Below, piece after piece: positions 1-64,000 of a stretch of 64,000 nucleotides of DNA. Position 1 is the stretch's first letter. Every line of letters begins with the position of its first letter. Under the pieces are notes generated by a model. It ran no database searches, was not told where the DNA came from, and saw only the letters and a list, made by a program, of their open reading frames with translations. This DNA is from Agarophyton chilense. Its lineage: Eukaryota; Rhodophyta; Florideophyceae; Gracilariales; Gracilariaceae. The stretch is taken from the NCBI GenBank assembly GCA_030374765.1, contig JARGXX010000138.1, forward strand, positions 930,001 to 994,000, written 5' to 3'. The translations under genes and the position numbers were made by a program.

Positions 1-3000
1 CTTTTTTATTGCTTTCTCGCAGACTTTGTTTCGCAACTTTGGGGAGGACCGGATCTGAAAAGGGTTTGCTAGGCGATAAGAAGTTTAGAATTTGATAACA
101 TCAGCATCACGAATCGGAACAAACTGCAAACGACCCGTTTCTTGACGTTTTCGCATCGCGAATGTTTACGTCTGCTACTTCTGATACATAAGCGGATAGT
201 TTAACGTCTCCAGGAAGTGCAATCTTTTCCCAAAGTAACTTCAGAGCTTCTAATAAGCGCAGGTAGGCGCTGTGCGATATTAGAAAAACAGCAGCAGATT
301 CACAGTTGCTTTGATTTAGAGAGAACCATAAGAATAGAATGGTCATTTGCTTTGAAAGAGGTGCCGAAGAACAGGATGGCTTCATGTACTTCCATCCCGA
401 GAAGTACCTGCGCAACAGTGAGAATTCGTGCTTAAGCGATGGAAGCATTAAAAGTAACATGCTAATTAGGTTGGCCGTTTCCTGTCGCTTCCCGGGCCTG
501 GGATCTTTCATGAACTTCTTTTGGATGTAAATAGAGATTCGTTGATCAAACCCCAGGTTTATCACGTTACCTGTTCTTTAAGAGTCACGAAATCTAGCTA
601 GCGCAGTTGAATTTTTATGTTACGTTGAGGGATTGATTCTAGTGGCCATCAGCGGATTTTCTTCAAAGAAGTGGTATTCACGAACAAAAATGCAACAATC
701 CGTTGTGGTTCTGATAAACGATGCAGTGGAAAGGGAAAACAGAGACGAGTAACCGATTTTGGCGCTTTAATCGGATCGTTGGAAAGTAGCAAGAGTTGCC
801 TTTTGGCCAGTGTGATGAAGGAGTTGAGTTGTTGGAGACAAACAGGTACGATGTGGACTGTTCTGATAGAAATGCAGCATAGAGGGGGTGCACGGGGATA
901 GGTTTGTTCTTGGTCCGTTCATAATAAAAACAACAGAGGTAGAACAAACAAAGCCAAATATCGGCTGCCCAAGATCCGATGTGTCGACTTCTCGGCGTGG
1001 CCAACTTGCGATCCTGAACAAGTCGACGGCGGATTCTTGGGCCGGCTAGTATCCCAATCGCGTAAATAAATATACTTCCACGGCGCGCTCGAAAAGCCAA
1101 CAATGTAAGTAATGCTCAATGAAAGAACATTTGAGACATCCAAGACACTGCTGTGATTGCTAGACAGGATTTTCATAATGTTATTGCGTCAAGTGTCGTT
1201 ATGGCATGATGCGTTGTTAGAACTTATGAGATACAAAAAGACGAATGTACAAATAGATTACACAGTTAATGTTTACCAAAAAGAGATAGAGCCCCGAAGA
1301 GACACAAGTCAATGACTTCAAACGTCGGCTTGGACGCTCATTTTTTGCGTACAATATTGAATATTCCTTTTGACATTGCTGCAGGGAAGGTATATAACTG
1401 TCGTAGATCAGCACTTCAGTAGTTTTATAGGCCACACGCTAGTTCAGAGTACCAAATCGGAGTACTCGTGCACGATCTATGTTCTCCTTCTCTGTTACTT
1501 TAGGACCAGGTGTCCGGAGTAGTCAGCAGTTGGACTGCTATTCGCTTTCGTTATATCAACGCATCCACCCGGAGTAATCGCCGAAAATATCGATTGTCTG
1601 TTGTACAAAAAGGTGTTTATTGTGTCTCCCCTGGTCTCATTTCTAGCAAACTACAGACTTCTGATGGATCTATAGTCTAAATAGTCTAAACAGCTTTCAT
1701 ATAGCAAACAGACTGTTCTTAATTCTTGAGAATTGGTTACTGTGACTTTGTGGTCTCGAAAAACTACAAATAGTTGAGATTTCTCCAGAGGGCGGTACTC
1801 ATCGGCCAGCCTCGTCGTTCCTACACACCAATTTGCGGCCATATTCTTTGCTTTTGTTTGATACTAGTAGGTATATACACTAAATCTCGTCTTAACCCTG
1901 CCGACATTTCATCTTGGCTCAAATAGGTGTAGAAGCATCTGGAGGTTTCTTGGAAACAACTAGAACTATTATCTTCCACAAAGATCTAGAACCTTCTATA
2001 GAATAGGTTTAGGAAAAATGCTTTTTATGTAACAGTAGAAAGGTTCTGGTAATCTAGAACAGTACAGAAGCGTACTAGGACTCTATAAAAGGAGTGAGAG
2101 CAACTCGGGCTTAAAGGAAAATAAAATTCAAGCCGAGTATAAAGTGTTTTATGTGATCCAAAGCGATTCAACCAACCTGCTTTTACGACACAAATAGGGG
2201 GGCATGTCTCTCGCTCCAGAAATGGGGCAGACATTTCGGCGAATCGGAGCACGTTTGCATGTTCATATTTCATCGAGGAATCGATCACTACAACCCAACC
2301 AATCATCTATCGCCTAAAAAGATGCGCCTCGTCAAGCAGGTGATTCGAATATCAGAATTGTGTTGGCAACAAGAAATGGCTATTATAAAGGGGTTTCAAG
2401 TGTGTCTGAGCGCTCAAAGTCCCGAACACGTTACCGTTATCTCGTGGCCAGCACAGGACATATTCCTTTCATCCACAAACTCTCTACTGCGTCCCAGAGC
2501 TCAATCGTGCACTTCTAAGTTACATTAAGAATTCACATAGCACTACCTCCTCATTTTAAAAGGACAAGAGATGATGAATGTACTTCGACACATCTAATTC
2601 ATCTTCTCAGAAATGTTCTCTCTGATTAACCCAGCAATGAGATCGATCGAAGAATGGAAGCGTAGCCTACATCACAGCTCTTCTCGGTCTCTCACTCGCC
2701 ACTTTCTCTTCGCATTTTTGGCTCAACTGGAAAATCAAGAGCATCGTGACGCAGCAGTAGCTTTGGCCGTGGTTTGTGTTGCGTAATTACAGGCCTCAGA
2801 AACTCAGAATTGTTCTAAAGAAATCATAGTTAAGGTGTCTAACTGTTCTCATTTATTGACTAAATGTTGCAGGCACTGGACGCATCGAATTGCTTTCTGT
2901 TTCCTATAAGGAATTGCCATACGTTTGAATATGACTGGGAGTAGAAATTCGAAATTCTCTGTCATTGCATCATTTATTACCTGAAAGCAGAAAGTAATAT

Positions 3001-3748
3001 GAGAAGGGGTTCCCGCTCCAGTCTTCAATAGAAATTGGCGGCATCTTGTCGAAACGAGCTATCGCTACTGCTGAGAATTGAATGATTTCAAAATGTTAAA
3101 CGTCTTCGTTGGAAAGACGGGTGAAAGGAGCTGAAAAGCGACGGAGAAAAATGTTTAAAGCATGCCAATCTGTCGAAGCAACGTTCCCATAGCTGCTCCT
3201 TATGTCACTGAAAAGATCAGATACAAACCCGTTTTCCGTTGCCTCAAATACTGTACAAGGCTACTTGCCAGTGATGAGAAAAAATGGCGATGAGCGTAAG
3301 AAAATTTCAATGCTATCGCAAGTGGTCTTGCATCTCTATAAAAGTGCTAAAATCTCCAACTGGTTTGTGATTTCAACCTGTGTGTGCACGGTGATGGCAG
3401 TTTCACCCTCTCAGTTTGTTCAATGGAAAACAATTGAAAGCAATCGTTTCGGTACTACCCAAAACGAATCTCATGTTACAGTATTTGACATGACATTTTT
3501 TTGCAAAAGAATGGATGTTGTTACACAAAAAACCTAAAACCACTAAAACCCCTAAACCCCCCTTTGGTATAAACGTTAGCCCTCTATCTTCTATGGAGCA
3601 ATTGTGCCCAAGCAAAGCTGTAGCATGGGCCCGGATTTATTGTAGCAATCGACCTGAAACGGGGTTTCACATCTTTCTTATCCCACGACATGCGCAGCCT
3701 AGGGGTTTTTTATATTGACACACTGGCTTCGACGTCATGGGTGGGAAA
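1..3748. other. Unassigned AT-rich DNA, no confident gene
   Basis: I see no recognisable domain, RNA gene or LTR here. The longest open stretch is 107-565 on the minus strand (about 152 codons); its product resembles nothing I know and could be chance. At 3530-3563 there is a short run of degenerate CCCTAAA-like units, too short and irregular to call a telomeric tract. The stretch is best read as intergenic or heavily decayed repeat DNA. Confidence 0.5.
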
Positions 3749-3821
3749 GGGTCTGTAGCTCAATTGGTAGAGTGCTCCCTTAGCATGGGAGAGGTACCGG
3801 GATCGAACGCACGTCACGATT
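3749..3821 (+). pseudogene. tRNA-Ala(AGC)-like sequence with a degraded 3' half
   Basis: The 5' two thirds read as a tRNA: acceptor strand GGGTCTG, TA, a D-arm containing GCTCAATTGGTAGAGT, and an anticodon arm CTCCC-TTAGCAT-GGGAG with anticodon AGC. Box A (TAGCTCAATTGG) and a box-B-like GGGATCGAAC are present. The T-stem is poorly paired, and the 3' acceptor strand (around 3815-3821) does not pair with GGGTCTG. It is therefore a tRNA-Ala pseudogene or the head of a tRNA-derived SINE rather than a working tRNA. No second copy was found in the window. Confidence 0.6.
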
Positions 3822-4159
3822 GGCCCGGCAGATCCACATCAAAGCTTCTTTTGGTCTTTGAAGCCATTGCGAAGCATAACTCTAAGCAGTTTTCAAATTT
3901 TTGAATTTTACAATATTGGGCAAAATAAAATGATCAAAAGGGATATGACAGATGAGTAAGATGAACGCAATCCTTGTCGAGCCAAATTCTTTCGGCAAAG
4001 TCTCGTGAGGTGCAAATACGGACTCGTGAATTGTTCTTGAAACGTGATGCAAGTTTGCATCTTTGAATCTGAGGTTCCAAAACCTCAGACCCAAATTTGC
4101 ATCGAACCGTTGGCAATTCAGAACTCGTTTAAAAGTATCTCAATAAACTTGAGATTCTC

Positions 4160-4318
4160 TGTCGGCCTCTGTTTGGGGCTGTGTCCACGTGTGACGCGGA
4201 CGCAGCCCCTCGCGAGCTGAAATATCAAAACCTTCCTGCGAGCGGTGGAATTGGAGGGGGGCGAGGGAAGACAAAGAAAAGTAAAGAGAGGGTACGCTTG
4301 CCCGTAACAAGCCTTACA
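4160..4318 (+). repeat. 5' LTR of element A (159 bp)
   Basis: It starts TGTCGGCC and ends CCTTACA. It matches 10830-10988 over its whole length except around 4275, where this copy reads acaaagaaaa and the other acaacgaaaa. It is unusually short for a gypsy LTR. Confidence 0.95.
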
Positions 4319-4331
4319 TGGTACCGCATCC
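4319..4331 (+). promoter_or_regulatory. Candidate primer binding site of element A
   Basis: TGGTACCGCATCC directly abuts the CA end of the 5' LTR, the normal place for a tRNA primer site, and begins with the TGG that pairs with a tRNA CCA end. Which tRNA it matches cannot be told from the window. Confidence 0.6.
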
Positions 4332-4350
4332 AAGGTCTTCAAATACGAAG

Positions 4351-7300
4351 ATGTCTGAAGTTAACACTACTCGCGTTATGTTCGATGGTTCCGAAGGAGC
4401 GGAGGTCGAGCGTTTCTTCTTTGCGTACGAAAATGTCGCCATGCGCGGAAAGACGGACGAAGAGAAGGCAGTAGAGCTTCTCTGTCACTTAGAGGGCTCT
4501 GCGTTTGACTTCTATTATAGGACATTCGCAGAGTCAGGTTCTTTGACCAAGGAAGCAATGGACTACACCGCTGTAAAGAAGAGGATTATGGCTGAATTCA
4601 TCCAGAAGAGCCAGCCAGAAGACGATGTCTATGATGCAGTCTCTGACCGCTTAGACACTGAGAATCTGTTATCCTCTTTGGCCGAATTGGACGCGCTTTA
4701 CAAGCGTGTAGGCTTTAACGATACCGCTTCCTTCGGGTTGCTTAGGAACGCGGTGGCCTCTATTCCTTACATGGCTCAGTTTGTCATGTACAGGGCGCCT
4801 TCTGACTATCAGTCATTGAAGAAGGCCATTGTGGAGTATCACGTTGGTCGAAAGGCTTACTTTTCTGGAGTCGGTTCCTCATCCTCCGCGGCGCTTGGTG
4901 TGAAGAATATTTTACCAAGGCCGGATGCTCGTTCCGGGACTACTCAGCAGCTCCAAAGCCAGGTCGAGCAGTTGACCAAGAACTTTTCCGAGCTGCACCT
5001 GCTGGTGAAGAAGAAGTTTGACAGCGGAACTCCGGCAACGGCGGACAAGGACTGGACTTGTAGTTATTGTAAGAAGACGGGACACGGTGCAAACCGTTGT
5101 CCTTCGAATCCGCATCGTGACAAGAAGTGTTCGCGTTGCGGCAAGATGGGCCATTCGGAGTCTACTTGTTGGTCTAAACCTAGAAGGAGTGATTCTCGCT
5201 CTGTTGGGTTCGATGGAGCGAGGTCAGAGTCGCGGGAAGAGATGAAACTCAAGTCCGATGGCGACTCTAATCATGTTGCAGTTGTGCAAGAGTCTGCTTT
5301 GGTTGATGTCGTGGCTGCAGCGAAGAGAAACGCCGAGGGCCAAGCTCTTCCGAAGCAACCTCGCACGAATGTCATGGATATTGACGTTCTGGTGAACAAG
5401 AATCCGGGCGAGCCCCGAGCGGCTGCAAGGCCGAAATCGAGGGGTAAGCGTAGGAAGTCCCGCAAGGTGAAGAAGCCCTCACAGGGCCTTCAGGAGCACG
5501 TCGGGAAGTATAATGTGGTAGCCGAGCTGGCTGCCGCATCGTGCGGGCTCACGTTTGGGCAGCTACTCCGTGGTGACGCTGAAGAGGCCAAGAAGCTTCT
5601 GAAGCGCCTACTGGCTGGGAGTGTGCCTAAGAGCCATGTGTCTGTCTTGAGCGCCTCTGGCCTCCCCCGTCGTTTGAAAGTCGTGTCTGTGAAGCTTTAT
5701 GGCACGAAAACACACGCCCTACTCGACACTGGAGCTGTTCCGAATCTACTCTCGCTGGAGCTATGCGAACAGTTGACTTTATCGCCCCTGGCCACGTCAA
5801 GGAAGGTCACAGTCGCCGATGGGACTGTCGCCCAGGTGTTAGGCTGTTTCAAAGATGTGCCAGTCTCGTTTGGGACGATGAGCATCCCCTTAGACTTCCT
5901 TGTCGTCCAGAATACTCCGTTTGATGTCATTGTTGGTAGCCCGACGCTGGATGCCTTGCAGGCGCGACTGGATTTTAGTCGCCAGCAAGTTACTCTTGCA
6001 GTCGGAGCAGAAGAGGTTCTGTTACCATTCTATAACGAACCCCCTGTTATCGATGGAGCTCGCACAGATAGCGAGGACTTCACATCTCCTGAAGAATCTG
6101 ATGCTGAGCGGTCTATTAACGCGTCATCGTCATCACCATCGAGCTCCGGGGATGAATCTGACGGTGAGACGGACTTGGTATTGGCAATAGTGAACAGGGA
6201 GCCGTATGAACCGGATTTACAGGACTTCGATTGCAACGTGGATATCTCCGATGTTGATGAAGAGGGTGATCATTCAGCTTTACTAGCGTCAAAGATGAGG
6301 CATCTTCCTCGGGAAGCACAAGAGGACTTGACGAATGCCTTGAGGGAGACCAATATTACCGCCTGGGACATTAGTGACCTCCAGCCGGCTGACGTTCCTG
6401 TGGTGCACTCTTTTGAGTTAACGGACGACAATCCGATTCATTCGAGAGTGCGCAGGATGCCCCCGAAGCACAACGCAATTGTGCGTAAAGAAGTCGATGA
6501 GCTGCTTGAGGCTGGAGTAATCACGCCTTCAAGTTCAGCTTGGTCCTTTCCAGTAGTCATAGCTACCAAAAAGGACGGTAGACCACGATTCTGTGTTGAT
6601 TACCGTCAATTGAACAGGGTAATGAAGCCAACCAGGTGGCCGTTACCGAAGATCGAGGAGATCTTCGACGACTTAGCTGGGTCGAAGATATTCACAACTC
6701 TAGACTTGTACACTGGGTACTGGCAAGTCCGCATGTCGGAGACTTGCAAGGAGATGACGACGTTTGCATGCCGCTATGGAACGTACAAGTTCGAGGTGAT
6801 GCCGTTCGGATTGATGAACGCCCCCTCGACGTTTCAGAGAATGATGGATGGAGTCCTACAGGATCTTCCATTCGCAATGGTCTATGTGGATGATGTGGTT
6901 ATCTTCTCGAAGACGACCGAGGAGCACCTCCGTCATTGTAGGGCAGTGTTCGAACGAATTCTGGAAGCCAACTTGAAAGTTAAGGTCACCAAGTGCAGTT
7001 TTGCACAATCAGAGATAAAGTTATTAGGACACGTCATTAATGTTGACGGAATTCAGGTGGACACGGACAAGATCAAGGACATTGTTGATGCTGCCGTGCC
7101 TACCAACGTCACGGAGTTGAGGAGTTTCCTTGGGCTGGCGGGATACTATCGCCGCTTTATCAAGAACTTCGCAAGGAGCTCGGCGGTGTTGCACGCCGCC
7201 ACCTCTGGCAAGAAAAAGTTTGAATGGACGAGGGAAATGCAGATTGCGTTTGAGCATCTGAAGGATAAACTTACGACGCCCCCCGTGCTGGCCTTCCCTG

Positions 7301-8983
7301 ACTTTGACGCTCCGTTCATAGTGGAGACCGATGCGTCGTCGGTCGCGTTGGGAATTGTCCTCTCTCAGAAGAAGAAGGATGGGAAAGTACATCCCATACA
7401 GTACGCTTCGCGTACGATGACGGAAGTAGAGAGACGCTACTCTACGAGTGAACGGGAAGCGCTCGCAGTCGTGTTCGCTTTGAAGAAGTTCAGAGTGTAT
7501 CTCCTCTCTGATATTCCCTTCACTGTGCTGACAGACCATCAGGCTCTGCAGTACGCGTTTAAGAAGAAGGATGTGCATGGGAGGTTGGCCCGATGGATGG
7601 ACTTGATGGCCGAATACGACTTCGAGATTAAGTATCGCCCGGGGATAGTAAATGGTGCGGCGGATTACCTGTCCCGCATGACTGGTCTTTCACGGGAGCC
7701 AGAGACTGCTGAAGGAGACTTACAATCAGAGGTAGTCGCCACAATTTCGTGGGCAGACCCTAGGCTGTCGGGACTTGAGCCGTACTTGCTTAATGTCGCC
7801 AGGTTCCTGGCCGGAGTTCAAGTCCAGGATGAGGACCCGAAAAGAAAGAAGTCGATCAAGAGGAACGCGAAGAGATTCATGCTCTGGAACGATACGCTTT
7901 TCCGGAGAGAGGCCGCTGGGCTGCGCGCCGTCCCACCTGTCGATGACCGCAGAGAGATCATAAGAATGTTCCATGACGAGATCGGACATTGGGATGCCAC
8001 GACGACGAGGAACTTTGTTCGGGACAGGTTCTGGTGGCCCGGTGTCTGCAGAGATGTCACGGATTATGTCCGAGGTTGTGATGGGTGCCAGCACGCGCAG
8101 AGGATCCCGACCTACTACACGAACCTTCGAGCTCCTATAACGGGACTGTTCGAAACGTTCTCGATAGACTTCGCAGGTCCCCTCGGCGCATCGAAGAATG
8201 GTAAGAGATTCGCTATCATTGCAGTGGAGCATCTCACAGGATGGCCTATTGCAGGGGCCACGGAGAACTCCACTGCGAGCACGGTGATAGAATTCGTTTG
8301 GAAGGAGATCATACTGCCATTTGGACCACCGAAGAAGATCGTTTCGGATAACGCCAACGCCTTTTCCCGCTGGAGCAGTCAGGAACTTCATGACGAAGCA
8401 TGGGATCGTGTGGAAAACCGTACTCCCGTACGCGCCTATGGCGAATGGGAGAGCTGAACGTATGGTGGCTACGATCAAATTGGCCATCAAGAGGACAGTA
8501 GTGCGTACTGACTTGGACTGGGCAGACTCTGTACCGCAGGTTTTGTATGGCTACCGTCGTCGCGATAGGGGAACAGTTCCGTCCCCGTTTCAGTTGATGT
8601 ACGGAATCAAACCAAGGATGATGGCGAATGACACGGTGGCCCTCTTGCAGGGTGGCACGCCGCATCACCGAGCGTTAGAATTAATGGGCGAGTCTGGAAC
8701 CCGCGCGATGCAAATCGAAAGAGCGTGCATTCCTCGTGTGCCCAAGGGGAAAGTCAAATACTATGATGTCGGAGACGATGTGTTAGTTGCACATGGACCC
8801 GCCTTTAATAAGTCGCGCAAGTGGCCGGCGTTCGAGTCATACTACTATGGCCCATGCCGCGTCACGAAGGCGACCCACACTCGCTACGAACTTTTGTCCT
8901 CGACAGGACGTATAACGCGCACAGCCGTCCATGCGAGAAGGTTAGTTCTTTACAAAAGGAAACCTGTCCACCTACGCAGTTAA
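4351..8983 (+). pseudogene. Gag-Pol polyprotein of element A, one frameshift in integrase
   Basis: This is a single gag-pol ORF of about 1,540 codons. The start is taken at ATG 4351 because the earlier ATG (4318) overlaps the LTR end and primer site. In order: a retrotransposon Gag domain; two CCHC knuckles (CSYCKKTGHGANRC near residue 237, then CSRCGKMGHSESTC); aspartic protease LLDTGA near 458; reverse transcriptase with FCVDYRQLN near 747 and YVDD at 845; RNase H with ETDASS near 992; an integrase HHCC zinc domain (HDEIGHWD...CDGCQ); and the integrase core with FSIDFAGP and SDNANAF. The frame then breaks in a TTTT run at 8362-8365. The other frame carries on with PAGAVRNFMTKHG, the catalytic glutamate in NGRAE, and a C-terminal tail to 8983. 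No chromodomain was seen. The one-base T insertion may be real or a sequencing error. Confidence 0.93.
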
Positions 8984-9205
8984 AGGATGAGAAGACAGGT
9001 GAGTAAACGGAAGAAGGGACGAAAGAAGACCTAGTATATTGAGAAGTTGCTCTCATCGAGCGGGTTCAGAGCCATAAAGCTTGAGCTGATGTCTGTGGGC
9101 AGGCGGGCTTTGCGAAGGGGACATGTGGAACATCTAATTGTAGCATTGCATGACGCCGATGTACAGCGATGCCTTAGCATATGGATTCTACATCTATCAA
9201 TGAAG

Positions 9206-10405
9206 CTACGCTGCACGAGTCTCCTTAGCCCTCTCGCGCTCGATTGCGAGCTTGCGACGCTTCTTCTTATTGTTGGTTCCATTACGATGACGAGGCTTCT
9301 TAGAGCGTCCTTCAGTATCGGGGACATGGACCATCCGCACTTCTCGGATGCCGGTGAAAGTCGAAGTATCGTCAAAGCAACCCTCGAGGGCCCTTTCGCA
9401 TAAAGTCCACGGAAACTCATCAACACAATCGAGGATGATTCGACGGCCGGTGTCGATTACCAGACTGTGGATAACGCCGTTGGTTCCGTCGATAGTGAGA
9501 ACATACACACCGGACGGGAGAGCAAGAACATCTCGAACACTCGGACAGTTACCACGAGTGACGTGGCGGAGAGTCACATTCCATTGTTGCAGATGCTTCT
9601 GAGCATCTCGGAAGTCGCGGATGCGCGGCGGAAGCTCGTTTTCGGTTTCGAAGAAGTGCGCAATCCGGCAGAAGTACTTCCAGTACTTCTCAGAATCATT
9701 TGAACCAAGAAGATCGAGGCCGTTGCATATGGCGGCCTGGGTGCAAGGGTCGAAACGATCCTGAAAAGGAACGCACCGATAAGACAATTAGCGATACCTC
9801 GGCGTAATGGAACTCTTCCTTCGAGAACGGGAATGAGCCATGAGTAAGTGGCGTCCTTGGTTCCCTGTCTTCATACACCAAGTGTGAATTTGGAGTATGG
9901 CAAGTTCTCGGCTTTGACTTCCATGAACGAAGCGCCCTTGTTTGCTCTCCACGCGGTGTGGACTTCCTTCTTCGGCACCTGCGAAGAACAGGGTGTAGAG
10001 AAGGATCGAGTGATGGTCGTCAGTAGCGTGATCGATCCCAACAAATCCGAAATGAGTATTGTCCCAATAGATGGTTGTAATGTTCCAATCCGCACCGGAA
10101 CGCTGAGACGAATAGTTGTTCGAATCATGAACGGACTCAGTCAACCCAAGTTCTCGCAACATGATATCCGACAGCACGTAGTCAGGGGTGGCCTCAAGAA
10201 ACAATACGATTTGTTTCCCCACGATCTTGACGAGCTCTTCGCGGTAGAGTCGAACGATCTCCTCCGGATTGGAAAGGAAAAGGTTATACGCAGGATGCTG
10301 ATGGGTCCGATGGGAATCAAGGGAGATGGCTACGATGTCTTCCCTATCGTGGAGAAGAGCCATGAGGTCCCGGCGTTCGTTACGAAGTCGCTGCGACACG
10401 CGCAT
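9206..10405 (-). pseudogene. Antisense ORF in element A, possible papain-like cysteine peptidase
   Basis: An ORF of about 398 codons runs opposite to pol, between the pol stop and the 3' LTR. It is interrupted once in frame by TAA at 9788-9790. I chose ATG 10405-10403 because upstream of it the frame is arginine-rich low-complexity sequence. The second half contains DPCTQAAICNGL, then GVYVLTIDGTNGVIHSLVID and ILDCVD. This Cys..., His..., Asp order with a VID strand after the His resembles papain-fold peptidases, but the match is by eye and weak. The C-terminus is very basic (KKPRHRNGTNNKKKRRK), suggesting a nuclear localisation signal. It sits in the same position as the antisense ORFs of elements B and C, but I see no clear sequence similarity to them. 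Confidence 0.5.
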
Positions 10406-10730
10406 CGCCAGCCCCCGCACACGTGAGCAGGAGCGCAGCGCAGACGTGAGCAACCGGGCGCGGACAAACCGCAACACGGGAGCGAGCGAACGAGCGCGAT
10501 GCGCGGACCAGGCACGGAAAACGAGAGGACGCGATGCGCGGAGAAGGCGCGGAAAACCGACAAAGCGCGGACAAAGCGCGAGAGAGGCGTGAGCAGGAGC
10601 GCGAGCAGTGCGCAGGCTACGATGTGTGAAGGACAAGGCGAGGGAGAGGCGACGGCGCAAGTGTCAAGCAAGCGTTGCGCTATTTACAACTATAGCACGC
10701 GATCGTAGGACGCTTGGCGCGTATAATTGC

Positions 10731-10813
10731 CCCCCAGCAATTTTGAGACATTGCTGGAGGGATTGCACCGTGACAGACCTCGACCCCACTCGCTACGCCA
10801 CCGTGTGGCGTAG
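10731..10813. repeat. Two short hairpins before the 3' LTR of element A
   Basis: CCAGCAA (10734-10740) pairs with TTGCTGG (10751-10757). CTACGCCAC (10793-10801) pairs with GTGGCGTAG (10805-10813) across a 3-base loop. They lie in the 100 bp upstream of the 3' LTR and might act in plus-strand priming, RNA structure or termination. Role unknown. Confidence 0.6.
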
Positions 10814-10829
10814 TTTGAGTTGTGGGGCG

Positions 10830-10988
10830 TGTCGGCCTCTGTTTGGGGCTGTGTCCACGTGTGACGCGGACGCAGCCCCTCGCGAGCTGAAATATCAAAA
10901 CCTTCCTGCGAGCGGTGGAATTGGAGGGGGGCGAGGGAAGACAACGAAAAGTAAAGAGAGGGTACGCTTGCCCGTAACAAGCCTTACA
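10830..10988 (+). repeat. 3' LTR of element A (159 bp)
   Basis: A direct copy of 4160-4318 with one visible difference. It is preceded by the purine-rich GAGTTGTGGGGCG, a candidate polypurine tract, and followed by the target duplication TTCTC (10989-10993). Confidence 0.95.
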
Positions 10989-10993
10989 TTCTC

Positions 10994-12853
10994 TGTTGAA
11001 TGCTTTTGGAGTACTCTTTGAATTAAGGGTTCAGCACTGACTGTGATCGGAACGGAGGACAAAGCCGCGAGTCATCTCTGTCCATGTTGGACTGGGGATA
11101 GCTTCCTCCACAAATGCAAATTGTATATATATATATATACATACATATTCTTGGATAAAACCTGCTGCCCTTCAAGCATGAACCCCAGTCTCCAAGTGGT
11201 TCGGAATCATTGGCACAATGGCGCACTCTGGCGCATCAACTTGGGTGGGTGAGCCCCGCAAACGCGTGTTTCGGGAGTAACCTAAAAGAAAATTAGCGCA
11301 GGAGTGTTACGAAACTTGGAAAATCCAAATTCGACAAGGCGCCCCCGGGCAGAGATAAGCGTCCGAATTCGTGCGTCCTTGTGCTTCCGTAACCACCATA
11401 TGTCAGGCCATGCAGCAAAGCTGTCATGCTGAGATGGTGGACTTTTCCTGGAAGGCAACCAACGCACACTGGTGCAATAGTTTGGAGGAGCGCCGAGGCC
11501 GTGACGTGGATTCTCATCAGTGATAACGAGAGCCACGCTTGAACAAGCTTTCATGTATGGGTTACCATCGTAGCTCTCGCCACTGTTTGGGTTGGCTATG
11601 GAATGTTCCGCTCGGCAGATGTGAGGTGCAACGGTAGTGTAATTAGAAATGGGTGTGATTCAATCGGACAAGAAACTACAACTCTTGTCTCGGCTAGATG
11701 GAAGAAGGACGAAGTTGCGTGAGCCGCACGTGTGCGACGCGTACAGGGTGGTGGCTGCTGGGTGGCCATGTGCTGAGAAAGGGTCTGCCATTCAAGCAAT
11801 GGTGCTCTGTCATGGTGGTGACCACGAAGCTTCGAATGTGATGGTATGTGTGGCTTGGCACTTTGCTTGATGGGATGCAAAATAACGGCTTGCGCCAAAG
11901 TAACTGATGTATCATACCGCACAAGATGTGTTTTTATCGATAGAGAAAAGGAGGGGTGAGCTTGAGAAACCCGGAATCAAACACACAGTTTGACTTTGCA
12001 GAAAAAAGCCCCACTTTTCGAATTCGCAACACGGAATACGTCGCCCGCAAATTCGCAACGTTCACGAAGTAATACTGTAGCACTGCTGCGTTCTTGTTGA
12101 AAAATATCTCACACCGTCGCAGTCCTCGTTGCTTTGTATCATTGCGTGCGAGGCGAGCACACTGCGCTTTATTCTTTTCAATAAGGCTACGCGTTAAACC
12201 TGAGCTACGCTTGAGCACGTCATTCTTCCGCCAATCAAACTGCTGTTGCGCCGCCTGCTCTAAGCTCATTCGCTCGTATAAGGGTATTCCTTTCCCGTTG
12301 CTCCTCACGTTGCTTGCTTACAATAGTCATGATGACAATGCTCGCAAGCGCAATGCACTCCACTGTACGCCACGCCTCAATCCACATACACTCTCCATCT
12401 ATGTAAACATGTCTTCTTCATTGCTCTTTACACCGAATACTGTACAAAATCAGCTTTGAGCTCTCGCAACACCCACGGTGGCTTATCGTTAACTTAGGTC
12501 CTTGCTGTGAGTGAATGCCGATCACCGCCACTGCAACACCTGCGCAGCAGTATTATCGCTAACCTCGAACCATACACCCCGCTAACTGAGTCTCAAACGG
12601 TCCTAGCCAGCGACACCACATCAACAAGGACGGTTGCACATCCCATTCAGTTTAAAAAAGCAAACAAAAACAAATGTTTCACCGTTGAGGATCCGTGCCA
12701 TGAATTTGCAAGCCAACCATGCAGAGGCTTAACTCTGTTGCGCGGTTGCTCTTGTCCAAACTTCACTTGTGAAATGTTCCCCGTTCTGCAGTTCCAAACC
12801 CATTTAAAAACCGCAGAGCAAGCGACCGGAAACTGATTTGTTTGCTCCAATGC
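10994..12853. other. Unassigned DNA between element A and the glycine-rich protein gene
   Basis: No convincing gene. A short (TA)n tract lies at about 11127-11140. All ORFs are under 130 codons and show no recognisable motif. TTTAAAA boxes near 12648 and 12804 could belong to the promoter of the downstream gene. Confidence 0.5.
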
Positions 12854-12883
12854 CATCCTGCAACATCCTGCAACATCCTGCAA
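12854..12883 (+). repeat. Three tandem copies of a 10-bp unit
   Basis: The unit catcctgcaa occurs three times in a row, about 70 bp upstream of the start codon of the glycine-rich protein gene. It may lie in the 5' leader or the promoter. Confidence 0.85.
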
Positions 12884-12954
12884 CAACTGGTTTCACGGTT
12901 TCTTTCCAAACGGTACTCGAATCGTATTACTTTGCAACCTCTAGCATCACCACC

Positions 12955-13656
12955 ATGAAGCTTACCGTCGCAATCGCTCTTTGCCTTTACGCCGCCAACG
13001 CCGCCATTGTTCCTTCCGTCAAACAAGGTGGACAGGGAGGAGCTGGAGGGGATGGTACTTTGATTGGGTCTGGCGGAGTGGGCGGCGTTGGAGGAGATGG
13101 GGGTGCCGGCGGACTTGGACTTGGCGACGGCGGAGATGGTGGCGCCGGCGGAATCGGAACCCTGGTCGGAGACTTTGGGGACGGAGGATTTGGTGGGGAA
13201 GGTGGCCGAGGTGGCGACTCTCTCTACGTTGGTGACGGCGGCGCCGGAGGTGACGGCGGACGCGGTAACCTCTACGGTGACTTTGGATATGGAGGCGTCG
13301 GTGGAGGCGGTGGTGACGGAGGCGAGGGAGGGTTGATCTTTAACGAGGGCAGTGGCGGAGCCGGTGGAAACGGTGGAGTTGGGCTTCTTGATGGCGACGC
13401 CGGCATCGGTGGGTTCGGTGGAGATGGTGGCAATGGCGGCGGAGCCGGCTTTGGCCTTGGAGGAGATGGCGGTGCCGGTGGAGCCGGTGCCCTCTACGGT
13501 GAGTTTGGATATGGAGGTGTTGGTGGCGGCGGTGGTGATGGCGGTGTCGGGTTCGAGGGAGGAGATGGTGGCAATGGCGGAGCCGGTATTCTTGTTGGCG
13601 ACTCCGGTGTTGGAGGAGTTGGAGGTGAGGGAGGTGAGGGAGGTACTAGTATCTAA
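12955..13656 (+). CDS. Secreted glycine-rich repeat protein
   Basis: The 233-codon ORF starts at ATG 12955 in a CACCATGA context. Residues 1-17 (MKLTVAIALCLYAANA) form a typical secretory signal peptide with an AxA-type cleavage site. The mature chain is nearly all GGxGGxGG repeats with Asp, Val, Ala, Phe and Tyr between the glycines. A longer block, (D/E)FGYGGVGGGGGDGG, occurs twice, as do GDGGAGG-type units, so it grew by internal duplication. No cysteines are seen in the repeats. Such proteins are usually cell-wall, cuticle or adhesive structural proteins; this is a family-level guess. It looks like the only ordinary host gene of the window. A Ser/Thr/Ala-rich frame on the opposite strand is a shadow of the GGN repeats. 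Confidence 0.85.
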   Translation: MKLTVAIALCLYAANAAIVPSVKQGGQGGAGGDGTLIGSGGVGGVGGDGGAGGLGLGDGGDGGAGGIGTLVGDFGDGGFGGEGGRGGDSLYVGDGGAGGDGGRGNLYGDFGYGGVGGGGGDGGEGGLIFNEGSGGAGGNGGVGLLDGDAGIGGFGGDGGNGGGAGFGLGGDGGAGGAGALYGEFGYGGVGGGGGDGGVGFEGGDGGNGGAGILVGDSGVGGVGGEGGEGGTSI

Positions 13657-15226
13657 GGCAAAGGACCAGAAGTACAATCTATACTGACCTTTTGTAATGT
13701 TCATCAACTTCTTATCGTCCGTGAAATGCACATTCGAAAAGGGTATTCAATAATGCTATTGCAATCTACTGATAAATGATCAGGACATCTTGTTCGAGCT
13801 CCCTCGCGAACTTGTCTAGCACTACGTGCGACACTTATCGGAAACTGAGACGCCTATCCAGCTCGCTATCACATGAGGATCTCGAACTATCTTTCACTGC
13901 ACTTCATTGTGCATTACTTGTGAATACTCGGGTAAACGAATAAAAACCAATTTTAATATCAGGACTAATTCGATTTGTTACTCGCGTTCAAAACGATGTG
14001 ACATTTTAAAGGACCGCTCAGGTACCAGCCCAGTACAATGCGAGAATGGCTGAGACTGTGCAGTTAATTTGAGTGCGAAGATTTTATCGTATCAACTGTC
14101 CATGCCGTTCTTCAGCGTTGTACTTAATTGCGCATAGTCCTGATATGTTCATGACGTATCAGAGCAAATTCTCGGCGGCCGCTCGGCGTCAAAAACAGAG
14201 CGGTGCGCACTGACATCATGAACGAGTACAAGATTGTAGATGAAACCTGCAAGGGTGTGCTGGAAGGTGAGAGGTTTGACAAGCAAGGGAGTAGACGAGC
14301 AATCGAGCAACGCGGCGTCAACAAGTCAACAATGTGAAACAAAGTCGTGACACAAGCATCATGCGCTGTGTCATCTTGGAGCATAATTTACTAAAAGAAT
14401 ATACTGAACGGTCCTGTGTGACGCGCTTGCTGTGCCATATGTACGAGGGGTGTTTCTGTGCACGTGTGACACTTGTACGTGTGGACGCTGTGTGCTTGAG
14501 ACGTGGCAACATTGGGTGCATTCGGAAATCGCCAGATTGCCTGCTGGCCAATTAAGAGCCACTATATATTTGAGGTTCAGGATGGACCCTCCGAGGGCCC
14601 ATCCAGCGCGCCAAACCGTCCACCAGATCGTTCTTCACAGCCAAACAAAGTCCTCAGATGCACTCAAGACTCAAAAGAGCTGCCGTAGCCTCCTCTGCGG
14701 CGGCTCAATCCACAGCTCTTCGCATATAGGTTCTACCCAAAAAGCGCCCTCAACGATCTAATTGCTCTCACATCGCTGCTCAGCACACTAAACACAGTTT
14801 GTATCATTCAAAATATGCAGAAAAGCACACATCATGGCAACAAATCCTACGGCATGAAACCGATAACGACTTGATCACTACGAAAAACTTTACACACAAT
14901 ATTGTTTTCAAGAAACATTACATTTTTTCACGCGACTTGACATAGCAATAACTACGGTAGTCCGTATCAAAGAACAAAATGTTGTCAGGGCAGAAACACA
15001 CTCATACGATCAGTAAAATAAATAAGACTAGCACTTCACTTCTTAAAGTCCCGTTGCAAAGCATCTTAATTGTGTTCATTTTTTGAAATAGTGCTATAAA
15101 CACTGAATGTTTGGATAATGTTCTTCTTATGTCTAAAAAGTCAGAACAAACTGTTCTTATCCAAGTTTGATGGCTTCTTTATGACAATCAAAAGCCATCA
15201 TCGGCTTCGGTAGAAAACAAAGGCGG
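13657..15226. other. Unassigned DNA
   Basis: No recognisable domain on either strand. A TATA-like actatatattt at about 14562 precedes a 60-codon ORF starting near 14583, too short to support as a gene. Nothing repeated elsewhere in the window was noticed. Confidence 0.5.
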
Positions 15227-15799
15227 GTGTGTCCCTCTAAAGGTTTTCTGGGTGTTATTGATGGAATACAGTTCAAATGCAAGAATCATGGAGACGCAAA
15301 CCTGCAGAGAACGTACTATGAAGGCAGTATTCAACAACAAGAATTCTCAAACTGCTTTGTTTTTAACGTCACCGGAGAGATCATACATGCGGCCATAGAT
15401 TTTCTTCGCTGTCCGAATAACATAAAACTGGTCTGTGTCTCTGGAATGTACAATAGAACACTTTTGGATGGTATGAGGCTGCCTCATGTGGCAATTCGGA
15501 GAGATTTCGTGTCTTCCATAAAAAAGAACAACCGTACAAACGGAAACATCGTAAGGGCAAGAAAGAAAAATGACACTAATGACACCCCAGAGTCACGAGA
15601 ACTTGCCACCAATTACATCATATTGCAGCAAATTATGCCGAGTGAACGGAAAATTCCGGATTGGGTTATAAGAGCTATCAAGCTATTTGGAAGACTCGGG
15701 GCACCACTCACAACAGACACAAAAAAATGCAGTATCTTTCGTGAACTGGCTGTATCTTTATGCAACTTCCGCACCCGCACACTTGGGGTATTCAGATAA
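15227..15799 (+). pseudogene. DDE_4/Harbinger-type transposase fragment
   Basis: The open frame of about 190 codons lacks a proper start and reads as the C-terminal part of a DDE_Tnp_4 nuclease. It has GVIDGIQFKCKNHGD (first Asp motif), TYYEGSIQQQEFSNCFVFNVTG, and a C-terminal WVIRAIKLFGRLGAPL followed by LCNFRTRTLGVFR, matching the family's closing R.iq..FGRLk and NFRT block. The central PGs.hDs and aDsgY parts are poorly preserved. The N-terminal half is not found upstream. It is most likely an inactive relic of a PIF/Harbinger-like element. Confidence 0.65.
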
Positions 15800-15807
15800 C
15801 AAAACCG

Positions 15808-16032
15808 TTAACCTACCAAAATAACGGGGGTAAGTCCTGGAATCCGAGATGAAAGCGCATGAATGCCAGCAATAGTGTCTCTACGACCACTGGCCTCATA
15901 AGAGGCCGAAATTACATCAACGATAACTTTTGAAAACTTTGTCAATTTCCTAAAACTTTTGTGCCTAGACGTAGTCATCACTCTCTTCTTCTCTGCCTTC
16001 AACTTCAAAGATCGCAAACGACCGTCCACAAC
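15808..16032 (-). pseudogene. Antisense exon of a dispersed element, function unknown
   Basis: The minus-strand reading frame follows a plausible 3' splice site (GTGTGCAG before GTTGTGG) and encodes QVVD..., then TTSRHKSFRKLTKFSKVI, ending at 15808. A diverged copy on the minus strand at 28745-28875 has QVVD..., TTSRHKSVRKLTKFTKFI after an equally good acceptor (TTGTTTTCAG). Conservation of the peptide and the splice site in two diverged copies argues for a real exon. It lies beside the 5' part of a piggyBac-like element and is transcribed away from it. I do not recognise the protein. Confidence 0.4.
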
Positions 16033-16458
16033 CTGCACACAACATCATCTTTACTCCATTCTTTTATAATTTATCAAATATATCATCATCGATAGATCCT
16101 CGATGTGTAGTAAGAAACTGAATAAATACCTGCGCGCGTCTTATCACATAAGAGACCAACTGTAATCGTTTTTTGGCACGCAATGGAATACAAAACTGGT
16201 CATAAAAGTGTTACAAAAGTGAACGTTGTCGTCAAAAATATTCGAAGACACACTTTTGTCAGCATAGAATGTCCGCTACTCGGTCGCCAGAAAGTATACA
16301 CTTTCAAAATTTGAAATATAAAAGCCGCGGATCATATAAGGGTTCAGAAAACTGCTCAAGAGGTCATCATTTCAAACGTGTCGATGAATGGTGCTGCTAT
16401 TACGAAAAAAAGTTTCGGGCAATGAAGAGCAGTCTACTGTCACATATGGAGATACAAG
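15900..16458 (+). repeat. 5' remnant of a piggyBac-like element (copy 1)
   Basis: About 560 bp matches 28745-29209 joined to 29999-30085, with many substitutions. The second copy continues into a piggyBac-type transposase. Here the copy ends at 16458, where a truncated LTR begins. The shared part contains the antisense exon and the Glu/Asp-rich N-terminus of the transposase frame. Confidence 0.65.
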
Positions 16459-16613
16459 TGTCGTACAATCACCTCTGGGGTATGCTACTGTCTTTTATCG
16501 GGAGCGTAGTGACGCTCAACTGCAGGGAACGTGTTGGTGCTCAACCGCAGGGAGCGTGTTGACGCTCAATCTGAGAAGGTAGACGTAATAAACCTCGATG
16601 GTAACAGGGCACC
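16459..16613 (+). repeat. Truncated LTR of the element-C family
   Basis: It starts TGTCGTACAATCACC and matches the first ~130 bp of the LTRs at 31086 and 41700, with extra copies of a short gacgctcaac-type unit. The match stops at gggcacc (16613), where the neighbouring retroelement sequence begins. The rest of the LTR is missing. Confidence 0.8.
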
Positions 16614-16615
16614 TT

Positions 16616-18535
16616 TCAGTATGACTGAGTTTTGGTAGTGTGTTTGCGTGTCAACGATGTGAAGGACGGGTGTACGTTTGCGACGTTTTTACGAAATGTA
16701 CATGTGGTCCAGGGCCATTTCTTGGTTGAAACGGATGTCAGCCTCCGGAATTGAAACACGGAAGCGAAAGGGAGAAGCGGAGAATTACTGGCACGATTTG
16801 CATTTTTGAGCAATGTCGTGGAGTATCCGTTGGGTATCCGTTGTGGTGTCTTCTGGTTTAGCGCGTTTTAAGAGGTTATAGAGCTTTTAGGCACTTGGAT
16901 GGAAGAAATGAGCATGTAACTTGGATAGTTCGGCTCTCGTAAACAAGACTTCAGAGTTCTTCCAAAACAAAAACATGTGACCGTTCTTCCGTAAGAGAGA
17001 AACGGAACTGTTTGTAACGTGATGCATAAGCTCATTATTCACGTTGTTTAGGTAGACACCGCAGCGATCAAGGAGGTCGAGTCCAATCAGGAACTGTATG
17101 TCGGCGTCAACGACATCGATCCAAAAAAAGTCGAATGTGTTTGCGGGTAAGGGTACTCTGACGTGCAGCTGCCCTAAGCTGTTTCGATTCCCGTCGCCAA
17201 ATTTGAAGGCATACGGTGACGGACGCAGTTTAAAGTTCGTGCCGAAAGTCTGGCAGTAGGCCTTGGCTTGAGCCAGGCCGAAAACTGATTTGTGTGCCCC
17301 TGGGTCAATACAGCCACCTTCGAATTTGCTGCGGGAATATGTTACTCTGCCCTTCGGGGCTATACGAAGGTTCAGTACTTCCTTGACGATTCTGTGGGCA
17401 AAGATAGGGGTGTGATTTGGATAGGAGTGGCGGGAGCGAGCGACAAAACGTGCAGGGGAGCATTGCGAGAGCAACGATGTGTACGCTGGTGTGGAGTCAC
17501 GGATATCTGGGGGTTTCTTGGGCCTTTCATTGGAGACCGTGCGGCCGAGTCGATCTCCATCTAAAAACCTTCATCCGAGCTGCATGGCATGTCATTTACG
17601 TGCAGAAGTGGCCAAGTGGTTGGGGTTGGGAGTTCACGACTGGTTAGCGCGTTGGATATATAAGCCACACTTGAGTCGGCGTTTGCTGTATCTTGATTAA
17701 TTCCAGCCTCAGCGATTGGGGTTTGTTCTGGGTCGGGTGAGTGATCCTCAACAAGGAGCGATTCTGTCAACTGTTCGACTACCGCAGAGGCGTCATCGTC
17801 GAGTTCAGTTAAGTTGATTCTCTTGGACCGAGATTGTTTGTACCACTGTTTCGCTAGCTGTTTGTTTCGGTGAATACGGGCTTCATTGCGGGGTTTGGGA
17901 AACATGAAAAGCCTGCAACCTTTCTGCTGACACTTCCAACAGACCTTGAGTATCATGGGAACATCCTTGTGTTTCGGCTGGGCTCGTCTTTGGTTGTAAG
18001 GCCTAGTTTCAAATCTCGGGGGTTTGAATGTTGAACGGCTGGTCGGTGGTCTAGCGTAACGTCCTTGTCCGGCAAAGTGAACTGAAGGATCATAATCCGG
18101 TGGTCCTTAAACTACGTTTGCAGTAGAAAGAGATGGACGGAAGGCAATATCATCCGAAGACGCTCTTTGCGTCTTCTGCGCTGGTTGCGCACGGTTTTTT
18201 CCTGCCGTGAACTGGCGTTGGTTTCTTTCAGCACTGAATAACTCCGACATAAAGTCTCTGTATGATAGATGCTTGGCATTGACTTGTGATAAGATGTTTT
18301 GGGACCATGAAATGCCTTGGACTGCGCTGCGAAGGAAATTGCGCTTGCGTCTGTCCGTTCTGTCTTCCTGGTGGACCATTGGTGCAGGGCGATCAATTTC
18401 TTTGACGAGGAGGTCCAAAGCTTCACGTTCAGAAAAATTTTCTGTCCCGAAGTCCGTTAGATGGAGGTCCTCAAACTTTGCCGACATGTCTTCCCTGGTC
18501 GTCTCCGAAGCGTAGCGAGCATTGAATACTGCCAC
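16616..18535 (-). pseudogene. Retroelement Gag C-terminus, protease and start of integrase (decayed)
   Basis: Read right to left: a Gag part with EREALDLLVKEIDR and FLRSAVQGISWSQN (18535-18107); TAA at 18107; a Cys-containing CWKCQQKGCRLF segment (about 17950); a frameshift near 17500; a protease-like CIDPGAHKSVFGLAQAKAYC with FLIGLDLLDRCG (17474-16887); the pre-integrase motif LHAHFFHPSA and CKSCQ; and an integrase core start with ALDHMYI and VLHIVDTQTHYQ. It stops at 16616. Several in-frame stops are present. The usual D-T/S-G of a protease reads DPG. The HFFHPS type of integrase zinc region differs from elements A to D, so this is a separate family (perhaps copia-like; class uncertain). 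Confidence 0.75.
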
Positions 18536-18549
18536 AGCAGCGCCTCAGT

Positions 18550-19413
18550 TGAAGAGAAACGTCCTCCAGGGAGGTTTTTGGGGACTTAAGTTTTTTCCGG
18601 AGCCTCCGGCGTGCAACCTCGTTATGAGTAGGAGTAATCCGTTTTCACGGCGATGGCCGGAACGCCGGTGATGCACCGGCGGGACCGGGTGCCATACACG
18701 TGGCCGTAGCGCCCGCGCGACACGTGGCCGCCAGAGTGGCCCCTTTGTTAGACGGACATTTAGCTATTTAGGATAGACTTTATTTATTCTATTCTACGGT
18801 GACTGCAGAACTTAGGCCGCCGGCCTCGCGGCCGCCGGTCCAGTAAAGTCTCCCCAACAAGGTTGATCTTGGTCTTCCAGATCTTGGCTCTGGGTCGAAC
18901 CGCCTGCGCGGATATACAACTCCTTACGGAGAGATTTCCCGTGGTGCACGGCTTCCCAACCCCCTTGAACGTTCAAGCAGCCTTCGTGTGTTGGGTATCT
19001 ATTCCCACTTTCGTGGTTCCGCCCGTGTACACGGTTTGCTACACCCGGCAGTGCCGGCTATTCCCGAGTCCCCTCTTGCGACTCGTGGTCAACTTCGCCC
19101 TCCTGCCTGCGTTCCCATTTTCCTTCCCTTTTTCTCCCCTTAATTGGGCAATTCCCGCTCTTGCGGCTCGCACTGACACCTGTCGTGCTCGCCACTCTCG
19201 TGGGTTTTGCCTCCTCAGAGGATACGCAAGCACCGCTTCGGCGGATATTCTCGGCTTCTTTCAGCCTCCCTGCGCCCGTCGCGACGGTTCGGCTCCGGCT
19301 TACACCCGGCATTGCGCGCCGATCCCTGGGAGGGCTCTACCGCGCCGGTTACCGCGTGAGAGGAAGATCCGGACGTCTGCGTAGGTTTTCCCCCTTGGGG
19401 GCATTGTCCTACA
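18550..19413. mobile_element. Solo LTR (864 bp) inserted in the gag gene
   Basis: It starts TGAAGAGAAACG and ends TTGTCCTACA, and is flanked by the direct 5-bp duplication TCAGT (18545-18549 and 19414-19418). Gag coding sequence continues on both sides. No pol or gag lies inside, so it is a solo LTR left by LTR-LTR recombination. An ORF of 173 codons inside (18863-19384) shows no domain and is not called. The central part is very GC-rich (gccgccggcctcgcggccgc near 18821). Confidence 0.88.
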
Positions 19414-19418
19414 TCAGT

Positions 19419-20139
19419 TTTGAATCAAGCCCTTCACTTCTCCTTTGAAGAAGTGCAGCGCGTCTCCTGCGAGAGAAAAATGCAGGTACTGAATTCTAAG
19501 ATCACCGTTAATCTTCCGCAGATTACAGTAGTCCATGAGGGAAGAAACATGATCATTCCAATCTTCTTCAAGATCGCCTTTGAATTTGTCGCGTTTACCT
19601 CGGTAACGGCTGGTGAAAAACGTTACGCGCTTGTTCTCATATTCCTCATCTGCTACTTCCACATTCGGAGCTGCAGGACCTCTATCGCCATTGATAGGTT
19701 CTGGAACTTGAAGCTGGAACGGTATTTGTGCAGCTGAGGGTGAACCACTTCCTCCAGGTGAGTACAGAATAACATCTCCGTTTCGAACGGCGTCCAAGTA
19801 ATCCATAGCACGCTTACGTTGCACAGCAAACTCCTCACCATTCAAAATGGCTGTTATAACTCTTTTGGCAATCAACCTTCCAGTCTCTGCTGTCTGAGGA
19901 ACATCAATTTCTCGTTCCTCCAATAACACACGAATTCGTTTGTAGATTTCGTAGTTACTAACTATATCCGGGTTGACAAGTTGCATGGCTCCCATGTCTT
20001 CACGAATTGTTTCAAGAAGATTTTCACCGCTCAGCGGAGGAACAGTCTGTATGTAGCTTAAGAACGAGTTCTCAAGACCTCTCTTCAAGTTGTTGTGTAG
20101 GGCAATTGTTCCCCACGGTTTTGCGGGGTCGGCGGACAT
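19419..20139 (-). pseudogene. Gag N-terminal part of the same retroelement
   Basis: The frame starts at ATG 20139 (MSADPAKPWGTIALHNNLK). After about 235 codons it runs into the solo LTR at KGEVKGLIQ. The block RYRGKRDKFKGDLEEDW...YLHFSLAGDALHFF is a typical retrotransposon Gag capsid segment. The continuation (AVFNARYASETTRED) lies on the far side of the solo LTR at 18535. No LTR of this element was identified on its right. Confidence 0.75.
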
Positions 20140-20378
20140 GGTGATTGATGCAGTTTGTTTTAATTCGCGAATGTCGACAAACTGGGGGGGGTCGGTTATG
20201 TTCCTACCGAAGAACGCAGGTTCTTCGGGTGTCCGCGGGGACAGGCGAAGAGGACTGAGCGCTAGCGTACTGACACTGGTCCGTAGCGTAAACAGTTTAA
20301 TGTCGCGTAAAACAAATCCTACCGATTAGGAGAAGGAACTATGACTTTCTCTATCAGTCCTAAGTAGGAAAGATGCTG

Positions 20379-20442
20379 CGTAGACGAATGGGCGTATCGA
20401 TAGTGTAGTTCGTAGACGAAAGGGCGTACCGACAGTGTAGTC
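20379..20442 (+). repeat. Two tandem copies of a 32-bp unit
   Basis: The unit cgtagacgaatgggcgtatc... is repeated once with four differences. It lies upstream of the decayed Gag gene and may be part of its untranslated leader or LTR. Otherwise 20140-20640 holds nothing I recognise. Confidence 0.75.
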
Positions 20443-20639
20443 GTACAAGTCATCGATATAAGGCTTTCGATAACAGCTGCCACGCTTTCCTCAACCACAT
20501 ATGATACTGCCTATCTCTCTTCAACAGTGTTGTGCACATACGCGCGCCATTGCATACCATAAATTTCGACTGATACATATCTAGCCTGGCGGCACATCTC
20601 AATATGCAGTCGTTTCTTTCCTCGAGTTTCTGTGATGTG

Positions 20640-22452
20640 CTGTTATAGTTGGGAAACTTTTTCCAAGTGATTTGCAGGCCGGTGTTGCACTCGGTATCGG
20701 ATAAATGGCTCCTCCCATTCGAAGCGTCATCCTCACGAGAGATTCACTTGTCCAAACTCCTGCAATTGGATCATGATTGGTTTTTTCGAGCTTTCGCGCA
20801 TCTCCTGCCTATAAACTTGCTGAATTTGAGCTTCAACCCTTGTCGTGTCGTTAAATTTGACTCCATAGATCCCCAAAAGCAGCCTGCGCAGCTCTGTCTC
20901 ACCACATTCCCGTTGCATTCATCCTCGGGCCGACCAACAAAAAAGAAGTTGAGCAGCTGTTTAATTCAGTGTGCAGAAATGGCTTTCTCCACAGCCATGA
21001 GATGCGAGTCGTGATGCATATGAACTTCAAGCCCGTCTTTGAAAATTCTGTAAACTATCTTCAAATTCCTTTCGGAGCAGTTCCGGGCATGTGCAAAACT
21101 CGGAATGGTGTGAACGCACAGTTCAAGGGCTCGATGGGCGTTCAAGTTGTGCCAAACCTTCGGGCTCTCTCCAAGTTTGCGGTTAGGATTGGATGCCGTT
21201 TACAAGTACTGTTTCATCTCTACTTTTTCCTCCCTTTGATACTGTTTGGCACTCTCGCTGTCCGTGTAATGCATTCTGGTCACACCAGCCGTCTCTATTG
21301 CTGGCCATTGGAAGAGTCAGGCGATCAAATCTTGCAGAAGACGAGGTAGTGCGAAAGAAGATTCTCCGATCTACTCTCACATCTTCTCAAAAAAAGGAGC
21401 CACGCACATCAAAACAGAGAAGAACCCCAACATCATCACTCCCAAGAGTCTTTAGTAATTGCGCGATTTGTCCCATCGCAGAATATTACCCTGGACGGGA
21501 AGACAATTTCCTGTAGTATCTCTAGGAATCCACACTAACACTGCGGCTGGATCACTGTCTGATTTCAACTCCTCTAAATACATCTTAAAGACGTTCTTTA
21601 TGAGATCTGTGAGGAGGTGGTCAGGAACTGCGGCCGCACTCAGATTCGAATCGAACACTGAGGCCAGCACAGTATTGTTTTGTTCGCTATGAAACGGTAT
21701 CCGTGCCGCCTGCAGGTTTTCAGAAAACTTCACAGACTGTAGGTTGCTCGCGCTCTTGCGTGTGGCGCATCGAATGTAAAGTCTTCTCATAAGTGCACCG
21801 TCTGGTTGAGAATCTCGTAGAATGAGCATCTTCTCTTCGATGCAAACATGTCCCGGTCTCGTCGAGTGAACTTCGGTGAAATACATGATCTGCAGTTCGG
21901 TGTCACTTTTCTTCTTCTCACCGCGTACAAAGTGCAAAACGCGTCCGCCGTGTGCCCCATCATATCAGCAGTTTCAGTAACAGCAGGGTAGTCCCCGAAG
22001 AACGCCATGGGACCTATGAAAATTCTAACGCAACATCCGTACGGGTCCACTCTTTGTGATCCATTCACAGCGACGTTTCCCAAATCATCCAATTCGAGAT
22101 CCAGATCGCGCGAGGCCGCAACAGATCTTCTCGCCACCAACGACAAACCGAGCGGCAAAATGTAGAATACCCCACGCAACGTGAGTCGGACAGAGATTTT
22201 TGTTGCTTGGAGCATTCGACATACAACGCTATCCGGTACATCAAATATCCCTCCCCGTTCTTCTAATATCCTAAGTTTGTCTACCTTCTGAGCATGGGCC
22301 ATCCGGGAAAAGATTCCGTCCCCAACTTCCACCCCGGAAACTGTACCACGTCTGCAGCCGAAATCGGAGCGAATTCTACTCTCCCTCCAGGGGCGCCACA
22401 CCGAAACTGGAATCAAATGAGCCTTTCGGGTGAATGCCCTTGGCCGAAGCAA
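20640..22452 (-). pseudogene. Decayed Tnp2/KDZ-like transposase
   Basis: On the minus strand the 22452-21930 part contains FIGPMAFFGDYPAVTETADMMGHTADAFCTLY, the GDYPA...GHT...C block found in large cut-and-paste transposases of the Tnp2/KDZ type. A frameshift near 21930 leads into VRGEKKKSDTELQ...IKNVFKMYLEELKSD. Weaker coding traces (LRRLLLGIYGVKFNDTTRVEAQ, FKDGLEVHMHHDSHL) continue down to about 20640 in shifting frames with several stops. It is a different lineage from the transposase of element E. It ends beside the LTR of element B. Confidence 0.6.
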
Positions 22453-22538
22453 ACTAGAGATGTGGCGAAAATACAGACAGTCCCAGAAGTATCACTACTG
22501 CCCTCCGGCCGGAGAATCACACTCACATCACCGGGCTG

Positions 22539-23454
22539 TGTGGAGCAAAACCCGGCGACGGGATGTGCTCTCAAGGTGTTTGAAGCCTTGCTCCCTGGGG
22601 GAGGCAGACTCAGAGACAGAGCCCTCCGTTCCACCCGTAGTGTGGGGTGTAACTCCCACGGGGGATTCCGGCAGTACCGACGGAGGTGAGGGGTAGAAAC
22701 CGTTGGATCGGGAATGGGTATGGGTATCCCAAAGAATGGGGGAAAATCCGGCGAAGAGGAAAACTGGGGCGAGGGTCGGGCACTAACAGGCACCAGACCC
22801 GAGAACCAGAAAAGGGGCGAAACAACAAAAGCAACCCAATACAGGGGCGAAAACCTGTCCTCGAAAGGAAACACAAAAAGCACGCAACAAGTAAGCAGAA
22901 CCCCCACGGGGTATCGTGCACGCAGGTCGTGTGAGCGGTCCCAAGGGGGTGGTTGCATGGAACCCAAACGTGGGCACTCTCCAAGTGGAGTCGTGTCCCT
23001 ACGCAGGCGTTGCTAACCAGAGCCCGTTCCGGGTTGTAAGGCCGAAACGATGGCGACGAAGAACCTCTAAAGGTATCGAAGACCAACCTTGGTTACCCTC
23101 TATTTTGAGCTTCGGACTGTCAGATCTCATCTCCCTAAGTAGGGCCCACTAAGTAAACTCTACAGTAGTGCACACCTGCTCAGGGCCATACACGTGGAGA
23201 TCCCACTGTCAGGGCCCAAAAGTCCAACGTTCTAACAAATATCCGAAAATCGCTGCCACAATTAGGCCACGTGTATCACGGGGCAAATCCAACCATGGGC
23301 CATCCGAATTGTCACTTCATAGGCGAACTCTAACCAGAAAACAGTGCCACCTCAGCACACCTTAGAGGGGATCATAGTCATAACCCTCGAAGGGTTCAAT
23401 CCTCATTCTATGAGTGGCATCTTCAAGTATCCTCTAACTGGGCGTTGCTCTACA
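22539..23454 (-). repeat. 3' LTR of element B (916 bp)
   Basis: Its ends are inverted: TGTGGAGCAAAACCC at the left and, read on the other strand from the right, TGTAGAGCAACGCCC. On the minus strand it is directly preceded by the purine tract GGAGGGGGAGA, which sets the orientation and marks it as a 3' LTR. The solo LTR at 29210-29993 has similar ends and a matching stretch (ctcaaggtgtt...gcgttgctccc), so the two belong to related families. Confidence 0.8.
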
Positions 23455-23535
23455 TCTCCCCCTCCTTAAGACGAGGAAGAACATTCCGAGCCGCGGGTGT
23501 CTCGTTTTCCGGTCACTATATATACTTCTCTCCCA

Positions 23536-25391
23536 ATGGGGTCCTTCACCACTTCTGAGGATCTCCACAAAACCGGCACATGGGTACAACTTTCTTCTAC
23601 TCCTCCGACTTTCGGCGATAAGCAACTTCTCGCAACAGCAGTCTCAACCAGCCCTCTCAAGGGAATGAACCCATACGTCCTCAACCCACTCTCGGGGCCG
23701 TCGGCCTCCGCGCCGGTGGACAACGAAGCTCCCCAGCAGGGTGGATATTTCTCCGGTTTGGATGCGACTCCGCCAGGTACCGAACCTTCCGCCTCGGCGA
23801 GCAACCGACATCCTCAGGAGGATTTGGACCTTAACGCGGTGGCGTGGAACTCCGCTCATGCGATGCCCTTGGTAGCAAACTCCAGAGGTTGGATCTCAAA
23901 CGAATCCTTTCGAAGGTGGAGTCCCCTTACCGATCCGGTTATATATTCCCGCGCTCCGTGGTTCCATCCGACAGCGGTTCGCGACGATGAGCTCATCGAC
24001 TCCTACGTGGAGGACGGCTTATTGCCGGGTTGCCTACCTGTCGAGGTTGTACGTTCTCCCGATTGGAGGGCGCGGGTAGCCATAGAGCCTCAGTATCTAT
24101 ACCGCGGTCGCGGGGAGTCCCTGGACAAGGCGCGCGCAGCGATGGCGGCTCTGGCCTACCAGCGATTGGAGAGGTCACGCTTTGACCATCTGGCTCCCCC
24201 GGAGTACGGGTTCGATGTCGCCTATTACCGCACGTACGGTGAGGTCTCCTACGGGGATAACCTGGCAGCCTTTCCCGAAGCCGAGTTCCGCGGACCGGGT
24301 TTTCTTCTCCGAGAAGATATGCTCCAATGGAGTCGTCCCATCCTTCGGGCTGAATTCAGGTACCTTCAACGGCAGTTTACCCAGTATGGGTTCGATCGAC
24401 GCGTGCGCTTCGAGCGCCGCTCGCGCTCCCGTTTCGGGTTCCTTGTCCCGTATCCTCACGTGGAACTGGAGCGTATCCGTAACACGGCGAAGGTTGGGCG
24501 ATTCGTGCCCCTTCCAGCTTGGTGGAGTAAGGTCGAGGTCCCCCGAGGGTGCTTTGCTGAACTGCCCCCATGCATCTACTATATCGGGTCTCGTTTGAAG
24601 CACGACCCGAACTCGGGATACTGGGCCCTCGTTGCAGCCGAGTGGGCAGCCCGCGTAGCGGCGCACCTCCTCTGGGATGCTCATGACCATTTCCGTATCT
24701 GGTTATTCCTCCGATGCTACGGACCATCATGCGTCAGATCGACCTTGTCCCAGCGTTGGGTTCGGTCAGCAACGTGCAGGACCTGTATCCAATCTTGGAC
24801 GTGATCGACAACACCCAATGGGATCGAGTTCCAGTGGAAAATCAGCCCGCAGGGGAAGGATCCGCGCGAAACAAATCTCCTGGCCGGTACGATCCGGGCT
24901 CCGGTAACTGGGTCTATTACAATCCCTTCGAAGGGGTTCGCATCAGCGCGGCGCAAGCACGGGCGCTGAAAGACTCGCCTCGACCGATGCCGGTGGGACA
25001 ACCGACGGGGTTCTTTTATACCGACGATTACGAGTACCAGTCTCCAGTAGACCTGGACGATCCAGCGTTGGATAACGACACGCCAGCTCCTAGGGGAGTA
25101 CTCCCTGTGGAGCCATCTGCACCCTTCCAACCAGTGGGAACGACCTCAACTGCGGCGGCGAATGCATCCGGTGGCGGTTCATCTGCTCCCCCCGGGTGGG
25201 GTGTGGACACCCTTGTGCAGGCGCCGGTTGCCACTCCGCAAGCGGATAGTGTGCGACAAGGCCTCGTGAACGCGGGCATTCCGATTCCCCCGGGTATGAC
25301 GGATGTGAGCCAGATGTTGGCTTTCGCCTCGGCGTACCATCAGGGTCAGAATCCCAACGGTGGGGCGGGTCCCTCCTCGGGCTTTTCGTAG
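23536..25391 (+). pseudogene. Antisense gene of element B, homologue of the element-C antisense gene
   Basis: An ORF of about 610 codons opposite to pol, with one frameshift between about 24714 and 24800. The start is taken at ATG 23536 (MGSFTTSEDLHKTG), 12 bp after a TATA-like ctatatatac. The middle is rich in Arg, Tyr and Phe. The segment LPAWWSKVEVPRG...PPCIYYIGS, followed by YWALVAAEWAARVAAHLL, aligns with PEWWESGEVP...PPVLAYFVS and YYLIWWIALLEWTVLVAIL of the element-C antisense gene. This block is hydrophobic and could be a membrane segment. The C-terminal third is Pro/Ser/Gly-rich. It matches no known domain I recognise. Position and conservation suggest an element-encoded accessory protein, perhaps envelope-like or Gag-like; that is a guess. 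Confidence 0.6.
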
Positions 25392-25440
25392 TTCCGCCTT
25401 CGGGAAATTGTAAAGTCCATAGCTTGGCGACAATAGTAAA

Positions 25441-25622
25441 CTTCTGATATTTGCATAACTTCTTTTCTTCTTCCTTCCTAGGATCTTAACTTCTACTTCT
25501 TTTCTTCTTCCTTCTTAGGATCTTCTTCATTTTCGTCTTCATCTTCTTCCCTTCCTAGGGTCCAATCTTCTTCTTAATCTTCTTCTTCACTTCGTGGGTC
25601 TTCTTTTTTCTTTTTTTCATCA
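25441..25622 (+). repeat. Pyrimidine-rich cttctt low-complexity tract
   Basis: About 180 bp of irregular cttctt/ttcctagg units lies between the antisense gene and the chromodomain end of pol. It may hold the 3' ends of the two convergent transcripts. Confidence 0.8.
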
Positions 25623-25793
25623 TAAACTGTCCCGATAACCGGTGCTTTGTTCCCCGGTTAACGGCGCTAGGCCGAGGGCCAGTAGACATTCCCTCTCAAT
25701 ACGTGTTCTTCGGGATACTCTCCTCAATTCCGCTTCAGAGGTCCAACATCTTCCTCACTTCGAGGTCGCATCCACACCAGTTCCCGTGGTGGC

Positions 25794-26084
25794 TTACCCG
25801 ACTTGGGCACGATCCAGATTTGGAGGCAAGGTTACCCGAGCGCGTCGGTGATAGGATAAAACCTTAGACCTCGGAAGGTGCTCAATGGGTTCCACTGTAT
25901 CCTCATCAGGCGAGAATCCGTACCATCGGACTTGGTAGCGAACTTCTCCCTCGGGGGTGTAGATGTGACGCACGATGCGATCGATAACGAATTCCTGCGG
26001 GCACACTTTTCCCTGTTCGGGCTTCTCTTCCATCTTGGAACGCTCTAGTTCCCTTGAGGGTGTCACCGTAGGGTCTAGACACAC
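25794..26084 (-). pseudogene. Chromodomain at the end of element B pol
   Basis: The frame contains EFVIDRIVRHIYTPEGEVRY followed by QVRWYGFSPDEDTVEPIEHLP and a basic tail. This is a clear chromodomain with its aromatic residues, as found at the C-terminus of chromovirus integrases, where it directs insertion to marked chromatin. Its integrase is absent upstream. Confidence 0.85.
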
Positions 26085-26586
26085 CCCGGTGGGTTCTTTT
26101 CCGTGTTGCGAGCGGGTCTCAGCACTTCGTCCAAACGGCGCCGAGTGGCCTGTGGGCTACGTTGTAACTTCCGTCTACGGAGTCAAAACGGCCCAGTTTT
26201 GAGTTCTTCTTAAAGCTGAGATCTTCCCGATAACAACGGTGTTCTTAGATGATTCCGTGACGGTTGAGAAACCGCGACGCGGTAGCGTCTCCAATCTCAG
26301 GGGGGTAAGACTTCAACGTCAACCCGAGCTACGGGGACGAAGGTTGCTCTTGTGCAAGGGGCCGTGCGACGGAGGCGGTTTGCGCGACGGTTGGTCGTCA
26401 GAGCCTTTTGATTGGCTCGGTGCCATTCGACGTGTGCCACATAAATGCGCGGGCGCCGGTTGCCACTCCGCAAGCGGATGTGAGGTGGCGCTTTCGACAC
26501 GCGCTAGCACTCTCCTGAGCTGTCCCCGACGGGTCTCACTCATTTCTTTCCCATTCCTGAGGGTTCCAGTGTCTCCATAGGAGTTC

Positions 26587-28425
26587 CTATTCCCATTCCA
26601 TAACGGAGAGCCAAATTTGGTCAACCTCGTCGTCGAGATCTTCCCCGTGCGGGTCCGCTGACACAGCTCGTTCCCTAGAAAGCGGGGTTTGAGTGTGCGA
26701 CACCTCAGTGTCTTGTCCGCGGCGGCGGGTGATCGTCAGCTCTGTAGGCGTTCCGGGTGCGGGGTTCTCCACACGACTCTCCATAGGCGGGTTTTCGTCA
26801 TCTTTTCTGACGTCGTGCTCGGCTGGGTCGGCGGTGATGTCGCTACCCATATGCTGGGGTTGTGACTTCTCTGTCGCCGGCTCGGTCGGGCTCGCCGTCC
26901 CACTGTGAGAACTAGATTCCCTGTTAGGCCGACTGGCTGACGCCGAAACATCGTCCTGCGAAGGAACTAAGTCCTCCTCCCCCTCCTTAGGCGGAGAGCC
27001 AGGAGGCTTGATTACCTCCGGTGGGGGAGTAACTCTGTAAGAGTTCGTTGACTGGGCCCTTGAGGGAGCGGGCCCAGGTTCGGGAGTATCCGAAGTTTCA
27101 GTTTCCGTTCCCAAGCGGGATAGTGCATCAGCCTGAGTGTTCAGCTTCCCTTTCTTGTACAGGATCTCAAAGTCGAATTCCGACAGTCGGAGACGCCAGC
27201 GCATAAGGCGGCCCGAGGGTTCGGAGATCTCCAGGAGCCAACGCAATCATGCGTGGTCCGTATTGACTTTGAAACGAGTACCCATCAGGTAGGGGCGAAG
27301 TGTAGCTAAGGCCCACACAACGGCTAAACATTCTTTCTCGGAGACCGAGTAGTTCCTTTCATGGACATTCAGGGAACGTGACCAGTACCCAATAGGGTGA
27401 CGTTCACCATCCTCAGAGGATTGGAACAGTGCACACCCTACCTGTTTTGCACTAGCATCGGTGTCCACTTCGTAAGGGAGCCCAAGATTGGGTAGAGCCA
27501 AGATTGGCGGTGATGTTACGGCATTCACCAGTGCCGTGAAGGCAGACGCTTCCGCGTCGCCAAAAGGTTCCAGTTCAACTGGTTGTCCCTTCGTCAGGAG
27601 CCTGTTGAGGGGGGTCGCAATATCCGCAAAGTTCGGGACGAATCGGCGATACACGTTACACAGACCTAAGAAGGATCGCAACTCCGTTTGAGTTTTCGGG
27701 TGTTTTGCTTCCTTCAAGGATTTCACTCGTACTTCATCGATTGAAAGCTGTCCGGGACGGATGATATGACCCAGATATTTAACCGACTCGGTGAAAGACT
27801 CGCACTTCTTGAGTTTCAAGGTGATTCCCGCGTCGCGGAGTTTCTTCATTACGTCCCTGACGTGTTCGAGGTGGTCATCCAGGTTGTTGGAGAACACAAT
27901 AATGTCGTCTAAATACACTAGACACGTCCTCCACTTGAAGGGAGCCAACAGAATGTCTATTGCCCGTTGAAACGTTGCGGGGGCATTTGTCAACCCAAAA
28001 GGCATCCTCCGGAATCGGAAAAGTCCTTGATGACACACGAAAGCCGTTTAGTCTCGATCTTCCTCCCTAATAGGGACTTGCCAGTAGCCCGAATTGGCGT
28101 CGAGGGTAGAGAAAACAGTAGCGCTCCCAAGGGAGTCGATGTATTCGTCCATCCGAGGGATCGGGTACACATCCTTAATGGTTACCTCGTTCAGGCGTCT
28201 GTTCTCGATGCAGAAACGCCACGATCCATCCGGTTTCGGAACTAACACCACTGGTGAGGCCCAAGTGGACTGGGCAGGTTCAATTACGCCCGCTTTAAGC
28301 ATCTTCTCCACCTGAGATTTCTCCTCTTCCCGAGCTTTCGGTCCAGCCCTGTAAGGGTGTTGGGCAATAGGCCGAGTGTTCGGTATCAAGTCGATGGGGT
28401 GTTCTGTAATCCCAATAGTTCCAAG
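26587..28425 (-). pseudogene. Reverse transcriptase and RNase H of element B
   Basis: One long frame carries VIEPAQSTWASPVVLVPKPDG, FCIENRRLN, MPFGLTNAPATF, the active site YLDD, the thumb (SFLGLCNVYRRFV), RNase H VDTDAS, and RLMRWRLRLSEFDFEI. Stops interrupt it in frame at 28048 (TAA) and 27247 (TGA). After RNase H comes an acidic Pro/Ser/Glu-rich linker to 26587 rather than an integrase. Between 26586 and 26085 no integrase is readable. The frame ends abruptly at about 28425, where unrelated DNA begins. Confidence 0.88.
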
Positions 28426-28744
28426 GGTAAAGAAATGTGCGATGTAGATCGCCTAGATGGTGTTCTGGGAACGGCATCTGCTGCCTAAGGAGGGGTGGGG
28501 ATGGTAGAAGCGAAAACAGCAGGGAAAATGTTAGGGGACTTTTACGTGGCGATGGGTCAGCTGAGGCGCTCCTGTGGTGCGGTGGTTGTTGCATATTGAA
28601 CCGAAGCCATTTTCGTAGAGAGTATGCACGGTCGGAGACAAGACGCTTTTCGACAGTTGAGATGAGAGATTTGCGAGTTACCAGGTCATCGGTTTGCATG
28701 GAGTGCTGGGACTCGTTTCAGATACGATGTTCTGCGTGCCACGA
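28426..28744. other. Unassigned junction DNA
   Basis: This stretch lies between the broken end of element B and the piggyBac-like copy. A minus-strand frame crosses it (28699-28295) but shows no domain and partly overlaps the pol sequence in another frame. Confidence 0.45.
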
Positions 28745-31085
28745 GGCCAAAAATACAACATCGATAAATTTTGTAAAGTTTGTCAATTTCCTTACACTTT
28801 TGTGCCTAGACGTTGTCAACAGCCTGTTCTTCTCTGGCGTTAACCTCAAATATAACGAAAGATGGTCCACAACCTGAAAACAATATCATCTTTACTCCAT
28901 TTTTTCATAATTTATAAAATATGTCAGCATCTACGGATCCCCGACGTGTAGTGGAAAACAGAGTAAACACCCGCGCGCGTCTCGTCACAACAAAGAGCGA
29001 CTGTAAACGCTTCTTTGGCACGCAATAAAAGACGAAACTGGACAGCAGAACTGTTACGAAATTGGATGTTTCTGTCAAAAAAACGAAGACACACTTTTGT
29101 TACCATAAACTTCGAGCTTCCTGGTCTCGAAAAAATGTACTTTCAAAATTTTCAATTCTAAAGCCGGAGATCATTCCACGATTCAGGAAACTGCTCAAGA
29201 AGCCATCAATGTAGTGCAATACCCTGCGAGGGGAAAAGACACTCAAGGTGTTCCAAGCGTTGCTCCCTTCTTAGGGGATCTCAGCGTAGAGCCTTCCGTA
29301 TCTCTCAGCTGTGGGCGTAACTCCACGGAGCCTTCAGGATATACCACGGAAGTGGGGATAGGAACGAGTATGAAGTGTACGATAGCAATGCGGACAAAAA
29401 CCATTGGAAAAGGGAAAATAAAGGAACAAAGAAAAGCGCAACTCCAACAGAGTAGTAGAAATAACAAGAAACCAATAAATAACCCAATGCTGGGGCGGAG
29501 AAGAAACCTGTACCACACAGTAAAATATAGGAATAAAAGAAACGGAAAAACACACAAAGTGTAGTAAGAATCACTCCTTAAGAGATGCCGGTGGGATAAC
29601 TGACTCCATGGCAATGCGGATATCCTCCGAAGGGAGTAGTAATCCTGCAAATGCAGTCACAATTAGAGTTGAACACACGGTACTCATTTACTTGGTGATG
29701 ACGACGGCGAGATCGCCGGAGCCCAAGTACTGTTCTACTGTGGCCATTGGACTAATTAATTAAATTAAATAAACTAATCTAGTGCCTCTTATTATGTTTC
29801 TACATTTCTAATCAATGCTCTTCTCATGTGGGAACCCATTATAGCGGGGATCCCTGCGTTCTAAATACACCTCGCTACCATAGCGCCAAAATCCTACAGC
29901 TTTCCTCTTATAAGTAGAGCATCCCCCACGGGAGTATCAATATTAACTTATGAGTATCCGACACCGGAATATCGCCAAGGGTGTTGCATTACAATCAATT
30001 CAAACATGTAGATCAATGGTGCTGCCATTACTAACGAAGTTTTGAACAATGAAGAGCAGCAAACTGTCACGGATGGTGATGAAAGTCACACAGTGAATCT
30101 ATTGAGGCCTCGTACTGTGACGAACAGTGGCACGCAAGAAAGCTTTGTCGAAGTTCATTGGACGAAATGGACAACGGAAATTGTATCCTTGACTCCGAAT
30201 GGTCCAGTGCAAATGCATCCTTGGAGAGTCACGGGAACTGTTTGAGATTTTAACTCCTCCATTCATACACCTTGTGGGCTCTCCCCATATGAAATATTCA
30301 TGTTAATGTTTCCTGTAGCTCTGTTGGAAAAACCTTGGGATCTACCAACTCTTGGCTGAAAGGAAAAGGCTTAAAGTAGACTGCAGGATGTGAATTTTTG
30401 AAGTTTATCCGATTTGACAGTGTTAATACACGCTTTGAGTGGAAAATATAAGACCACTTTGGTCTAAAGACACTTTTTCTAAACATATTGAATCTTTGCA
30501 GCTCGGAAAGATCATATCACGCAATTTGTTTGAATACATACGGCAATTTATTGTTTCCAGTGGCTCTGACGACGGTCAAAATACAGAAGAATCCAGGTGG
30601 TCATGCGTTTCTGAGGTTGGTAAAGCTATAAATAACCATTCGGGAAGCTTTCATAACTTCAGCACACACTTTGTGCGTGAACGAAAGTATGTCACGTTGT
30701 TATGGACTTGGAGGGAACTGGATTGAAATTTGACTTCCCCACTACACTGCTCTTGATATGAATTCTGAAAATGGTTGTGAATTGAAGACAGTGTGTTTAG
30801 GAAGGTGTGGAATTATTCTCAAAATAGAAAACACGATGGAAACTATGCAACTGGATTAACAGCCTCTTGAATAAAAACATGGGCATGAAACAGCTGTTTA
30901 AATGAAACTTATTGAAAAATGGTTCGCAACTGATCCAATTGTTTGTGCCGATTCAAATTTTGAATCTATTGAAACAGCTAAAGAACTTTTAAAATAAGAG
31001 GAATGCGATTTATTGGGGTTGGAAAAACAGCCACCAGAAGGTTTCCTATGAAAATTTTTTCCGAACTTCTGATGACATCACGAGG
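28745..31085 (+). pseudogene. PiggyBac-like transposon copy 2, split by a solo LTR and cut by element C
   Basis: 28745-29209 is the upstream part shared with 15900-16458. After the solo LTR (29210-29993) the transposase frame starts near 30000 (NEVLNNEEQQTVTDGDE). Recognisable piggyBac (DDE_Tnp_1_7) blocks follow: CGLSPYEIFMLMFPVALLE (about 30270), CVNESMSRCYGLGGNW with LPHY and ENGCELKTVCLGRCGIIL (about 30670-30830), and RGMRFIGVGKTATRRFPM (about 30990-31045). The frame carries several stops and shifts. It ends at 31085, exactly where the LTR of element C begins, so the C-family insertion cut it. The DES motif carries Asn for Asp (NES). Confidence 0.8.
29210..29993 (+). mobile_element. Solo LTR (784 bp) inside the piggyBac-like copy
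   Basis: It starts TGTAGTGCAATACCC and ends GGGTGTTGCATTACA (inverted termini), flanked by the 5-bp duplication ATCAA at 29205-29209 and 29994-29998. The flanks join to match copy 1 near 16354-16360. Related to the element-B LTR. No coding content. Confidence 0.88.
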
Positions 31086-31719
31086 TGTCGTACAATCACC
31101 TCTGGGTTATGCTACTGTCTTGTCTCGGGAGCGTAGTGACGCTCAACCGTACGCAGCGTGTTGAAGCTCAACCTTAGAAGGTAGACGTAGTAAACCTCGA
31201 TGGTAACAGGGCACCGTGAAAACCCGCAGCGGCAAACGGCGGGGCGACTAGCCTATACCCTGTAGGTGAACAATGGTAGGCGTCGAAGCGCGAGAAAGCC
31301 TGTGTGGTAGTTGAGAAACGATGAACCAAAAGGTATAGTCGTGACCCAAGTGGTTCCTGTCTTTATCACACTAGGATGGGGGAGGTGCAGTTCCCTATAT
31401 GCAGTGGACTGCACTCTCCAGATCACATGGGAGGTGCCAGCAAGGCACGGTCTCTGACCTAGTGTCAGAGACCTGGCCAGCACTGGCTACAGTGTTAGGT
31501 TGCCACTCAACTACTGTACTGAAATAAATATAATTACAATTACAAGTACTAACAATTACTCAACCAGAAGGTACATGTCAACACTACACGTGGCTGACAA
31601 CACCTAGATGGTAGCTCGCCTGGAGCTGCATGGCCGATGATCCCTCGCATCCATCACCTACAGGGTCAGTGTAGTATATTGACAACCTCAGAGGTCAGAC
31701 CTTCTGCCACTATACGACA
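31086..31719 (-). repeat. 3' LTR of element C (634 bp)
   Basis: Ends are TGTCGTA and TACGACA, inverted copies of each other. On the minus strand the purine tract GGAAGGGGGTC (31720-31730) directly precedes it. It matches 41700-42333 end to end. Confidence 0.92.
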
Positions 31720-32015
31720 GACCCCCTTCCTACCCGTGAGGTACGCCCCGTGTCTCCTTCCATCAACCCATAGAGGTGTAGCGAGCGAAAACGGCGCGGG
31801 CATCGGAGTGGTGTCTGCGCGCGGCGCGCGATCCCTTGAGGTTCAGAACTCGGCGCCAGTATCGGTTGGGGAGGGCGCGCGGCGACGTCGGCGCACGAAT
31901 TGAGCGACAACCATTCAAGTAGGGACTGTCATGAGGGCGACGCAGTGTAACTAGCGTGCTCGCGGACACCGTTTCGGTAGTGGCCCTGCTTGCTTGTGAT
32001 TCTGCTCCCGCATAG

Positions 32016-32033
32016 CCCCCCCCCCCCCCCCCC
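32016..32033 (+). repeat. Run of 18 C
   Basis: A C homopolymer between the 3' LTR and the antisense gene of element C. Its length is likely unstable and could be misread in sequencing. Confidence 0.9.
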
Positions 32034-32565
32034 TGTCTAGTGTCTCACCTTTTCCCGGGTACTCAAACTTCAGTTCCCTCCTAGGTCGCGGCGCAGCGCC
32101 GTCCCGCCTGGTCTTTCCCACGGCTCGACAACCCTTCAGGTAGTCCTGCCCTTAATTGGCGGCGTCGCGACCGTAACCGTGCTGTCCGGCTTTTCCCTGA
32201 AGGTTTCCTGGCTTCTCGACCTTTCAGGTTTCGTCTACCTTGTAAGGATTGACTCGTGGCGCCGGTGGGGCCTGAGCCTGCGTCGATACAACTATTGAGG
32301 TGTTGGTCTGGGTCCGTGGTGGAAGCTTCCGGGTGTGAGACCTTATTGGTGTTGAGCGGCCTCGTCAGAAATTACGCGACCTTTTTCCGGTTTGGCATTC
32401 CGGTTCACCTTCAAGGCAATGACAGGATCGTGCCGCCTCCGCGCACGCTTTCGAACCCATTCGGTACCACTTCGGTGCACCTCGCGTTGCATCGTGGATT
32501 CGTCACCGATACCTCGAAGGAGTGGGTCGTCCCCACAAGCAGCACCAGCGCTCGAGAGACGTGAG

Positions 32566-34879
32566 ATGCCGGTTACCATTGAGGTTGAAGAAGTCGGAGA
32601 TTCCAAGGGGATTGATACCCCTGCAGTTATGCCTTTAAGGTCGGATTGGTCCCGTTCCACGATACCTCAAAGGTCTGTACCCGCTCGCGACCGCACGCCG
32701 GCCACTGTTGTACCCGAAAGGTCAGTGTCGGTACTACCGGAAAGGTTGGATCCTTTGGCCGTCTCCTCAGAACGGACCGAGTAGGCTCCACTTCAGAAGG
32801 ATGAATACCCGCTCGTGTTCACCGCGGCGGTGGAGGTCGAGTCATCACCTCGTTCGTCGGGTCGAGCTACGGCCTTCCCAACCATGTCAGGTAGCGGCCC
32901 ATCTCCTGGCCGTGGACGCGGTGGTATTACCTAGAGGGTGACTCGCTCGACTTCGCGAACGCCTACCAACATTGGGTTTCGTAGCATGCCTGTCCCTGCG
33001 ACTCAGTTCTCCCCTGGGACTCTGGCTGACCCCTACCAACGCAGTGGTGGACTTCCTTCGACGACTCAAACCAATTGGGCTCACAATCTCGCGTTCGGTG
33101 CGGCGAACCGGAGGTCGAGTCAGTATGGACCTTTTGGTATTACCTTCGACCAGGTGACGAACAATGACCTGTTGAAGCACGATCGGCCTTTGGCGGTGGG
33201 GAATTCGTCACTGCCGGCAGCTCTTACCAGACCACAATTGGATATCTACTTTGGTTTGTCCCGTTGGGACTGCGAGCGCCTTCGCTCCGTTCAATTGCTT
33301 TTGAAGAAACGGTACCAAGAGTCTCAACCTCGTCAGGGTCGACTGGAATGTTACCAGAGTCGGCAGCGTCATACACCTTTGAGGTATTTCATCCCGGCGA
33401 TGTATCCGAGCGACTTGCCGTATGTGCGCATCGAACCGGAGCTGGATAATTACCGTCGACTGGTGGTGCAAGTGTGCCAGTACCCGTCTATTCCGGAGAC
33501 TTACCTTCCGGTTTCACCTGACTTGGTTTCCCTGAATCGGCCTTCCACCACTATCAATTGGGCTGACCGTAGTAGGTGGGGCGAGGATGCAGCGACGGAG
33601 ATTCGCGTTCGCACTCGCAACTCTTACACTCGCGTTATGCATATGTTTCATAACGTCGAGTACTTCTCACAACCTACGAAGGACAGAAGCGATTGGTACG
33701 TGATTTGACCAGAGTGGTGGGAGTCCGGTGAGGTTCCGTTATCACTGAGCGTGCCCACTCCGCCGGTCTTGGCGTACTTCGTGAGTCACATTTCCCTAAA
33801 TCTAGAGCGGTATTACCTCATTTGGTGGATTGCCCTCTTGGAGTGGACCGTATTGGTTGCCATCCTGGCTCTGGAGGCCGCCCGTTACGGTATCGATTGG
33901 GATTGTCGCAATCCCGACTCTGACATATACCGAGATGGTGTTCAACCTGTAGGTCGCATCTTCTTCATACCTCCGAGGGTTGCCCAGGATATTTCCCGAT
34001 TTGTTTACGAGAACATCGTGGAGGGGACCGATTATACCGTGAAAGATTTGGACTCGTATCTCGAGCAGAGCAAGAATTACCATTGGGATTCCCATCAAGG
34101 TTGGGAGGCTTTCGATCCCGCAACTTGAGAGATGGTGCCTCGCCACGTCCAATACTATCCCGGGGAGTCTCCTGTTTATGGAGCTCCCGCGAGCCTCGAA
34201 CCTTATCACGGTACTGTGGGGACACCAATTGGTCATTACGCTGGTCCCTTCCCGTCCGAGCCGTTACCTCAAGGTCGTAAGTCGCCTATCCCTACGGGTG
34301 TGACTCCTACTCAACCGAGCTCCTCGCGGGTTGCTGGTCCGGTTCGACCTCTGTTCGCGGGTATTGCTCGTCCTCCGCCTCAACCTGTGATGGATTCTCC
34401 GGCCGTGGTCGGTTTTCTGGCTCGAATTCGCCAGTCTTGCGTCACCAACTTTCAGAGGGCTGGGCCTACCTCCGTGGTTGCTGCATTAACGCTCCTTGAA
34501 GGTTTGCTGCCGCGCCATGCGCAATACATGAAGGCGCTGAACCAACTTGGGGAGTTCCGGAATCAGTTCCAGTTGGACATGTACCAACTGGCAACCCGTC
34601 AGGTTGCCAATCTGGCAAGTGTCTCTGCTGCTGTTTGATCCTTTGACAGATTTCCTTCTAGGTGCTATCTTGAACCATGCGGTTTTGCAACCTGCTCCGG
34701 CGGGTCCGTTCGTTCATCCTTTTTTGGTTTCGACTCCTCTCCCCAGTGGCAGGGCTACCGCTCCTTCGTTACCTCTGAGGTCGATGGCTCCTAGCATTTC
34801 CGCGTGGTTTCCTCCGTGGGTAGTCAATAACCCGGGTATTCCTGATTTCATTGCCCCTAAGCCGACAGGTCCTTCTTAA
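32566..34879 (+). pseudogene. Antisense gene of element C, homologue of the element-B antisense gene
   Basis: One frame runs from ATG 32566 (MPVTIEVEEVGD) to about 34625, broken by TAG at 32782 and about 32932 and by TGA at 33706 and 34126; a one-base shift near 34625 then carries it to 34879. Both TGA codons fit CGA to TGA changes. Conserved with B: PEWWESGEVP...PPVLAYFVS followed by the hydrophobic YYLIWWIALLEWTVLVAIL (about 33715-33880), a possible membrane segment. The C-terminal part is Pro/Ser-rich, then LARIRQSCVTNFQRAG and QFQLDMYQLATRQVANL. No known domain recognised. It converges on pol and its end lies about 160 bp from the end of the chromodomain ORF. Confidence 0.6.
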
Positions 34880-35039
34880 AGTAAATTGTTGTCTCTTCTT
34901 GTCTCCTCTACTGCTCCATTCGGTTGTTCTTTCGTGCCCTCCCTTGTAGGTAATCTGACACGCATATGCGTCCACCTTCTGTGGAAAACGACGTCTTTTC
35001 TCCCCCTTCCTTAGGCCTGAGTACCACGAAGGTCTAAGG

Positions 35040-38000
35040 TTAGCCGTCTGCAGGCATCGGCTCCTTGCGACGGCGCCAATACCTGATACGGAAGTGTGGG
35101 GGTATTGCGACTGGGGGTTTGAGATAGTCCCCTTTTGGGCCCCAGCAGTACCACCTGACGGTGTACTTCGGACCATTGTAGGTTCGTGTGTTGCCCACAA
35201 GACGGTCAACCGAAAACTCTTCTGAGGTTTTGTCCTGATCTTTCGGGGGAACGCCACCTCGAGGGTTCATATGTTCCGAGTTGGGAGCTTTGTTTGTGGG
35301 AGCCGGGTCGGGAGCTCCCGCTGTTACCGTGTGAGGTTCCATTTCCGTCCCTGTTAGAGGGTTGTAATCCGGATCATCCCGTCGTAGTTCATCATTCACC
35401 TCAATTAGGGTGGGGTCCTTCGAGGGTCGAGTGCGCAGAGCTACCGCTCTGGGCTCTTGGGCTGAGGTGCCTGCCTCCATGCGATGTTGAACCGTTTCAG
35501 CTGCTACCGTAATACGGTCAATTGATATCGTATTCGGGATTCCGTCTTGTTCAACCCTAACGGTGTGGTCTGATGCGTTCAATACCTTATAATGTCACAC
35601 TGATTTGTGTAGAAGCTTCGAATTGATATCTCTGTCAATAGCTTCATCGTCTGCTTCATCAACCGGTCGTGGTTTTTTACCTGAAGGTGGTTTGTCTATG
35701 TAGACATAATGTCCCGAAGATACAGAGACCACTTTAGGTACCCTACGGTCGTAGTCGGCCTTGTACCGCTTCTGGGCTGCTGTGAGGCGGCTCTCTGCAC
35801 GTTTGAGAGCCCTCCTCAACCTCACAAGGATATTTCGATTGACTTAGGCAGGGGTCAGTGTGCCAGCTGCAGTGCTGGCGGTATGATCTCTTTGCACTAC
35901 AATACCTGGGGGGTGTCGCGAAAGAACCAAATCAAAGGGAGTGGTCTGCGTTGACCGGTCTACCTGAAGGTTATAGGAGTAGGTGAGCGGTTGCACCAGC
36001 TCATCCCACCCAGTTTGGTGCTTTCACGTATAGTGTCGTAGCCTTGATACCAATGTGTGGTTAAAGCGCTCGACCTGTCCGTTCGTCTGCGGGTGGTAGG
36101 CAGTAGTGAAATAGTGCTTGATACCCAAAAGGTTACATATTGCTTCGAAGAATTTCGATGCCAGGTTTGAACCATTAGCGGTAAGTAGGTACAGTGATGC
36201 ACCATACGGATAGACCCAATTGTTGAGGAACGCGATCGCCAGCGTTGTTGACTTCGTCTCCTTGAAAGGTATCGCTCTCGTGAGCTTCGAGAACCCGTCT
36301 GTGATCACTAGAATGTGTTGATACCCGTTCTTGGTCTTGGGAAGTTGTCCTAGAAGGTCTATCGCAACAAACTCCAGCGGACCCGTTGCTGGAAACAGCT
36401 TGAGGTACTTTCGATGCTTTCGAATACCACCGCGGAAACGAACACAGGATTCGCATTGTCTTACGAAATTATAGACATCATGGGCCATATGAGGCCAATA
36501 GAACCGTTTCCTCAAGGTGTCATACATCCTGGTGGCACCGGGGTATTCCGATAGTCGTCAGTAGTGCGCGAGATACAAGACTCTCGGGCGCAGTGCCTTC
36601 GGAACCACCTTTTGAAGGCTACCATCCAAGCTTGACCTTCTCACGACGTACCCATTGTGGTCCACATCGAACGATGATCCTTTGAAACCAATTTGGTCAG
36701 CCAGGGTTCTGCAGTACGCATCCTGGGCCTGTTCTCGTAGAAACTCCTCTCGGGTTACGGGCATGATGTTCGTTTCCTCTAGGGCCAGTATCTGCGTTGG
36801 TATGTCGGTGTTCCGCAAAGCGCCTTCTTCAGGTAAGTCCCAACATCCTTCTAGGTGTTCACCGGTACCATTTTTGTTTGATGATACCCAAAAGCAAGGG
36901 ATGCCATCGTCCACAGGTTCTGTCTCTAACCCTGAGGAGTTTAAGCGTGATATAGCATCAGCTATGTTGTGCTTGATACCTGGACGGTATTGTACGTCGT
37001 ATTCAAACTCCGACAGTCTCAACATCCAACGGGCAAGTCTACCAGACGCATCTGCGAGTCAGAGGATCTCCCTTGAGGAGTCGTGGTCCGTGCGCAACGT
37101 AAAGCGCTCACCATACATGTATGGACGGAGCATCAACATGCTCCACACTACTGCTAGACATTCCTTCTCGGTTACCGTGTAATTCTGCTCCGCCTCATTC
37201 ATAGCGCGGCTCCAGTACTCTATAGGTAATTTGTCTCCGGTGTGCTGCTCCTGTATGAGATAACAACCAATTTGGGCATGGGATGCATCTGTATCCAGCG
37301 TGTATGGTAGACCTGTTTTCGGTAACGCTAAGATTGGCGGCGACAACAGCGCTCGTTTCAATTCCTCAAAGGTATCCATTTCGTCGTTCGATAGATTTTC
37401 AAACCATTCAGGTTCACTTTTCTGGAGCTTCTTGTTGAGGGGAGCCTCTATTTTTGCGAATCCCTTCACGAAGCGACGATAGACGTTGCATAAACCTATA
37501 AAGGATCGTACGTCTGTCTGGGATCGTGGCAACTTGACCTCTAGTACGGCTCTAATGTTGCTCGGCGAAACCTCTAGGGTACCAGGGCCTATGATGTGGC
37601 CCAGGTATTCAACCGTTCTGGTAAAGAAGACGCATTTGCGTAGCTTCAGCGTCACCCCCGCCTCAGCTAGGAGGGTTTGTACGGTGCATACGTGTGCAAA
37701 ATCCTCTTCTACCGATCTGGAATAGATGATTACATCATCGATGTATACCAAGGCGGTTGTCCATTTAACCTTAGAAGGGATGATGTCCAGAGCCCTTTGA
37801 AAGGTGGCTGGAGCATTTCACAACCCGAAAGGCATCCGCATGAAGCGAAACAAACCTGCATGGAACGTGAAGGTCGTTTTGTCTCGATCTTCCTCACCTA
37901 CAGGTACCTGCCAATAACCACAATTGGCATCCAACGTGGTAGATATCTGTGCATCTCCCAAAGAGTCGATGCACTCATCCATTCTAGGTGTCGGGTACGA

Positions 38001-39167
38001 ATCCCTGACGGTCACGCTATTGAGCCTCCTGTCGTCCACGCAGAACCTCAAACGGTTATTCCCTTTCTTATGAACCAGAACCACGGGACTAGCCCAATCT
38101 GAGTTGGCTGGTTCAATTACACCTTCTTGGAGCGTTCGCTCCACTTCCTTGAATTCTACATCTCTCGCCTTCGGACCTGCACGGTATGGTTGCTGATAAA
38201 TCGGGTTTGAGTCAGAGAGAAGCTCGATGCAATGCTGTGTGGCCTTAATTTGGCCCAGATAGCCTGACCACATGGTTTCGAACTCCACCAGAAGGTCGAT
38301 AATACGGCCCCGCAGTTGGCCGTTTTCTTCACCGATCTGGACTGTATCTTGCCATTGCCTCTCAGGGTCAGGTTTCTCTTTTTTGTCTACCGATGCCTTA
38401 TCGGTTAGCTTTGCTTCCAAGTTGGTATTTATCGATACCTTTGTGGCTGTGGACGCATTTGCGCAGCCCCCTTCCTTACCGAAGGCGACCTCGCCAATAT
38501 CAGTGTGAGCTGCGGTGAAGACCCCTTGTGGTGCCGGTACTGCGATGCCAACATTGGTATTTTTCGGCAACTTCACGTCGTGACTGCTGAAGTTACTGAG
38601 ACACAGCGTAAAGGGTTGGTTTGGGATGTTGTCGACAATCCTGTTGGCCATCAAGGTGAGGTGTCGATGTGCTAACCTCGGATGGTTTTGTAGTCTGACC
38701 AGCCCAGGGGTCGCACACGACACCGGTACCAATATTTGGTTCACTGGCCGGATAATAACCTGTTTGGTAATGCGCACTTTGTTGGAGACCGTTTCGGTGG
38801 GTATCGTCTTCTTCGGTTTGACGAACCATCCCCGTTTGGTTTCCGTATTACCTAAAATGGCAATTCGTCCCCCCTGACGTAGGGCGACGGTATGGGAACC
38901 AGGAAGGATTGCATTAACATGTCTGTCAATGAAGTTCGTATCTAGTAGGCAGTCTGTTGGTAAACGGTCGACAACAAAGAATTGCAGTCTTACTTTCAGG
39001 TGTACGAGCTGCACCACAGTGGTAGGCATACCTGGAAGGTTTAATGGGCGCTCATTTGCATCCGCCAGCGGGTTGTTGTCGGGAGGTCGGCTCAAGTTAC
39101 GAAGTACCGCCTCAGGTATGACGCGGGAGTTCAGGACGTTTGGGCCGGCCCCCGTATCCAACACTCA
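35040..39167 (-). pseudogene. Protease, RT, RNase H, integrase and chromodomain of element C
   Basis: One reading frame with several stops. In order from 39164: protease LDTGAGPNVLNS; reverse transcriptase with FCVDDRRLNS, MPFGL and active site YIDD; RNase H TLDTDASHAQ; integrase zinc region with C..C (CESCVRFRG); core FVAIDLLGQL, LLTANGSNLASKF and YHPQTNGQVERFN. The second catalytic Asp is missing (TANG where the usual motif is TDNG). The C-terminal block EEFSVDRLV...PKYTVRWYCWGPKGDYLKPP is a diverged chromodomain. In-frame stops: TGA at 39165, 37818, 37059, 36558, 36024 and 35595, and TAA near 35863. Frame is otherwise kept over 4 kb, so decay has been mainly by point mutation. Confidence 0.88.
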
Positions 39168-39466
39168 GGTGACCGGAACCGCAAGGCGATCGGAGAAACA
39201 CATTGAAGCACGTACTTTATAGTTATTGTACTTCATATGACAAACCGGGACTGGTTGTGACGTGTTCTCTTCCACTTTCAAGGTTCTGGGTATCGATTGG
39301 CTTTCCAATTGCAGGCTGTGTTCGGCCATTACGCCAACCATTCGGTGTTTTCCTCCTGTACGGGAGGGGTTGAGTCCAAGTTGGGTGTTTCCTCGATGGT
39401 ATTGACCTGTACCGGTGTACGGGGTTGGAACCTATTTGGTGCCTGCGTTCAAGACCCATAGAGGCG

Positions 39467-41552
39467 TTGGTGATTCTGCATGCGAGACTGAATTAACTGG
39501 TCTCTCATCCCTGGAGGTAAGTTAGCGCAATTGTTTTCCAAATGGTCTGTCGCGAGACAGAACCAGCAAACGAGGCCTCCGGTTTGGGGGTCTCGCGTTA
39601 CCATTGAGGGGGGCTTCCACACCTGGGTGGTTGGAGCAGTGGCGTAGGATGTGGGTGGCTAGTTATGGGAGCTCGCTCCCGGGAGCTCGCTCCCTGCATC
39701 CTCTGCGAGCTTATCGCACTTGGCGGCGATTGTACAGAGTTTGGTGTACGCGTTGACGACCAATTTCCTACCGTCGAAGGTTTCGAGAACCGCCCCTGGA
39801 TCGCTACCAAGTGGATAGTGGTTCCTGTAGGTACTTCGATGTGCGAGCTACCCTCTGAGGTTGTGGTGTCTTCAATTTCCCAGACCAACCTTTTCGATTT
39901 ATCGTTCGAGGTTGCAGGCATGGCTGGTCTCTTTCCCAGCCGAAGGGTATCTCCAAGGCCCTGGAAGTATCGAGCCAGCCCATTGTAGTCTACTTTTCGG
40001 GTAGTGGCCAGGTAATTACGTACCTGGGAACGGATCGCTTTGTCGACATTGTCGGCAAATAGCGACTTTAACCTAGAGGTAGTGAACACATTACCACAAC
40101 GGGTTGCCAGATTCCAAGGAGCGAGAGAAAACTCCGATTCGGTTTGCCCAGACCGTTGATGGTAAGCGAGGACTTCCGAGTAATTCTCTTGGATAATATC
40201 ATCGGTGGCGTATGTTTCCAAAAGGGAATTGACCACCTCTGGGTGTGACTCCAACATCTCCGTGCCATCCTCATCTATCGCTAAGGTATTGCCGCAGAGC
40301 CTACCCTGCAGAAAGTAGTATGATTGTCCTTTAAGTTAAAACTGAAATAGCCACATAGCAGCGCCCTCGGAAAAACCATTTTGGTCACTTGCAATCTTGA
40401 ACTTCTGTAGAAACTCAATCACCGCAATAGGATCCGTACCTGTGAAGGTTGTGTCACCCATTTGGAAGCTGAGCTTCTTGTGGTGCTTAGTAATCTTCTG
40501 AGCAACCTCGTCGGTGTATTCAGAAGACTTATTGATCAACCGATAAGTCCTGTAATCAACCGTTTTGGTGAACATATCGTTCAACGGTTGGTGCACCTCC
40601 AGGTCCCTTTCTGTGTCCGACTCAAAGTCGGGCGACTCATTGTATCGCTTTTTACCCTTTCCGTTCTTTCTCCAAGACTTCTTCGTCGACCTGTTCGGTT
40701 TCCTCTTCTTCTTAGCTCTACGGTCATCATCCGACGATGAACTCGTATCGGAACTGGAGTCTCACAAGTCGGGATCTGAATCATCCTCTCGATTCTTTCC
40801 CCTCTTCGTCTTCTGCTTCTTCCCTTTTCGGTTTCTTCGTCGCTCATCCAACGAGTCAGACGAATCGTCCTTGGGACCACCTCCATGGGTACCTTTTTGA
40901 ACGAAACCAGTAATTGGTGGCAGATAAATGTCTTGAGGATCTACCTTCCCCAGGACCTCTTGACTCTGCCTTAGATCTTGTAGGTACTCACTATCAGTAG
41001 GTAAGTGTTTGGAATGGGTGGAATGACCCATTTGGAACCCTTGTGGTATGTGCTTTGTGATGTTCACCTGTGTAGTTCGGGATTCTGCGAATCCCTCGGA
41101 AACCCAAAGGTCCTGCACAGTGCGGTAAACATGATCTCTAGCATCTGTAAAGAGATACAGTTTCACCATTTCCGGTATCCTGCCGATAGCTCTTGAGCTG
41201 CTCGGTCAACCACAATACGGGTAAATGCATCGACGTCCATTGAGGGCGGAACCATCCGGGTATTCGACTCCTCCTTTAAGGTTAATGCATCCTCGACTGC
41301 GAGGGTGACGAGCGCTTTCGATCGCTCTTCAAGCTCAGGCCATAGCTCCTCCGCTGCAACCTCAATTGGTAATTCCCTTTGAGGTTCCGTTGCCATAGGC
41401 GGCGGACCATGTACCTTTAGGGTTTTGTTCCGAGGGTGCCGGAGCAGCTCCTCGGGGTTTTCCAGAATCGGTTGAGCCGATGGGGCTCCTTTAAAACCTT
41501 TATAGCTTGGCCGGGCGCTCGAACTACGCGTATTCCTTTTAGGTCGTTCCAT
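39467..41552 (-). pseudogene. Gag of element C
   Basis: It starts at ATG 41552 (MERPKRNTRSSS) with an acidic/Pro-rich head, shifts frame near 41166, and continues through a Lys/Arg/Ser/Asp-rich stretch (TGA at 40762), the capsid part (DYRTYRLINKSSEYTDEV; TAA at 40336 after LFQF) and ESHPEVVNSLLETYATDD. It ends with one CCHC zinc knuckle, CWFCLATDHLENNC (about 39571-39529), which is perfectly spaced. The capsid part is clearly homologous to the gag of element D (LDYRNYRLADRSAKYSGSVA). Confidence 0.8.
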
Positions 41553-41699
41553 TTGTGACCAATAGTGGTATCCTGGATTGCTTTACGGGATTTCCTGAAA
41601 CCGAATAGGGGTACAAGCGTCCAATCCTTCTCGGCATCTCGTGTGAACCGTGGAGGTACGACGAAACCTAAAAATACTTTCTAAGTCGGGAGACCACAA

Positions 41700-42333
41700 T
41701 GTCGTACAATCACCTGTGGGGTATGCTACTGTCCTGTCTCGGGAGAGTAGTGACGCTCAACCGTAGGCAGCGTGTTGACGCTCAACCTTAGAAGGAATAC
41801 ATAGTATAATTCGATGGTAACAGGGCACCGTGAAAACCCGCAGGGGCAAAGGGCGGGGCAACTAGCCTATACCGTGTAGGTGAACGATGGTAGGCGTCGA
41901 CGCGCGGGAAAGCCTGTGTGGTAGTTGACAAACGATGAAACAAAAGGTATAGTCGTGACCCAAGTGGTTCCTATCTTTATCAGATTAGGGTGGGGGAGGT
42001 GCAGTTCCCTATATGCAGTGGACTGCACTCTCCAGATCACCCGGGAGGTGCCAGCAAGGCACGGTCTCTGACCTAGTGTCAGAGACCTGGGCAGCACTGG
42101 CTACAGTGCCAGGTGGCCACGCCACTACTGTACTAAAATAAATATAATTAAAATTACAAGTACTAACAATTACTCAACCAGAAGGTACATGTCAACACTA
42201 CACGTGGCTAACAACACCTAGATGGTAGGTCGCCCGGAGCTGCGTGGCCGATGATCCCTCGCATCCATCACCTACAATGTCAGTGAAGTATATTGACAAC
42301 CTCAAAGGTCAGACCTTCTGCCACTATACGACA
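41700..42333 (-). repeat. 5' LTR of element C (634 bp)
   Basis: Same ends as the left copy (TGTCGTA/TACGACA). On the minus strand the LTR is followed at once by TTGTGGTCTCCCGACTT (41699-41683), a candidate primer binding site containing TGGTCTCCCGA. That places the 5' end here and assigns this LTR to the minus-strand element, not to the plus-strand element D that follows. Confidence 0.85.
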
Positions 42334-43985
42334 AGCCCACGTGGATTCCATTATGAACGGGCGACTTGCTACGGGGATCGCTGACCATACGGATTATCTC
42401 ATCACGCGAATCGTCCGCAAGGTAATGGAGTCTGCGTTATTCACAGGCTCCCTCCTGCGGTCCGTTCAAGGAGCAGTCAACCGCCAGGCAGGCAATTTGG
42501 TCCCTAGAACCACCCCACCACAAATTAACCATCCAGTCTCCATATGGAAACTCCCTACCGACCCCCAGGAGTTGCAGAATTATCCGCCCCTCGCCGGGAA
42601 TACCATCAAGAAAACCCCATGGTGGGACAATCCAGGAGCAGAAGAGAAACTTCGCGTCTTAATGAGAGACAGATTTCCCATCAGAAGAATCCAGGCGAGG
42701 AACAAGCGAGGAGCAGAAGAGAAGCTCCGCGTCTAGAAGAGAGACCGCTTGCCCCACCCGACAGATTATATGAGGTACAGCGACCTCAGGACTGCATCGG
42801 ATCTGATACAGAGATCGATCCTTTAGGTCCCTACTCCGCTGGAAAGAAAAGAAGCAACCGTAGGAGAAAGAAGAAAAGAAGTAGCAAGAGAATAGACCAT
42901 TCGGACACGAGTGATTCCGAATCAGCCTCAACCGAAACGACCGACTCGGGAGTAGATGAGGCTGACGTTCGAGGCCTCAGACAACTGACAATAACCAACG
43001 AACTTTTTCTTAAGATTCTAGACTACCGGAATTACCGGCTAGCCGACAGGTCCGCGAAATATTCTGGTTCGGTGGCTCGCAGAGTCGCCAAATGGGCCAA
43101 ACGGATGCAACTAACCATTACGGACAACTTCTCGGGTTCCGATCCCATTGCTGTCCTTAAGTTTCTCAGTTTGTTCCGTACAGCCTGCGATAAGAACGGT
43201 GTTCACGAGGGCGCCACTCTGTACCTTTTCCAATTCTTCCGTACAGGACAGGTGCTTGGCCGAGTGGTTTCGAAGATATCTGGCACAACTGACCTCGTCG
43301 ATGCTCAAGACCGTGAGCTTCTCAGGTTTTACCCTCAGGTTGTTCATTACCTCTTGGAAACTTACGCCACGGATGACGTTGTAGTGGATGCCCACCAGGA
43401 AGCCATCTCCATTAGGCCGATCTTCAACATGACCAAATCGGCTTTTGCAGACGACCTATGGAAGAAGGCTTACCGATGTGGAAACTGGTTATCCGAATGA
43501 TGGCTTAAACGTCACTTCATCACGGGATTCCTCCCTGCCCTTCGGACACATGTGCACAATTACCACACGGAAAACCCGCAATACTCCTTCCGAAGGCTCG
43601 CTACATACGCCGAGGGTTATTGCAAAACCTACACGACCTCCAGGTGCAACGCTGATAGAACCAGAGGACATGCAAGTCCATGCGTAAACCCAACCAAGCC
43701 CATTTGGTTAGCTCCACGCAGTCGGACATGGATGCATCACTTCATTATGCCAATTCGGGAGATGTCCTCGCGGTCAATTTCAGTGCTCCTCCGTCCCAAC
43801 CCCCATCATATACCTCCCAGGGAACTAGAGCGACCACTGGATCACCCACACCCAAGTATTCTCCCTTTCCGCCCCGCAAGAACGTTTTTGTTTGCTCCTC
43901 AAGGGCTTGCTTCCTCTGCCTTTCCGTGACCCAACCTTGTGGGTGTACGAAATATCTGCCCAAGGACGCACGTAAAACCTCCTAG
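42334..43985 (+). pseudogene. Gag of element D, 5' truncated
   Basis: The frame enters directly from the LTR of element C with MNGRLATGIADHTDYLITRIVRK, which corresponds to the middle of the element-C gag, so the start is missing. A second frame (42544-43500) carries the Lys/Arg/Ser-rich stretch, the capsid block LDYRNYRLADRSAKYSGSVA, AVLKFLSLFRTACDKNG and LFQFFRTGQVLGRV, then HYLLETYATDDVV. TGA ends it at 43498. A poorly kept Cys-rich piece (VFVCSSRACFLCLSVTQPCG, near 43885-43945) stands where the zinc knuckle should be. Confidence 0.75.
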
Positions 43986-44429
43986 CCCGAAGGGAAGAAA
44001 ATTACCGGGTGCCGAAATCCGAAGGAATGTATAACAGGGCACAGCAACGAACCACAGGGACCCCTGCAAGCTCACGCTAAGCCAAGCCTCCGGATACTCC
44101 CATCAAAGCCCCACAGGTCCACGCCATTGTAGATCCTACGGACGACCCCGTGGAAGAACCCTATCCTCAGGAAGAAACGGAAACCCCATCGGAAAACTCC
44201 TAGACGGACGACTTGAGGCAAATCGTCCCTCTTTAAGCCCCTGCCTCAACCAATTGGACGGACATGAGCCAAAGAACTCCTCACCTCCCAATACGAACAA
44301 CTCACAATAGATCACTCAAAATGAACCACAGTTTGAACACAGTAATGATCCGGTCTGTATCCTCAGGAAAGATAACTATAAAGTTCGAGTAACCGTAGGA
44401 CTTCGTTCCAACAACTCTTGAGTGACCAC

Positions 44430-45676
44430 AGCTGTATTGCACACAGACGCTGGTCCCAACTTAGTCCATCCTAAGCTACTTTCACTGGGTTGGTAAGATT
44501 TCGTTCAGGCAAGGAAGACCCCAAGGATTACCGATGCGTAACGTAGACCAATGGAAATTACAGGGATACTACCACTTTACCTCCAATTAAGGCAATTCAA
44601 AGTCAGCACGTGGATCCTTGTATGTCCTAACTTGGGCGCTGAGGCAATCCTAGGAACTTCTTTTATCGATCGGTACATCAAGGCCATTTATCCAGGCTTT
44701 AGAAAAGTCGTGTTCTACCGCGCACCTTCGATCTCCATAACTGGTTCCGCCCCAGGGCCAGAAGCTAACCGCAAACGAGCAGTTGTCTTCAAAAACACGA
44801 ATTCCAATAAGGTTCGCCTGTCAAAGGCCATAACGATACCGCTGATGACCGAAATCACTGTATCGGTCCATTCCCAGTCCTCAGATCTGGTAACGATCAG
44901 AACCACCCGAAAACGGTTCTGAAGCACCTTACCTTGATGGGGAATGGAGTAATGGACATCCACCCAAACAGCTTTTTGGTCACAATCAGTAACTTCCGAG
45001 ATAAACCCGTGCAGTTACCTAAACATAAAGTGATTGGTATCACTCTACCCGCGCATGGATAACCTTGCGACGCCTACTCCCGATGAGGACGTCCACTCTT
45101 AGGAGGGGACGGTCGCCATCGGCGCAGAATTAGAATCCTATAGGTCCCAGGTGCTTGATCTCCTCAGGGAATACCAGGCCATGTGGTCAGGTATATTGGG
45201 CACAATCGCAGCCACTACACACCGCATTGACCTTCAGGATGATGCTAAATCACAGTTCCAGCACCCATACCGTACCGGCCTTAAGGGTAGGGAAATTGTC
45301 ACCGACCATATAGGCAAGATGCGCAAAGCTCAAGTTTAGAGCCGGCGCCTCCAAACAAATCCGAATGGGCAATTCCACTTGTCTTCGTGGCGAAGAAAGA
45401 TGGCTCCTTCAGGTTCTGTGTCGACTACAGGAAGCTGAACGCAGTAACCAAGAGGGACTCATGCCCGAAAGCCCGCATGGACGACTGTCTGGATTCCTTA
45501 GGCGAAACTGTCGTATTTACCACACTGGACGCTAACTCCGGATACTGGAAAATCTCTTTGGCCGAAGATGCGAGAGCGCTGACAATCTTTACCACCCATG
45601 AAGTTCTGTTCAGATTTACTCGCATGCCCTTTGGTTTGAAGAATACACCAGCCACTTTCCAAAGGGTAATAGACAT
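44430..45676 (+). pseudogene. Protease and first half of reverse transcriptase of element D
   Basis: The protease active-site region reads HTDAGPN where related elements have DTGAGPN, followed by AILGTSFIDRYIKAIYPG and KVRLSKAI, homologous to the element-C protease region. The reverse transcriptase begins at LLREYQAMWSGILG (45151). After a frameshift near 45338 it continues with KKDGSFRFCVDYRKLN, TTLDANSGYWKI and MPFGLKNTPATFQR up to 45676, where element E is inserted. The second half resumes at 61540. Confidence 0.85.
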
Positions 45677-45699
45677 CGTCTGTGTTCTCGGAATGCTAG
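45677..45699 (+). repeat. Left terminal inverted repeat of element E
   Basis: Starts CGTCTGTGTTCTCGG and ends in TGCTAG; pairs with 61517-61539 with one mismatch. Two more CTAG-containing motifs follow at 45707-45712 (tgctag) and 45765-45770 (cgctag), in the subterminal region where transposases of this group bind. 45700-45929 has no gene. Confidence 0.92.
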
Positions 45700-45929
45700 A
45701 TAAGTGTGCTAGATAGTTAGTTTTGTAAATAAAAAGCCAAAAAATCTAAGAATTTTGCAGATTGCGCTAGTTCGGCACCTGAAAAAAAAATTTTGGAAAT
45801 AAGAACTCCATGCATCTTAGTGTTTTGACCACTTAATGCAGTTTAATCTGCATTTGCAGTTTACTGGTCACTTTTGACCGCTCTAGGTGGAGATCCATAC
45901 CAAGGCAGTCGTCAGTACCTTCTACCTCC

Positions 45930-46875
45930 TTACTGGCCCTTTTGCTTACTAGGCTCCAGCGTTCCACCGGGAGGATATTTGAGGTTGAAGAAGTCCACCA
46001 CCGCATTCTCAACCTCGTCCACCTCCCCACTGCTCAAGTTCCTCACACCCAGCTGCCCCACCACACACGCATTCCCACCCTTCTTCTCCACATCCTTACC
46101 AACCCTCCTCTTCTTCAGGCGACTCTCTCCAACTCCTCCCCCTTTCCATTCCTCTCTCCCCTTCTTCATCCCAGCCGGCTGCCCGCGTCTCCCTGGCGTC
46201 ACCGGCGACCCTTTCGCTCTCCCCCTCTCCTCTCCCACCTCCTTCAACACCTTCCGCGCACCCCAAATCTCCCCCACCCCTTCCATGTGCACTTCCAACA
46301 CCTTCACACGCCTCTTAAGTTCCTCATTCGCCCTCCACAGCTTCCCCATCTCCAGCCCAATGCATTCCACCATCCCATCTATATGATCCCTGGCCATCTT
46401 TCCAGCTAGCCTCACCCCCCTCCGAACGTTCGATATTGCCTCCAATGGCACCCCACCCTCCGACGCACTCAGCACTACCCCTCCCAACTCAGAAACAACC
46501 TCGGAAATGCAGTCATCCACCTTCTCTTTCAATCCACCTCCAAGCTCCCTTACCCGCTCCTTGATCTCCTCACAAAACTCTTCTTCCGGTCCCCCTCCCC
46601 CACCTCCCCCACCCTCCATCACCCCTTCCGCACCACAATTCTCCTTCCTCCCGTCCTCCTCCTCTTCCTCCTCCTCCGCCAGTGGTGTCTCCGGCACCAC
46701 CCTCTTGTCCAACAGCGCATTCAGATCCTCGTCCGGTACGCATCCCCTATGAACATGAAATATAGACCGCTTCGGTATTGCAATGTGCCAGAATGTGGCC
46801 CTCAGGGCTTCGCAAGGGCCGATACTGCTTGGTAACACAGTGGATGTCGTAATCTTGATATCTTCGACAGTTGTC
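45930..46875 (-). CDS. Coiled-coil protein of element E, unknown function
   Basis: The open frame is about 300 codons, but no ATG opens it; it could start at an exon boundary such as the TTCATAG/GGGATGCG junction near 46748. Visible parts: an acidic stretch (EEEEEEED), a Gly run, a helical coiled-coil region (FCEEIKERVRELGGGLKEKVDDCISEV and later LWRANEELKRRVKVLEVHMEGV), a basic nuclear-type stretch (SRLKKRRVGKDVEKK) and the C-terminal SSGEVDEVENAVVDFFNLKYPPGG. I do not recognise the family. It is the gene nearest the left end of the element and may be a DNA-binding accessory factor. Confidence 0.55.
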
Positions 46876-47040
46876 TTTCACTATGAGAAAGTGAAAGCAA
46901 GTGCTGCTCTCACGCGTTTCAATCCAGTTGTTCAGGAGTTTCTACTGAAAGACGACTGATCACTATTACAAGAAAAGGGGACTACTCCACATATTACCTC
47001 AAATTGTACTCTTTATTGTTCAATAGGTAACAGATACTAT

Positions 47041-50000
47041 CTAGTCGTCGTCGTCATCCATTATCATTCCGCCGTCTTCATAGTCTCCATCTGTGTTAGC
47101 CGAGTTGAGACACATCCCAGGTTCATCATCCTCTTCTTCATACTCCTCTTCCCCACTTTCAACAACTTCCATTTTATAATCTTCATCCAACTCCTCATCC
47201 TCATCTACCTGGAAGTCTTCATCATCACCCTTGTTGGAATCATCCTCTTCGAACTTAGGCCGAAATGCTGGTTGCGTATGCACTGCGTCCGGTAGCTTGT
47301 ACCCATCCGGTACCAAGTACATGTGATACCTCATGCAAACTTCCTTAACCAATGCATCCTCGTATCCAGCTCCAGCATGAAACACATCTCCTCTTCCAAT
47401 AAAAATGGAGTACGACGGAATCCTGAACTTCCTCACTACCATCGTCCGAGACAGCCTCTTGAAGCTCCTGTCGTCGGGCACATACATGTTATGTGACCTC
47501 TCACAAACCCAAAGCATAAACGAACTCGCTCCCGACGCCATCATGAAGAACCCTGGAACCTCTCCGACGTTCTTCTCGGCATCGGTCAGTCCTCGAAAGT
47601 CCGTATGTAACACCTGCCTTGGACAGCCCTCCGCCGTACATAGCACTCGCCCCCCTGTTTCAGAGGCATACATCCTCTTCTTCCCCGACCGGGTGTTGCA
47701 CAACCGAAGAGCGGCCGCCATCTGTCCAAACCTCGCATCCAACAATGCCCTTTTCCTCACCATTAAAACGTTGTTCTCGTCCCCCTCCACATAATCCACA
47801 ATCCCCACCTTCGTCGTAATGTACCGCCCAACTCCCTTCATTCTATCTCCAGCGTCTCTCTCCTCACCAGCGTTGATTATAGGGTCCCATTTCTTTCTAT
47901 TCCCTTCGATCGTCAAGTCCGGCTGGTTCAAGAAATCCGTCTGGAAGAACTCTAGAAAAGTCCCAGTCACATCCCCATCGAAGTTTACCCCCCTCTTCTT
48001 CGCCTCATCCGCCATCCCCTCGTCCGTGGCAAACTCTTCCAGCACACAAAATCCTTTCTCCATCAGCTCACTTCTCTTAGTCGCGAAGTACTCGCGGGCC
48101 AAGTCATCCCTCTCCATTTCTGCCATCCATATCGTCTGCTCTTCATTCACAGGGTGGTCCTTCGTCGGTAGAATCACCCCAAGAACCGGGTCTTTCGTGG
48201 AACCCAGTTCCTTGTGCCTGTTATGAGCAGCACGCCAATAAACCGCATGGTGCACACTTTTCAAGTCTTCTACCCTCAAGCACTCCGCCCTGTGCTTGTT
48301 CCGTAGGTAAATCATCTGCATCCAGAGGTGCTGATGCTTCACTCCATTTTCACCCGCTGGCCACTCGCTCGGAAGTGCATTCACCAAGTACACCCACGAC
48401 ATACCCGACCCCCCCGCATACGGTCCCGCGCTCTTCAGCCCCTTCGGAACACCCTCCGGATTATTGTCTTCGAAGCCACGCATTTGCACACCTTCCTCCT
48501 CTTCGTCCCCTACAAATGCACCCTGCCCCCCGTCATCATCCAGTTCATCCTCACTCGATGAGAAAACATTGAGTACATGTTCCTTCAAGAAGCGCTTCAG
48601 CTCTTTCCTGCTCATCTTCTTGAACACATCCACCACGTCAGCCGGTATTTGAGCCGCAGATGTGCCCACCGTCTTTCTCCTCTTCCTCTTCCGCTTTAAA
48701 GGCTGTTCATACTCGCGTTCATCATCACTAATGACCACAGCCTTTCTCTTCCCCTTTCTCTGTCTAGGTTCCATCACCCTCTCACCCGCAGCATCCAGCC
48801 CGCGCTCAGTACCTTTTCTAGTTCGTGTGATGCGTCTGGGAACCACGGTTTCCTGGTGGGGTACAGACTCCCCAGCACTAGACGAAGGAACATTCACAGA
48901 AGGTGGCACCTCCACCACATCCTTCTCCGCACTTGGGGACCCCAGACTCACTTTCAGACCGCCTTCAATCCGCCTTTGTGCGATTTTCATCCTCTTCGAC
49001 ACCAACCCCGGCCACAACTGCTTCGGACCACTGAGCTTTATCTTCGCCGTTTGCATGCAAAGGTACTCCCTTAAAGACACCTCGTTCTTTCCCATCACAA
49101 TTGTGCTGTCTAGAACCTTCCCCGCCGTCAGACCCTTCTCCTTTCCCGCCCTTTCGCATAGTTGGAACATTCCTATGGCGCATTGGAAGAACTGCTTTCG
49201 CGTCTCCTGGAAACGTCCCATATTCCCCGTAGAACCCATCCTCACCCTCACATGGAGCTGCAAACAACGGATTGCGAAACGGAATATTTCGTCTTCGAGT
49301 CCTAACAACAAGTCACTCGACACATGCGCAAGCGTTAGCACTGGACCCTCCTTGTATACGTTCTCAAAGAACTCCAGAAGACCTTCGCTCCTGACGAATT
49401 TCAACCCAAGAGTCGCATAGCGATTCAAGTGGCGCAAGCTGTAGATTCCTATAGCTTCGCTCGTCTTCAGCGCCCCAGCTATCCGTGTCGGAGTAAGGTC
49501 AGCCAACTTGTTTCTCTTATCGTCAATCAAGTTGCAAATGAAGGACACTGTCGAATGAACCTTGTCGGCGAAACTCATCTTCAACACATTTGAACTCATT
49601 TCATAGAGTACATTACTAAGACCGAGCACTTCGTTCAGCGATAAAGGCTTCCGGTCCTTGCCTCTCCAAAGAACGACATCAAGAGACCGCACAATTTCCA
49701 ACCACTTTCTCCCTTCAGAGGGATCATTCTTCAGATCTCGCAGAACCAAGACGCGGTGATGACCGTCAATGAGTATGACAGGCACCACTACCCTCCCATT
49801 GTGAACAATTTCACTGAAATCTAATTCCATTCCCCCGACGATGGCAACAGCAATCGACCCTGCCCACGCAAGCCAGCCAAAAGTTTTGCACTTTGCCATC
49901 GTCGCCGCCTTGTGTTCCGCATTCACACTTCAGACAGTCTTCTCGGGGATTTGTATGTCATCTATGTCCACAATCAAGCGGCACTGGTCATAGTCTGAAA

Positions 50001-50727
50001 CAGAGATCTTCTTCTCCACGAGAGTCCTATCCACTTCCTGCGAAGGAACGGCATCGCCGTCATCGAACAACTCCAACTCGGGACCGGTGTGCGAATCCCC
50101 GCGTACATTCACCGCTGACCCCACCTCCACAACATCTTCATCAGAATCATCCACTATCGTCACCCTCTTTTTCGGCTTGACGGGTTGCTTCATGGCCGGC
50201 GGCACTGTTGTTGGCTGTGCCCTCTTCCCCCTCAAAGGCGTAGCAGACTCCTTCGAGGGGGTCGCGCTTTTGGGAGTCTCCGGCCGAGGAGGCCCTGGAG
50301 TCAGCACAGAGGAGACGCGTGTCATCATCGAGGTATCCCAGGCGTATATACCTGCCGACACGATATCCTTCAGCAACTCCGGCGGCTCCTCTGCTCCCTT
50401 GAAAGAGTATGGATACTTGGAGTTGAACCCCTCCTTAATTTCAGTCCTCCAGAGGGCCACCAAGTCCTCTCCAGGCTTCGCAGACTCGCGCAACGAATGG
50501 CCCTGCATCGCTCTGCAAAGCGCCTTCCCGGCCGCTCCACTGCCCCCAACACCTCTCAACTCTGCAGTGCCAACCATAGTACCCTTCTTCTTCCCTGTAT
50601 TATCCGCCAGGAACAACGCCACCCTATCCCCACCAGCCAGATTGTTTCCCGATGTAGCTTTTCGCGGAGTGGCGCGTGGAGTACCCCGCGGAGTACCCCT
50701 CGCTTTCGCTTTGCCTCGAGTCATCAT
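47041..50727 (-). pseudogene. ParB-like domain plus Fe(II)/2-oxoglutarate dioxygenase protein, one in-frame stop
   Basis: One frame of about 1,228 codons from ATG 50727. N-terminus: AT-hook-like RGKAKARGTPRGTPRATPRK. A ParB-like fold spans YDQCRLIVDIDDIQIPEKTV, the stop TGA at 49930-49932, SVNAEHKAATMAKCKTFGW and VILIDGHHRVLVLRDL (near 49765). The stop falls inside this domain and fits a CGA to TGA change at a CpG. The middle is helical, with a nuclear-type signal (PLKRKRKRRK). The C-terminal part is a double-stranded beta-helix dioxygenase: LHTDF (about 47605), SFMLWVCERSHN, IFIGRGDVFHAGAGY and MRYHMYL give the H-x-D, distal H and 2OG-binding R. A very acidic tail ends it. Such enzymes can oxidise methylated bases, histones or proteins; the substrate is unknown. 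If the stop is obeyed, a downstream ATG (about 49899) would give a dioxygenase without the start of the ParB fold. Confidence 0.8.
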
Positions 50728-50872
50728 TTGAATCGGATCGTAGTCGGTCGAGGTTGCAAATGGTCGCAGAGCGCTTTGAGCCTTTTATGGTATACAGACT
50801 AAGACGTATTGGATCGAGCTCCTTTGGTGGCGACTATCCAGAACACTCCCGAGAGCAGTTCGTTGCAATCAG

Positions 50873-50924
50873 CCTGAACTACGTCCGCTTAGTTTCAACC
50901 TGAGCTACGTCCGCTTAGTTTCAA
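50873..50924 (+). repeat. Two tandem copies of a 26-bp unit
   Basis: The unit cctgaactacgtccgcttag... is repeated directly with a single difference (aact versus agct). It lies between the dioxygenase start codon and the palindrome array. Confidence 0.9.
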
Positions 50925-51017
50925 ACTCAAGAAACTCCTTGTCTCTTTCCATCGCAAACACGCCTATTGGCTTGGTAGGAGATACAAGAAAATAAAATTA
51001 AAAAATTAAAAATATCC

Positions 51018-51092
51018 TGACGGCCGACAGAGCTGCGCGGGGACTTCATCGGAACCCCCGATGAAGTCGGAGCGCACCTCTGTCGGCCGACA
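51018..51092. repeat. Palindrome 1 of the element E array
   Basis: Arms of about 35 bp, with a few mismatches, around a short centre near 51052-51056. The outer end is itself a 12-bp palindrome (TGTCGGCCGACA on the right, tgacggccgaca on the left); the inner part is gacttcatcgg / ccgatgaagtc. Confidence 0.92.
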
Positions 51093-51140
51093 GTCGACCA
51101 ACATCTCAGAAACGCATCATGCGTGATGTTATGGCGTATT

Positions 51141-51214
51141 TGTCGGCCGACAGGGGTGCCCTGCGACTTCATCGGTCCACCGATGAAGTCGCAGCACACC
51201 CCTGTCGGTCGACA
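51141..51214. repeat. Palindrome 2 of the element E array
   Basis: Same plan as palindrome 1: TGTCGGCCGACAGGGGTG... with inner cgacttcatcggt / ccgatgaagtcg and a right end cccctgtcggtcgaca. It begins 123 bp after the start of palindrome 1. The middle bases (ccctg) differ from palindromes 1 and 3 but have changed on both arms, keeping most pairing. Confidence 0.92.
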
Positions 51215-51258
51215 TAATACATATTATTTTGGAACGCCCAGGTGTACACGGTGCACTC

Positions 51259-51333
51259 TGTCGGCCGACAGAGGTGCGCTCCGACTTCATCGGGACCCCC
51301 GATGAAGTCGAAGCGCTCCTCGGACGGCCGACA
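51259..51333. repeat. Palindrome 3 of the element E array
   Basis: TGTCGGCCGACAGAGGTG..., inner cgacttcatcggg / cccgatgaagtcg, right end ggacggccgaca. It begins 118 bp after the start of palindrome 2. A few arm mismatches lie near 51311-51325. Confidence 0.92.
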
Positions 51334-51506
51334 GAATGCAACCAGGATAGCTGCGAAGTCGTTCCGCAACAACCGTTCTTCCGTGCGTGCTCCTCAACCG
51401 TACTCACAATCTTTCCGTACCCACCCGCACCCACCCCCACCCGCTGCTCTCTTTCACTGAGGCTCTCGTGACAACCGCCCGTGAGGTTGTTTGAACACGT
51501 ACATAA

Positions 51507-54500
51507 ATGGCTCCAGAACCCACGAGAACTTCTTCATCGCCTGCGGCAAACACCTTCAAAATGGGTAAACTGTTTGGTACGGGGGATGAAGTTATCAGGG
51601 CGTGTCTGGATTTGCGTGATCGTTACTCATCAACGAGGCGGGAGGAAGATGAGCCGCGAAAAGTGGGGCACACTGCATTCATCGATTTCGCAATTGCCAA
51701 TCACCACATCCCACCGGAGACCGCGAAGTTTTTTTATACTCTCCTAGGTCCCGACCACACCAATTACACAGAAGATGAGCTCCGAGTTGTAGGAATGAGG
51801 GGCTCGAACTGTCAGAATTATTTCTCGGCGAGGTTGCTGGATATAAGGGATGGGGACCCAGATAGGCGCGTGAGGGACTTTTGGAACGCGTACGAGGCGG
51901 TGGAGTTCAAGGGCATCCCGAAGAATGTCACTTTGACAGAGTTCTTCAAAGGTCTGGATACAACCCGAAAGAAGGCGAGCAAAAGCCGGGCTCCATTCGC
52001 GACCGACTTCCCGACAATGTTCCAGAGGTTGCTGTTCCTCATTTGTATTCAGTCGGTATCTATGGAGAAGAGAAGAGTCTCCCGTAAGCGAAGAAAGCGG
52101 GACAGAACCTACGATACGCCATTTTCGAAGGTGGCGATTTATGACAAACCAGTACCTCAGCGTGTGGGCTTTGGTGTGCAGCTCGTCAATAACGCGTGGG
52201 ACAGCTTCGCCCAGTATTTGGGATTCCCTGGCGTGGAATTCATGGTTTTGCTCTTTATCCATCTACGATATTCTGATATGCAGTTCCAGGCAATCGGAAA
52301 CAGAAGGGATGGGTTCTCTCACAAGGACATGGCCCAACGACTCCTTCCTGGTAGAAACCGTACTTTATTGGAGGAGGATGTCGTCCCATGGGCGTGGAAC
52401 CTGCCGGAGTACGTTGACACTCCACTTCGTATGTTGGCCAAAAAGTTTCTCGCTGACCTGCACAAAGTGGTGGTGAATGAGCAGCTTTACTGTATATCAG
52501 CTCCGGAAAGATGGGACGTTCTAAAACCGTTTACATACACTTTGCCTAGAGTGTTTGCGGAGAGGTTCGACTGCTTCTCGAACTCTCTTATCTCTACCAT
52601 CTCGGAATACATATCGCCACTAAAGCTGCGAGGGAGTGTGGAGGTGGAAGTGGTGACTGCGACAAAGGCGGAACCTACTCTGGTTATGGAACAAAACGAG
52701 ATAGAAGTTGTACGCACTGTGAAAGATTCGGAGGCTCCGGCGGTGGAGGGTGGAGAGGGAGTGGAGGGTGGGACCGGGAATGAGGAAGAGAACATGGGTG
52801 TTGGTCAGCATTCTTCCACAGCTGGACCAAGGTCGGTCGAATCTGAGTCGGTGGATATTCTGCCGCCTCACGACCTTACCTCTCTGGATGATATAATGTA
52901 TCTCCAAAAGTGCGAGTCGGAGATGGATAAGCACTGTCGAATGTACAATTGTACTTTCGAGAATCTGGTGGAGATTGACGAGACATTGCGCAGCAATGGG
53001 GTCTCTCCGATAGGGAAAGTGCAGTTGGTTCTCACGGACCCGCCGTATAATATACGTGCGAAGAAGAACAGGAAAAACAGCTGGTACGACGTTCTTAACC
53101 GGCAAGACATGGTGAAGACGGCGAAGCTCATCTCTAAACTTCTGCGTCCGGGAGGGCATTTCGTTATATTCTGCGCGATTGAGCAGGTGAACGAATGGAA
53201 AGAAGTGTTGGGTCGAATTGGTGCAAAGGATGAGAATGGACAGAAGAGCAGGTCGTTTGTCGTGGACAAGGTCCAGCTGCACTTCATTCGCTCTCAAGGC
53301 AATCCGATGCGTAATCCCGGACGTAGTTCGTGCTCCCTGTTTCCCGGAACAGAGTACGCCATTCATGGAGTTCGCAGCGGGTTGTCCTACGCCGAATAAC
53401 ATGGCATGGTGAACTATGAGAACTTCAGCTATGTACCATCGCGATATCCGGGTTACCATAGCGTGATTGACCAAGTGCCTCCCATGTCGAATGGTGAAAC
53501 ACTTCTATGGAGAAGGAAGAATGCCAAAGGAGCAGTTACGTATCAGAAAGTGCGGGCGGAACAGAAGTCACGCGCTTTGCTGAAGGAGCTCATCAGCAGG
53601 TTTTCTCAGCCGGGAGACATAGTGGTGGACCTCTTCGCCGGAACATTTTCAACGGCCACGGCATGCATGGAACTGGAAAAGCACCGTCAGTTTCTAGGGT
53701 GTGAGCCAGATCCGCAGTGCTTTGCTCATGCGAAGCACGCCGCTACAGTGAAATTTGCGTCATGCATGCGGAACAACGAGACGGACATTCATATAACGCA
53801 AGATGTTCGGAACGCTGTGACTCGAGTGACATGCTTGTTTCCAGACGTCGTCATAAAGCGTTCGAAGTCCTGGAAAACACCTACCGGATTTACCGAGCAT
53901 CAGATGTTTCCACCCCATATCGTGGATTTTCTCTCCTCCATGTGGCAGGATAATAATATATCGGAGATTGGGCGACGGCAGGCGCTGTATGAGTGGCCAA
54001 GAAGTTTTCAAGGAAAGATGTCACTGTTGGATTGGAATGCTATTCTGGCAGTGGAGGCGACAGTATGTGGTTGTCGGATTGCAAATGCTGGAGTTGGTGT
54101 GTACACAACACGCCGGGTGATACAAGGTGAGACTGTTTGTTACTTTTACGGGACTTTGGTGTACCATGATCTTTCAAAGCGGAAGGAAGTTCATAAGGCA
54201 TACGGAGGGGGGCTATTGAAAGCGACTGCTGATCGTTTTCGGCAGTACGCGATGGAGATAAGCGTCCGAGGGGAAGTGTTTCACAAGCTACCAGGAAGAA
54301 TCAGTGGGGTGTCTCTTATTCCGGTGTGGATTGTCCCTACTCCATTTTGCTTGGGGGCAACAATTAATGACCCCAAGTATGTGGAAGGGGATAGGGACAG
54401 GGATGCGGTTGAAGACGGGTTAATGAGAGGCCGAACTGCAAATGTTCGGGTCATCAGAACTCCGGGGACGGGGCGGACCCCATTTCAGTTGAGAGACTAT

Positions 54501-54617
54501 AGATTCCTTTCTGTGCAAGCAATTCGAGATATAGAAATAGGAGAGGAGCTGTTCGCGGATTATGGGACAGAGTATATCTGGAGTATGAATAACACGCCAG
54601 TCATAGTAATCGATTAA
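51507..54617 (+). pseudogene. DPPY amino-methyltransferase fused to a SET domain, one in-frame stop
   Basis: One frame of about 1,036 codons from ATG 51507. Residues 1-480 are of unknown type, with a basic patch (KRRVSRKRRKRDR). The methyltransferase follows: VQLVLTDPPYNIRAKK (DPPY at 511-514), LISKLLRPGGHFVIF, then after the stop TAA at 53397-53399 the SAM-binding motif DIVVDLFAGTFSTATA (about 53615-53660). Motif IV before motif I is the beta-class order of DNA N6-adenine/N4-cytosine methyltransferases. C-terminal is a SET domain: IANAGVGVYTTRRVIQGETV, GATINDP, ANVRVI and EIGEELFADYGTEYIW, which in other proteins methylates lysine in histones. The TAA lies between motifs IV and I, so the enzyme cannot be made without readthrough; it fits CAA to TAA. 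No other lesion is seen. Confidence 0.82.
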
Positions 54618-54939
54618 AAGTGCATCGCTTTTGTTACTTTACTTCATTGTAGTGTACCAGATATTGTGGGCTTTTACTATGTTTGTCGCTACATATAACG
54701 TCAAAGCGTGACGTAGTACATATGCTAAAGGAAAGTCATGTACACCGAAGGAGAATACTTTTCCAATATCTGGTGCGTTCGAGCGCATATTTAAAATATA
54801 TGAAAACTTTGGGGGTTTTCTGAGAACACGAAAAGGGTGGAGGTATATTTTTGGAAGCAGAATGTTTCGAAGCTTCTCTCTCATCCATCGCATTGCAACG
54901 CGTGGAAGACCATACCACGATCGCTCTCTCTCTTCAACC

Positions 54940-57594
54940 ATGGCTCCGAAGCGCAAATCGAGAAGCGAGAACACCAGCGGGCGCGGTACAAAATCACGGC
55001 GGCATGGAGGGGATGCGGAGGGCGGAAGGGACAAGGGGCGTAGGCTCCAGAGCGCGAGTGGAGAGAAGGGAGGCGTGCGCCTGAGAGGTAGATCAAGGAA
55101 AGTTGGTGGGGAAGGAGAGGCGAGTGGGGGCAAAGGAAAGGCTGTTCGCGCAAAGGAGACGGTGACGGAGGAGAGTGCAGAGCAAATCACGTCGCGTACG
55201 GAGCAAATCACGTCGCCTACGGGAGAGATGGTGCGGAGCGGCGATGGAAAACGGGATGGAGTGCGAAGCAACCACACGCGTGTACCTAGAAGTGGATTGC
55301 GGGGGAGGGCGAGCAGAGCTCCAGGGAGGACAAGGAGAGGGGATGCATCCGAGCGGACTCTAAGTGCTGTACTCACGTCTTCAGCTGATGTGGAGCCGGT
55401 AAATCCATGCTCTGCAACTGAACGAGGTGAAGAGATTTCGAATGAGAGGACGAAGGGGCGTAAGGAGGGAGAGAGAATGATCGGAGAACGTGGATCCCGC
55501 CTCAGAGGCGTTGAAGAAGCAGGGGCATCGTTTACGGGTATGAGAGAAGAGGACGGTAATGATGAGATACAGAAAGGGAGAATAGAGAGTAGCCGTGGTG
55601 GGGAGTGTAGAATAGGTGGACCCAGTAGTGGTCTAATGGCGGGCGCAAGAGTCGTTCGAGGGAGAACAGAAGGAGAGAGTGTTGGAGTTACCGCGGGGGA
55701 ACAGGCGGAAAGATGGGAGGGGGCGAACTTGGATTACGTGGAAGAAAGGAGAGAGCGTGCAAGGGAAAGAATGGGGAGTGGTCGAGTTACAGGAAGAAGA
55801 GCGATAGACGAAAGGGAAAGCAGAGAAGTGCATGTGAGTGAGGGGGGGAGAAGGGGGTTCGCTGGAGGGAGAACACGTGGTTCAGGGGAGGAAGGCGATG
55901 GAAGAGCAGCAGTTCTTTCTCATCAGGGAGAAGATGTCGAGCGTTTGCCACCGAGGAGAGGGGTGGGTTTGGGAGTTGAAGGGTTTGAGGTGAACGCAAG
56001 GCGAAGAACGCCGGAAGGTATGCGAGTAAGGAGAAACATTGTATTCACAAGGAATAATGATAACGGGGAGAATGCGAATTTAAATGTCGTGGAGAACGCC
56101 GTCCGTATAGTGGAAGATGAAGCAAATGATGATGACATAGGTTTGTTGCCGCGGTCGATGCTAATTGAGAAGATGAATGTGTTGAAGGGAAAAATGGGAC
56201 GTATGAAGGAAGACAGCTACAGTGTGATGGTGAGTTTGAAAATGACCGAAACGGAGCTGGATCGGGCGAGGGAGGAAATGAAGCAGCAGAATGTGCTTAT
56301 TGAGAGTTTGAGGGAGGCGTTGAAAGGTAGAATCGCTGTGGAAGGGAGGGGGGAGGGAGGCGTGACGCGGCGACGAAAGTATGACATTGGAGTGCAGGAT
56401 TGCTTTTATGGATTTGCACGTCGTTTGTATGATAGGATTCTTCATTATGCAAAACTGGAGGCATCGGAACTTTGCTTCGACACCGAGAATGTGGGTCGAA
56501 GCTGGAAGAATAGAAGTGAGGTGGTTCGGGAGAGTAGGAAGGAACGTATGTTTGTGGTGGGAGAGAAGGAAATGGTTCCGAGATGTCCAATTGAGGTTGC
56601 ATATGAGATGAGACCGTATACGCCGTCGACAGAGGGCGGGAGCCATTTGTTGTTGAAGCACGTGGCAGAGACTGAGTTAATGGGAGAGAAATGGGAGTCG
56701 ATAAGGGAAGCGGGGAGGAGAGAGGAGTGCGTGGAAAATGTAAGTGCGGATAGGTGCTTGAGAAAGAGGATGAAGCAGAAATTGAGCGATGTAGTTGGGG
56801 TGCGGAAGCGAGCAGCGCGTGATGAGCTGTTTTCGATGCTTGGATATGGTTTGATCGCGAAACGAGCTAAGGTAACTGAAGGGACGGAGCTTTGGGCGGA
56901 GTTGAAGAAGCAGATTGAGGAGGCGCAGGAGAAGTTGATGGGGTCGGGGGAGAATGGGAGAGGTAAGCTGTGTGCGTGGAGAACGAGTGCGATTGAAGAT
57001 ATTACTTATTCTGGATCGAAGGTGTCTGAGAACTTGGAGGACTTTGGTGAGGCAGATATGTATTTTCGAAATCAGGTGTCGTTGAAAGTGTTGGAGGAGT
57101 TTATGAGCTACGCGGTAGAGAGTCACAGAAATGGAGAAAGGCAGTATGTGGATGGGACTGTGATGCATCTTGCGCGACTTGATGCATGGATTGGATGTGT
57201 GGTGACCACGATGGATAGAGACGTAGGGCGGGGAGGCCAAAGGCAACTTTTGTTCTCGACGCTGTTTGGGAGGTTTCTGCCACTGGCTGTTGAGGACATA
57301 TTGAGGGTTGCCTGGAAAATGGTGAAGGATGAGTATGCTGAGGAGTTTGAGAATGATGGATTCTGTGGAGGGAATCGTAGAGATGTGAGTGGGAATAAGG
57401 AGAGAATCGCGACGGTTGGGCTATGGATACCGTCGAGAGAGAAAATCTATCTGGCGATAAGGGAGGAGTTTTTCATGGAGAATCTCACGAGAAGACTTGA
57501 AGCGGTGTTAGATTGCTATATAGCGTCATGTGGACCAGAAGAACCACGGTTCAAGCGCTTAGCGTTGGGGAGTAGGCAAGGAGTGGGAGAGTGA
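54940..57594 (+). CDS. Large basic coiled-coil protein of element E, unknown function
   Basis: The ORF of 884 codons is taken from ATG 54940 (ACCATGG context; MAPKRKSRSENTSGRG); an in-frame ATG at 54862 would add 26 residues. Residues 1-380 are low-complexity, very rich in Arg, Gly, Glu and Lys, with ITSRTEQITSPT repeats and several bipartite nuclear-type signals. A coiled coil covers about 400-465 (LIEKMNVLKGKMGRMKEDS to LIESLREALKGRI). The C-terminal 400 residues look globular (CFYGFARRLYDRILHYAKLE, RYQ-free, with LSDVVGVRKRAARDELFSML and WIPSREKIYLAIREEFFMENL). No known family recognised. It follows the methyltransferase gene by 322 bp on the same strand and faces the transposase gene, whose end is 87 bp away. 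Unlike its three big neighbours its frame is unbroken. Confidence 0.65.
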   Translation: MAPKRKSRSENTSGRGTKSRRHGGDAEGGRDKGRRLQSASGEKGGVRLRGRSRKVGGEGEASGGKGKAVRAKETVTEESAEQITSRTEQITSPTGEMVRSGDGKRDGVRSNHTRVPRSGLRGRASRAPGRTRRGDASERTLSAVLTSSADVEPVNPCSATERGEEISNERTKGRKEGERMIGERGSRLRGVEEAGASFTGMREEDGNDEIQKGRIESSRGGECRIGGPSSGLMAGARVVRGRTEGESVGVTAGEQAERWEGANLDYVEERRERARERMGSGRVTGRRAIDERESREVHVSEGGRRGFAGGRTRGSGEEGDGRAAVLSHQGEDVERLPPRRGVGLGVEGFEVNARRRTPEGMRVRRNIVFTRNNDNGENANLNVVENAVRIVEDEANDDDIGLLPRSMLIEKMNVLKGKMGRMKEDSYSVMVSLKMTETELDRAREEMKQQNVLIESLREALKGRIAVEGRGEGGVTRRRKYDIGVQDCFYGFARRLYDRILHYAKLEASELCFDTENVGRSWKNRSEVVRESRKERMFVVGEKEMVPRCPIEVAYEMRPYTPSTEGGSHLLLKHVAETELMGEKWESIREAGRREECVENVSADRCLRKRMKQKLSDVVGVRKRAARDELFSMLGYGLIAKRAKVTEGTELWAELKKQIEEAQEKLMGSGENGRGKLCAWRTSAIEDITYSGSKVSENLEDFGEADMYFRNQVSLKVLEEFMSYAVESHRNGERQYVDGTVMHLARLDAWIGCVVTTMDRDVGRGGQRQLLFSTLFGRFLPLAVEDILRVAWKMVKDEYAEEFENDGFCGGNRRDVSGNKERIATVGLWIPSREKIYLAIREEFFMENLTRRLEAVLDCYIASCGPEEPRFKRLALGSRQGVGE

Positions 57595-57681
57595 TAAGGT
57601 ACGGGGGGATAAGGGGGTAAGGAGGTGGAGCAAGATGGGGGTCGGCTATGGAAGAAAAGCAGCGGTGACTATTTTATTGGA

Positions 57682-60600
57682 TCATGTGCCTTGGGAGGTA
57701 TCATTATGGGTGCCACCCAGTGGTGGTGTTGTGCTACCAGTGGTGTTGTTGGAGAAGTAGGGCTTGGCAGTTGGGTCTCGGTTGAATCTGTTGAGGTAAA
57801 ATCGATGGAAGCGCCAGTGCAATCGAGGGGTGAAGGGGGGTGCGAGGTAGTTTTGGCGAAGTACATGAACGGGGCCGAGAATGGAAGAGGATGGTACGAG
57901 GCCGAACCAGGGGGAGACGTTGTCGGAGTTGGAAGTGTGGGAGATAGGAAGGGGGTGGGCGGTGTGGTTTTGTTCGTAGTCTGTTGCCCATCGGAGGCAG
58001 ATGAAATTGAGAGAGACATCGACTTGATCCTGGGGTGGAACGAGTTCGAGGAACTGAACGAAGGCGAACTCGTTATGAGTGGAAGGGGAAGAAGGGGTCG
58101 TGAAGCGAAGAAGAGAGTTGAGCTTGCAGACCCGGGCTGTGGGAGTGGGGTTGGAGAAGCTGGAACCGGCAACGAGGATGTGGGAGAACTTTGGGGTTTT
58201 AGAGGGACCGAAGGAGGGAACAGCGAAGATACGTTGAATGAGTGGGAGAGGGGGATCTTTGACGGCGAGCTCGTTTCGATCGGCGATGTAGTCGTCTAGG
58301 GTTGGGGTGAAGCCGCCGACGACGTATGCGGAATTGACGAATGTGAGACGGGTTTGGCGGAGAGTGGGGGAGTCCTGGTTGAGAGCTAGTGTTTCGAGTG
58401 TGAGTGTGACGAAGGAGGGGAGTGCGAGGGTTCCAATCTGTGAGATGATGGCGATAGTGTCTGGGGAGAAGAGGTCCTGAAGGGAAGAGATTGTTGAGTG
58501 GGGGTTTGCTCGAAGGAATTTGTGAGCGGTGATGAGATCGGAAAAGGAGGTGTGCTTGCCATCACGGACGAAACCTGGTTTGTGGGCTTGGAAGGGAGAA
58601 GGAGGGGCATGGGAGGATGAGGTGACGGAAGGATCAGCGGAGAGAGAAATCCAATTGTTGACGGCATCGGAGCGTTCGATGGCACGGATGGTTTCGTTGT
58701 GCGCGGTGGGTCTGCGCTTGGAGGTTCGGGAGTAATGTGCTTTGAAGAGGGTATGGGCTTGTTCGAAGATGCCTGCATCGTTGAAGTGGAGACCCCCAAA
58801 GCGTCGAATGTCGTCTACGATGTGATCGAGGAGGTGGAATTTGAGGGTGCCAAGGTTGGAGGTATGGTATGGACCGAGAACATCAACATCTCTGCGCTTG
58901 AAGGAATGGATTTGGGAGGCGAGTTTGGCAAGACGAGAAGTGGTCCATTCGGGGACGGAGTTGTAGGACATGGAGGTGAGGAGGAGGTCTGTGTACTTGG
59001 AGAAGACGGTTGTGATGGGAGCGTAATTGGCTTCGTCATAGCAGCGGTCGAAGAAGGCGCCGATGAAGGGGAAGACCATGTCGAGGGCGGGGTAGTCTTT
59101 TGCTTCTAGCCTGCCGCGGACGCCGTCAGTTGTGAAGAAGCCGTTGAGGGACTGCCCGCTTTCGGAAGTAGAGAAGTCGATGTGGAGGCCGGTAGCTGGG
59201 GAATGATTTTCGATGGCACTGAGGATGAAGTTGGAGTGCTTGAGGATGGAGGTGCGGACGGAGTGGAAGGAACGGCGGGAGTTTGTGGAGCTGATGGTGG
59301 TGAAGAGTTGTTCTGATCTGAGACGTTCGATGGCGGCGAGCTTGATGGGTTACGAAACGCCGAGGTGGAAGTTGTGGAGGGGTTCGAAGGGGAAGATGTT
59401 GTATGGGGTGAGGAGGGGGGTGATGTTGAAAAGGGGGTAAGACTCGAAGAGGGAGGGGTATTTTGCGAGGGAGAGAAAGTGGAGTGCTTGGAGAGCTTGT
59501 TCCTTGAAGTTGCGCGAGACTCTTGGCTTGCGGGCGAGGAGAGCTGCTTCGGAGTCTTTGAGGAGGGAGAAGTGTTTGTTGCGGGCTGCAAGGGTGAGGG
59601 GAAGAGATCGAGGGGGATGGGCGTGAGAGTGTTGGTGGAGTTGTGAGCGAGGGACAGAGCATCTGTGGCAGGGGTGCTGGGGGCGGGTGCCGTGGGAGAT
59701 GGCGAGAATATCCTTTGCCTCGGAAATGTCTGCGCAGTAGCTGGCGATGATGGGGTGGAATTGACGAAGAACAACGTCTGCGTCGCGGAAGGGGAAACCG
59801 GGGAGGGCGGAAGAGAAGAGAGGTTGAAGGGGGGAGGATATGGTCTGCTGTATGAGTTCCATTTTTGTTTGGCGGGGGATGGAGGAGGAATGAGTGATGA
59901 TATCTGCATCTGGAGAAGGAGTGATTGGGGTGGAGGAGGTGGGAAGATAGCCGAGGAGTGTGAGATTGTCGGAGATGCATTTGCGGCGAAAGGAGTCGGA
60001 GAAGTTGAGAAGGGTGATGTGGAGGGGGTAGGAGGTGATAAAAGAAGATTTGAGAGAGGTAGAGGACTTGTCGGAGTAGATTTGGACGAGGCCGATGAAG
60101 GAGTCGATACCGGTGGAGTGAGGGAGATGCCAGACGATGTTATCTTTTGTGGACTGCATGATGGCGGTCTTGAGTGCGGGGACGACTTTTGAGCCGAGGG
60201 TGGCTGCCATGGGGTGTGCGAAGGCGGGGGAGCCGGAGGCGGATGTTTGGGAGATGGGGTGGAAAAAGGTGTTCTTGAAGTGTGCGAGGGCGAGCTGTTG
60301 TTTAAGGACATGGATTGCGTCTTTCTGGAAGAGGGTTGCGGAGAAGCGTTTGTAGGGATCGAAGATGGTGGAGGGGGCGAAACCAATGGACCTGATTCTC
60401 TGGTGGAAGAGGTCTGCCTGGAGCTTGAGGCATTGCTTTGCGGAGGAGACTGAGTTCTGGAATGTTGATTCGGAGAAGTGGGGATCATTAAGGAGAGTGA
60501 TGAGTTCGTCAGCCTTTCGTTGTCCAAGCTTGGAGGCGATGGAGGAGATGTAGAGGACCATTTTCCCCAGGTGGGGGTTGTCGAGGGGGGGAGTGAAAGG

Positions 60601-61024
60601 AGGGAGGGGGGAGAGATCGAGAGAGGAAGGGGAACCGAGAGGGGCAGTGGCGACGTGGATGGCGTCCTGGGTGTGGAGGGAGAGAGAGTGCTGGTTTTGG
60701 AGGTAGGAGTCATGGTGGGCGAGAGAGTGCTGGTTTTGGAGGTAGGAGTCATGGTGGGCGAGAGAGTGCTGGTTTTGGAGGTAGGAGTCATGGTGGGCGA
60801 GAGGGACGTTGTCGGAAGGGAGATGTGAGGGAGGAGGATGAGGGGGGAGTTGTGAGGTGGACTTGTGGCGTTTTGTGCGCGGGGGGGAAGTTGGGTTCAT
60901 TTCCGCCAGGGGAGAGAAAGCGCTTGTTGGCGGAGAGGCGATGAGGGCACCTTCTCTGGTGCCGCTGGAGGGCGGGGATTTCTCGGGCGAAGAAGGAGCA
61001 ACCGTTGAAGCAGCAGGAAGGCAT
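57682..61024 (-). pseudogene. Plavaka-like transposase of element E
   Basis: Start is taken at ATG 61024: MPSCCFNGCSFFAREIP...LQRHQRRC is a C2H2-like zinc finger typical of the N-terminus of these transposases. The frame must shift in a run of seven G (60881-60887, plus strand) to join the main frame (RTKRHKSTSQ...). Then come three LAHHDSYLQNQHS repeats, CADISEAKDILAISHGT, PCHRCSVPR, FEPLHNFHLGVS, the stop TAA at 59350-59352, PIKLAAIERLR, and, in the last part, KFHLLDHIVDDIRRFGG with FEQAHTLFKAHYSRTSKR. The KFH..H..D.IR.fG and pCHRC blocks are Plavaka hallmarks. The same frame is open from 59349 to 57682, so the only main-frame lesion is one stop that fits CAA to TAA. A Pro/Ser/Thr-rich ORF in another frame (60791-59106) is a shadow. 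Confidence 0.78.
60682..60798 (-). repeat. Three tandem 39-bp repeats in the transposase gene
   Basis: Three identical copies start at 60682, 60721 and 60760 and encode LAHHDSYLQNQHS (13 residues) each. Being a multiple of 3 they keep the frame. Perfect identity shows recent expansion. Confidence 0.93.
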
Positions 61025-61516
61025 GTTGGGTGGAGGAGAGGTGGTGGGAAAGAAGTTGGTAGGGGGCGTAGAAGGAGAGAGAGTATGGCGCACACAGGGC
61101 ACGTGACAGGGGAGGGCGCTGGAGAATAATATAGAATGCAAGGCACATGAGGTCTGCCAGGTCGGGCTGCGATTCTATTGCGATTGATATGGATGGTACA
61201 AAATGTTCAATTTCTATTTTGAGGTCCATTTTGGGACCGGTTGTTTGTACTAATCTGTCAATCTAGAGCGCACAAAGATTGAATCTGCTCCTGCACCACT
61301 TCTCTACTTTTACCTTTAAACTGCGGCGACAGAAAGATTCACGCTAGTTTTACCTCCATCAAAACTAGAAAAACTGCAGATATGTGCTAGTTTTCCTTCC
61401 CATAAAAACTAGCACTAATGAACGAATGAAAATATTTTCGGAAATTAACACCTCCAAATTTGGATAAATCCACGGGTTTTTCGGTCATTTCAATTCGTCC
61501 TTTTTTGACCACTGAA
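61025..61516. promoter_or_regulatory. Right subterminal region of element E with CTAGTTTT hairpins
   Basis: Non-coding stretch between the transposase start and the right terminal repeat. It must hold the transposase promoter. Two inverted pairs are clear: gctagtttt...aaaactag (about 61343-61369) and tgctagtttt...aaaactagca (about 61385-61413). The CTAG core also ends the terminal repeat, so these look like subterminal transposase-binding motifs. Confidence 0.65.
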
Positions 61517-61539
61517 CTAGCATTCCGAGAACACTGACG
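61517..61539 (-). repeat. Right terminal inverted repeat of element E
   Basis: On the minus strand it starts CGTCAGTGTTCTCGG and ends in TGCTAG; one mismatch to the left repeat (A for T at the fifth base). The flanking AT is at 61540-61541. Confidence 0.92.
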
Positions 61540-64000
61540 ATCATACTGTCAAGAGTCAAATGGAAGTTCGCCCTGGTCTATTTGGGTGACGTTATAATCT
61601 TCTCACGGACCGTAAAGGAACATTTTCGCCACGTGTAGAAGGTGCTAACAATCCTACAGGACACTCGAGTAACACTGGGCCTCTGCAAATGCGCTTTCTT
61701 CCAGGCCTCAGTGGACTATCTGGGTCACGTCGGCCTCCCAGGAAAGCTATAGGTGGCCACACGGACCACAAATGCGATTCACCAGGCAAAGCCTCGTAGG
61801 AGCCACACGGAACTACGATACTTCGGGGGCTTTTGCAACGTTTAACGACGGGCTGTCCAGGCGACTGCCAAGATCCCGGCCTCTCAACGCGATGCTGAAG
61901 AAGGGAACACCTTCGGAGTTCGAAGCTCTTACCGACGACAAGTACGAGGAATTTCAGACCCTAAAGGACAAATTGCTGAACCCGCCAACATTGGTTTTAC
62001 CAAAGCCCAATAGGCCTTTCGTCCTGGACACAGATGCCTTTGATGTCCAAGTGGGTTGTGCACTGCTACAGGAACAGGAGTCACCGAAGGACTATCGACC
62101 TATTGGGTACTGGACCAGAACGCTCACCAGCGCGCAGCGAAACTACAGTACGACCGAAAAGGAATGTCTAGCCATCGTATGGTCCGTACTGACACTACGC
62201 CCGTACCTCGAGGGAACTAGGTTTACCATTGGGACAGACCACAATTCACTCCGCTGGCTACTCAATATGACCGATGCATCAAGTCGCCTCGCTCGGTGGC
62301 GCCTCAAGCTGTCCGAATGTGACTACGAGATAACCTATGGGCCAGGCATCAACCACCAGGCAGCAGATGCCCTGTTACAAGTCATTACCGAGGGAACTGA
62401 TGATACCCAATTGGACGACCTAATTCCCACCCCCTTTAAAGATGATGGACCTCAAAACTATACGGAAACAGATGACCTTATGGGTAAGGTGCAATCGGAG
62501 GACCCTGAGGTAAAAGCGAACGAATTATACCTATTGGACTGGGAGACAGTACCGCCAAATTCGGCACCACCTCAGGTTAATGCGATAGCCCCGGAGGAAA
62601 AAGTGCTCCTCCCCATAACTATTGAGGAACTCCTACAGGCGCAGGTCGAAGACGAATACTGCAAGGAAACAGCCAAATTGGTAGGAACCCCTGGATGCCT
62701 ATACGACTACGACCGATTTGGACTACTATGTCGCCGCTCACCGCTGGATGACGCACTCCAACGGGTAATACCAACTTCGCTAAGGGCGCGATTCCTATAT
62801 CTCGCCCATTTTCCCCGCTTGGCTGTTCATCTTGGAGACCAAAGAATGTACCAGACCCTAAGGAAGTTCTTCCATTGGCGACAAATGGCACAGGATCTAT
62901 GGCAAACCGCACGGAACTATGCATCGTGCGCACAGATCCGAGGGTATCGCGCCAACCATCAGGCCAAATTGAAGCTCTTCCCCGCCGCTTGTCCGATGGA
63001 GTTTGTTGCAATGGGTATAATCGGGCCTTTGAATAATTCTTCCCATTGGAAACGGTTTGTTTTGGTTATAACCGATAGGTTTACCAAACTTACCCGCGCT
63101 CTACCCCTGGGAAAGACAACAGCCACGGATGTCGCGACGGCCTTCTTGTCCCACTGGGTATATCCATATGGCATGCCACTCTACCTCCTTACGGATAACG
63201 GCAGCCAGTTTGTATCCAAATTCTTCTCACACAATTGTGATACCTTAGGAATCAAACATGCGACCACCACGGCGTACCACCCGCAAACTAACGGGCAAGC
63301 CGAAAGTTTCAACTGCACCCTTCTGGACCGATTAGCGCACTACTTTTCGGAGCACCAATTGGACTGGGACGACTACGTTGCGCCCGTGGTTTATGTCTAC
63401 AACACGCAGGTACAAGCTTCCACAGGTACAACGCCTTTCGACTTAACGCTAACGAGAGCGCCGCCGCCGATAGCTGTTGACCTTCAGGAGTCTATCATAC
63501 CCCAGGAAATAACCGAAGGAATGAATCCTACCCAGGCGAAGCGCTACTCGCGCCGATGCGTCGACCGCATTATCCAATCGGCCAGAACTGTACTAACCAA
63601 AGCCCAACGGCACTACAAGATCAATTTCGACAAAGCCGTTTGGAACATACCGGCCTTTGGGAAAGGAGGCCTGGTTTACCTGGACCGGCCACCGAAGGAA
63701 AAAGAGGAACTCGAGGACACTACGCGGAAACTCTTACCCCGCTCAACGGGACCATACGAAGTCCTTAAGGCCAATGAACACACCATCACGTAGCTAATTG
63801 ACGGCCTACAGGACACCATGTGTATTGACCGTGTGACACGAGCTCCCAGTTCCTCCGGACCACCAAATTCCCAGCCCCCTGGCCTAACGGAAGCACCACG
63901 ACCTCAGGTCGACGCTAAAGTCTCCACACCCCCGAAGGCAGTTCCCGAGGACTCGAATAGCCTCACGGACACGATTATCAATGCCAACTACTATGACCCA
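61540..64000 (+). pseudogene. Second half of element D pol: RT end, RNase H, integrase, tail
   Basis: It resumes in the RT palm with VKWKFALVYLGDVIIFSRT: the active site reads YLGD where YxDD is required. TAG near 61637 and a frameshift near 61830 follow. The long frame 61772-63790 then carries RNase H (FVLDTDAFDVQVGCAL), TDHNSLRWLL, the integrase zinc region with NYASC in place of C..C, and the core FVAMGIIGPL (Gly for the first catalytic Asp), LLTDNGSQFVSKF and HPQTNGQAESFN. TAG at 63791 interrupts the tail, whose frame (LIDGLQDTMCIDRVTRAP) runs to the window end and aligns with the segment of element C before its chromodomain. The 3' LTR lies beyond the window. Confidence 0.88.

Follow-up and report, generated by a model that had tools for sequence, protein, structure and literature searches.

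The 64,000-nucleotide stretch of the Agarophyton chilense genome analyzed here (contig JARGXX010000138.1, positions 930,001 to 994,000; hereafter the window) contains one copy of a red-algal DNA transposon of the cut-and-paste kind, which makes 2-bp target duplications, has been recently active, and carries within one mobile unit a dioxygenase-like gene, a gene predicted to encode an amino-methyltransferase fused to a SET domain, and a Plavaka-type transposase gene. This combination, which the first-pass annotation had proposed from the sequence of the window, was found colinear in many copies. We suggest that the element may carry a self-marking, anti-silencing and self-recognizing epigenetic cassette, a reading to which we assign a probability of roughly 0.45. 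The features of the window copy are presented in Table 1.

Insertion site, copy number and mobility

The left end of the element is CGTCTGTGTTCTCGGAATGCTAG, and its inverted partner at the right end differs by 1 mismatch in 23 bp; these inverted ends and the flanking AT duplication, both described by the first-pass annotation, were borne out at 45675-45699 and 61517-61541. When the flanks were joined without the element, the reverse transcriptase (RT) frame was open across the junction, reading ...ATFQRVID up to it and IILSRVKWKFALVYLGDVIIF... beyond it, and met a stop after 32 codons. Removal of the element therefore restores the host RT frame locally, as had been claimed, but the gypsy copy itself is broken. 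Uninterrupted versions of the site, with 2-3 mismatches in 39 bases, were found at 18 places elsewhere in the genome (control, 0). Both the transposon and the boundaries first assigned to it were confirmed.

Other copies with the same terminal repeats, the check called for in the first-pass annotation, were found in number. The 23-bp end occurred 485 times (247 + 238) in 79.8 Mb when up to 3 mismatches were allowed, compared with 5 for the reversed-pattern control, and the 33-bp right end occurred 106 times with 0 in the control, so the family has no fewer than 106 right ends in the A. chilense genome. Among the ends listed, 94 left ends and 100 right ends were joined into 70 pairs with 33 right ends unpaired, and removal of 4 double or overlong pairs gave 66 paired copies. 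The 2-bp flanks matched in 24 of the 27 copies checked (11/11, 4/5 and 9/11). Copies C10:918487 and C117:1463530 have different flanks; with the palindrome array and the first 2.3 kb excluded, 6 substitutions and two small indels separate them over ~15.6 kb, which indicates recent activity.

With respect to the possibility that the gene set is not part of the mobile unit, copies with the same ends and without these genes were found only as derivatives. These were the long copy C3:203756-222462 and the 5 short copies that were read, all internally deleted and made up of parts of the long element. Among the best 40 methyltransferase places in the genome, 25 had one of the best 40 dioxygenase places 5.3-6.6 kb upstream on the same strand, and 19 had one of the best 40 transposase places 6.6-6.7 kb downstream, also on the same strand. 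The left part of the element comes in three variants, and the dioxygenase-like, fusion and transposase genes occur together in copies of each (window, nine long copies, C100:1000275 and C25:587639). All five genes described between the ends are present, but the window copy is decayed, and a single in-frame stop breaks each of three genes, at codon 285 of the dioxygenase-like gene, codon 631 of the methyltransferase-SET gene and codon 619 of the transposase gene. Phycobilisome-linker and light-harvesting genes share contigs with the element; its host is a red alga, and the fungal setting which the first-pass annotation had drawn on does not hold.

Table 1. Features of the element and its insertion site in the window (position 1 is the first letter of the window).
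Feature	Position	Strand	Remarks
Whole element	45677..61539	.	15,863 bp; length 18.0-19.3 kb in 17 of the 66 paired copies
Left terminal inverted repeat	45677..45699	+	23 bp
Right terminal inverted repeat	61517..61539	-	23 bp
AT target-site duplication, left copy	45675..45676	.	
AT target-site duplication, right copy	61540..61541	.	
Interrupted gypsy reverse transcriptase, left part	45291..45676	+	Resumes at 61542, past the element
Gene A, 315-aa open frame	45930..46877	-	One of three left-part variants
Dioxygenase-like gene	47041..50784	-	Intact copies have 1247 aa from stop to stop; in-frame stop here at 49930-49932
HxD ... H ... R iron/2-oxoglutarate motif	47329..47607	-	Residues 1060-1152
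ParB/DGQHR-like motif (LIDGHHR)	49732..49779	-	In dioxygenase-like protein
Palindrome array	51014..51353	.	~120-bp units; near-perfect palindromes of ~74-115 nt
Amino-methyltransferase/SET fusion gene (predicted)	51507..54617	+	1043 aa in intact copies; stop here at 53397-53399
Beta-class DNA amino-methyltransferase domain (predicted)	53019..53732	+	DPPY then FAGT; interrupted in window copy
SET domain (predicted)	54090..54566	+	
Gene D, basic protein	54712..57594	+	923-930 aa in two other copies
Plavaka-type transposase gene (predicted)	57679..61206	-	Single in-frame stop in window copy; 5 of the 9 other long copies have an intact gene

Predicted proteins of the element

In 7 of the 9 other long copies the fusion is a single open frame, 1036-1043 aa long; relative to intact copies, the window frame lacks six to seven residues, with the gap in SET. 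Of 21 homologs found, 18 align over at least half of the query with 28-49% identity, and the fusion of an amino-methyltransferase to SET, as first annotated, was upheld on both counts. Within the query and these 18 homologs, N6_N4_Mtase was recognized in 19/19, DPPY was present in 17/19, and SET was recognized at E 0.01 in 14/19 and missed in 5/19. Judged from these homologs, the fusion family is old and broad with its catalytic motifs intact, and the architecture is no oddity of a single copy. When IMG/VR viral contigs were searched, 18 loci matched the fusion over query residues 470-766 only, that is, without SET.

The methyltransferase part scored 66.9 bits with PF01555 (cut-off 26.7), with DPPY at 511 and FAGT at 710. 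In the beta class of DNA amino-methyltransferases motif IV (DPPY) stands ahead of motif I (FxGT), and the domain is predicted to belong to this class. Its nearest solved structures by profile were DpnA, CcrM, MboIIA and RsrI; two unnamed methyltransferases matched at 7e-7, and N4-cytosine enzymes only at 0.006. Adenine-specific NCBIfam models matched 19/19 family members, with the query far below their cut-offs. The amino-methyl mark placed by the fusion would most likely be N6-methyladenine. The SET domain scored 23.4 bits with PF00856 (cut-off 22.4) and was nearest by profile to KMT2 and KMT5A (E ~1e-6), followed by EZH2 (6e-6) and EHMT2 (0.012), with KMT2, KMT5A and EZH2 all within about a tenfold range of E-value. 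Canonical SET domains carry the catalytic motifs NHxC...ELxxDY; here GEELFADYG is present, and the NHxC position reads INDPKY...ANV.

The dioxygenase-like protein carries the HxD...H...R motif, and H1060, D1062, H1136 and R1152 were invariant in 8/8 aligned domains, one of which has an insert in HxD; a ninth protein, cut short, was left out of this alignment. Profile searches with 9 full-length members and 8 domains produced no significant family or PDB match, and no TET/JBP match in Pfam or, up to E 10, in PDB. A plain TET/JBP label, a precedent named in the first-pass annotation, is therefore not supported; the HxD...H...R signature of that family is present. Assignment to PE-type TET/JBP was rejected, as the PE type has HxE. 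A short motif, together with weak profile matches in single homologs (TIGR03187 6.8e-4, phrog_1033 0.018, DndB 0.088) and none in the query itself, hints at a ParB-like part in this protein. Pfam searches of the fusion family returned methyltransferase-type and SET models only. With the ParB-like motif in the dioxygenase-like protein and a fusion without ParB, the element does not have the one-protein ParB-methyltransferase architecture. Homologs of the two enzymes (P0002 and P0022) are each listed on 4 contigs, share a longest contig of 20,528 bases, and appear to be linked elsewhere; none of the 14 transposase matches fell on that contig.

The transposase is assigned by profile to the Plavaka type (CMCT clade), in keeping with the 2-bp target duplications. 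It scored 65.5 bits with PF18759 (cut-off 26.3, E 6.5e-18), and this model also matched 14/14 homologs. The C(2)C/H(3)H motif, as defined in PMC12730594, corresponds to C476-x2-C479 and H754-x3-H758, which were invariant in 12/12 aligned sequences, as were D342, D456 and E778, the putative catalytic triad. The termini of the element, CGTCT..TGACG, were compared with those described for two sub-lineages (PMC12730594), and neither was adopted: they are not the TGT..ACA termini of PlavakaA, and against the CATCA..TGATG of PlavakaB the right end is one base off and the left end two.

Palindrome array, proposed mechanism and alternatives

The palindrome array sits between the divergent dioxygenase-like and fusion genes and is the most variable part of the element. 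Its core was found at 254 sites in the genome and at 0 in the reversed control; of the 50 sites listed among the 254, 38 lay inside paired elements and 12 at 0.8-13.3 kb from an unpaired element end. The array is an element-specific, fast-changing non-coding repeat, as in VANC-type targets.

The left part of the element also differs between copies, and one of its three variants has a frame faintly like ketopantoate reductase along with a membrane-protein-like frame. The variant with gene A is common to C1:396568 and, in part, to C16:1471213. A 456-bp stretch (46363-46818) recurs in two other copies, which places the window copy in a left-part variant and led us to reject it as a simple deletion of the 18.7-kb class. 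No known domain was found in the 315-aa frame of gene A, and gene D gave no Pfam match.

We propose that an element protein, most likely the ParB-like part of the dioxygenase, would bind the palindromes, by which the element would recognize its own copies. The fusion protein would mark one and the same chromatin twice, by amino-methylation of the DNA and by methylation of histone lysine, and the dioxygenase would remove or alter an opposing mark. The net effect would be permissive chromatin over the element's own promoters, with the transposase and accessory genes remaining expressed. The element may in this way control itself through DNA and histone marks, as the first-pass annotation had suggested. 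That the kit is complete, with the palindromes as address tag, a ParB-like dioxygenase as reader and eraser, and a single protein as writer on DNA adenine and histone lysine, we consider doubtful. Across eukaryotes, N6-methyladenine is described as tracking H3K4me3 and permissive chromatin (PMC12695648); in Acanthamoeba, as reported in the same paper, H3K4me3 inhibitors hardly altered 6mA, and a causal link between 6mA and the histone mark is therefore not established. If the cassette works as proposed, a single protein would couple DNA methylation to histone methylation, with one sequence-tagged mobile element as its natural substrate, and this would offer a clean system in which to ask whether eukaryotic adenine methylation instructs or follows permissive chromatin.

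With respect to cytosine methylation, CpG transitions counted without the window copy and outside the array were 1.46 times as frequent as transitions at other C positions (0.65% vs 0.45%; 1.1-2.0 by region), and CpG observed/expected was 0.86-1.15. There is thus no sign of heavy cytosine methylation for the element to erase, and the small CpG excess goes against silencing of the element by cytosine methylation.

An alternative we regard as unlikely is that the methyltransferase times or regulates transposition, methylating the ends or the array by which the transposase tells newly replicated or occupied DNA, with SET and the dioxygenase as helpers. Bacterial Dam does so for some insertion sequences, the enzymes closest to the methyltransferase are bacterial adenine enzymes of the beta class, and both ends have subterminal GCTAG motifs (in copy C10:918487, 3 of 12 at one end and 4 at the other). 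This alternative leaves unexplained the SET domain in the same protein and the link to the dioxygenase, and the palindromes lie between genes rather than at the ends. The array was kept in four of the five short copies and missing from one, which also speaks against it; the four have at least one breakpoint in common, and their retention of the array is therefore not independent evidence.

Rather less likely is a repressive cassette, with which the element would silence its own or rival copies and limit copy number and host damage. Amino-methyltransferases can join silencing, as described for the rotifer N4CMT, which puts 4mC on transposons alongside SETDB1 variants able to bind 4mC DNA (PMC8885841), and SET domains of the H3K27 and H3K9 type are within profile reach here (EZH2 and EHMT2, respectively). 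Against this, the near-identical copies point to recent spread, and the motif is DPPY and not the SPPY of most N4C enzymes.

Less likely again, the enzyme genes could be passive cargo captured by the transposon with no role in its life. The varying left part would fit such capture, and selection within the family could not be shown: shared changes were too few, and singletons gave pN/pS of 0.74-1.12. Purifying selection is not resolvable inside the family because the copies form a star and are mosaics of one another. In contrast, the dioxygenase, fusion and transposase genes stay together while the left genes come and go, and both the age of the fusion family with its intact motifs and the apparent linkage of homologs of both enzymes elsewhere speak against passive carriage. 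Finally, it is very improbable that the element is a fungal TET/JBP Plavaka element of PE type (Kojima 2025, PMC12730594) plus one extra gene. In favor of this, a Plavaka transposase and a dioxygenase-like gene stand together in a single element; the red-algal host and the HxD hallmark refute it, and the termini also differ.

Comparison with known systems

A self-marking cassette of the kind we favor would extend a known category. ParB-methyltransferase proteins have been reported in transposons of green, red and brown algae, and red algae, including Bostrychia, are reported to have giant EnSpm elements that carry accessory genes (PMC12477816); the element is thus an extension of an existing category and not a new one. 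The Bostrychia elements could be close relatives. The first-pass annotation knew of no described element with this gene set. This was weakened by the algal ParB-methyltransferase transposons and the red-algal EnSpm elements. Among the titles and opening parts of abstracts searched, a coverage that stopped short of the Bostrychia genome paper (Curr Biol 2025), no element with a methyltransferase-SET fusion was found. Within that literature, the fusion would be the first enzyme on a mobile element to unite a DNA methyltransferase and a histone-type methyltransferase in a single polypeptide, and its relatives would span deep lineages.

The TET/JBP-positive Plavaka elements of Agaricus bisporus and Gymnopus confluens (Kojima 2025, PMC12730594) share with the red-algal element a Plavaka transposase, 2-bp target duplications and a 2OG-Fe(II) dioxygenase-like gene, and are unlike it in their fungal hosts, PE-type HxE dioxygenase and CATCA..TGATG termini. 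In the main text of that paper the word 'adenine' is absent and 'SET domain' occurs once, in a HarbingerS reference. HarbingerS and MuDR elements of Phytophthora also have a histone-methyltransferase-type SET gene inside a DNA transposon; they belong to other transposase superfamilies, and their account in PMC12730594 does not mention a fusion of SET to a DNA methyltransferase.

Ectocarpus Sola1-1_Ec32 (PMC12477816) is likewise described as a large algal DNA transposon with a prokaryote-type N6/N4 methyltransferase, a ParB-like domain and proposed self-modification. There, ParB and methyltransferase are in one 1104-aa protein, whereas here the methyltransferase has SET as its fusion partner and the separate dioxygenase-like protein contains the ParB-like motif. 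Another methyltransferase-carrying DNA transposon pairs the methyltransferase with an endonuclease, has a transposase of another superfamily, and has no 'SET domain' in its description. The N4CMT of bdelloid rotifers (PMC8885841) also joins a bacterial beta-class amino-methyltransferase to a eukaryotic chromatin domain and is linked to transposons; it is described as host-encoded with a chromodomain reader and SPPY, in contrast to the SET writer and DPPY predicted for the red-algal fusion.

A parallel to the proposed self-recognition is VANC of the Arabidopsis VANDAL elements. VANC proteins act on the transposons that encode them, where they bind non-coding tandem repeats that change fast and cause silent marks to be lost (PMC10398659, PMC5735166), and in both systems element-specific, fast-changing non-coding repeats are the probable target of an element-encoded protein, the target here being putative. 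VANC is not described in these papers as a dioxygenase or a methyltransferase. If the proposed cassette is real, the red-algal element would provide a second, independent case of sequence-specific anti-silencing beside VANC.

Insertion site and related copies

The element (15,863 bp, window 45677-61539) interrupts a gypsy reverse transcriptase (RT) gene and carries the 23-bp inverted ends with one mismatch, and the AT on each side, that were described in the first-pass annotation. Exact restoration of the RT frame on removal had also been claimed. While the frame did continue across the junction when the gypsy flanks were joined, a stop was reached after 32 open codons, indicating that the host gypsy copy is itself broken. 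A search for empty sites recovered 18 uninterrupted gypsy sites elsewhere in the genome (2-3 mismatches in 39 bases), with none in the control. A single gypsy-type open frame of 1390 aa was observed at window 4285-8457.

A search for further copies with the same ends identified 106 extended right ends in the genome (up to 3 mismatches in 33) and no match to the reversed pattern. The 23-bp end gave 485 matches genome-wide (up to 3 mismatches) versus these 106, and many of the 485 may come from other, shorter families with the same terminal repeat. At C2:1080383-1080431 (contig C2) a tandem pair of left ends was spaced by 26 bp, a pattern that would fit duplication of one end or an insertion next to it.

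The 94 left and 100 right ends listed were joined into 70 pairs, of which four were dropped to leave 66. Seventeen paired copies measured 18.0-19.3 kb, nine, including the window copy, 15.3-16.3 kb and 16 less than 6 kb; the remainder lay between these size classes, except one of 23.6 kb. Ten long and five short copies were read, and for some further copies the ends and left parts. Matching 2-bp flanks were found in 24 of 27 copies, the mismatched ones being C1:1830591, C2:1231604 and C1:396568. The same ends without the full gene set were seen in all five short copies read and in the long copy C3:203756-222462. These were identified as relatives with internal deletions; such derivatives do not show the gene set to be foreign to the unit, and its assignment to the mobile element was upheld. 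Of the short copies, four had at least one breakpoint in common; the fifth, C116:771651, had different breakpoints and no palindrome array. The C3 copy is also host to a gypsy insertion. This nested gypsy (loci L029 and L030) contained a 1684-aa open frame and, on the opposite strand, a 400-aa frame similar by eye to window ORF 23470-24804; host gypsy elements may carry an additional gene.

With the left part and array excluded, divergence from the column majority of the other copies was 1.44% for the window copy and 0.02-0.03% for the two youngest copies. Long copies were mosaic throughout, segments identical to one copy alternating with segments that differed by 1-2%, which suggests that copies have exchanged sequence by recombination or gene conversion.

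Left-part variants and host

Three left-part variants were distinguished, all accompanied by the dioxygenase, methyltransferase-SET fusion and transposase genes.

Left-part variants of the element (element positions)
Variant	Positions	Feature
Left variant 1	1219-3811	Extra frames (full-length copies)
Left variant 2	571-2787	These positions of the extra-frame version deleted
Left variant 3		Window's version, with gene A, the first (left) gene

One extra frame showed a faint likeness to ketopantoate reductase, with a sub-threshold ApbA_C match (E 0.038), and another resembled a membrane protein. The deletion, at approximately the boundaries tabulated, was common to seven copies of 15.4-16.3 kb that were read, the window copy aside, with loss of the ketopantoate-reductase-like frame.

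The genome gave nine light-harvesting and 13 phycobilisome-linker matches. Six linker matches lay off contig C39, on C1, C10, C16, C68, C80 and C88, and element ends occurred on all six contigs, which makes contamination unlikely. Linker locus L045 had 69 PDB matches, including red-algal LRC2 of 5y6p (E 9e-58), whose source species we take to be Griffithsia; those scoring above LRC2 were mostly multi-domain linkers, such as ApcE. One dioxygenase homolog, at 33% identity, is assigned by name to a red alga, Gracilaria domingensis. From such matches we conclude that the host of the element is a red alga.

Encoded proteins

In the window copy the dioxygenase, fusion and transposase genes each contained one in-frame stop. 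Open frames were counted in nine other long copies, the C3 copy being excluded as most genes are missing there. The dioxygenase-like gene was a single frame of 1247 aa in four and 1224 aa in a fifth, gene D (a basic protein) measured 923-930 aa in two, and the transposase 1137-1148 aa in five.

The proposed fusion of an amino-methyltransferase to SET was confirmed as a single frame in seven of these nine copies (1043 aa in six, 1036 aa in one), with PF01555 (66.9 bits) and PF00856 (23.4 bits) in one protein. Among 5.8 billion proteins 21 homologs were found, 18 of which covered at least half of the query at 28-49% identity. The alignment comprised the query and 18 of the 21, with P0015, P0020 and P0021 excluded. 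Of these 19 proteins, all matched N6_N4_Mtase, 14 matched SET and 17 retained DPPY. The closest named solved enzymes by profile were adenine methyltransferases. As the SET domain was about equally like KMT2 and KMT5A, likeness does not fix its target. In the tree the element grouped first with homolog P0001 (100/99), and P0002 and P0003 joined next (100/99). Support was weak at several deeper branches.

The dioxygenase claim stood in part: HxD, H and R were conserved in the family, but neither Pfam nor PDB profiles identified the protein, and HxE, the hallmark of the fungal Plavaka-borne PE type, was absent from it. Its N-terminal half contains a DGxHR motif, shared by eight of nine aligned proteins, the ninth being without the region, which hints at a ParB/DGQHR-like domain, for which weak profile matches came from single homologs.

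Palindrome array and proposed function

A spacer with repeated palindromes separates the divergently oriented dioxygenase and fusion genes; in the copy at C10:918487 it spans 1.25 kb, the two start codons lying at element positions 7582 and 8835. The array core occurred 254 times in the genome; among the first 50 sites listed, 38 lay within paired elements and the other 12 had an unpaired element end at a distance of 0.8-13.3 kb. Two copies were near-identical along most of their length, yet their arrays differed.

These features suggest an element whose palindromes would act as a tag, its dioxygenase-like protein as a reader/eraser and the fusion as a dual writer, all functions being read from sequence. 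Cytosine methylation as the opposing mark is disfavoured by CpG transitions that were raised only moderately (ratio 1.46) and by the lack of CpG depletion. N6-methyladenine, which accompanies permissive chromatin in other eukaryotes according to the portion of PMC12695648 consulted, would fit the methyltransferase type better than cytosine methylation.

The first-pass annotation had noted no described element with this set. The combination, and in particular the fusion of methyltransferase to SET, did not appear in the literature searched, a comparison that leaves outside it the red-algal study likeliest to overlap. Its components have each been published on transposons, however: TET/JBP and SET genes (PMC12730594, in the part seen), methyltransferases, and ParB-methyltransferase proteins (PMC12477816, likewise in part). 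The array, in turn, resembles the fast-changing repeats bound by VANC proteins, as described in the sections seen of PMC10398659 and PMC5735166.
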